From a virus, in IMG/VR virus record IMGVR_UViG_3300029787_000159, positions 1 through 35,949 of that record: a DNA stretch of 35,949 bases. The stretch is one strand, 5' to 3'. Under the pieces are notes generated by a model. The model was not told where the DNA came from. It searched no databases and was given only the letters and a program-made list of their open reading frames with translations. Positions 1 through 35,949 of the stretch are shown here, one piece after another (positions within the stretch are counted from its first letter, which is position 1; every line of letters begins with the position of its first letter). The translations under genes and the position numbers were made by a program.

Positions 1-876
1 TAATTCATTCAGTAATGTTTTAAAATGCCCACTATGTGCACCTGCTGTAGGGTATTCTTTAATAATTAAATTACCTTCAAAATCTTTGATCTCTTCGTAA
101 ATTTCTTGCTTAAAATTCTTAATATCGGATAACGGAAAGCCTGTGATACAGCTGTCATAACGATTTGCGATCACAGTATCTTGTAGCTCTAATGTATACT
201 GAACTACGGTTTTACCCTCACGTAACGCGGCGGCTCCAAGATGAACTAACACCATACTCTTGCCTGCGCCAGTCGGGGCAATCACAACACCCAACTCGCT
301 CTTACCTAAGCCCCCGCCAACAATTGCATCGATATCTTTCCAGCCAGTTGTAATTGGGTTTCTGTGCTTGGGCATAAACCGTTCTTCAAAATCCGCCATG
401 TAATCATAGCCAAAGTTGTTCTCAGAACCAAGCTTAAGTGAGTCGTTAATGACCTTAGAAATTTCATCAAATGAACAAGACTGAAGCAGTCCAACGGACT
501 TCATCATAGCTTCTTTAAGGTTCTGCTTGCGACAAAAATCTAGCGAAGTTTCCTTAATGTAATCATTGTCTTGAAGCTCGCGAGTGTGGATTCGTGCAAA
601 ATATTCACGCACTTGCTTTTGGATTACTTCATCTTCACTTTCAAGCTCGGTTCGCACGATTGTAACCATCGCTTCTACTGAGGGGTGGGTGTTGTATTTA
701 GCCCTGTATGTTACAATCTTCCGCAGAAAAACCTGAAGGTATTCCAATTCTAAAAAGTTAATGTCCAGCACCTCTGTGATTTGATCCGCGAACGGTCTAT
801 CCTCAAAGATAAGTTGAACAAGTCCCTCTTGAAAGGTTTTTCCATACCTTCCGAAGTTTGTTTTTTCTGCGATCAT
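1..876 (-). CDS. DnaB/gp41-like replicative helicase (3' end cut by window)
   Basis: Probable hexameric replicative DNA helicase that unwinds the fork. The 292 visible residues hold a DnaB-like helical N-terminal half and the start of the RecA-type ATPase domain. The Walker A motif APTGAGKS is at about residues 200-207, followed by VVQYTLELQDTVIANRYDS, matching the DnaB family's 'SLEM..R' region. The reading frame is open to position 1, so the Walker B and C-terminal parts lie outside. The ATG at 876 follows GAGGG by 5 bases. A sigma70-like promoter lies directly upstream (900-927), so the gene can be expressed separately from the exonuclease operon before it. T4 gp41 is the functional equivalent; sequence alone does not separate gp41 from DnaB ancestry. 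Confidence 0.88.
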   Translation of the reverse strand, partial: MIAEKTNFGRYGKTFQEGLVQLIFEDRPFADQITEVLDINFLELEYLQVFLRKIVTYRAKYNTHPSVEAMVTIVRTELESEDEVIQKQVREYFARIHTRELQDNDYIKETSLDFCRKQNLKEAMMKSVGLLQSCSFDEISKVINDSLKLGSENNFGYDYMADFEERFMPKHRNPITTGWKDIDAIVGGGLGKSELGVVIAPTGAGKSMVLVHLGAAALREGKTVVQYTLELQDTVIANRYDSCITGFPLSDIKNFKQEIYEEIKDFEGNLIIKEYPTAGAHSGHFKTLLNEL

Positions 877-899
877 TAATGCCCTCAGTATGTTTTGTA

Positions 900-927
900 A
901 TTATATCCGATCTACCCCGAATGTCAA
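900..927 (-). promoter_or_regulatory. sigma70-like promoter for the helicase gene
   Basis: On the minus strand, TTGACA (927-922), a 16-base spacer, then TATAAT (905-900). Both boxes match the consensus exactly. The site lies in the 65-base gap between the exonuclease stop (942) and the helicase ATG (876). Such boxes suggest recognition by unmodified host RNA polymerase, so early expression. Confidence 0.85.
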
Positions 928-941
928 GGCAAAACGAAATT

Positions 942-1934
942 TTATTCACTTGCGTTGTCAGCGCACTCATAGTTAATTTTGTTTAATTGTGATTTGAGAT
1001 CTTCCCAATTCAACTCACCGAATCCGTCTTCCCGCATCATACGAATCAGCTCTGTCCTATTGAAATCACACTCAAAATTTTCTACAGCCTCTTGTGTAAA
1101 CTGCTTTGCCTGTACAGACATTTGAGGCGCGTAAAGTTGCATCATTTTATAGTTATGTTCCACCAAGTTTTTATTGTCAATCACGTTATTAAAGAATTGA
1201 ACACGTGATCCTTTTCTACTTTTAATACAATGATCAATAACGTCTGGGATATTATAGTCTTTGTCTTCGCCAAGGAACGGAAGTCGCTTTTGGATTGTTT
1301 TCAATCCGGCGCCCTTAATCCCTGGCAAGTTATCAGATGCGTCTCCAGCCATTGCCCGCGCCAGTGCCATATTGCGAGGGTGAACGCCGGTCGTTTCTAC
1401 AATGCGCTTTGTATTTAGCATCTCATTCACAGTTGGGCGCCAAAGTACAGTTTCTTCATCACATAACTGCATGAAATCCTTATCATTTGACACAATAATT
1501 TTCTGCCAGCCATCGTAATGCTTCATCTGTGTAACGTATGAAATAATATCATCAGCTTCTATCTGAGGAATTAAAACTTGGATGATTGGCATCTCGTTCA
1601 TGTATTCAATGATGCGTCTTTGCTGCCACATCTTATTGGCAAGCTCCTCATCTTCCGTCAGGTTGCGAATAGCGCGATTAAGGCGGATAGGCTTTCTGCC
1701 TGCCTTGTAGTTCTTGTCCATAGTCTTGCGCTTGCGGGATCCATCTGGGCCATCCCATGCAATAATAATATTATCAGGCTTTGTTTCCCGAACAAGCTTC
1801 TGTAAAATTTTGATAAACCCCTTCAGCCCACCAATCGGCTGTCCATTGGTAGACAATGACGGATCCACGATGTAAGCACGTAGGTATGCATTTAACGCGT
1901 CAATAATTAATACTCTCTTCATTGCTTCACTCAT
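942..1934 (-). CDS. 5'-3' exonuclease / flap endonuclease (T4 RNase H-like)
   Basis: Predicted 330-aa PIN/FEN-family nuclease that removes RNA primers and 5' flaps during lagging-strand synthesis. Acidic metal-binding clusters are visible in order: LIIDALNAY near the N-terminus, IIAWDGPDG, a basic arch (RKRKTMDKNYKAGRK), IEADDIISY and IVSNDKDFMQL. Then comes the helix-hairpin-helix GDASDNLPGIKGAGLKT typical of the family. Length is close to T4 RNase H (305 aa). I chose the ATG at 1934 (7 bases after GAGGAG) over a TTG at 1937; another ATG at 1922 begins the conserved core MKRVLIID. It overlaps the preceding 55-aa gene by 8 bases. Last gene of the deaminase/uvdE operon. Confidence 0.88.
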   Translation of the reverse strand: MSEAMKRVLIIDALNAYLRAYIVDPSLSTNGQPIGGLKGFIKILQKLVRETKPDNIIIAWDGPDGSRKRKTMDKNYKAGRKPIRLNRAIRNLTEDEELANKMWQQRRIIEYMNEMPIIQVLIPQIEADDIISYVTQMKHYDGWQKIIVSNDKDFMQLCDEETVLWRPTVNEMLNTKRIVETTGVHPRNMALARAMAGDASDNLPGIKGAGLKTIQKRLPFLGEDKDYNIPDVIDHCIKSRKGSRVQFFNNVIDNKNLVEHNYKMMQLYAPQMSVQAKQFTQEAVENFECDFNRTELIRMMREDGFGELNWEDLKSQLNKINYECADNASE

Positions 1935-2094
1935 CAATCTGCTCCTCTAATTGAGTAATTTGTTCTGCAATACCTGCCAATGCGCGCAAATTACCATTAC
2001 GTTGGTATTGCATTGCTTTCTCTTGTAGCTTTGCTATCTTTTTTCTAATTTTATTTTGCTTTCTTTTATTTAAAAAATCATTGAAAAATTTCAC
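1927..2094 (-). CDS. 55-aa protein, DUF6435-like
   Basis: Small gene starting with GTG at 2094, which overlaps the uvdE stop in a GTGA tetranucleotide. It ends inside the start of the exonuclease gene. An AGGTGG Shine-Dalgarno lies just upstream within the last uvdE codons. The product is a basic helix followed by a coiled-coil-like segment (AKLQEKAMQYQRNGNLRALA, then EQITQLEEQID). The spacing of K-LQ-K-A---QRNG--R--A-----I--LE resembles small DUF6435 proteins as I remember them; a profile search would settle this. The function of that family is unknown. The tight overlaps on both sides are the main evidence that the gene is real. Confidence 0.72.
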   Translation of the reverse strand: MKFFNDFLNKRKQNKIRKKIAKLQEKAMQYQRNGNLRALAGIAEQITQLEEQIDE

Positions 2095-3026
2095 ACTGCC
2101 ACCTTTTGATTTAGTATATCACGATATCGCAACAACGCCAACTCCTTGTGCTTAGCCTCGATCATAACATCGATACAGTGCCCGTAATCATTGAATTCGT
2201 TTATTACGTAATCTGAGTGTGCTTGAGGTTTGATCTTAGGATTATTGTACTCTACTGAACGTGACTCTGCATAGTGCACAACGGGAATAATCATCTGTGG
2301 CCACGTGGACAATGCCATTTCTAGTGCCTCTTGTTCTGTTTGCCCGCCTGGGTGTAACATATGGTGATGATAGTCGAACACAATTGGGATACCAATACGC
2401 TTGTACACACCTTCGTACAGCTCCTTTGTGGAGTAGAGCGAAGCTTTGTCGTCGTTCTCGACAGTCAAGCGTGTACGCACATTTTCCGGCAGACGTTCAA
2501 AATTGCGACAGAAAGTATCAAGAGCTACTGGCTTGTTTCCGTATGCGGCACCAACATGGATGTTAAGTTTAGCATAGGGTGTGCGAGGCAAACCAATCAT
2601 ATCAAACAAATCGCCGTGTACCTTAAGATCCTTGTATGTCAGCTGAAACACGCGCTCCTTGGGAGACGCGAGCTTGTTGAACGGACCAGGATGTGAAGTC
2701 AGACGCATGTTGTGTTTTCTGGCAAAGTTGCCGGCTCGCTTGCAAGCAGCAAGAATAGCGCCATAGTCTGGTAGCTCCTCCATTTGATATTCGCTAGCCC
2801 AAGGGATCATATCCGATGACAGACGATAGAAGTAAATGTTGTTCTCAAGATTCCACTCCAAGATTGTGTTGAGATCTCGCACGTTCTGTAGAGCAAGTTC
2901 TGATGCATACTCAATGCCTTTCTCTTGGAATGTGCGCTTGATCATAGTTCTGTTAGTAGTGATACGTTGCTTCTTAGGACGATCGGAGAACGTCTTGTTG
3001 ATGCACGCATAGCCATAGTTTCTCAT
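2091..3026 (-). CDS. uvdE: UV damage endonuclease (UvdE/UvsE family)
   Basis: 311-aa TIM-barrel endonuclease expected to nick DNA 5' to UV photoproducts and start excision repair of phage DNA. The family's metal-binding and catalytic motifs are all visible: SHPGPF (H112), NIHVGAAYGNK (H157), VENDD (E190), FDYHHH (D218, H220-222), HYAESR (H251), QAHSDYV (H270) and DVMIEAKHKE (E290). Length matches bacterial UvdE, so it looks intact. The ATG at 3026 follows GGGAG and overlaps the deaminase stop (ATGA). T4 fills this role with the unrelated glycosylase DenV, so this is a different solution to the same problem. It lies in a sigma70-driven, probably early operon. Confidence 0.95.
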   Translation of the reverse strand: MRNYGYACINKTFSDRPKKQRITTNRTMIKRTFQEKGIEYASELALQNVRDLNTILEWNLENNIYFYRLSSDMIPWASEYQMEELPDYGAILAACKRAGNFARKHNMRLTSHPGPFNKLASPKERVFQLTYKDLKVHGDLFDMIGLPRTPYAKLNIHVGAAYGNKPVALDTFCRNFERLPENVRTRLTVENDDKASLYSTKELYEGVYKRIGIPIVFDYHHHMLHPGGQTEQEALEMALSTWPQMIIPVVHYAESRSVEYNNPKIKPQAHSDYVINEFNDYGHCIDVMIEAKHKELALLRYRDILNQKVAV

Positions 3027-3433
3027 AATTTGTAGCTCCCTGCAAATTTACTGTTGATGGTAAAAACAACCCGCTTAATACCTACATACCGCATTGCTGC
3101 CTCGCACATAGGACATGGTTTTGATAACTTGTAATCATCTTGTTTGCCTATTCTTGCCACATACACTGTAGCTCCATAAGTAAGCTTTCTATCTACACCT
3201 AGTATAGCACCAAGTTCTGCGTGAACGGTAGCATTTCCTTTATCTTTTTTACGAAAACGCATTCCGAACGCACAATAACTATTTTTGTTAATACTAGTGT
3301 TGATGACAGATCCGCCTTTAACCAGCACAGCGCCGTGACGGTAATCCTCGTCCGACTGTTGTGCTACTTTCTTGGCGTGCTCAAGATAGCGACCTACACG
3401 ACCCCTATACTCATGAATCTTGTCTGCCGACAA
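3023..3433 (-). CDS. Cytidine/deoxycytidylate deaminase family protein
   Basis: 136-aa zinc-dependent deaminase, probably converting dCMP to dUMP to feed dTTP synthesis. The motif VHAELG (H71, E73) and SKPCPMCEAAMRY (C107, C110) form the family's H-A-E / P-C-x2-C zinc site with its catalytic glutamate. The start is a TTG at 3433, since no ATG occurs before residue 58; a GAGGGGG Shine-Dalgarno precedes it by 5 bases. The first gene after promoter 3458-3486, it heads the deaminase/uvdE/small protein/exonuclease unit, all with short overlaps. It could instead act on free cytidine or on nucleic acid; dCMP is favoured only because phages commonly carry dCMP deaminases. Confidence 0.85.
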   Translation of the reverse strand: MSADKIHEYRGRVGRYLEHAKKVAQQSDEDYRHGAVLVKGGSVINTSINKNSYCAFGMRFRKKDKGNATVHAELGAILGVDRKLTYGATVYVARIGKQDDYKLSKPCPMCEAAMRYVGIKRVVFTINSKFAGSYKL

Positions 3434-3438
3434 AATAA

Positions 3439-3477
3439 CCCCCTCAAGTTATATTCTATTATAACTGTTTGAGGGGG
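3439..3477. repeat. Long inverted repeat around the deaminase promoter -10 box
   Basis: CCCCCTCAA (3439-3447) pairs exactly with TTGAGGGGG (3469-3477). An inner GTTATA (3448-3453) pairs with TATAAC (3460-3465), leaving a 3-base bulge. The dyad encloses the -10 box and likely start site. One arm also contains the GAGGGGG Shine-Dalgarno of the deaminase gene. It could be an operator for a repressor or activator. As only one arm would be in the mRNA, a terminator role for this operon is unlikely. Confidence 0.7.
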
Positions 3478-3486
3478 CTAGGTCAA
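3458..3486 (-). promoter_or_regulatory. sigma70-like promoter for the deaminase/uvdE operon
   Basis: Minus strand: TTGACC (3486-3481), 17-base spacer, TATAAT (3463-3458). Predicted start near 3451, giving a leader of about 18 bases. It lies just after the stop of the His-rich gene (3496) and is surrounded by the inverted repeat 3439-3477. Confidence 0.88.
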
Positions 3487-3495
3487 GAGTTTTTT

Positions 3496-3804
3496 TTAAA
3501 ATCTGAAAACTACTACCCACTGTCCACGATGGTGATTCCATCGCCACATTAAATGCGGTCTGTGGTGTGTCATTACCCAGTGCCCTTGATAGAAATATAC
3601 CGAGTGTGCTGTCCTTGCGCGCGGAGGAGGTGCAGGGCGAGCAACATTATAAGAATGATGCCTGTGTCTCGGATGAGCATGAGTACGTCTTTGGTGCGAA
3701 TGGTGTGTATGCTGACGTGCGTGTGTGTGAGGGCGACGAGCCTTGTGTGCTTCCGCGACATTAAGTTGCGTTGCTAATAGTAATGTTGTGAATAATGAAA
3801 CCAT
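3496..3804 (-). CDS. Small secreted histidine-rich protein
   Basis: 102 aa. The first ~19 residues (MVSLFTTLLLATQLNVAEA) look like a cleavable signal peptide, though without N-terminal Lys/Arg. The mature part is extreme: 19 His in 102 residues, many in HTH, HSH and HRHH clusters with Arg and Pro. An aromatic C-terminal part follows, with WVMTHH, WRWNHH and GQWVVVF. The ATG at 3804 sits 6 bases after AAGGAG, and that Shine-Dalgarno overlaps the uvsX stop, so translation is probably coupled to uvsX. I do not recognise a family. Metal (Zn/Cu/Ni) binding in the periplasm is an inference from composition. A role at the cell envelope during infection is possible. Confidence 0.8.
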   Translation of the reverse strand: MVSLFTTLLLATQLNVAEAHKARRPHTHARQHTHHSHQRRTHAHPRHRHHSYNVARPAPPPRARTAHSVYFYQGHWVMTHHRPHLMWRWNHHRGQWVVVFRF

Positions 3805-3807
3805 GAT

Positions 3808-4950
3808 TTACTCCTTGTGTGGTACTGTTAGATCCTCTGGTTCAGCGTAGTAAGCATCAGCGCTTCCTTCGCGTTTATCAAACTTTTGGATTATCTCTTC
3901 GTCCATTAGACGCATGACCCTACTCTTAAATTCACTATCATCTGAAATTAATTGTGTCCATTTGGATGGTTGGAACTTTTTCTCGTAGTCTCCCATCTTT
4001 AACGTATACCACGCACCAGCCGAAGTCAGATGCTCAGATGACTTAATCGCGTCAAACCAACTTTCTTCATCTCGGATACCAATCTCGTTACCCCACAGGA
4101 TGCGGAAGGCGCAGGATCTGCCCTGAGTACCAAAGCGAGACTTCTCAAGCTTGATCTTAACCTCCGATCCAATACGGAATCCCTTCTCGTCTACGACGAA
4201 CGAAGACTTAGCCTTGCGTCCGGTGAGCCAGATACGTAAAGAATAAGCATAATGCATAGCCTTCCCGCCTGGGGTAATATACGGAGTGGTCATCGCGACA
4301 ATGCGCGCTGTTGGCCCTTGTGGGATATTTGTCTTCAACTGATTAAGTACAATAAAAGTCGCCTGCTTATCCGCGATCGGGATGGTTAACTTAGACATGC
4401 CCTTTGCAAGAATACGTGCCTTCATAGCCATCGAGGATTGTGGGTTGAAGTCACCCTCAACATCAGAAACAGCGGGTGTAAATGCCAGCGAATCCCAAAT
4501 TAAAACAAGCTTCTCATCCGTAGCCCCCAGCAACTCCTCAATTGTTTCTAAGACAAACTCGACGGAGGATGCTTGAACATACATTAGTCGGCTCAAATCA
4601 CAGCCTGCTTCCTCTAGAAAAGTTGGATCGATTGCTGATTCAGAATCAAAATATACAACCAATTTTCCTTGCTTTTGAGCGTTGGCTGCGATTTGTGCAG
4701 CCATATAAGATTTACCTGTAGACTCCAACCCCGCAATTTCAGTTACCTTCCCCACGGGGATGCCTGCTCTTTGGCCCTTGCAAATAATGGAGTCAAGCCA
4801 TCGCGAGCCAGTTGGAATCCAATCTTTAACGGAGGTAGGATTGTCTCCGGTCAAATCGTGAGCGACATTTCTGCCGGCTTTCTTATTTACTAAGGTCATT
4901 AGATCTTGTAGTCCAACCCGACCTGCTTTTGTTTTTGTTTTCTTTGCCAT
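3808..4950 (-). CDS. uvsX: RecA/UvsX-like recombinase
   Basis: 380-aa strand-exchange ATPase for recombination-dependent replication and repair, acting on ssDNA together with the gp32-like SSB encoded just upstream. Walker A is GLESTGKS (residues 74-81, RecA GPESSGKT). The catalytic glutamate is in VVYFDSESAIDP (E104), Walker B in KLVLIWDSLA (147-156), and the loop-2/switch region includes FIVLNQLKTNI. Length is close to T4 UvsX (391 aa). ATG at 4950 preceded by AGAGGG. A terminator (4965-4997) lies between it and the lipoprotein gene and no separate promoter was seen, so expression may depend on readthrough from the strong ssb promoter. Confidence 0.93.
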   Translation of the reverse strand: MAKKTKTKAGRVGLQDLMTLVNKKAGRNVAHDLTGDNPTSVKDWIPTGSRWLDSIICKGQRAGIPVGKVTEIAGLESTGKSYMAAQIAANAQKQGKLVVYFDSESAIDPTFLEEAGCDLSRLMYVQASSVEFVLETIEELLGATDEKLVLIWDSLAFTPAVSDVEGDFNPQSSMAMKARILAKGMSKLTIPIADKQATFIVLNQLKTNIPQGPTARIVAMTTPYITPGGKAMHYAYSLRIWLTGRKAKSSFVVDEKGFRIGSEVKIKLEKSRFGTQGRSCAFRILWGNEIGIRDEESWFDAIKSSEHLTSAGAWYTLKMGDYEKKFQPSKWTQLISDDSEFKSRVMRLMDEEIIQKFDKREGSADAYYAEPEDLTVPHKE

Positions 4951-4964
4951 AAAGCCCTCTTGTT

Positions 4965-4997
4965 AAAAAAATGCGGCAGACTTTTGACCGGTCTGCC
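4965..4997 (-). terminator. Intrinsic terminator after the lipoprotein gene
   Basis: Read on the minus strand, GGCAGAC and GTCTGCC form a 7-bp stem with a 9-base loop, then GCA and a run of seven T. It is the strongest terminator in the replication region. It lies inside the ssb-to-uvsX transcription unit, so it probably attenuates. Confidence 0.8.
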
Positions 4998-5010
4998 AGC
5001 GGCTTTTGTT

Positions 5011-5109
5011 TTACTCAGCGGCGACTGCGGTGTCTTCGCCAGTGTCTTCATCAGCGTCTCCGCAACCGCTCATTAGAGCACATGCGGCGATTAGTACAAC
5101 GTACTTCAT
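5011..5109 (-). CDS. 32-aa acidic lipoprotein
   Basis: ATG at 5109 follows a strong AAAAGGAGG Shine-Dalgarno. The product begins with a short lipoprotein signal (MKYVVLIAACALMSGC), with the lipobox cysteine at residue 16. Then comes a 16-residue, acidic tail (GDADEDTGEDTAVAAE). The lipobox has Met at -3, which is less usual; Ser -2 and Gly -1 are typical. After processing it would be a lipid-anchored peptide of about 17 residues. Size recalls entericidins and phage superinfection-exclusion lipoproteins, but there is no sequence match I can claim. It is bracketed by two similar hairpins (4965-4997 and 5125-5158) within the ssb-uvsX unit, so it should be highly expressed. Confidence 0.8.
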   Translation of the reverse strand: MKYVVLIAACALMSGCGDADEDTGEDTAVAAE

Positions 5110-5124
5110 AATCCCTCCTTTTGG

Positions 5125-5158
5125 AAAATGTGGCAGAGTATTTTAGCCCCGCTCTGCC
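5125..5158 (-). terminator. Hairpin terminator-like site after ssb
   Basis: Minus strand: GGCAGAG, 13-base loop, CTCTGCC, then ACA and four T. Stem and flanks resemble the second hairpin at 4965-4997 (both ATGGCAGA-like, ending CTGCC-CA-TTTT). The weak T run suggests partial termination and graded expression: ssb highest, the lipoprotein and uvsX lower. Confidence 0.6.
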
Positions 5159-5185
5159 ATCGGTACTAGACTCACCTATTTATTA

Positions 5186-5956
5186 CTAGCCACTCATCAA
5201 TTCATCAAAAGCACGGTCAACATCGCTCTTACCATTGGCGGCGCCGTACTTGGCTGTCTCAGAAGAGCGACTTTCTGCGGAAGTATTTCCCGAAAGCTGC
5301 TCATCGAGGATTGCGTCGACCTGGGCTGGACTAAGACGATCAAATAGACCATCAAAGTCAGGCATGCGATCGAGGAGGGCGGGGATCGCTTCGCTATCTG
5401 CCAGGAGGGTGGACGTGTTTCGACGCATCTTTAGGTTTGTCTGAGGATACGCTCCAGGCTTGTTGGGCTTGGTGTAAGTAAGGGTAATATCTGTCCCTTC
5501 CTTAATATCGGTGATATCACCATACTCGGGATCCAAAATGTATCCCAAAAGTAGCTCATAAGCCTGCTTTCCGTAGCCGTAGACCTTGATACCCTCGTCT
5601 TCTCGACCACGAACAACAACTGGTGAGAAATAGCGGGTGCGCACAAAGAGTGACTTTGCAAGCTTCTTGCTTTCCTCGTCATTGTTGTCTACTCCCTCGC
5701 GCCATAGCGAAGAAGCAAATTCACATACGGGGCAATGCTCGCCAAAGTTGCGCTTTGGACAGAGGATTCCCCCGCGATGCTCGCCCACATTATAGTGGAA
5801 GAACATTTCCTTTAGTGGATCGCCATCATTCGTCGGCACGATCCGAATATCTGTATCGCCCTCATCTGGCTTAAACCAGGGTGAGTTTGCATCCTTGTTT
5901 CCTTCGCCGCGAAGGGATGCGAGCTTTCGTCGCATCAGTTCCATATCAATTCCCAT
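5186..5956 (-). CDS. gp32-like single-stranded DNA-binding protein
   Basis: 256-aa SSB of the T4 gp32 type that coats ssDNA at the fork and partners helicase, polymerase and UvsX. A basic N-terminal stretch (MRRKLASLRGEG) is followed by a zinc site resembling gp32's His-Cys3 pattern: H54 (or H60), C66, C75, C78 in CPKRNFGEHCPVC. The central region carries many aromatic residues, and the C-terminus is the expected acidic tail (DVDRAFDELMSG). The frame is open upstream to 6037, but the start is surely ATG 5956, 8 bases after AGGAG and downstream of the promoter at 6009-6037. Length is a little below T4 gp32 (301 aa). Confidence 0.92.
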   Translation of the reverse strand: MGIDMELMRRKLASLRGEGNKDANSPWFKPDEGDTDIRIVPTNDGDPLKEMFFHYNVGEHRGGILCPKRNFGEHCPVCEFASSLWREGVDNNDEESKKLAKSLFVRTRYFSPVVVRGREDEGIKVYGYGKQAYELLLGYILDPEYGDITDIKEGTDITLTYTKPNKPGAYPQTNLKMRRNTSTLLADSEAIPALLDRMPDFDGLFDRLSPAQVDAILDEQLSGNTSAESRSSETAKYGAANGKSDVDRAFDELMSG

Positions 5957-6008
5957 TTTAATTTCTCCTATTTGTTGGGTAAAGTAAATCAAGCTTTCCT
6001 TGATTTCT

Positions 6009-6037
6009 ATTGTATAACACTCAACGTAGCTTGTCAA
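6009..6037 (-). promoter_or_regulatory. sigma70-like promoter for ssb
   Basis: Minus strand: TTGACA (6037-6032), 17-base spacer, TACAAT (6014-6009). The stop codon TGA of the tubulin-like gene (6034-6036) lies inside the -35 box. The leader to the ssb ATG is about 46 bases. Confidence 0.88.
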
Positions 6038-6873
6038 GCGTATTGTTGTATTGCGTTAGTGTGGGCAACGCAGAGCCCAAAATCTTGATATTCTGTTTCA
6101 TAAATTGCATAAGAAATTTTACGAAATGCATTACGAGGCTTCTCTTTAAGCATGTCGACAATTTTCTTGTGCAATCCTCCTTCTTTTTCTAGTCTTTCTC
6201 TATTGATACATAAATAATAACATATGTCGCGGGACATGTCAAGCTCATAAAACCAATTTTCTTCTAAATTTTTTATGTTTACAGCACCATATGTTCTAAT
6301 GCGATTGATTTCAAGCGGCTTTGATGTCATGCCGATTTCTGGCTCTGCATGACTAAAATAATTAACATAATGAATCGTAGAAAAAATTGATTCATTAATT
6401 TTGTCATAATACAGCTTGATAGGTATATCTCCTAATGATTTCTCTATCATAACATTTGAAAGCACAGTGAAGCTTTTAAGCAGGCCTGATCTGGTATATT
6501 GTTGTAAAACACTAAACACTGCTTTGTCAACAAGTTTTGGTACTCCTGTCATCAAATCAGAGTCAGGGCAAATATAAAAAATATCAATCTTTTTATCTTT
6601 GATCTGCTCTAAAATGCCCAAGGAATAGTTCGAACTATATGAAGAACCGACAATAATAAATTGTACGTTTTCGTCAAGGTTGGCAAAGAACTTACTTACG
6701 TCTGGTATATTTTTTTCGTATTGTTCCGGATCTCCATAAGATTTAAGCTTGAACTTATATTTTGATCTTTTTTGAACACTACTGTTCATCATGTAAACAT
6801 TATAGTTCTTCGTTTGTTTAAATTTTTCTGCAATTTTTGATGCGGCAGATCCTAGGCCTATAATTGATATCAC
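6034..6873 (-). CDS. Degenerate tubulin/FtsZ-like protein
   Basis: 279 aa, start GTG 6873 overlapping the polymerase stop as GTGA. I read it as a divergent tubulin/FtsZ fold. The N-terminal strand-loop IIGLGSAASKIAEKF recalls FtsZ IGVGGGGSNAV. FIIVGSSYSSNYSLGILEQI (72-91) sits where the GTP signature GGGTGTG should be. FTVLSNVMIEK (135-145) matches 'LIvIPNdkLl'. YYDKINESIFSTI (155-167) matches the 'aF..aNdvL' helix. The C-terminal half, with a long helix and SYAIYETEYQDFGLCVAHTNAIQ, recalls the FtsZ C-domain. The glycine-rich GTP loop is lost, so GTPase activity is doubtful. This is inference from pattern and order, not a database match. Placement directly after the polymerase suggests a role at replication or in DNA positioning. 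Confidence 0.6.
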   Translation of the reverse strand: MISIIGLGSAASKIAEKFKQTKNYNVYMMNSSVQKRSKYKFKLKSYGDPEQYEKNIPDVSKFFANLDENVQFIIVGSSYSSNYSLGILEQIKDKKIDIFYICPDSDLMTGVPKLVDKAVFSVLQQYTRSGLLKSFTVLSNVMIEKSLGDIPIKLYYDKINESIFSTIHYVNYFSHAEPEIGMTSKPLEINRIRTYGAVNIKNLEENWFYELDMSRDICYYLCINRERLEKEGGLHKKIVDMLKEKPRNAFRKISYAIYETEYQDFGLCVAHTNAIQQYA

Positions 6874-8045
6874 AGCTTTATCTCGTTTAAATTATAATAG
6901 TCTTTTCCAGCCCGTAAATTAGCGACATAGCCATCTTCAAAAACATCACGAATCCCAATCACAATATCGCGATCTTTATCAGCATAATCAATGACTATCT
7001 CATCGTGAACAATGTGAGAAATAAATGACTTTTTACCCTCAAGCATTTTGTCTATTAAAACAGCTTTTTCCAATACACGATCCGCGGTTGTGCTTTGTAT
7101 TAAATAGTTCAATGCCTTCCTCTGCTCCACCTTGATTTTACGACCATATGGTGTATGAATATACCCGTCTTTATAATGTTTGTCAAGAACTTTTTCACGA
7201 TCATAATATTCTGATTCAATATCGTTTGATTCTGGATTATAGAGCCACGCAAAAAAATACAATTTGGCTTCTTCACGCGTCATTTGCATATCTTTAATAA
7301 CGTTCTGAACGTTCCATTCATGAATGTCATATTCGGGCTGATCTTGTCCACATAAATCTAGCAGTGTGCGAATTTCAGCGCCGTTATAATCAAGGCTCAT
7401 CATCAAATCATTATGGGGCTTGATTATGCGCCGCAAATCCTTTTTTAATGTAAGCACGGGAAAGGACTCTGGATGTGTTGTTAACCTTCCTGTGATTGTT
7501 CCGAACATGTTGTAATCGATACGGTTATAATTCTTGGTTAGCTCTTGAATTTTTTGGCGATTCATCGATGAATAAAATAAGTGTTTACAATCTTCGCTGT
7601 TGAGATTAAGCTTCTGGTAGCGAATTTTGTGAAGCAGCTTATATACTGAATCTAAGTGATCATAATTATTTGGTTTTTCATAAGTTTCAAATACATGCTC
7701 TGTAATCTTGTTTTTGATTTCGCAGAACTGAGTAAGAAAATCGTGCGGTATTAAATCAAACACGCAATGATCGGCCATATTAACTTTGGCAATTTTAAAA
7801 GACTTCAAATAAGCCTTCATTTTTCTAATTGTAGCCTGAAGTTCATTACATAAATCTTCTGGGCAGCAATCGGCAATATTACGCCCTCCCGCACGTATCC
7901 AGGCATACTCTATCGCTGGGTCCGTAATAGAGGCACTATAGCGCCATGTTTTTGTTAAATTATCTGGAAAATTATCAAACGACAGCTTGCCATCTGTATA
8001 AATTCCAACACATTCTGACTTATCGTCAAGCGCTTGGAATATCAA
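6870..8045 (-). CDS. Short family A DNA polymerase (no proofreading domain)
   Basis: 391-aa replicative DNA polymerase candidate. Family A motifs: FGTITGRLTT (181-190), motif A LDYNGAEIRTL (catalytic D219, E224), a fingers-helix region with MTREEAKLYFFAWLY (255-269; K261 replaces the usual RxxxK), HTPYGRK (297-303), NYLIQSTTADRVL (313-325) and motif C IVHDEIV (HDE 347-349). Pol I-type phage enzymes usually have 600 residues or more. Here only ~180 residues precede the TGR motif, and the DxE exonuclease motifs are not visible. The TTG start at 8045 overlaps the previous stop (TTGA) and has GGAGGTGG six bases upstream. T4 relatives normally carry a family B enzyme. Confidence 0.88.
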   Translation of the reverse strand: MIFQALDDKSECVGIYTDGKLSFDNFPDNLTKTWRYSASITDPAIEYAWIRAGGRNIADCCPEDLCNELQATIRKMKAYLKSFKIAKVNMADHCVFDLIPHDFLTQFCEIKNKITEHVFETYEKPNNYDHLDSVYKLLHKIRYQKLNLNSEDCKHLFYSSMNRQKIQELTKNYNRIDYNMFGTITGRLTTHPESFPVLTLKKDLRRIIKPHNDLMMSLDYNGAEIRTLLDLCGQDQPEYDIHEWNVQNVIKDMQMTREEAKLYFFAWLYNPESNDIESEYYDREKVLDKHYKDGYIHTPYGRKIKVEQRKALNYLIQSTTADRVLEKAVLIDKMLEGKKSFISHIVHDEIVIDYADKDRDIVIGIRDVFEDGYVANLRAGKDYYNLNEIKL

Positions 8046-9334
8046 TAACCACCTCCACCAGCGGCGCCTGTATCAATAGTAATGGCTGGGATTCTTTCAT
8101 CTTCAAAAGCTTTTCGTAAAAACGCATCATAATGTTTTCTATGATAATCGAAAGAGCCGTTTTTGTCAATAGTGGATGATATAATTTTTTCAAAAATTGT
8201 TAACGGCGCTGACAATCCACCCTTAGACTCGCGTAACCTTAAGCAATCTTTTATTAATTTTTCTCTCTCATTATCTGGCATTTCCGGCTTTTGTTCATGG
8301 ATCCGCATTCTCATATAAAATCTTAATAAGCTTTCTTCTGAAATATCGTCAAAAAATGTTAGCTTGGTATATTTTTTTGGTCTTTTAGTTGTTTGCACAA
8401 TTTTTCCATTATCGCAATGTTTTCTTTCAAGATATTGAGGACTTACACATAGGTTATAAAGGTGTAAAATGTCATCAATTATTGTTGAAAGGTATGTATT
8501 AGTTGCAAAAGAGTAGCCTAATTCTATTAAAGGATATCCTCCTATATATATTGAAACATCTTTGTTAGCTTCTGTAATCATTATATCTGAATTAATATCA
8601 GCGACTAATCGCCAAGGGTACCTCTTATCTATCATAAAACCATAAGAATTACATGCATTTACAAAGTACGCCCAATTTCGGTTATGTATAAAATTTTCAA
8701 CCTTAGCAAGATCGTTAGAGTATCTTAAATCTGCAATTTCAATCGCTAATCCTGTGCACATTATATCACAAAATCTACTTTTAATAAAGCTTGGATATGT
8801 AAAAGGCACTTCTGATACAGTTTTAAATATTTCATTTTCTAAAACGGTTAAAAACTGCGTCATATTTGTTAAATTTTCCGGTCGAACTGAGGACTTAATT
8901 GAAAGCGCAATTTCTTCAAAGTAGGTTTCCTTGTAATTTCTGTAACGCGTTAATGGACTGTCATAGCCCTTGTGAACAGATAAATTTGATAAGTATTTTT
9001 CGTTTGGTGAAATTTTTTCCTGCATAGCATCTTTATCAAATTGCGCTGCCATTGCTTCAAAGACCCTAACTACAAAATTGAAAGCTCTTTGGGGTCGTTC
9101 TTTGCTTTTACTCTTTTTAAAAACACCTAAGTTTCTTGGATTGATCATTGAAACTGGTATGTGATCCATATTCATTCTTCCATAAAATATAAATTCTCCA
9201 TAATTAAAATTTTTAACATTTAAAGCTGATTGTTCACTAACCATTTTTTCGTATACTGCTTTTTTGTAAAAAACATCATGCGTCCGGTCAAAATTATTTT
9301 GTATTAATCGAAGTTGATTGTCGTTCTCTATCAT
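8042..9334 (-). CDS. Unknown 430-aa protein coupled to the polymerase
   Basis: I do not recognise a domain with certainty. The protein is rich in Asn, Tyr and Phe, with no signal peptide or membrane segment. A central stretch (YGFMIDKRYPWRLVADINSD, then a helical region) resembles conserved uncharacterised phage proteins that I associate with virions, but this is a recollection only. The C-terminus is TIDTGAAGGGGY, and its Gly codons form the GGAGGTGG Shine-Dalgarno of the polymerase gene. The ATG at 9334 follows AAGGAG by six bases. It lies between the baseplate genes and the polymerase, so it may be either a virion component or a replication partner. Confidence 0.75.
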   Translation of the reverse strand: MIENDNQLRLIQNNFDRTHDVFYKKAVYEKMVSEQSALNVKNFNYGEFIFYGRMNMDHIPVSMINPRNLGVFKKSKSKERPQRAFNFVVRVFEAMAAQFDKDAMQEKISPNEKYLSNLSVHKGYDSPLTRYRNYKETYFEEIALSIKSSVRPENLTNMTQFLTVLENEIFKTVSEVPFTYPSFIKSRFCDIMCTGLAIEIADLRYSNDLAKVENFIHNRNWAYFVNACNSYGFMIDKRYPWRLVADINSDIMITEANKDVSIYIGGYPLIELGYSFATNTYLSTIIDDILHLYNLCVSPQYLERKHCDNGKIVQTTKRPKKYTKLTFFDDISEESLLRFYMRMRIHEQKPEMPDNEREKLIKDCLRLRESKGGLSAPLTIFEKIISSTIDKNGSFDYHRKHYDAFLRKAFEDERIPAITIDTGAAGGGGY

Positions 9335-9367
9335 GTTTAACTCCTTTTTGAAAAACTATTGCGTGCC

Positions 9368-12300
9368 CTAATCGCGCCTTCTGGTTGCAGCGGAAATTCT
9401 GTCCAAGAATCGACTACAGTCAATGCCAGTTTCATCTTCAGTTCCATAATATTCATCGACTGTCTCGTTATTGGCACTTTCTCTCTCATAAAGTTGATTG
9501 ACCCACTTTGCCTCAATTGTGCTTTTAGCTGTGCCGGGGCCAAATATGTGGGTTGAGCGAATGATCATATAATACCCACCAACACCATATTTTGTTAAAT
9601 CATAATCAGAACCCTCAATGTTTCCTAAACTGGGTGAATAGCCAAATGGGTCAACAAAAATATAGCTTCCAGGAAAAGTGTTTGTGTTAGCATAGCCCTC
9701 TATTTTAGCATCATAAACGACGCGTAATTGCTCCAGGCCTTGATATCCTTGTTGTTCAAATCTGACTTCTTGTAGTCCAGGGGTGCTAGTTTTGCTCAAT
9801 TTGATGTCTTTCACAAGGCCCCTATCTCTACCAATTTGATAATGATAAATGCCAATTCCCTCGTCAGCCGCTTTGTTACCTCTTAATGTGTTGGCTGGAA
9901 AAGTTTGGCCAACAAAGTAGACCATATAATTAACTTCATCTCGTGCAGCAGTTCTTACTCGTGCAGATGGAGTACCCTTATCTCTTAAAAGTGGTCTTTC
10001 AAGAACAGTGTTGTCATCAACGTATGTGCGTACTATTCCATTATTTTGATATGCCACAGTTATTGGATCTTTGACAAAACCCCCCTCAATATTACGACTA
10101 GGGTTATTTCTATATTCTATGTCTTGAGGTCCCGTAATTGATGCTTGATTTAATCTTACAAATTGTTTTATATTGTATGAAAAGCATAAATTATTATTTA
10201 AAAACTTATTAATTAGATCATTAATTAAATCGTTCATAAAACCGGATAATGAGTAAAAAACTTCTTCTTTTGCTAACATAGTACTTGTTAGCCACTCAAA
10301 AAAGTATTTAACAGATATGGGAATGTCTCCCAAGTTAACAAACCCATTATCTCCTTGCGGGTTTGTTAGTTCTAATGGTCCCAATATAATTCTAATTTTG
10401 CGGAATATTTTTTCATAATCTCTGTATTCCTCAAGCTTGGATTCCAAATCATCATGGTTTATGGCCCCTGCTGCTGCACGGTTTCGTGAGGCCGCTCTTA
10501 ATTCTTCGTGAATCTCAATTAATTCCTCTTCGATATTTGCCAACAAAGTGTCAACAAGATCCGATATATAAAAATATGATAATACTGCTTTTTTGGGATT
10601 TAAGTGAACTAGTGCGGAGGCGACGGCTCTGTGGTTTTCTGCCCAATCATCAGCTCTATTTCTTTGCCTGTAAACATCCATTGAATCGCTTATCGCACCA
10701 CGAAGGTTTTCAACATATGTGCCCTGGGTATCATCGAGGATCCCTATTTGTCTACCCACGCTCTCTTTCAAAGATCCCATGCCCTCAAATTGACCAATTG
10801 TGGTTTGTTCAGAAAAAGGACCTAAACTTACAAAATCTTTAATTGCTTCAGTGCTAATGTTGATATAATAGATTCTATCAAGTCTTATCATTTTGTCCAT
10901 AAGTGTTGAAATTGCTTCAGCTAAATCGTCGTCTGCTTGGATTGCATATTGTTTTTTAATCTCCTCTAGCGCCGTATTTGCGTCTCTGTCGCACTTCTCT
11001 TGATAATATTCCATAGTCAACTCTCTCATAATACGACGAGCAGATATTTCAGCATTTGAAAACACATTAAATTGAGCCTGATCATAAAATTCTTCAATCC
11101 AGGCAAGATAATCTATGTTAAAATTAACACGGCCCAGCTCATCAATTTCAAAATCATGTACAGTGGGGACTAAATTAAGAGTTACAATTGTGTCGAACAA
11201 TGACTCTCTTAAGCTGTTTGCTTCAGACTCACTAAGATTCATCCTTTGTAATATTGCATTGTCTGGCGGGCTCCACCCGACCATTGCTTTAAGTCGAAAA
11301 TTTAACTTTGAAAGTTCAATATTTTCTCTAACAACCTCTCTCATTTGGCCGCTATCATTATTAAATGTTTTAAGAGCTAGATCCACATAACGATAGCGAT
11401 TTCCACCTGGGCTTGTTCTTTCGATTAGAAGCTCATCAAAGGTATTGGAAAATATCTTTAAAGTGCCCTTAATGCTTTTCTTAATTCCGAATGGATTATT
11501 TCCGTCGTAAGTAAACCTAAATTCTTTAAGACCAACACCTGTATTTCTTAGTCGATTGTTTTTAAACAAATAAGCTTCTGTGCCGCCGAGTGAATCAGGA
11601 CCATCGCGAACGGAATTAAATGTAATTTCTGTATCAGATTCGTTACCATTTTCGTCGTATTCAACTTTAAAAAGTCGAACATATGGTTGAAGAAGGGATA
11701 AAACATTGTGCGGTATATTCATAAGTGGCGTTTGAAATTGACTCATGAGCAACTTGTTTATAAATCCATACGGATCACCGTCTATCAATAGTGAGGCATT
11801 ATATTCTTGGACCCCATATTTTTCTGCGTAGTCTGCTGTATACCCAACATAAGGTAATAATTTTTTTATTTTTAGAGAATCGGTTCTTGTGTTTCCATGC
11901 GCATCTTCCATAGTGTCATCGAAATAGTTTCGGAGTTCCTCATGATCTGATAGATATGTAGGAACATCAACCTCAAATCCCCTGTCTCCCCAGGCGTGAT
12001 TTCCAGGGTAGGGCATAAGCCAAGATCGTTTATAAACATCAATATATTCTTTTTTAAATGATGCAATTTGCTGCACAAAACTTAATAAATAACACTGCTC
12101 TTTAAAAAATAGTTTATCTGGATTTCGCGTATAGTGCAAGTTTAATAAACGATCGTGATCGGCAATTAATTGGTTTAGATCAGTTAAAATATATTCTTGT
12201 TGTTGGCGAACACCCTCCCCAACATCAATCGTGAGCACAGTGCTGTATCTATCTGCGATTGCTTGTAGTTCAGCTGCAATCGCATCTAGTTCAGCTTCTA

Positions 12301-13864
12301 CATTGTTTTCCCATTCATCCCTAATACATCGTAATGCTCGCAAACATCTTCCTTTTTCCGCCTGCACATCTGATAAAAAATTTCTTATGGCAAGAAAATT
12401 CGGTTGGTCAAGGCCCTCAAGTGGCAGAGCCTCAAGGAGACCTAAAATTTCAAATGCTTTACTAAAAATCCAATTATCTTCATTTAAAAGAGCGCGTCTT
12501 TTGATCACACCACCTCGTCCGCCCCCCACATCCCAAGTACGAAACATGTTGGTTTGAAATATGGTTCGAACCCTGTCTAGATCCCAGGTTGGGCCGTCGG
12601 CGGTTCGAGTCGCTTCTGGATCGGCCCATCCTCGCTCTAATACGAAAAGATTTTGATCATCAAAAAGGCTGTATCGGTCAGTGGCAAGTTTTAAAATATT
12701 TTCCAAAGTAGTAAGGCCTCTATCTGTGCTAGTTTGATAGCCCGTTAAGCTTTCGGCATCAAATGAACCAAGCCAATAGCATTGGCCACTAATTATTGAA
12801 ACATAATAATTAAGAAGGTTTTTATAACATACTGCTTTAACTAAATCCATATCCCAACCGTGCGTTGATTGAGTCCAAGATAAATTGTCGCGACCCGTCC
12901 CGACAATGCCTCCGGCGCCGGGGCCGGAGCCGGTGTCGTCAATATCAGGGTTAGCCGTGGCGCCTGGAGCCAATGGAGCAAAAACACTCCAGCCTTCACT
13001 CACTCCTTTGGTGGCGCCGCGTTGACCGCCCCATAAATAACCGTCTGAATCTCTTGCATCGGCCACTTCAGGTTGAGGGTACCCCTTATCTGTAAAATGC
13101 TGATATCTATCAGCATCATTTGCTGCGTTATAAATTACACCGTATGGATAAAAATAACCGCCACTTTCTTCAAGTGAATATATTTCAGCATATCCATAAC
13201 TTAACGATCCACCAGTGGGTGCACCAGCGGACCAACCGCCGGTTCTAGTCCAGGTAGCGTACTGTCTGTAATTAATATATCCTGGAATAACAAAGTCATC
13301 ATCAAGGGCCCAAGTTAAGCCATCTTCCGGAGGGGGAGCGGTGCCATTCCACAGGGTTCTGCCATCTGATCTGGCGTCTGGGCCGCGGCCCTCAACATAT
13401 CCACTTCCTGCAACAAACATATCAGACGCTTTTAAAAAACTTTGATAGCCGGTGGTTGTAAACTGTAATATGTTTCTTTTGCTCCAATCAGAAGGATCCA
13501 ATCCATGGTGAGCTTCGTATATCATGTTTGAGGTAGCGGCACGGTGACCGTAGCTCGTGACGCCACCATAGTTACTCATCAATTGAGTATTTGCCCGAAG
13601 CTCTTCGCAAAATTCTATCAAATCGTTAGCAGCTTCAGCAAAAGTTCTAGCACAAGCCTCAATTCCAGGACGAGCATTTGCAAAGGCAGCTTCGAGCCTT
13701 TGATGGACATGCAAGCCATTTACTTCTCTATTAAAATTATCCAATGCCGTTGATTGCTCAGCGGACATGAATGTTCCTACAGGATTAGTAACATACCAAG
13801 TATAGCCACCAATTGCGGTGGCGCCTACTGTGACAGCCCAGGCTACTGCTAATGGAAGTGCCAT
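9368..13864 (-). CDS. Giant virion protein, probable baseplate/hub component
   Basis: 1498 aa. Residues 1-28 are a hydrophobic segment (MALPLAVAWAVTVGATAIGG), unusual for a baseplate protein. A Gly/Tyr/Trp-rich region follows (about 150-340), then long helical, charged stretches (about 430-1200) of coiled-coil character. The C-terminal ~200 residues are beta-rich, with DIKLSKTSTPGLQEVRFEQQ, PGSYIFVDPFGYSP, and GYYMIIRSTHIFGPGTAKST. That last pattern I associate with hub/tail-tip proteins of marine myophages. No lysozyme or peptidase motif was seen. The ATG at 13864 follows GGGAG by eight bases and overlaps closely with the LysM-like gene. Position after the tape measure and LysM-like protein supports a baseplate role. 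Confidence 0.65.
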   Translation of the reverse strand: MALPLAVAWAVTVGATAIGGYTWYVTNPVGTFMSAEQSTALDNFNREVNGLHVHQRLEAAFANARPGIEACARTFAEAANDLIEFCEELRANTQLMSNYGGVTSYGHRAATSNMIYEAHHGLDPSDWSKRNILQFTTTGYQSFLKASDMFVAGSGYVEGRGPDARSDGRTLWNGTAPPPEDGLTWALDDDFVIPGYINYRQYATWTRTGGWSAGAPTGGSLSYGYAEIYSLEESGGYFYPYGVIYNAANDADRYQHFTDKGYPQPEVADARDSDGYLWGGQRGATKGVSEGWSVFAPLAPGATANPDIDDTGSGPGAGGIVGTGRDNLSWTQSTHGWDMDLVKAVCYKNLLNYYVSIISGQCYWLGSFDAESLTGYQTSTDRGLTTLENILKLATDRYSLFDDQNLFVLERGWADPEATRTADGPTWDLDRVRTIFQTNMFRTWDVGGGRGGVIKRRALLNEDNWIFSKAFEILGLLEALPLEGLDQPNFLAIRNFLSDVQAEKGRCLRALRCIRDEWENNVEAELDAIAAELQAIADRYSTVLTIDVGEGVRQQQEYILTDLNQLIADHDRLLNLHYTRNPDKLFFKEQCYLLSFVQQIASFKKEYIDVYKRSWLMPYPGNHAWGDRGFEVDVPTYLSDHEELRNYFDDTMEDAHGNTRTDSLKIKKLLPYVGYTADYAEKYGVQEYNASLLIDGDPYGFINKLLMSQFQTPLMNIPHNVLSLLQPYVRLFKVEYDENGNESDTEITFNSVRDGPDSLGGTEAYLFKNNRLRNTGVGLKEFRFTYDGNNPFGIKKSIKGTLKIFSNTFDELLIERTSPGGNRYRYVDLALKTFNNDSGQMREVVRENIELSKLNFRLKAMVGWSPPDNAILQRMNLSESEANSLRESLFDTIVTLNLVPTVHDFEIDELGRVNFNIDYLAWIEEFYDQAQFNVFSNAEISARRIMRELTMEYYQEKCDRDANTALEEIKKQYAIQADDDLAEAISTLMDKMIRLDRIYYINISTEAIKDFVSLGPFSEQTTIGQFEGMGSLKESVGRQIGILDDTQGTYVENLRGAISDSMDVYRQRNRADDWAENHRAVASALVHLNPKKAVLSYFYISDLVDTLLANIEEELIEIHEELRAASRNRAAAGAINHDDLESKLEEYRDYEKIFRKIRIILGPLELTNPQGDNGFVNLGDIPISVKYFFEWLTSTMLAKEEVFYSLSGFMNDLINDLINKFLNNNLCFSYNIKQFVRLNQASITGPQDIEYRNNPSRNIEGGFVKDPITVAYQNNGIVRTYVDDNTVLERPLLRDKGTPSARVRTAARDEVNYMVYFVGQTFPANTLRGNKAADEGIGIYHYQIGRDRGLVKDIKLSKTSTPGLQEVRFEQQGYQGLEQLRVVYDAKIEGYANTNTFPGSYIFVDPFGYSPSLGNIEGSDYDLTKYGVGGYYMIIRSTHIFGPGTAKSTIEAKWVNQLYERESANNETVDEYYGTEDETGIDCSRFLDRISAATRRRD

Positions 13865-13865
13865 T

Positions 13866-14207
13866 TTAGTAGCTCCCTAATACTTCTAATGCTGTTTCTA
13901 AGTTTAGTGGAATAACTATTACATCTCCCGGCCTAACATGGCCCTCTGTAGGTCTTGCATTCCACCATGCTATTACCCACCAATATGTGGTAGAATTATA
14001 ATATTGTTTTGAAAGATTGTAATACCGGTCACCGTAACTCCAAACATGATTTGTAGTTGCCACAGATGCGCGTTCAAATACAGATGGATTTTTTAAATAT
14101 GGAGTAGCGTAGTGCTCAATCGCACCGTTGTTGTCGCGCATTTTTCTCAAAAATTTATAAAATCTTAATTTATTTGTTAATACTTTTTGGCCTTTATATC
14201 TTGGCAT
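13866..14207 (-). CDS. LysM-like baseplate wedge protein (gp53-like)
   Basis: 113 aa. A basic N-terminus (MPRYKGQKVLTNKLRFYKFLRKMR) leads into a LysM-like module: WSYGDRYYNLSKQYYNSTTYWWVIAWWN, then RPGDVIVIPL. That is the usual 'GDTLxxIAxxxY...W..I...N......pG..l.IP' pattern with added aromatics. Phage tail proteins with a LysM domain, such as T4 gp53, are baseplate wedge or hub parts; here the neighbours (tape measure, hub candidates) agree. The ATG at 14207 follows AGGAAG, which overlaps the preceding stop. Peptidoglycan binding is possible but the domain often has only a structural role in baseplates. Confidence 0.8.
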   Translation of the reverse strand: MPRYKGQKVLTNKLRFYKFLRKMRDNNGAIEHYATPYLKNPSVFERASVATTNHVWSYGDRYYNLSKQYYNSTTYWWVIAWWNARPTEGHVRPGDVIVIPLNLETALEVLGSY

Positions 14208-14219
14208 TTTTTAACTTCC

Positions 14220-15494
14220 TTAATCTAGATGGCTGGGGCGGGGATTGGGTACATTGGGGCCATATGATATGCCTTCTTCTATTAGGTCACCATAAGCCTC
14301 ATAAAATCTGGGTGGTGGACTTCTGCCAGTTGTGCCCAGAGGAATTGAGGCATAGTAAGCACGCTCAGAGCGGTAGCTATAGATCCTCTCTGCGCGAATT
14401 TGTTGAGCCAGAAGTGACGCCGCTTGAGCCTCCTGGCGATCACGTTCGGTTGCAGCAGCAGCTTCTGCACCTCGACGCTCACTGCGATTTGTTCTAAAAT
14501 CTTGAACCATCGTTCTGAAAAAACCTGCTTGTTGCTGTTCCTCTATGGCTTGTTGTGCTGCTTCCTCCTCTGCGCGCTCAGCATCAGCTCTAGTTTGGTT
14601 CGCAGCTACACGGTCTTGATTAGCCGCGGTTATCGAGCCTGGCATATCAATGTTATATTGGCTATAATTTGTTTCGTAGCGGCCACCTGAGCCCTTAATT
14701 CGGCCGGGATTAACCTCATGTATAATGGTAAAATCAATAGTAATATCAAACTGTTTTGCAATGTAATTCGAGGTCTCGAAGGGATCTTCATAGCCTTCAA
14801 AAACACCTATATCGGCGTTTTCAAGATTATAATTTATTTGCATATTTTTAATTATAGCCAAGGCGCCTTTATGCCAAATTGACGTGGTATCAGAATCGAA
14901 AAGCTCAGAATACGTATTCAAACTTGAATTACGGGCCGTGCTCTGGGTTCCGCTGTTGAGGTATGGGGAATTAATCGGATCAGTACTGAGAGTGGCACTA
15001 GTATTAATTATGGTGGGATTGAGAACGCTGATTCTCACCAATGGGCTCGATGAAATTGTTAAAGCATCATTGTGAGATTCATAATTTGGATATAAGCAAG
15101 CTCTTAGCTGTTCAATGCTGTTCATTGCCAAAAAAGCCTCTGACGGCGTTGCACACGGTATTTTAAAGCCTAATGTGCAATTTCTTGTTGTTTGTTTAAA
15201 CATTTGTATAGGATCTGCTCTACCAAAAACTGTTTCTGTGGCCCAATCACAGCTAAAACTTTCATTAAAAGCAGTAATATAAGCTTTGAAGCTTGCCATA
15301 TGTCGAGAGCCTAGGCTATTGATCTCGATGAGGGCGCCCTGAAAGGCCATTCGATCGCTTAAATCGACAAAATTATTCATTTTTATTTTATCAGAGCTAA
15401 GCACATGAGTACTTCCGATATAGCCAGCCTGAGCATCATTTCCTCGTAGATCCTCAGAAAGCGCCTCGTCGTGAATATTATAGTTGTTGGGCAT
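14220..15494 (-). CDS. Baseplate/tail-tube-associated structural protein
   Basis: 424 aa. The N-terminal ~270 residues are beta-rich: FQGALIEINSLGSRHMASFKA, then SFSCDWATETVFGRADPIQMF and TRNCTLGFKIPCATPSEAFLAM, ending with FDITIDFTIIHEVNPG. This layout resembles tube-like baseplate proteins that start the tail tube. Residues ~285-390 are a long Ala/Glu/Arg/Gln-rich helix, probably coiled coil (RADAERAEEEAAQQAIEEQQ). A short tail, PPPRFYEAYGDLIEEG, ends it. The ATG at 15494 follows AAAGGA. It lies directly after the tape measure gene, where hub and tube-initiator genes usually sit. I cannot assign a T4 gene number. Confidence 0.7.
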   Translation of the reverse strand: MPNNYNIHDEALSEDLRGNDAQAGYIGSTHVLSSDKIKMNNFVDLSDRMAFQGALIEINSLGSRHMASFKAYITAFNESFSCDWATETVFGRADPIQMFKQTTRNCTLGFKIPCATPSEAFLAMNSIEQLRACLYPNYESHNDALTISSSPLVRISVLNPTIINTSATLSTDPINSPYLNSGTQSTARNSSLNTYSELFDSDTTSIWHKGALAIIKNMQINYNLENADIGVFEGYEDPFETSNYIAKQFDITIDFTIIHEVNPGRIKGSGGRYETNYSQYNIDMPGSITAANQDRVAANQTRADAERAEEEAAQQAIEEQQQAGFFRTMVQDFRTNRSERRGAEAAAATERDRQEAQAASLLAQQIRAERIYSYRSERAYYASIPLGTTGRSPPPRFYEAYGDLIEEGISYGPNVPNPRPSHLD

Positions 15495-15538
15495 TATTTT
15501 TTTTCCTTTGTTTTGTTAATTTAAATTTATAAATCATA

Positions 15539-18064
15539 CTATCGACCACTTGCCTGACTACACACAAGATTGCCTAAACTATCTAGTGAAAGATTTATTC
15601 CAGTATTCTCAAATGCGTCACTGTCAACCTCAAGAGTGATTGTTCCCAAATCTGCTCCTGGCCCTGCATTACCAAATGTGCCGCCACCGCCTCCATTAGA
15701 CATTTTATCGACCTTAATTTCTTCAACAATAAGCTTACTATATGTAACAGTTTCCATGGTTTTAGCCGCACTAGTAACAGCCTTTAAAGTTTGTGTAAGT
15801 TCAATTGCTTTGTTTTCAGGTATTGCTTTCATCGCGGAGGCAATTTCTTTTAACATATCTGCGACTTTTGAAAGCTCGTCTGTCTCTAAAGTTGACATTG
15901 CCTCTGCGAATTTTGCGATTGAACCCAATTGATTACTAGGAACAAGCCTTAAAGATAAGCCAAATCCAGCCATGGCGGTCGAAAGAGACCCAAATGCTAA
16001 AACAGCACCAGGAATATTAACAGTTAACTCCGTCACAGTTCTTGATATCAAACCAAATTTTTCAGTATCAATAGATTCAAATAATTCAGCAAATCCATGC
16101 GCCATATAACCAATTCCCGCTGCAGCAATTCCAATTCCCGCACCAATTGCTAAAACGGCTAATGCAAACTTCATTAATCCCACGGCGCCGGCGCCGGCGC
16201 TTTTGCCTTGAACCTTCATTACTGTGCCTTGTTTTACCATTGCTGCGTTTAAAGCTTCACTAGACGCAATTTTAGCTATATCTGCTTGAATGCTTGCCAA
16301 GGTTGCGGCAGTATTTTTTATTTTAAGAAGAGTTAAAACCGTAAATATCGTTCCTAAAAGCAATATCGCACCTGCAACAATTAAAATTGTTCCAGGATAA
16401 TTCGCCAAGATGTGAATTCCCACTTGAAACACCGTAGATAGAATTTCAAAAGTTCTTCTAAGATTTGCTATGAGTTCTTCATTGTTTCTAATCTCATCAA
16501 ATAACGCATGAAAATCATCCATTAATTCTACTAAGACTGGAGCCAGCTGAGCCATAACTGCGTTAAACTTTTCTTGTATAGAATTTGTTGCATCAGCTTG
16601 TCTGGCCAATTCTTCATAATCCGCCGCACTTTGTTGAGTTGCGCCAGCCATCATATCCATGTTACCAGACATCATTAGGGCCAGATCACCAACATCGCTT
16701 AAGCCCATAGCGTTAGCAAAAAATTGTCTTTGATAATATGACATATCATCGAATGTCAAGCCAGTGCTTGATATTGCATTTCTTAATTGTTCAAATCGCT
16801 GGACTGGATCTGTAGTCATCATCATATCCATGGCATTAACAAAGTTGCCACCGAGAGCAGCGTTTAACTGACCGGTCATTGTAGCAGCATCTTCAAATGT
16901 GTCGAATTTGCTAGTTAGAGAAACAAGTTTTTCTATCTCCATGCCAGTAATTTTAGAAACACGCGCTAATTCTTGAAACGCTTTTGGACCTTCTTTACCA
17001 AGTTTAGCTAGAGAACCACCAACCCTAGCGTAATCAGCAGCCATCTGCTGTGGCGTAACCCCAAGCTCGTTGGCAGTTGTAAGAAGCTGTCGTGCGGTAT
17101 GTTCTGCGCCCATAATACTTTGGCCAAAGAATTTCATGGAGTTTTGAATGCCTTTTGAAAAATCATCAGCTTGAACGCCAACTCTTTCAAGCATGGCGCC
17201 GGTGTCCCTAACTCTCTCAGCGGCGACAGCACTAACCATTGTAAAATCAGTAACGTTATTAATTAAGCTGACCGTTTGTTTTGATAAATCCTCCATTCCG
17301 ATTCCAAGGCCGCGTACTGATTCATAGCTGGAAATCATACCATCAGTAAAGCGATCCCCCATGTTAGTTTGTCTTTCAAACGCGTTTGTAACATTATCAA
17401 CTTCAAAAAATAATTTTTTAATTTCTCTGAACATGGTTCCGAAAACCGATCGGAATCCACGCAAAAGCGGACCAGTTAAAATAGCAGTGGTATAGTTTAA
17501 TCCTTGAGTCACAGAGCCCGTGTCGCCAGCCCAGGCCTCATAAATTTTTAAAGTTCCTTGAACGAATTTTGAATTTACAAGATTAGTCCGCTTAAGGGTG
17601 CCCTGCATTTGTTCAAGACGAGACTGTTTTCTAGTTAACGCATTAAGCTGTTCTTGGTAGGCTGCTAGCTCACTTTGGGTAGTGGCAGATATCTCCTTGC
17701 CGGTTTCCAATTTCTTTTTATTTAAGGCAATCTGATCTTGTAGTAATCTTCTTTGTGCCTCATATTTTAATGATACTGTTTCGGCTGTGTTGGCTAACCC
17801 TTTAACATTGTCAAAATATTCTTGAGAATCTTTAACTAATTCTTTATAATAATCAACGCTTTGTCTTAAGTTAGCCAGCTGTTGTTGAATTTGAGCTTGT
17901 ACATCTTTTTCAAGATCTTGTCTCTTACTAAGCTCAACCAAAACCTCTCTGTCCAGATTTCTGATTTCTTGAGAGATTTTCTTAGTATCACGCTTTGCTT
18001 TATTGATTTTCTCAACAGCACTCGCTATTCTTTCTTGTAAAGCAGCTTCTTTTGGGTCGGCCAT
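15539..18064 (-). CDS. Tail tape measure protein
   Basis: 841 aa. The first ~170 residues are coiled coil (KINKAKRDTKKISQEIRNLD onward). The middle is helical with Gly/Ala-rich stretches, and there are hydrophobic, membrane-like segments at about 556-576 (TILIVAGAILLLGTIFTVLT) and 630-660 (ALAVLAIGAGIGIAAAGIGY). This coiled-coil plus hydrophobic-segment plan is typical of tape measures. It sits after the tube, Zn-protein and small chaperone-like ORFs and before baseplate genes, the usual place. With ~0.15 nm per residue the tail would be near 126 nm (estimate). The ATG at 18064 follows TGAGGA; an ACTATTTA element and terminator lie just upstream. Confidence 0.88.
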   Translation of the reverse strand: MADPKEAALQERIASAVEKINKAKRDTKKISQEIRNLDREVLVELSKRQDLEKDVQAQIQQQLANLRQSVDYYKELVKDSQEYFDNVKGLANTAETVSLKYEAQRRLLQDQIALNKKKLETGKEISATTQSELAAYQEQLNALTRKQSRLEQMQGTLKRTNLVNSKFVQGTLKIYEAWAGDTGSVTQGLNYTTAILTGPLLRGFRSVFGTMFREIKKLFFEVDNVTNAFERQTNMGDRFTDGMISSYESVRGLGIGMEDLSKQTVSLINNVTDFTMVSAVAAERVRDTGAMLERVGVQADDFSKGIQNSMKFFGQSIMGAEHTARQLLTTANELGVTPQQMAADYARVGGSLAKLGKEGPKAFQELARVSKITGMEIEKLVSLTSKFDTFEDAATMTGQLNAALGGNFVNAMDMMMTTDPVQRFEQLRNAISSTGLTFDDMSYYQRQFFANAMGLSDVGDLALMMSGNMDMMAGATQQSAADYEELARQADATNSIQEKFNAVMAQLAPVLVELMDDFHALFDEIRNNEELIANLRRTFEILSTVFQVGIHILANYPGTILIVAGAILLLGTIFTVLTLLKIKNTAATLASIQADIAKIASSEALNAAMVKQGTVMKVQGKSAGAGAVGLMKFALAVLAIGAGIGIAAAGIGYMAHGFAELFESIDTEKFGLISRTVTELTVNIPGAVLAFGSLSTAMAGFGLSLRLVPSNQLGSIAKFAEAMSTLETDELSKVADMLKEIASAMKAIPENKAIELTQTLKAVTSAAKTMETVTYSKLIVEEIKVDKMSNGGGGGTFGNAGPGADLGTITLEVDSDAFENTGINLSLDSLGNLVCSQASGR

Positions 18065-18087
18065 AAAAAATCCTCAGAACTATATAT

Positions 18088-18098
18088 TAAATAGTTTT
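18088..18098 (-). promoter_or_regulatory. ACTATTTA element (candidate late promoter) before tape measure
   Basis: Minus strand AAAACTATTTA, continuing ATATATAG. It lies between a terminator (18103-18130) and the tape measure ATG, 24 bases further on. One of four intergenic ACTATTTA copies; compare the T4 late promoter TATAAATACTATT. Confidence 0.5.
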
Positions 18099-18102
18099 AC
18101 AC

Positions 18103-18130
18103 AAAAAAAGCAAGGCATACGCCTTGCTTT
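18103..18130 (-). terminator. Intrinsic terminator before the tape measure gene
   Basis: AAGCAAGGC and GCCTTGCTT form a perfect 9-bp stem with a 4-base loop, followed on the minus strand by a run of T (seven in a row including the stem end). It ends the tube/chaperone unit. Confidence 0.88.
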
Positions 18131-18138
18131 AGAGCCTT

Positions 18139-18369
18139 TTAAAATTTATTTGATGGTGGTCTGGGCTGATTATGCGCTGTTAGTGGTTGCGAGGGTCCGG
18201 AGTTATTGCCCTTCGACGCTTGCTCTATTGCCTCTTTTTCATCTTCCATTTGTTTAACCAATCTTTTAACAAACCAAGTGCGCAAACCAACCGGCAGGTT
18301 ATAGGCCTCGCTAAAAGACCAGCCACCAGAATATTTTAGAAAAAAGAATTGTTCATATACATTTTCCAT
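18139..18369 (-). CDS. Small tail-assembly ORF (probable chaperone part)
   Basis: 76 aa: MENVYEQFFFLKYSGGWSF, then AYNLPVGLRTWFVKRLVKQM and a disordered Gly/Pro/Asn-rich tail. It lies immediately before the tape measure gene, the standard place of the second tail-assembly chaperone ORF. Its ATG at 18369 is 4 bases after the stop of the gp26-like gene and has no good Shine-Dalgarno. Its frame is open further upstream, across a T7 run (18388-18394) at the end of the preceding gene. It may therefore be translated by a +1 or -2 frameshift as an extension of that protein (see findings), by reinitiation, or both. Confidence 0.78.
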   Translation of the reverse strand: MENVYEQFFFLKYSGGWSFSEAYNLPVGLRTWFVKRLVKQMEDEKEAIEQASKGNNSGPSQPLTAHNQPRPPSNKF

Positions 18370-18373
18370 GTAA

Positions 18374-19234
18374 TTAGCGCTTAGGCCAAAAAAAGTCCGC
18401 AGTCAGCGGTACCTCCATTTCAGCATCATAGCCGCACTTGTTACAAGTAAAATGTTGGGACAAATCAATATTTGGAGTTGCTAACGTAAATGCAGTCCGC
18501 AAATGATGAGAGTCTATCGAAGGAACATTGTTAACAAAATAATTGACTGCTTGTGGGCTGTCATCACCGTTAACAGATACCGTGATTAGTTTTAGCTGAC
18601 GAGTGACAGCATTTTCTTCCTTGTTCTTCTTTCTTGCGTTATCGATTTGAGTTAGAAGAGTTTTCTCATCTCTTCCGTCTAAAAGTCTGAAAACGACTTC
18701 AAATTTTGTTCTTGGCAAAACCGTTGAGAAAAGACCACCACCAATAGATTCAACTAACAAATCGTCATTAGATTCTCCATGGTGAGTTTGTGCGTCAAAA
18801 AGATCAAATGAATATTCTTGCGTCTCCGAACAACTTGGGCATGAGACCTTTGTGGTATAATCACTGCCATAGCCAGAAATACGAGCAGCAACCATAATTG
18901 CGTTTCTATCACCTATTAACAAAGAGTCGGGATTAATTCTTTTATCAACAATAATGCTGTTAATGACTCTTTCTAATGCAAGACCTTTCTTAAGAAGAGC
19001 CTGAGAAGTTAACATGTCCTCTTCTTTTGCGGTCATGTGTTTGATTTCAATTGTTTCTTGATTATGCAACGGATGACCTTCAGCATAAAAAGCACCCTTT
19101 GATGGAAGTTCTACAAACTCAGTAGGAACTACAAAAGAAAATGATCCTGCCTCCTGTTGCGGCTGAGTTTGCTGGGGGGCCGGATCTGAATGCTGAACGG
19201 TACGATTCCCCAGACGATCTCTATTTCTTGACAA
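18374..19234 (-). CDS. gp26-like baseplate/tail assembly Zn protein
   Basis: 286 aa. After a Gln/Pro-rich leader comes a conserved core: FVVPTEFVELPSKGAFYAEG, HPLHNQETIEIKHMTAKEED, then a helical stretch with LLIGDRNAIMVAARISGYG. I associate this with the T4 gp26 / T4_baseplate family, from memory. Two cysteine pairs, C132-x2-C135 and C264-x2-C267, probably bind one zinc. The start is TTG at 19234 (six bases after GAGG), as the next Met is residue 67. Position between tube and tape measure is also that of tail-assembly chaperone genes. The final codons contain TTT TTT T, a possible frameshift site into the next ORF. Confidence 0.75.
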   Translation of the reverse strand: MSRNRDRLGNRTVQHSDPAPQQTQPQQEAGSFSFVVPTEFVELPSKGAFYAEGHPLHNQETIEIKHMTAKEEDMLTSQALLKKGLALERVINSIIVDKRINPDSLLIGDRNAIMVAARISGYGSDYTTKVSCPSCSETQEYSFDLFDAQTHHGESNDDLLVESIGGGLFSTVLPRTKFEVVFRLLDGRDEKTLLTQIDNARKKNKEENAVTRQLKLITVSVNGDDSPQAVNYFVNNVPSIDSHHLRTAFTLATPNIDLSQHFTCNKCGYDAEMEVPLTADFFWPKR

Positions 19235-19271
19235 TATACACCTCTATATTATATGTTTTTGTATTATAACA

Positions 19272-19871
19272 CTAACTACCAGCAATGTTAAATGCTGCTT
19301 GTGCACTATCTCCTACAAGCGCAGAAGTGCCAGCAGTTTCAACTCTTGCCCAGTCATACTTAAGAGTTAGATCTAGCTGTAGTAAGTCATCGGACCCATA
19401 TTCTAAGTCACCAAACTTAACTTCAGTAATAAAAGCATTCCAAAGAGTCCATGTTTCAATTGGCTCGCCATCACCATTAAGCTGTGTTATAGTAGTCTGA
19501 CCAAGGGCGCCAACAGAACCTCCCTTAGAAATACTTGCAAGAGAAGCTTCTTCAACCGCATTCCCTGGGAGTGCATAACCAGACTCTTCAAGAATTCTTG
19601 CAAGAGTAACGGTCACGTCTGGAGACTGTGGGTCAACTAGTGAAATACTAATATCCTGCCAAGTAACAGAGCCAGGATAATAAAATGTATGGTTAAGATA
19701 CTTGTGCTCCGTTGTTGAAATTTGAAATGCTGGCTTAGTTACGGTCTTAGCATACCAAAGCACACTTCCATTTCCAACAGGATCACTTATCCCGTCAAAA
19801 CTAACTGTAAATCTAAACTTTCTTTTTGGGTCTGTTGTTCCGCTTTCGTGTCTTTCGGTCCAGAATGGCAT
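19272..19871 (-). CDS. Tail tube protein (gp19-like)
   Basis: 199-aa tail tube subunit, expected to form stacked hexameric rings inside the sheath. The pattern FRFTVSF...AKTVTKPAFQISTTEHKYLN, then HTFYYPGSVTWQDISISLVD, is characteristic of the T4 gp19 tube family. Its C-terminal half includes the strands LWNAFITEVKFGDLEYGSDD and LLQLDLTLKYDWA. Length is near T4 gp19 (163 aa) with a short insertion. The ATG at 19871 follows AGGAG by nine bases. It lies directly after the sheath gene, as in T4. Confidence 0.93.
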   Translation of the reverse strand: MPFWTERHESGTTDPKRKFRFTVSFDGISDPVGNGSVLWYAKTVTKPAFQISTTEHKYLNHTFYYPGSVTWQDISISLVDPQSPDVTVTLARILEESGYALPGNAVEEASLASISKGGSVGALGQTTITQLNGDGEPIETWTLWNAFITEVKFGDLEYGSDDLLQLDLTLKYDWARVETAGTSALVGDSAQAAFNIAGS

Positions 19872-19913
19872 ATTATGTTACTCCTATAATTTTAATTAGT
19901 ACTTCTGTCGTTT

Positions 19914-22850
19914 TTAATCATCAAAAGATGCGCCTGTCGATGTAATGACAAAATCAATTGCAATAAACTCAATAGCTCTTGCGGGCTTAACCATAATCTT
20001 GGCATACATAATGTTTTGATCAACCAAATCTGGTGTTGTTGTGGTATCATCAAGAATTAAACGATAATCGGTGATACCGAACTGAACTTTAACGTTTGCC
20101 AAGAAAGGCTCTATTAGTCCCTTGAATCTCGTCCATGTTGCTTGAACATTCTGCTCAAATAATACATTGGTCGAAAGAATGGAAATCTGCTTCTTAAGGT
20201 AGATAGCCAATCTCCTAACGTTAATTCTATCGAGAGCGCTTTGACGCTCTTGAAGAGTCTTTTGACCAAAGACCACAATTCCTGTTGATGGGAAGGTGGC
20301 AATTGGATTGATTCTATTTTCATAAAGAATGTCTCTCTCTTTAGAGGTTAATCTTTCTGTGACATTGACTACCGACACACCAGCGGCACCATCGGATAGA
20401 CCTCCGCGATTGAATCCTGCAGGAGCAAACCAAACGTCTGAAGCCGCCTGTGAGCTTCCAAAAACACCTAGCATGGCAACAGATGGCGGGATCCAAACTA
20501 ATTGGCCACTTGGCTCGTCGCGAGTTTGTACCCATGGATAGAAAGTGCAACCATAGCTAGAGTCTAATCTTCTATTTCGCAACGCTGTTGCTGCAGCAGT
20601 TGGGGTTGTGCCTATTCTTGAAGATTTTGAGCTTTGATATGATTCGTGTGGAGGAATGTAAACGTTTGCTAAATCAATTATACCTAAAGAATCCGCTCTT
20701 TCCTCACAAACATTAATTATGTGTGTTGTTAGTGCATCTTTGGTCAGACCGGGCATTGTCAGCACATTCATGTCAACCATCTCTGGATCTGCCACAGTAT
20801 CAATAGCGCGCTTAATCGTATGATACGTATAGCTTGAAATATCAGCGGTACCGATTCCATCATTATAAAATGGATCTGGTTTAGTAATATCTACCGCATC
20901 GTGGCCACCCCAGAATGGAGCTGTGAATCTATTAATATCTTCATCAATGAGGGTTTTATACGTGTTTGTGCTTGTTGCAGTATAGCTTGTTTCACCTGCA
21001 CGGGATCCAGAGCTATAATAATAACCACCAGCCTCTGTATCCTTAACAATATCATCCATTGAGAAAATGTAACACCAGCTATCCACTCCAGCGATGGTAG
21101 AGCCGACCGGATCTGAATTCAATGATGTAAGCCATAATCTATGTGGATCAGCCACATCGCTAGAGGCACGGGTGCTTGTTTGCGTTCTAGTTGTGCGCAT
21201 TCCGAAGTATGCGTTAGTTTGATCTGCAAGACCTCCGTCAGATGACGAGTGTCTAAGCCTAACTTTTGGAAACAAAAGCGAACCAGTCATAGTCGCTTCG
21301 TGATAATCAGACATAATAGCGCCAGAAAGCAAAGTAAAGAAGCTATCTGTTGCGCTGGCCAAATCAGCTGAGGCACCAGCGACTAAGCCATCGATATATA
21401 CATATCTATTTTTAATTGCATTATATCCGTCCACTGACGATCCGGTGACACCGCTCCAGCTTAGAATGTCTGTGAATTTGGGGGGTCCATAGTATCCGAA
21501 TGGCAGTAGCAGGGAGTCAGTGGCTCCGCGATCTATCTCGTCGTTCATCTCAACATAAACATATTTAGATTGATTTGGGTATTCTCCATATTGCTTTAAT
21601 CTTCTCGCTGTGCCGTCCCACTCATGATAAACATCACCAATTCTTCTTGCGATGTAGTCTGGTGATGTTGGATCAAGCGTAAGGTTATCAAATCTTTCAA
21701 GTATTACAACGTTATTATCCGTATCTCTTAAGCTTCGTATTAAGACAGAAAACGTTCCATAATCAGTATTTGACGTTGTGGAGGCGCGAATTTTTGAAAT
21801 TGAAACTTTGCAATTTTTGCTTAACCACTCACCGTGGCCGCGGCCAAGAAGTCTGAAAAGCTTAGTAGCAGACTCTGGCGAATAACTTGTGGCTGTCCCC
21901 AAGTCTTGGCCGATAAACCATCCAGCAACCGCTTCGTTATAGTTAATTCCGGTCATATCTTGGGGACCAGCGGCTGAAGAGCCTGAAGCAATGGGTAGCA
22001 TAACAGCTTGTGTTTCTGCAGAAGTTACATCAGTACCTCCACCAGTGAGAGAACCACTAACTCCTTCTCTAAGACTTTGCTCAAAAGTCTCTCCAAGCCA
22101 ATAAACTTTTTCAGAGGCAGCAGGATAAAAAGTGTTTGCGCCAGTATTTCCAAGTTGAGGATTGGTGTTGAACCTCTTGCGAATAAAATATTCAGAGTCG
22201 TCATCAAAATTAAATGTAACTTTTTCAGAACTTCCATCAGAACTTGTAATAAATGCTGTATAAAGACCATCGGATGTCGAACCAACGACAACACCGACAC
22301 CATTAGCTGTGCCGGTAGACCCAGTTGTTCCGCGCATATTCCCACTTAAATAAATTGCAGAACCAGAATCAATGTACCAAACTGCAGCAAGAGAGCCGGT
22401 GCCCAGATGAATAGAGGAGCCAGATTCAAAAACCCACATACCATAAGCACCGCCATTAGCAAAAATATCTCTAGCTGGGGTTTGTGTTGTTTTCCAGCCG
22501 GCTTCCCCTGCTGTTGTGGCGTTGGAATCCTGTGTTCCTAATAATCTTACATAAGTCAAAGGTGCAACATTTGAGTTCAGGAACGCTTTTGCTGCGTATG
22601 TTCCGTACATTGGAGATTGATAGTTTCCATCACGGTATACATCACCCCCACTGTTTCCTGGCACAGTATCACCATATAATTCGACAAATTCTGAATACGA
22701 CTGCACTTTTATTGGCTGCATTGCAAGACCACGACTGGCGCGCCCAATGACAACCGGACCAATTGCGTCGGCCGATTTTGGTATAAAGGAGTTATCAATT
22801 TCGTTGATAAATACCCCAGGAGATACAAATTTAAAGCTCTTTACTGACAT
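19914..22850 (-). CDS. Contractile tail sheath protein (gp18-like)
   Basis: 978 aa. The N-terminus SPGVFINEIDNSFIPKSADA with GPVVIGRASRG, then the helix FVELYGD, is the standard sheath start. The C-terminal core is also typical: NRINPIATFPSTGIVVFGQK, RRLAIYLKKQISILSTNVLF, FGITDYRLILDDTTT, and a final AIEFIAIDFVITSTG strand. It is about half as long again as T4 gp18 (659 aa). The extra length lies between about residues 115 and 700 and is Ser/Thr/Gly/Tyr-rich and beta-like, so probably surface-exposed domains. The ATG at 22850 follows GAGGG by eight bases. Confidence 0.95.
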   Translation of the reverse strand: MSVKSFKFVSPGVFINEIDNSFIPKSADAIGPVVIGRASRGLAMQPIKVQSYSEFVELYGDTVPGNSGGDVYRDGNYQSPMYGTYAAKAFLNSNVAPLTYVRLLGTQDSNATTAGEAGWKTTQTPARDIFANGGAYGMWVFESGSSIHLGTGSLAAVWYIDSGSAIYLSGNMRGTTGSTGTANGVGVVVGSTSDGLYTAFITSSDGSSEKVTFNFDDDSEYFIRKRFNTNPQLGNTGANTFYPAASEKVYWLGETFEQSLREGVSGSLTGGGTDVTSAETQAVMLPIASGSSAAGPQDMTGINYNEAVAGWFIGQDLGTATSYSPESATKLFRLLGRGHGEWLSKNCKVSISKIRASTTSNTDYGTFSVLIRSLRDTDNNVVILERFDNLTLDPTSPDYIARRIGDVYHEWDGTARRLKQYGEYPNQSKYVYVEMNDEIDRGATDSLLLPFGYYGPPKFTDILSWSGVTGSSVDGYNAIKNRYVYIDGLVAGASADLASATDSFFTLLSGAIMSDYHEATMTGSLLFPKVRLRHSSSDGGLADQTNAYFGMRTTRTQTSTRASSDVADPHRLWLTSLNSDPVGSTIAGVDSWCYIFSMDDIVKDTEAGGYYYSSGSRAGETSYTATSTNTYKTLIDEDINRFTAPFWGGHDAVDITKPDPFYNDGIGTADISSYTYHTIKRAIDTVADPEMVDMNVLTMPGLTKDALTTHIINVCEERADSLGIIDLANVYIPPHESYQSSKSSRIGTTPTAAATALRNRRLDSSYGCTFYPWVQTRDEPSGQLVWIPPSVAMLGVFGSSQAASDVWFAPAGFNRGGLSDGAAGVSVVNVTERLTSKERDILYENRINPIATFPSTGIVVFGQKTLQERQSALDRINVRRLAIYLKKQISILSTNVLFEQNVQATWTRFKGLIEPFLANVKVQFGITDYRLILDDTTTTPDLVDQNIMYAKIMVKPARAIEFIAIDFVITSTGASFDD

Positions 22851-22900
22851 TACGTTGTCCCTCTTTTGAAAAATGAGTTAATTGATGTCTCAATCTAATT

Positions 22901-22914
22901 TAAATAGTATTTTT
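22901..22914 (-). promoter_or_regulatory. ACTATTTA element before the sheath gene
   Basis: Minus strand AAAAATACTATTTA, 51 bases before the sheath ATG. Of the four copies this is the one closest to the T4 late promoter TATAAATACTATT. Confidence 0.5.
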
Positions 22915-22966
22915 AATCTCAAAAAGCTACCTGTATGTTAAGAAAACAAGTTTTTCACTTCAGGAA

Positions 22967-23839
22967 CTAGTCGTCAAAAAAACTAAAGTTTCCGGCGGGC
23001 ACATCTAACTCGGCTGGAAACTGATATTCTACAACATTTTCATCAATTCTTACAATAGGACGATCGTCACTGGCACCTTCTCCAACCAAGTGGCCTAACA
23101 CCTTTATAGTTATCTCACTTGTAAATTGCCTAATCTCTTCGCCAAGGTTGCTCACATTATTATTATGAGTAAATCCTTGATCAATAAAGCCCTCATACAA
23201 ATGTCCGTTTCTGCGCATAAGAAATCCATTAATCTGACCAGTTCTTGTGATAAATGGTGCCATTAAATCATTCATCTGCTGTTGATACTCAGTCTTTAAA
23301 ACAATTTTATAATCAACATTAACATATACAGGAATTGGTATCGATAAAGATCTGATTACAACTTTTTTATTTACTCTTGGGTAATATTTCTGTCTTTTAT
23401 GCTGAGTAGCATTTCTCGTTCCAGATGCAATTGCAAAATTTTGTGTTTTTTGGGGCACTATTTTTTGAGCAACAACCATTCTGCCAGCACGACCATTTTT
23501 ATCATTAGAGTACAAATGCGCTTGAAAAGAACCTTTTCTAGATGGATCTTTTGTGATTCCAGTTCTTTCAACACTAACAAGAGGTAGCTTTAAAGCACCA
23601 GCGTGGTCTCGCAAATCTTTATCATGTTTAATTTGAAAAGCTCTTTCTGGAGCTTGCCAAAGAATATTGATTTTTTTAAAAGAATCTTCAGTATGAGAAG
23701 ATAGCTCTAAATCTTTAACCCAATCAAACATCGCTCGATCAATGTCTTCAATTGAAGAACCTAACATTCCCACTTCGCTCAAGCTATAGTTGGCACTACC
23801 TGAAGGAAGTAAGGCAAAATCAAAATTATCAGGTAGCAT
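22967..23839 (-). CDS. Tail completion/sheath stabiliser (gp15-like)
   Basis: 290 aa. Recognition is by position and by the C-terminal half: QQQMNDLMAPFITRTGQING, then GHLYEGFIDQGFTHNNNVSN and IRQFTSEITIKVLGHLVGEG. This 'lm.pf ... Y...I...f...n..........E..I.V.GYL' plan is that of gp15/gp3-type tail-end proteins as I remember them. The N-terminal half is helical (IDRAMFDWVKDLELS) with a basic linker. Start chosen as ATG 23839, eight bases after GAGGG, rather than TTG 23842. It overlaps the neck gene by 11 bases and lies just before the sheath gene, as expected for a cap that binds sheath and tube. Confidence 0.65.
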   Translation of the reverse strand: MLPDNFDFALLPSGSANYSLSEVGMLGSSIEDIDRAMFDWVKDLELSSHTEDSFKKINILWQAPERAFQIKHDKDLRDHAGALKLPLVSVERTGITKDPSRKGSFQAHLYSNDKNGRAGRMVVAQKIVPQKTQNFAIASGTRNATQHKRQKYYPRVNKKVVIRSLSIPIPVYVNVDYKIVLKTEYQQQMNDLMAPFITRTGQINGFLMRRNGHLYEGFIDQGFTHNNNVSNLGEEIRQFTSEITIKVLGHLVGEGASDDRPIVRIDENVVEYQFPAELDVPAGNFSFFDD

Positions 23840-24317
23840 CAAAAAGACCCTCTCTTGCTCTCTTGCATGTGGCAGCTATTTCAAATTCTTTACCAGCTTG
23901 GCCAAATAAAAGTTTCGGTTCTGCAAGTTTAACTATCTCGTAAAAATATTCTCCGTACAAAACAAAATCTCCTTCCCGAACATATAGATTTTGATCAGAC
24001 TCAAGTCTTCTTTTGTGAAAATGAACAATAATCTCCCAAGTTTTATCAATGCCAGCACTTTCAAGGTAACTCGTAGAATAATCAGTAAACTCAACCAAAG
24101 CATAAACTCTTATAGGAGGTAAATATGTTTTTTCAATGGCTTCTCCATATAAATCATGAAAATTCGTTGTTTGCATATCAATTGGATAGTAAAGTATTTG
24201 TTGACCAATGACTTTTTCGATCAACTCATCATTTACTTGTTTTACAAGATCCCGCTCTTTTTTACCTAAGAATAAAGGAGGAGGTGGATTTTTTGGTTTT
24301 TTCCATTCATCAGCCAT
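23829..24317 (-). CDS. Neck / head-closure protein (gp14-like)
   Basis: 162 aa. After a Pro-rich leader (KKPKNPPPPLFLGKKER), the core has LIEKVIGQQILYYPIDMQTT, NFHDLYGEAIEKTY, and then beta strands VYALVEFTDYS, WEIIVHFHKRRL and REGDFVLYGEYFYEIVKL. The 'YYpiD...ndLYGEA..K.Y..pi.v.a.v' pattern occurs in neck proteins of T4-like phages. The order gp13-like, gp14-like, gp15-like here matches T4. Its ATG at 24317 lies six bases after the stop of the preceding gene, within the run GGATGATGATAA. Confidence 0.7.
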   Translation of the reverse strand: MADEWKKPKNPPPPLFLGKKERDLVKQVNDELIEKVIGQQILYYPIDMQTTNFHDLYGEAIEKTYLPPIRVYALVEFTDYSTSYLESAGIDKTWEIIVHFHKRRLESDQNLYVREGDFVLYGEYFYEIVKLAEPKLLFGQAGKEFEIAATCKRAREGLFDAT

Positions 24318-24323
24318 TTATCA

Positions 24324-25604
24324 TCATCCTACAAATATGGGCAACGGAGTGATTTTTAAAACGTTAGTAGCTGCGTCAGCAAGTTCTTGATCTGATTTGG
24401 CCAATGCGGCGTATTCAACCTCCTTAAGCATCTCTCTAAGCTTTTCTTTAAGTTCCGTTTGTTCTTCTTTTGCTTGAGATAGCAATTCTGAATGATTTAA
24501 CGTAACGCTCTCTCCTGGAATCGGCATTGTGGTAAATTTACCACGAATTTGCCCTAACATTTCTTTACAAAGCGCGAGAGCATACTTTCTAATCCATTGC
24601 TTACCCATAGAATTAATATTTTCGTATGGTAAATTTTCAAATGGCACAGTATTAATATTATTTATACCCTCAACACCAACATCATATGAGCCAGTAGCAA
24701 AAGCCGCTTGATCAACGTAAAATTTAACCCAAATTCTATCATTAAGGCCATCCATACCATAGCTACTTGGTGTTGGAAACAGTCTTAATTTTCCATCAAT
24801 TAGTTCGTAAGAATAGTGGGATGTGCGTGTAAAAATAGAGTCCTCATACATAATAGCTTGCATTTTATTTTGCCAAGTTGGAATAATTTCGAACGTAGAA
24901 TCATCAGCAAATTGTCCATATGTGGAATAGTTTCCTACCACTCCCACACCACCGTAATAGCCGTAAAAACGCCACATAGCCCTTGGAGAGCGATAAAAAA
25001 CTTTAGTTACAAGAACACGCTTACGTCCGACTTTTCCTGCGTAAGGCACAACGTTTCCAGCTTGATCAGTTCCTGTGGACGATGCATCTTGAATTATTTG
25101 CTGTATATTATAATCTTGTTGATCTTGTATTGGTTGAAACGATGCTGAATATTGAGGAACTGTTCCTCCAAATCCACCTGCCGCGGCGGCGCCATCGCCT
25201 ACTCTTCGTGAATAACCAAGACTAAATCTTGGATACTTCAAGTTTGAGCCACTAACGGCATCAGTGCCATCAATGAATTCGCCTTTATGATCAAACGTTC
25301 CAGATTGCTCACCCAATACAGACGAAAGAACGTTTTTTCCTTGATGAAGATTAATAATATACGAATATTCCAATACAGCCTCTTCGTAAGCTGCATATAC
25401 ATTATCTGCAGTTAATTCAATATCAACAACATCACCGCCAAGTTTTTTATAAACGTAAGCAACTTGTGCTGCAGCGCCACTTACAAAAGCAATAGACCCA
25501 GTGTACATTCCAAACGGTAATGAGCCTGTTACTAATTCTGTTGAACCAGTTGAAGTTAGCACTATTGCGCTGGTTTCAGCTGTTGGATTAAGGTTTATAG
25601 GCAT
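24324..25604 (-). CDS. Neck protein (gp13-like)
   Basis: 426 aa. An N-terminal Ser/Thr/Gly-rich part leads to ADNVYAAYEEAVLEYSYIIN, a helix found in connector-adaptor proteins. Next come the aromatic strands VTKVFYRSPRAMWRFYGYYG, the segment WQNKMQAIMYEDSIFTRTSHY and KLRLFPTPS. The helical C-terminus (WIRKYALALCKEMLGQIRGK, then SELLSQAKEEQTELKEKL) is a strong match in style to T4 gp13 family proteins. It is longer than T4 gp13 (309 aa). The start ATG 25604 follows GGGAG by ten bases. Followed at short spacing by the gp14-like gene. Confidence 0.75.
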   Translation of the reverse strand: MPINLNPTAETSAIVLTSTGSTELVTGSLPFGMYTGSIAFVSGAAAQVAYVYKKLGGDVVDIELTADNVYAAYEEAVLEYSYIINLHQGKNVLSSVLGEQSGTFDHKGEFIDGTDAVSGSNLKYPRFSLGYSRRVGDGAAAAGGFGGTVPQYSASFQPIQDQQDYNIQQIIQDASSTGTDQAGNVVPYAGKVGRKRVLVTKVFYRSPRAMWRFYGYYGGVGVVGNYSTYGQFADDSTFEIIPTWQNKMQAIMYEDSIFTRTSHYSYELIDGKLRLFPTPSSYGMDGLNDRIWVKFYVDQAAFATGSYDVGVEGINNINTVPFENLPYENINSMGKQWIRKYALALCKEMLGQIRGKFTTMPIPGESVTLNHSELLSQAKEEQTELKEKLREMLKEVEYAALAKSDQELADAATNVLKITPLPIFVG

Positions 25605-25637
25605 AAAATAAGTTCTCCCAATCTAATTAGTTCTCAT

Positions 25638-25665
25638 AAAACAAAACCCCAGACAAGCTGAGGAC
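25638..25665 (-). terminator. Intrinsic terminator after the basic protein gene
   Basis: Minus strand CCTCAG, CTTGT loop, CTGGGG (one G-U pair), followed by TTTTGTTTT. It separates the H1-like gene from the neck genes. Confidence 0.75.
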
Positions 25666-25689
25666 TGTTTTACAAAGATTTTAACTATT

Positions 25690-26013
25690 TTATGCACTTG
25701 CACTAGTTACTTTCTTTTTTGCGGCCTTTTTTCTTGTAGAAGTGGATCTTTTTCTTGTAGGGCCCGCAGTTTTCTTTGCTGTTGCTTTTTTAATCTTAGG
25801 CTTGGGGGCACGTGGCGCTTCTAAAGCTTGTGCATCGCTTGGGCTCTCAACCTTTACAGTAGAAACTTCAACAACCTGTTCTTCAACAATGTCAGGCTCC
25901 TCTGATACCTCTAATGAAGATTCTAAGCTCATTAAAAATTTATTTCTAGGATGGTTGGCGTGCTTAGCGTTAAACTTTGCTTTGGCGCAATTTAGTCTTC
26001 TTTTCTTACCCAT
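25690..26013 (-). CDS. Histone-H1-like basic protein
   Basis: 107 aa. Three zones are visible: a basic N-terminus (MGKKRRLNCAKAKFNAKHAN), an acidic Val/Glu/Ser-rich middle (EEPDIVEEQVVEVSTVKVE), and a C-terminal tail of Lys/Ala/Pro/Thr repeats (KPKIKKATAKKTAGPTRKRS, then TRKKAAKKKVTSASA). The tail is of the kind seen in H1 and bacterial Hc1/AlgP-like proteins. Start is ATG 26013, six bases after AGGAG; the frame is open to 26064 but lacks a Shine-Dalgarno there. It sits between the decoration and neck genes, so it may be packaged with DNA or act in head assembly. DNA binding is inferred from composition only. Confidence 0.78.
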   Translation of the reverse strand: MGKKRRLNCAKAKFNAKHANHPRNKFLMSLESSLEVSEEPDIVEEQVVEVSTVKVESPSDAQALEAPRAPKPKIKKATAKKTAGPTRKRSTSTRKKAAKKKVTSASA

Positions 26014-26102
26014 AAAAAACTCCTGTTTTGTGTAGTAACTAGTACAAAAAAGCAAAAATCTCAAAAATTTACCGGCGAAAAAATTTGACAGATCAACATT
26101 TT

Positions 26103-26137
26103 AAAAAAAACCCCCAACCATTTGGAAGGGGGTTTAA
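26103..26137 (-). terminator. Intrinsic terminator after the decoration gene
   Basis: Minus strand AAACCCCC and GGGGGTTT form an 8-bp stem (loop partly pairing CCAA/TTGG), continuing into a run of eight T. It ends the unit of the 188-aa gene. Confidence 0.88.
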
Positions 26138-26173
26138 AAGACAACAAAATAAATATTTATTAATATTAAATTA

Positions 26174-26740
26174 TTAAATACCAGTTGCCGAAGTTGAAGC
26201 TGCGTCTGGGGCTGGAGTTCCTGTAGTAACGAGAGCGTGGGCCTCTACAAACACTGTATTTGCGCCAAAATATGTAAACGTGTAAACCGAACCTGCGGCT
26301 CCGCCACCACCTGTGGCATCGTTTGCATCAATAGCGATGACCTTGGAGTTGCTTGTAATTGCAAAGCTAATGTTTTCATCTCCTGCGGCGGCGTCGAGGG
26401 CGCCCACAGTAAGGTTACCTGTCATTACCGTAGATCCAGCATTTGTAAATCCAAGCTTTCTAGCTGTGGTGCTTGATCCTGCGGAATAAATAATTTTAAT
26501 AACCATACCTGCATTAGCAGCGGTAGCTTGAGGTAGCGTAACGTTTCCGTCGATCGTTCCTGTATAGATAACAGTCAAATCGCTGGTTGTAGCTGTTAAA
26601 TCATGCGCTGTCGTAGCGGAGCGAACTGTAACATTAGTTTTTCTAGCGTTTTTAAACGAGGCTCCATTCCAATCAATCTCTCTCTTCAAATTCTCTAATA
26701 ATGCCTCGATTCTCGCGAGACCTACTCTTTTACTTCCCAT
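26174..26740 (-). CDS. Probable capsid decoration / head structural protein
   Basis: 188 aa, directly after the major capsid gene. A short helix (ARIEALLENLKREIDWNGAS) is followed by a beta-rich, Ser/Thr/Ala/Gly-rich domain: DLTVIYTGTIDGNVTLPQAT, ANAGMVIKIIYSAGSS, ending with a low-complexity TTGTPAPDAASTSATG tail. The 'G..TLP.a..n.G....i' pattern also occurs in the 234-aa fibre-like protein at 29988-30692, so the fold may be shared. I infer decoration from location and composition; a small head fibre is the alternative. ATG at 26740 follows GGAGG. It has its own structured ~95-base leader and candidate late promoter. Confidence 0.6.
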   Translation of the reverse strand: MGSKRVGLARIEALLENLKREIDWNGASFKNARKTNVTVRSATTAHDLTATTSDLTVIYTGTIDGNVTLPQATAANAGMVIKIIYSAGSSTTARKLGFTNAGSTVMTGNLTVGALDAAAGDENISFAITSNSKVIAIDANDATGGGGAAGSVYTFTYFGANTVFVEAHALVTTGTPAPDAASTSATGI

Positions 26741-26834
26741 GTTAAAAACCCTCCATTTATAATCGTGTCACCGCATAATTGCGGCCGTGCCTTTATATGC
26801 ACGTAATAACTTAGGATGAACTTTCGTTCACCTA
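26741..26834 (-). other. Structured 5' leader with three hairpins
   Basis: Between the ACTATTTA element and the ATG, the minus strand holds TGAAC-GAAA-GTTCA (26830-26817, a GAAA tetraloop), GTGC-N8-GCAC (26802-26787) and CCGCA-ATTA-TGCGG (26784-26771). The Shine-Dalgarno GGAGG follows unpaired. This is the longest leader in the late region. Confidence 0.55.
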
Positions 26835-26845
26835 TAAATAGTTTT
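26835..26845 (-). promoter_or_regulatory. ACTATTTA element before the decoration gene
   Basis: Minus strand AAAACTATTTA, continuing TAGG, ten bases after the capsid-gene terminator (26855-26882). Candidate late promoter. Confidence 0.5.
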
Positions 26846-26854
26846 AGATAAACG

Positions 26855-26882
26855 AAAGCCCCCGTCAATTGACGGAGGCTTT
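26855..26882 (-). terminator. Hairpin terminator after the major capsid gene
   Basis: Minus strand AAAGCCTCCGTCAA pairs with TTGACGGGGGCTTT over 14 bp with one G-U pair, leaving only a minimal loop. The T run after it is short (CTTTCGTTT), so it may partly act as a 3' stabiliser of the capsid mRNA. Confidence 0.78.
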
Positions 26883-26904
26883 ACATTTATTTTGCTACTA
26901 GGGT

Positions 26905-28689
26905 TTAGCTAGTTGCGCCAGCCTCACCAAGGAGTCCGCGACAGATGACTAAGCCATACATATCAGGACGAACCATCTTCTTGGCATAACGAGTCATCAC
27001 GCCCTTGCGGGGCACGAAGTCCTCTGGTCCAAAGATGGTAGGTGTGGTCTGCAGTGGGACGTAAGGTGCGTACACATATCCACTTTCAAGGAAAGAGGAT
27101 CCGCGTCGACCAACGAGAACCACGTTACGCAGGAAGTATGGGTCAACAATGACGTCAAACTTCTTAGAAAGGTTACCAACCTTAACAGCACCAACAGTTC
27201 CGCCTTCGGCATCTGCTGTAACACTGGCACGGAATCCAGCGGTAAACTCAAGGATGTTAGCAACTTCTGGACCTACGACCAAGAAGTTAGCTCCACCACG
27301 AAGAGTCTTACGGTGAATCTGTGCAGAAACGTCGTTGATTGTCTCAACAAGCGTCTCGTACCACTCGGATACTGTTCCTGTGAAATCAGGAGCAGCGGAG
27401 CTAGCACCAATTTCGCCACCAGTTTCGCGATCCAAGAACATACCTGGAGAGCGGGACCAGTAATAAGTAGCAGCAGTTGCGCCACCTACGAGATCACCAA
27501 GAATCTCACGATCAATTTCTAGAGCAATCTGCTCAGAAAGGATGCTTGTAAGCTCGACTTCAGCATCAAGGTTGTGGTAAGCATTAAGGTCTTGCCCTAA
27601 TTCTGGAGTCCACTTAGCCTTGAGCTTCTTCGTCTGAGCGGTAACAGCGATGCTGTCCACTTTGATGTCGATCTCAGGAATGAACTCACTACCTTCCAGT
27701 CCCCATGTCGAAGCACCAACAATAGAGCCAACAGCGTTGCTAGCCTGAAGCTTGTCATCAATTGGGAAATTAAGAGCAAGGTTCTTGCTAGTACCAACGT
27801 CAGTAGCCAAGCTAGATGCATCAACGGATGTCAACCAGTACATGATGAATGCGTCTGGGTTTGAGCCGGTTGTGTGTGTTAATCTTCTAAGCTGAGAAGT
27901 GTCAGCAGAAGAAAGAGTAACTCCACCCATGATGTCATTAACACTGCTAATAGAAGCAGAGAATGCAGCATAGTTGTCAAAGTCGGCCTGAGAATCAACG
28001 TCAGCCTTTTCGACTTCAGCAAAAACAACCCAACGTGCAGTAGAAGACTGACTTAAAGAAATTAAATCAGGATCATAAAGCATGCTCTTCTTGTTTGCGT
28101 CCGAAGCACCTGTTAAGCTGAACTGTCCAATGGTAATGCTACTTGCTGTAAGGTTTGTAGAACCTGTTGGAGAAGCGTAGTTATAACCACGACCACCGAC
28201 TGTGCGAGGCCCACCAAGATCTCCCTTAAGAGAGTCGACAAGACTTACACCACCAGTAATCTGGCTTCCAACTTCATCCGTACCATAAATGGACTTGTTC
28301 TTCTTGTTACCAGAACGATCATCAAGGACACCAGCAGCACCAATATCTGGTGAATACACGAAGTCCAGGAAGAAAATGAGTCCCGATGGAAGACTCATGG
28401 GCTGAACACTAACAAGATCGTTAGCAATCAAGCCTGCGAAAACACGACGAACGATGGGGAATGCGACGGCGGCAAAACCCTCAACATCACCAGCACTCAT
28501 GCTGCTGCTCTCGCGAAGTAACTCTTTAGCTTGATTCTCTAAGAGACGTGCCATAGAGCCCTTCTTACGGTCATCACCAAGTCCTTCTAGAAGACCTGTG
28601 CGCTCCCACTTTGTTAACAAAGCGTGACCTTCGGAGCGCATATCACGATTAACGATACCTTCCGTTAATCTTTCAACGATACCAGCCAT
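26905..28689 (-). CDS. Major capsid protein (gp23-like, HK97 fold)
   Basis: 594 aa against 521 in T4. The N-terminus has the typical SEGHALLTKWERTGLLEGLG, then LLENQAKELLRESSSM and FAAVAFPIVRRVFAGLIAND, LVSVQPMSLPSGLIFFLDF. A Ser/Ala/Asp-rich stretch at about 130-340 is likely the insertion domain. The C-terminal part has VEWY-like P-domain features (LEIDREILGDLVGG, GGANFLVVGPEVANILE) and ends near GLVICRGLLGEAGATS. L-R-E60 fits the T4 prohead-protease rule (L/I-x-E), close to gp23's site at 65. The Shine-Dalgarno is AAGGAGGTGA seven bases before the ATG, the strongest in the window, as suits the most abundant virion protein. Confidence 0.95.
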   Translation of the reverse strand: MAGIVERLTEGIVNRDMRSEGHALLTKWERTGLLEGLGDDRKKGSMARLLENQAKELLRESSSMSAGDVEGFAAVAFPIVRRVFAGLIANDLVSVQPMSLPSGLIFFLDFVYSPDIGAAGVLDDRSGNKKNKSIYGTDEVGSQITGGVSLVDSLKGDLGGPRTVGGRGYNYASPTGSTNLTASSITIGQFSLTGASDANKKSMLYDPDLISLSQSSTARWVVFAEVEKADVDSQADFDNYAAFSASISSVNDIMGGVTLSSADTSQLRRLTHTTGSNPDAFIMYWLTSVDASSLATDVGTSKNLALNFPIDDKLQASNAVGSIVGASTWGLEGSEFIPEIDIKVDSIAVTAQTKKLKAKWTPELGQDLNAYHNLDAEVELTSILSEQIALEIDREILGDLVGGATAATYYWSRSPGMFLDRETGGEIGASSAAPDFTGTVSEWYETLVETINDVSAQIHRKTLRGGANFLVVGPEVANILEFTAGFRASVTADAEGGTVGAVKVGNLSKKFDVIVDPYFLRNVVLVGRRGSSFLESGYVYAPYVPLQTTPTIFGPEDFVPRKGVMTRYAKKMVRPDMYGLVICRGLLGEAGATS

Positions 28690-28728
28690 AATTTAATCAC
28701 CTCCTTATATATAATGATTTTATGTTTT

Positions 28729-29889
28729 TTATTTTATTCCAGCTAGTCTCTTCATCCTTTCTTGTAAAGGATCAGAGCTTGTGCTCTCTTGACGAGAAGC
28801 ACGAATTACAGAAGAACGACGAGTGATGGCTTCGCTTAGCGATTGTGGGCTCTTCTTAGGAGTAGCCTGCGCTGTGCTTTGAAGCGTATCAAAAACCATT
28901 CTGGCTTCTGTAACTGAACCGGCGTTCGAAATCGCTTCGACAATTCTATCTTTTTGTCGCTCATTTAAGGAGGTATTTCTTAATACACGGTTCGTGTATA
29001 GCAAGCGAGCATTGGATAAATTTACATCTTGTAAACTTTCTTTCAGCTCATTAGTTGCTTGCTTGTATTGTTCATTTTGCTCTTTAAGTTGTTTATTTTC
29101 AAAAACTAACTCTTCTTGAGCTTTCTTCAAATCTTTTAATTCTTCTTCGATATCAGTAGATCTCCGGTGGGCGATCTCTTTTTCCATCTCATGTTTCATG
29201 TCCTCTGACGAGCGGCCGGCCCAGCCAGCTATTTCAGCGCCCATATCAACGGTAAGCTTTTCTAATATAGAATCAACAAGAGCATTATAGTCGCTTGTTT
29301 CATCAAGCGATTCAGCCGATTGTTCCTCATCAGAATATTCCGATGCCAGAGTATCTAAACGTTCAGAAGATGCTTCTTCTGCAAAATCGTATAAAACTTC
29401 TTCTTGTTCTTCTTCAATCACAATTGTAGATTCATCTTCCTCGTCTTCGGAGAGAATTTCATAAAGATCGTTTTCAGATATTTCAAGCTCTTGATCTTCA
29501 TCCATATTATGCTGCAGTGTTTGAAGCTCATCAATGGCTTCCTGCAAGGCGTTAAGGTTTAGATCAAACTCGACAGGCTCGCCTTCCTTAGATGCATCAT
29601 CATCGGGAAGATCATCGGCTGCGGCCAAGGGAACATCTTCATCTGAAACTACTTCTTCTGCTGAGGCCTCGCCTTCAACTGCAGGATCTTCTGCCATTGG
29701 GTCAAGTGCTGGATCCATTCCCATTTCGGGGGCCATCGCAGCTCCTAAAGCCTCTTGTTCCAATAATTTATCCAAAGTGTCTTTAACTTCCAATGAATAT
29801 TTCTCTATTATAGAAGCTTCTGCGTTTTTTAATGCTGCTTCTTTAAGCGCTTTGGCATCGACAATTGCCTCTTTTAATAAACTAGACAT
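28729..29889 (-). CDS. Prohead scaffold/core protein (gp22-like)
   Basis: 386 aa, very acidic, without stable-fold motifs. N-terminal helix MSSLLKEAIVDAKALKEAAL; a long Glu/Asp-rich part (about 50-210); a coiled coil at about 240-290 (EELKDLKKAQEELVFENKQL onward); then RNTSLNERQKDRIVEAISNA and a C-terminal DPLQERMKRLAGI. The last two pieces are what I recall of gp22 core proteins in T4-like marine phages. It directly precedes the gp23-like gene, as in T4. Several L-x-E sites could be cut by a prohead protease, which is not in the window. ATG at 29889 follows TAGGAG. Confidence 0.88.
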   Translation of the reverse strand: MSSLLKEAIVDAKALKEAALKNAEASIIEKYSLEVKDTLDKLLEQEALGAAMAPEMGMDPALDPMAEDPAVEGEASAEEVVSDEDVPLAAADDLPDDDASKEGEPVEFDLNLNALQEAIDELQTLQHNMDEDQELEISENDLYEILSEDEEDESTIVIEEEQEEVLYDFAEEASSERLDTLASEYSDEEQSAESLDETSDYNALVDSILEKLTVDMGAEIAGWAGRSSEDMKHEMEKEIAHRRSTDIEEELKDLKKAQEELVFENKQLKEQNEQYKQATNELKESLQDVNLSNARLLYTNRVLRNTSLNERQKDRIVEAISNAGSVTEARMVFDTLQSTAQATPKKSPQSLSEAITRRSSVIRASRQESTSSDPLQERMKRLAGIK

Positions 29890-29922
29890 TAATAAGCTCC
29901 TAAAAAAAATACTAATTCAAAA

Positions 29923-29933
29923 TAAATAGTATT
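29923..29933 (-). promoter_or_regulatory. ACTATTTA element before the scaffold gene
   Basis: Minus strand AATACTATTTA, 34 bases before the scaffold ATG in the 98-base gap 29890-29987. Candidate late promoter for scaffold and capsid genes. Nothing else was seen in this gap. Confidence 0.5.
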
Positions 29934-29987
29934 AAGACACTCAAAATGCCTTATATTATCGACTACTATTTTACTTCAACTAATATG

Positions 29988-30692
29988 TTAGAATATTAAC
30001 CAATTGCTTCCATCGGAATATAAGTTGATTGCCGGCATGTTGCCTGTTAATATAAAACTTGATTGACCATCTATTAAATTTGAAGTTGCAAGTGCAGCTT
30101 CATTAGCTTGTAGCGTTATACTTGTGGATGCTCTATGGTAATATTCATCTTTAATTACTAATAATGCGCCGGCTCCGACGTTTGATGCAGTTGGTAAATA
30201 AACTGTCTGATTACCACTACCACTGCAGCCTATTATATAGTCGTCTTTTAGAATAGTGCCGTTGTCAGTAATTGTTCTATATTTTCCAGAAAAAGCTCTA
30301 ACAGATACGCGTTTATCTGATATGGATGCACTTAAGATGTGTCCATCTTCGGCAAATCCAGCGGCACCTGTGATAACCAAACTACCAGTTCTGATGTGCA
30401 TATCGTCGTTGGTATTTCCAAAAGTTGTAGAACCAGTTGAGTCGATAGTTGTAACATCATCAATGTGATAATGGCTTGCGCTTATAATCCCATCGACAAC
30501 AAGCGTACCAGTTAATACAACAGTATGCGCATTGTATGAATGACCAGCATGCGAAGCCGTATAATACATAAAACGCAAGGATCCAGTAGTGTTGCCTGCG
30601 CCTGTTAAAAATTGTATTGAGCCTGTGGGACCAAAGGCTGCACCGTCTTCATGTGTATCACAATCGACGTATGCCCAACCAAATCTTGCCAT
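29988..30692 (-). CDS. Fibre-like virion structural protein
   Basis: 234 aa, Ser/Thr/Gly/His-rich and beta-like. After MARFGWAYVDCDTHEDGAAF come fibre-style repeats (TGSIQFLTGAGNTTGSLRF, TVVLTGTLVVDGIISASHYH, MHIRTGSLVITGAAGF). The globular end has NGTILKDDYIIGCSGSGNQT, VYLPTASNVGAGALLVIKDE and INLYSDGSNWLIF, a common end of phage head or tail fibres. ATG 30692 is six bases after AGGAG. It lies between the large fibre gene and the scaffold gene, so it could belong to the tail fibres or be a head fibre; sequence does not decide. Confidence 0.7.
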   Translation of the reverse strand: MARFGWAYVDCDTHEDGAAFGPTGSIQFLTGAGNTTGSLRFMYYTASHAGHSYNAHTVVLTGTLVVDGIISASHYHIDDVTTIDSTGSTTFGNTNDDMHIRTGSLVITGAAGFAEDGHILSASISDKRVSVRAFSGKYRTITDNGTILKDDYIIGCSGSGNQTVYLPTASNVGAGALLVIKDEYYHRASTSITLQANEAALATSNLIDGQSSFILTGNMPAINLYSDGSNWLIF

Positions 30693-30735
30693 CTAAAACT
30701 CCTTTTAAATTAAATAACCTTTACAGTAATAATTA

Positions 30736-33700
30736 TTACAACGCAGACGTATCAAATTCCCAGACACACGTTACGTTAACTTCACCTGGATTTTTATGAG
30801 GATTAATGGTAAATCCATAAACATCGCCAGCGCTAAAATGTGCCGAGCCACTAAAATTGAACACGTTGCTTGTAGATGCATTGCCAGAGCAAGTAACCGA
30901 TGACTCCTCCAAATAAGTTCGCGTCGAATCCATGTGGTCAGTGCCATTAACTGCTTTGTATAATGTTATTACCGTATCGCCGCCCGATTGCTCAGATTCT
31001 GGACGGAATATTACGCGCACCAACCTGCCATCCATCGGAGCAACTGCTTGTACTAATTCAGTGGCACTACCTAATGCTAAATCGCCTTTATCATACCAAG
31101 GCACCCACCTTTCACCACTAGAACCAATTGCATATTGGTGATATGTCATGGCAACATATCCTTTTGCTCTTAGACTACCACCAACAATCATCTTATGATT
31201 GGCGTCAATTGAAAGTGAATTGTTTGCAACGGTAGAGTCAAAAGCGTCATCCGTATTAAGGATAAACGTATCAGCACTATCATCAATTCCCATGATAGTT
31301 TTGAGAGTAGTGTGTCCAAAAACAACAGTTCTATCTGTGCCATCGGAGTCGGCGCCGATAACAATATCCGCACCGGTAACTGTTAAATCTCCAGATACAG
31401 TTGTCATAGAGGCTGCGCCGTTTCCAATTGTAGCATCAATTTCGTCTTCAGCATCACCATCTTGGAGAACCAATCCATATTGTGTTTCACCATCGTGGGT
31501 TACAACACCTAAAGATAGTTTACCGCCCTCTGCACCATTGGAGGCATCGGCAATCTGTGCTTTTATCTCTGCAAATAAATGATCAGCAGATGCATCATCG
31601 TGTGATACAAACTCAAGAACCCCAATAACATCGTCATCTTGACCGGCGCCTGTGCCTCTATTTTTTACGAACCTTAAGCGACCGCCATTAGCATCATCAG
31701 TGGAGTTGAAAATTTGAATCAGCGGATCCGATGCGTTTGCAGACGCATATGTGAATGTATCGCCGGTTATTAGAAGTGCATCGGTGCCATCTTCGTCATA
31801 CTCTATTGTAACATCATCATTGCTACCAAACGTGAGAGTTTTGTCGTCGACAAGTTTAACTGTGTCTGAGAATGTAACACCGCCCCCATCTGCAATTGTA
31901 ATCGCATCATCACCATCCGTAAAGGCGATTCCTGTGGTTCTGACCTCTCCGGGAACTTTAACACCAGCAGCTGCATCGAGAATTCTAAAGCCCTCTGCAT
32001 CTCCATTGTCTGTAAAGATAAGATCTTTGCCATTCACTGCTAATTTGACAGTAACATCCCCAGAGTTGCCCTCGGTGAATCTAAGAACTTCTGAGCCCGC
32101 ATCTTTGAATAAGAAAATTCCAGTGTGAGCATCTAGTGTTAGGTTTCCACCAGAGTCAACGATAATCGGATTACCAGCAAGAGTGGCGCCCGTCGTGCCA
32201 TCGTGGGTAATTGTAAAGTCATTGCCGGCACCCATGTTAAATACAGCCGAATCTGATGTAAGAGAAAGATCGTCGCCGATTGTAGCGTCAGAAGTAACTG
32301 CCAAATCGCCTGCAACCGTTGTGGTTGATGCGGCGCCGGCTCCAATTGTTGCATCGACCTGACCATCTGTGGCGTGCTCTCCTTCCAATATTAAACCAGC
32401 GGTAAGAGCCGTATCGGTGCCGTCGCTCTCGGCAACGAAGAAAGATAATTTACCAGCTTCGTCTGTGTTATCAGCCTCCGATACTTCTGCAAGAATTTTT
32501 GCAAAAGTGGTTTGAGTTTGGGCAGCGTCATCACCAACAAATTCAATAACACCGATATCATCACCATCGGCGCCAGCTGCTCCCTTATCTTTAACAAACT
32601 GTAGTCGTGCGCTATTGGCATCGTTAGTTGTGTTCTTAATAACAATAAGAGGATCTTGTGAATTTGCAGATGTAAATGTCGCAGTGTCCGATGTTGCTGC
32701 CAAATCGCCAGCTAACGTCAAGGTGCTTCCATCAAACGTAAGGTTGGCTTCACCATTTAATGCGTCAGAGGAGCTAAATGTTGCAATTCTGTTGTCGGCG
32801 CCATTTGCAACTGCAGAAACTGCACCGCCACTAGACGCAGAATCAGCAACCCACTTGCTACCGTCATACTTGAGAAACTCCCCAGAAGAAGGAGAATCTT
32901 GACCGATTTTTGTAACGTTACCGGAGCCATCAAAAGTAAAAGCAGCAGTTCCGCCGGCTTCTTTTAATGATCCGCCATCATCAAGTATAATGTCGTTGGC
33001 CACATTGAGAACACCGGGGACAGTGACAACAGAAGCGGCGCCATTTCCGATCGTAACATCAACTTCGTTGTCGGCGCTACCATCTGTAAGAACAAGACCG
33101 TGATTTAAGCCGCCGTCGTGTGAGGCAACTGAAAGGTGCATCTTTCCGCCTTCATCGCCATCAGTATGCACCGCAACTCGTGTTCTAATACGGCCGAATA
33201 ATATTTGTTCCTGTGCGGCATTATCGCCGTAGAACTCAATTACTCCTACATTGTCGTCAGCAGCACCTGCGGCGCCTTTATCTTTAACGAAGCGTAACAC
33301 ACCAGCATTCGCATCATTGGTGGTGTTTTTGATTATGACTCTAGGTCTAGCAGAAGTGCTTGATTCAACACTAACAATCGGGCTATCAATGGTTGTGACA
33401 GTAGATGCATGAATCTCTGTTGTTGGTGCAGTCATGTCAAGCGTTGTGCCTGCGTTGACCTCTAAATGGCCATTTGAAGAGGCAAGAATATTTTCACCAC
33501 CACCAATGTCGTGGAAAGAAAGTTTTGTTGTGAGCAGTAGCCCCAATTCGTCTTCTGACGCATCATAAAGAATACCTTCGTTGGTTGTAGCGCTAAAAAA
33601 TCTTACGTCAACACCCGTATCGTCAACGCCAAAGGTGGCGTTGCCGCTAAACAGTGAAGTTCCTGTAATAGTTGTAACCGATGCCGCACCAGCACCAATA

Positions 33701-34785
33701 GTAACATCAATTTCTCCATCAGCGTCACCATCAGCTAATAAAAGCCCTTGTGTTACAGTGCCGTCATGCTCTGCAACATTAAATTGTAACTTACCACCTT
33801 CGGTGCCGGCTGTCATATCAGAAATTGATCCGATAATTGATGCGTATGTGTGAGCAGCGCTTCCGTCATCTTCGCTTACGAATGTAATATTGCCAATCAC
33901 ATCAGCATCAGCAACACTGCTTCCGTCTTTTAAGAACTTAAGAGAGCCGCCGGTTGCATCAGCGTTGGTGTTTTTGATAGTTAAAGTAGGATCGGCGGAT
34001 TGTCCGTTCCCTTCTAGAATAAGACCAACATCTGCTTCGTGTGTAAGGGTAATTTCTCCATCTGCACCAAAACTTAATACTGAGCCATCCGTATCTAAAT
34101 ACAGATTATCTTCTACGCGCACAGCGGAGGCAGAAAGAGTGATCTTTAAATTAGAATCTAGTATTAAATCTCCACTAGAACTAACATGAACCGGGGCGCC
34201 ATAAATTTTACCACCTGTGGTGCCATCATGATGAAGTGTGAAGTCGTCATGCAGTCCAAATGATAAGGCAGAAGAGTCACTATCAAGCCGAAGATCGTTT
34301 TCGACCCTGACATCAGTTGCACCTGAAAGTGCAATAGTCGTTCCACCATCAACTATGGATGTATGTACAGCGCCGGCTGAACTATAAATAACACCCTTAC
34401 TATTAACAACTGTCCCAGCGGAAGAGCCATCAAGCAAATTAAGCTCTTCGGGGGTCGAAGAAACTGCTGTCGTGCTGGCTGCAGCTAAAACCGGCAAATA
34501 ATATGTGCCAGCGCTCATGGCTGGCAAGTTGACGGTTGCATCGGCGGTTGGAGCAACAACACCAAGGGTGGTTTCGTGTGCGTCAGCAGGACCTTCAAAA
34601 GTAATAGAACTGGTTACGTAAACAGTTGTGCTATTAACAGTGGTCGTTGTTCCATCAACTGTTAAATTACCCGAGACATGAAGACTTCCGGTGATCTGTG
34701 CAGAGCCAGTAACCTTAAAAGAACCGGAGACAGTGGTGGTGTCTCCCGTTGTTGGTAAAATGTTATTTACGTAAATTGTTGACAT
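30736..34785 (-). CDS. Large repetitive tail fibre-like protein
   Basis: 1349 aa. The N-terminus MSTIYVNNILPTTGDTTTVS, then GSAQITGSLHVSGNLTVDGT, is a standard beta-helical fibre opening. Four long repeats follow (33993-33661, 33348-33013, 32655-32308 and 31728-31390). Each has an IKNT-DAN-----FVKDKG core, 'IGVIEFVGDDA', 'EGGKL', 'L-DG-AD-E-D-TIG-GAAS-TTV-G'. Short linkers repeat 'L-LDSDS--LSFG---D-TITHDGTTG'. The C-terminal ~150 residues (YVAMTYHQYAIGSSGERWVP onward) are a distinct aromatic beta domain, probably the distal, receptor-facing end. No peptidase-chaperone motif was seen. ATG 34785 has a weak AAGGAAA upstream. Confidence 0.82.
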   Translation of the reverse strand: MSTIYVNNILPTTGDTTTVSGSFKVTGSAQITGSLHVSGNLTVDGTTTTVNSTTVYVTSSITFEGPADAHETTLGVVAPTADATVNLPAMSAGTYYLPVLAAASTTAVSSTPEELNLLDGSSAGTVVNSKGVIYSSAGAVHTSIVDGGTTIALSGATDVRVENDLRLDSDSSALSFGLHDDFTLHHDGTTGGKIYGAPVHVSSSGDLILDSNLKITLSASAVRVEDNLYLDTDGSVLSFGADGEITLTHEADVGLILEGNGQSADPTLTIKNTNADATGGSLKFLKDGSSVADADVIGNITFVSEDDGSAAHTYASIIGSISDMTAGTEGGKLQFNVAEHDGTVTQGLLLADGDADGEIDVTIGAGAASVTTITGTSLFSGNATFGVDDTGVDVRFFSATTNEGILYDASEDELGLLLTTKLSFHDIGGGENILASSNGHLEVNAGTTLDMTAPTTEIHASTVTTIDSPIVSVESSTSARPRVIIKNTTNDANAGVLRFVKDKGAAGAADDNVGVIEFYGDNAAQEQILFGRIRTRVAVHTDGDEGGKMHLSVASHDGGLNHGLVLTDGSADNEVDVTIGNGAASVVTVPGVLNVANDIILDDGGSLKEAGGTAAFTFDGSGNVTKIGQDSPSSGEFLKYDGSKWVADSASSGGAVSAVANGADNRIATFSSSDALNGEANLTFDGSTLTLAGDLAATSDTATFTSANSQDPLIVIKNTTNDANSARLQFVKDKGAAGADGDDIGVIEFVGDDAAQTQTTFAKILAEVSEADNTDEAGKLSFFVAESDGTDTALTAGLILEGEHATDGQVDATIGAGAASTTTVAGDLAVTSDATIGDDLSLTSDSAVFNMGAGNDFTITHDGTTGATLAGNPIIVDSGGNLTLDAHTGIFLFKDAGSEVLRFTEGNSGDVTVKLAVNGKDLIFTDNGDAEGFRILDAAAGVKVPGEVRTTGIAFTDGDDAITIADGGGVTFSDTVKLVDDKTLTFGSNDDVTIEYDEDGTDALLITGDTFTYASANASDPLIQIFNSTDDANGGRLRFVKNRGTGAGQDDDVIGVLEFVSHDDASADHLFAEIKAQIADASNGAEGGKLSLGVVTHDGETQYGLVLQDGDAEDEIDATIGNGAASMTTVSGDLTVTGADIVIGADSDGTDRTVVFGHTTLKTIMGIDDSADTFILNTDDAFDSTVANNSLSIDANHKMIVGGSLRAKGYVAMTYHQYAIGSSGERWVPWYDKGDLALGSATELVQAVAPMDGRLVRVIFRPESEQSGGDTVITLYKAVNGTDHMDSTRTYLEESSVTCSGNASTSNVFNFSGSAHFSAGDVYGFTINPHKNPGEVNVTCVWEFDTSAL
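31390..31728 (-). repeat. Fibre repeat unit 4
   Basis: 113-residue copy starting DPLIQIFNSTDDANGG and ending GAASMTTVSG; the most divergent core (NSTDD instead of NTTND). Confidence 0.85.
32308..32655 (-). repeat. Fibre repeat unit 3
   Basis: 116-residue copy starting DPLIVIKNTTNDANSA and ending GAASTTTVAG; carries a 3-residue insertion relative to unit 4. Confidence 0.85.
33013..33348 (-). repeat. Fibre repeat unit 2
   Basis: 112-residue copy starting RPRVIIKNTTNDANAG and ending GAASVVTVPG. Confidence 0.85.
33661..33993 (-). repeat. Fibre repeat unit 1
   Basis: 111-residue copy starting DPTLTIKNTNADATGG and ending GAASVTTITG. Confidence 0.85.
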
Positions 34786-34819
34786 AGTTGTTGGTTTCCT
34801 TGTTTATGTATATAGATTT

Positions 34820-35041
34820 TTAAGCATCAGAAATATCTTTAATTTTTAAATTTGCATTAGATCCGACTGTCAGTGTCGCGCCAGCTTCAACAGTTATAGG
34901 TCCGTATAGTAATGCGTTGTTGTTTGAAGGTATTGTGGAGTCGATAGAGACGCGAGTATTGTTCATTGTAATCCCACCCATTATTGAGCCAGTAACTTGC
35001 ATCCCTGATGACGACGATAGGTGGCTTGTATAAATTGGCAT
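34820..35041 (-). CDS. Small fibre-associated structural protein
   Basis: 73 aa: MPIYTSHLSSSSGMQVTGSI, then a beta-rich run ending YGPITVEAGATLTVGSNANL-KIKDI. The 'G.itv..gatLtVgs.a.lki' ending is a fibre-type beta-helix turn and resembles the start of the neighbouring large fibre. Its start overlaps the preceding stop by one base (TAATG), so it is translationally coupled to the 212-aa fibre gene. Function beyond 'virion/fibre part' cannot be given. Confidence 0.68.
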   Translation of the reverse strand: MPIYTSHLSSSSGMQVTGSIMGGITMNNTRVSIDSTIPSNNNALLYGPITVEAGATLTVGSNANLKIKDISDA

Positions 35042-35679
35042 TATTCATCTTCCTCCAGTGGTATTAAATTCATTTTATATTTCTTTCCAGTCTTATTATT
35101 TATTACACATAAATAGTCTTCTTCCTCAAGGATTGTCCAATCTCCTCGATCATTTTTAAGATGAAGGTCACCAGTATAAATATTAGCCCAACGTTTAGCG
35201 GGGGATCCAAGATCTCGACTGTTATCATTATTAGGAAATAAATTACCTTGAATAAGTACTTCACCGCCAGAGGGTATAATAGTCATATCTCCGCCACTAC
35301 CCACAGTAAATGCTGCTGCATTTGAACCATCATAAGAAAGTTTAAGCTGGGAAGATGTATTAAGTATCTCTAATGGGGTATCAGGATCGGTAACGCCAAT
35401 GCCAATATTGCCGCCGTCCTTGATGCGCATTGTTTCTGCTGAATCATCATAAAATAAAATGTCACCCCCAGATGCATTTTGTATGATTAACTCTGCATTA
35501 CTTTTTTGTACTACGCTGCTAAATTTATCGCTAGACCCCAGACGGAGTTCGACTTCCCCAGAGGGACCATAGAGGTGAAGGTGTTTCGCTGGTGAACTCG
35601 TTCCTATGCCGACATGATCTTGAAAATCCGCACCCATCGAACCGGTTAATCTACCACCTAAGAAAACATTATAAGCCAT
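35041..35679 (-). CDS. Tail fibre-like protein
   Basis: 212 aa. The N-terminus (MAYNVFLGGRLTGSMGADFQ) resembles a short fibre anchor. Next are two VGIGTSSP/IGIGVTDP-type turns ahead of HLHLYGPSGEVELRLG and LEILNTSSQLKLSYDG. The segment DNSRDLGSPAKRWANIYTGD then LHLKNDRGDWTILEEEDYL, ending YKMNLIPLEEDE, occurs widely at the ends of phage and prophage fibre proteins ('lGs...RW..iy..dl...nd.G.w.i.E..d.l'). ATG 35679 follows GAGAGGT by seven bases. It heads a fibre cluster with the two genes downstream. Confidence 0.78.
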   Translation of the reverse strand: MAYNVFLGGRLTGSMGADFQDHVGIGTSSPAKHLHLYGPSGEVELRLGSSDKFSSVVQKSNAELIIQNASGGDILFYDDSAETMRIKDGGNIGIGVTDPDTPLEILNTSSQLKLSYDGSNAAAFTVGSGGDMTIIPSGGEVLIQGNLFPNNDNSRDLGSPAKRWANIYTGDLHLKNDRGDWTILEEEDYLCVINNKTGKKYKMNLIPLEEDE

Positions 35680-35699
35680 GCAATATACCTCTCACATTA

Positions 35700-35709
35700 T
35701 AAATAGAAG
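35700..35709 (-). promoter_or_regulatory. Variant TCTATTTA element before the fibre cluster
   Basis: Minus strand CTTCTATTTA, continuing TAATG, 20 bases before the fibre ATG at 35679. It differs from the other four copies at the first base, so it is less certain. Confidence 0.35.
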
Positions 35710-35751
35710 CTGCTTTGATAAGAGGCATTAAGAAGTAGTAAAATGTGTGGA

Positions 35752-35949
35752 CTAGTCTATTCCGTAATATTCAATATAAATAAGAAGCGTGCCTGCTGAA
35801 GAATCTGTGCCGCCATTACTGGTGCCGGCGTTGCAAACATATGGGTATACATCAGCAGTCGTCATGAATTGCGGAGTATCATTGATATAAGACTCTTTTG
35901 CAGCAGTTAAATCAATATCAACGGCTGAGCCAACATTTGTTGAAGATCT
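35752..35949 (-). CDS. C-terminal end of a structural protein (cut by window)
   Basis: The last 65 residues of a gene that begins beyond the window. The visible part is Ser/Thr/Gly/Tyr-rich, with VDIDLTAAKESYINDTPQFM and a final AGTLLIYIEYYGID, then TAG. That composition matches the fibre-like neighbours, so it is probably another fibre or virion protein, but the family is not recognisable from this fragment. No start can be given. Confidence 0.65.
   Translation of the reverse strand, partial: RSSTNVGSAVDIDLTAAKESYINDTPQFMTTADVYPYVCNAGTSNGGTDSSAGTLLIYIEYYGID

Follow-up and report, generated by a model that had tools for sequence, protein, structure and literature searches.

A virus record of 35,949 bases (the window, meaning the whole stretch of DNA analysed here) carries, directly behind a DNA polymerase gene, the gene of a protein with the predicted fold of the tubulin/FtsZ superfamily and without its GTP signature. 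Computation established the modelled fold, the absence of the T4 and T7 motifs and helix H8, the strict pairing with the polymerase, and the purifying selection on the gene, and it showed that these phages also encode a second, canonical tubulin. This protein, hereafter called pseudo-tubulin, is tentatively regarded as a non-polymerising structural or accessory subunit of the phage replisome. The features of the replication operon in which it is encoded are the following:

1..876, minus strand: DnaB-like replicative helicase, truncated at the window edge (phrog_19, 9.9e-37)
942..1937, minus strand: 5'-3' exonuclease of the FEN / RNase H type (phrog_107, 2.4e-30)
3808..4950, minus strand: UvsX/RecA-like recombinase
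5186..5956, minus strand: gp32-like single-strand DNA-binding protein (SSB; PF08804, 1.9e-14), likely true start ATG 5956
6034..6873, minus strand: pseudo-tubulin, 279 aa, GTG start, stop at 6034-6036
6870..6873, minus strand: GTGA, four bases common to both genes, with the pseudo-tubulin start (GTG) and the polymerase stop (TGA)
6870..8045, minus strand: family-A DNA polymerase (PolA), 391 aa, exonuclease domain not seen (PF00476, 9e-12; phrog_17, 1.8e-18)
8042..9334, minus strand: 430-aa protein of unassigned function, fast-evolving (no Pfam match; median 33% identity)

All the segments from which the initial annotation had read a tubulin-like protein are found in the open reading frame (ORF) at 6034-6873, and both its length of 279 residues and its GTGA coupling to the polymerase ORF at 6870-8045 were confirmed. 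Motifs A, B, and C are readable in the 391-aa family-A polymerase. The 430-aa protein, whose gene lies between those of a large protein of 1498 aa and of the polymerase, is far more variable than its neighbours.

The pseudo-tubulin ORF did not arise by chance, since its length and frame are kept about constant across more than 500 IMG/VR loci and its dN/dS is low (~0.05-0.1, with dN of 0.07-0.17 and synonymous change near saturation). It is a real gene under purifying selection. A protein scan of IMG/VR returned 44 relatives, and profile scans with three different lead sequences gave at least 526, at least 451, and at least 554 confirmed ones; their identity to the pseudo-tubulin of the window ranges from ~45% to 91% with almost no change in length. 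The family is widespread in uncultured viruses of microbes and has remained unannotated. No relatives were found by tblastn in 50,697 phage records or in a scan of 84,980 prokaryote species genomes, and neither Microcystis phage Mel-JY01, whose UvsX is the nearest, nor Bacillus phage G showed a match in a search that had no positive control. Sequence searches of Pfam, PHROG, and PDB yielded no significant relative. The tubulin profile PF00091 did not match the window at E<=0.001 and matched one of 36 family members at E 0.1, while the PhuZ profile phrog_4733 was absent from the pseudo-tubulin matches up to E 1. In a scan led by divergent members, the best 80 relatives listed all had at least 59% identity, and no form with an intact GTP loop was among them. 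No report of the family was found in the open-access literature.

The relationship to tubulins becomes apparent at the level of structure. An AlphaFold2 model built from a 72-member alignment has a mean pLDDT of 93.0 and a pTM of 0.91, and it combines a Rossmann-like N-domain sheet, a long H7, and a C-domain sheet in the element order of tubulin and FtsZ (S1-H1-S2...S6-H7-S7-S8-H10-S9-S10). S4 was placed at residues 69-75, followed by H4, S5, and H5; S6 at 134-139, followed by H6; and H7 at 152-175. With Foldseek against PDB, the top 50 rows were all FtsZ, CetZ, or TubZ (best E 1.7e-12, TMq 0.72). VIA-align gave its best Z of 23.9 with CetZ 3zid, over 257 residues at ~12% identity, and Z of 21-22.5 with TubZ, FtsZ, and tubulins at 9-16% identity, in each case across residues 1-279. 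Among the viral structures of BFVD, the best match was an uncultured phage FtsZ (6.3e-14) and the third was PhuZ of phage Noxifer (2.1e-8). The full two-domain tubulin/FtsZ fold is strongly supported by the model, and the AlphaFold prediction and fold search suggested along with the initial annotation have borne out the similarity over both domains, with neither a plain Rossmann enzyme nor a match limited to one segment as their outcome. A Rossmann-type oxidoreductase or dehydrogenase in place of a tubulin could be read from weak Pfam matches within the first 40-116 residues (GARS_N 0.0094, F420_oxidored 0.15, all under the curated cut-offs), but it can hardly be the correct identity: the top structure rows belong solely to the tubulin superfamily and extend over all 279 residues, and oxidoreductases appear in BFVD only from E 4e-3 onward, with TMq of at most 0.41. 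A dehydrogenase-type identity was rejected on the result of the fold search, provided that the model is right; the F420_oxidored score is 13.1 bits against a curated cut-off of 21.6. Given that profile searches overlook phage tubulins, published counts of these proteins are likely too low.

The following elements of the pseudo-tubulin coding sequence carry the comparison with functional tubulins:

6844..6858, minus strand: T1 loop, residues 6-10 (GLGSA), G6 99% and G8 100% conserved, placed from the DSSP of the model
6628..6648, minus strand: degenerate T4 loop, residues 76-82, GSSYSSN instead of GGGTGTG
6349..6420, minus strand: central helix H7, residues 152-175, with Y/F156 and invariant N160
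6301..6348, minus strand: former T7/H8 segment, residues 176-191, modelled as coil, invariant acid absent
6058..6120, minus strand: strands S9-S10, residues 252-272 (KISYAIYETEYQDFGLCVAHT), the best-conserved region

The GGGTGTG loop, whose absence had been noticed in the window, is indeed missing (G76-S-S-Y-S-S-N82 stands in its place), and the family as a whole gives strong support to the proposed loss of the GTP signature: in the 72 aligned members T4 reads GSSxS[SA]N (G76 to N82) and never GGGTGTG, and the T4 signature GGGTG[ST]G of active GTPases does not occur in pseudo-tubulin. The T7 loop (NxDxxD/E) and H8 are missing as well, residues 176-191 having no invariant acid and forming no H8 in the model, from which H9 seemingly is gone too. 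An acidic residue, which could be a weak remnant of T7, occurs at position 188 in ~87% of the weighted sequences. T4, T7, and H8 are the elements that make the inter-subunit GTPase contact in tubulin-like filaments (PMC3678025). Because these filament contacts are degenerate in both sequence and model, GTP-driven polymerisation by pseudo-tubulin appears unlikely, and with the signature GTP binding has likely been lost. Some nucleotide binding may nevertheless persist, since the residues of the base pocket are conserved. G6 and G8 in T1, N140 in T6 at the end of S6, and Y/F156 and N160 in H7 are kept in 96-100% of the sequences; by position in the model elements and by textbook spacing, we take N140, Y/F156, and N160 to match the guanine-contact residues N206, Y224, and N228 of tubulin.

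This conservation is one argument for a nucleotide switch or sensor, in which a phosphate loop of Ser and Asn residues would let the pocket bind a nucleotide (GTP, a dNTP, or an alarmone), and this binding would regulate the polymerase with no polymerisation involved. In addition, T4 and T5 are conserved though changed, and the T1, T4, and T5 pocket loops together are conserved above average. This last test is borderline, however (p ~0.05), and fails when T2 and T3 are added (p 0.84), and structural constraints alone could hold the pocket residues in place, so that a switch is considered rather improbable. The C-domain sheet S8-S10 is by far the most conserved region of pseudo-tubulin (p ~0.002) and for this reason is the best candidate for a partner surface.

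A further proposal, made with the initial annotation, was that the protein acts as a decoy or inhibitor of host FtsZ and blocks division of the infected cell. The FtsZ-like fold would suit such a function, and phage inhibitors of FtsZ are known, such as lambda Kil (PMC3961180). Yet the gene lies strictly within a DNA-replication operon, its divergence tracks that of the polymerase at the same rate, and the longitudinal elements T4, T7, and H8 expected of an FtsZ mimic have not been kept. The decoy found no support in these results and is very unlikely. The non-GTPase scaffold suggested alongside it is, from sequence and model, plausible.

The association with the polymerase is strict. In 166 of 166 loci the polymerase gene lies directly upstream of the pseudo-tubulin gene with a 4-base overlap (ATGA in 146, GTGA in 15, TTGA in 5), and when loci were collected by the polymerase alone, the pseudo-tubulin gene followed directly downstream in 80 of 80; the coupling first read from the window is thereby supported across the family. 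The gp32-like SSB is encoded next after pseudo-tubulin in 285 of 286 loci, followed in order by UvsX, the FEN-type exonuclease, and the DnaB-like helicase. The only exception (L136:5986-7429) has an insertion of ~1.4 kb between pseudo-tubulin and SSB. The apparent absence of SSB downstream in 37 loci was dismissed as an effect of over-long start choice, as all but one of these cases vanish with a homology-based start. In the window, the first-start SSB ORF (5186-6037) overlaps the pseudo-tubulin stop, and homology puts the true start at ATG 5956.

Pseudo-tubulin and the polymerase also diverge at equal rates (mean distances of 0.617 and 0.625), about twice those of SSB and UvsX (0.27 and 0.25). 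In partial distance correlations, pseudo-tubulin agrees best with the polymerase (0.42), ahead of UvsX (0.31) and SSB (0.27). Each of four records of 190-196 kb has a single PolA and no PolB over the cut-off, and the PolA exonuclease domain was not found in these near-full-length records. No gp45-type clamps were found in them either, a weak negative given that a good positive control was lacking for the profiles. In phage Mel-JY01, a protein of 24% identity occupies the place corresponding to that of the polymerase, and its motif C is poorly conserved.

A replisome subunit is favoured because the two genes are strictly paired and overlap at stop and start, the two proteins diverge at equal rates, and the filament motifs have been lost. 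Pseudo-tubulin would be made right after the sole detected DNA polymerase of the phage, by coupled translation across the 4-base overlap. Presumably no longer a polymerising GTPase, it may have been recruited as an accessory factor, and it would most likely bind the polymerase, or a complex of polymerase and SSB, through its C-terminal sheet S8-S10. Family-A polymerases are known to recruit unrelated folds, namely thioredoxin in T7 Pol and a relative of aminoacyl-tRNA synthetases in Pol gamma (PMC4419789); the likeness of pseudo-tubulin to the thioredoxin of T7 gp5 and to Pol gamma-beta would be one of functional analogy alone.

Several points weigh against a replisome subunit. Genes adjacent in an operon do not necessarily encode interacting proteins, overlaps of 4 bases are frequent in phages, and the correlation with the polymerase exceeds those with UvsX and SSB just slightly. 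The conserved pocket residues would also allow a nucleotide-dependent role, and the weakness of the clamp searches as negatives counts here too. Moreover, thioredoxin-fold proteins (L433-L439), possible polymerase cofactors as in T7, are encoded in all four 190-196 kb records and could serve the polymerase in the same way, which calls for caution in ascribing processivity to pseudo-tubulin.

The same phages encode a second tubulin of a canonical type. A PF00091 search of five large contigs revealed one further tubulin gene in each of the three largest. Its product of 378-383 aa has a T1 of GVGGGGNK, a T4 of GGGGGTGSS, and a T7-like SFDSKDLE (D270xxD273), and matches FtsZ at 3.5e-10 (phmmer). 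Two of the three canonical tubulins pass the Pfam tubulin cut-off in hmmscan, and the third scores 32.4 against 33 bits. At least 93 relatives exist in IMG/VR. The gene lies directly behind that of a gp46/SbcC-like ATPase (named from its sequence), again with a 4-base overlap. Members of this group (L176:1297-2448, L177:1297-2448, L178:1309-2445, L181-L260) share a conserved acidic N-terminal extension and 80-91% identity, and among isolates only gp138 of Bacillus phage G is weakly similar.

Both tubulins are present in nine of the nine contigs able to show both (G001, G002, G003, G006, G007, G009, G010, G011, and the 44.6-kb contig of L006/L205), in all of which the canonical gene lies 38.8-45.0 kb upstream of pseudo-tubulin on one strand. 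One gene is missing in eleven records (G004, G005, G008, G012-G019), where the partner would fall beyond the contig end. In the window, the expected place of the canonical gene is at ~45-52 kb, past the window end, and its absence there says nothing for this reason. In G007 (195,459 bases; L262, L277), the two genes have the expected spacing only when the sequence is read as a circle, so that the record likely represents a near-complete, circularly permuted genome of ~195 kb.

This arrangement brings up a role as cytoskeletal adaptor: pseudo-tubulin would dock on, cap, or co-assemble with the canonical filaments and tether the polymerase, and a phage spindle would position the replicating DNA. 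The constant co-occurrence of the two genes 39-45 kb apart on the same strand supports this idea, as do the features of the canonical tubulin, which is detectable by Pfam, matches FtsZ, and has GGGGGTGSS and the T7-like acids intact. Each tubulin, moreover, follows a DNA-metabolism gene (PolA and the gp46/SbcC-like ATPase, respectively) with a 4-base overlap. On the other hand, the degenerate longitudinal elements T4, T7, and H8 make ordinary protofilament contacts and co-polymerisation unlikely, and profile–profile comparison of the two tubulins aligned S1-H1 alone, with no significant similarity. An adaptor is conceivable but on balance unlikely. A two-tubulin system in which the canonical protein forms filaments, the polymerase-coupled pseudo-tubulin is the replisome-side receptor, and the spindle carries or anchors the replication machine is likewise an unlikely, if conceivable, arrangement. 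The model of the canonical tubulin, made from a shallow alignment, has a pLDDT of 46.

Several known systems are close enough to be compared with pseudo-tubulin. With CetZ, FtsZ, and TubZ (3zid, 1fsz, 2xka) it has in common the two-domain fold and the central H7 (Z 21-24); it differs in its ~12% identity, the lack of a significant Pfam or PHROG match, its compact 279 aa, the missing GGGTG[ST]G, T7 acids, H8, and H9 (in the model), and its location in a phage replication operon. The canonical tubulin of the same phages shares with it the genomes, the strand, and the 4-base overlap behind a DNA-metabolism gene, but has 383 aa, intact T4 and T7, and a Pfam-detectable sequence. Motif loss as such is not without precedent, as archaeal FtsZ-family paralogs without the motifs have already been noted (PMC2875224). 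The FtsZ of Nitrosopumilus maritimus (Nmar_1262) has neither the GTP loop (AGKAGSA instead) nor the T7 loop and failed to polymerise when made in yeast (PMC3684127); it resembles pseudo-tubulin in its motif loss but is a cellular archaeal protein with no reported link to a polymerase.

Descriptions of phage tubulins have come mainly from jumbo phages that form a nucleus (PMC9123017, PMC11835377), where PhuZ is a filament-forming GTPase (PMC3678025, PMC4244570). PhuZ and the phiKZ TubZ are also phage-encoded tubulin folds from phages of ~190 kb or more, whereas pseudo-tubulin has no GTPase motifs and no match to the PhuZ profile. A review of jumbo phages mentions two distinct FtsZ/tubulin representatives among them (PMC7824862), a different matter from two in a single genome, and the open-access literature yielded no description of a phage tubulin that lacks the motifs and is linked to a polymerase. 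An uncultured phage group represented by hundreds of IMG/VR contigs carries two proteins of the predicted tubulin fold, one devoid of the GTPase motifs and strictly coupled to the replicative polymerase. If pseudo-tubulin is indeed part of the replisome, the tubulin fold would here be put to a new use, and phages with two tubulins would allow a direct test of whether the phage cytoskeleton is physically joined to phage replication.

The pseudo-tubulin phages appear T4-like rather than PhiKZ-like, with gp32, UvsX, a sheath, and a major head protein. A T4-like contractile-tail structural module occupies positions 19914-28689 of the window and comprises the sheath, the tube downstream of it, and the major head protein.
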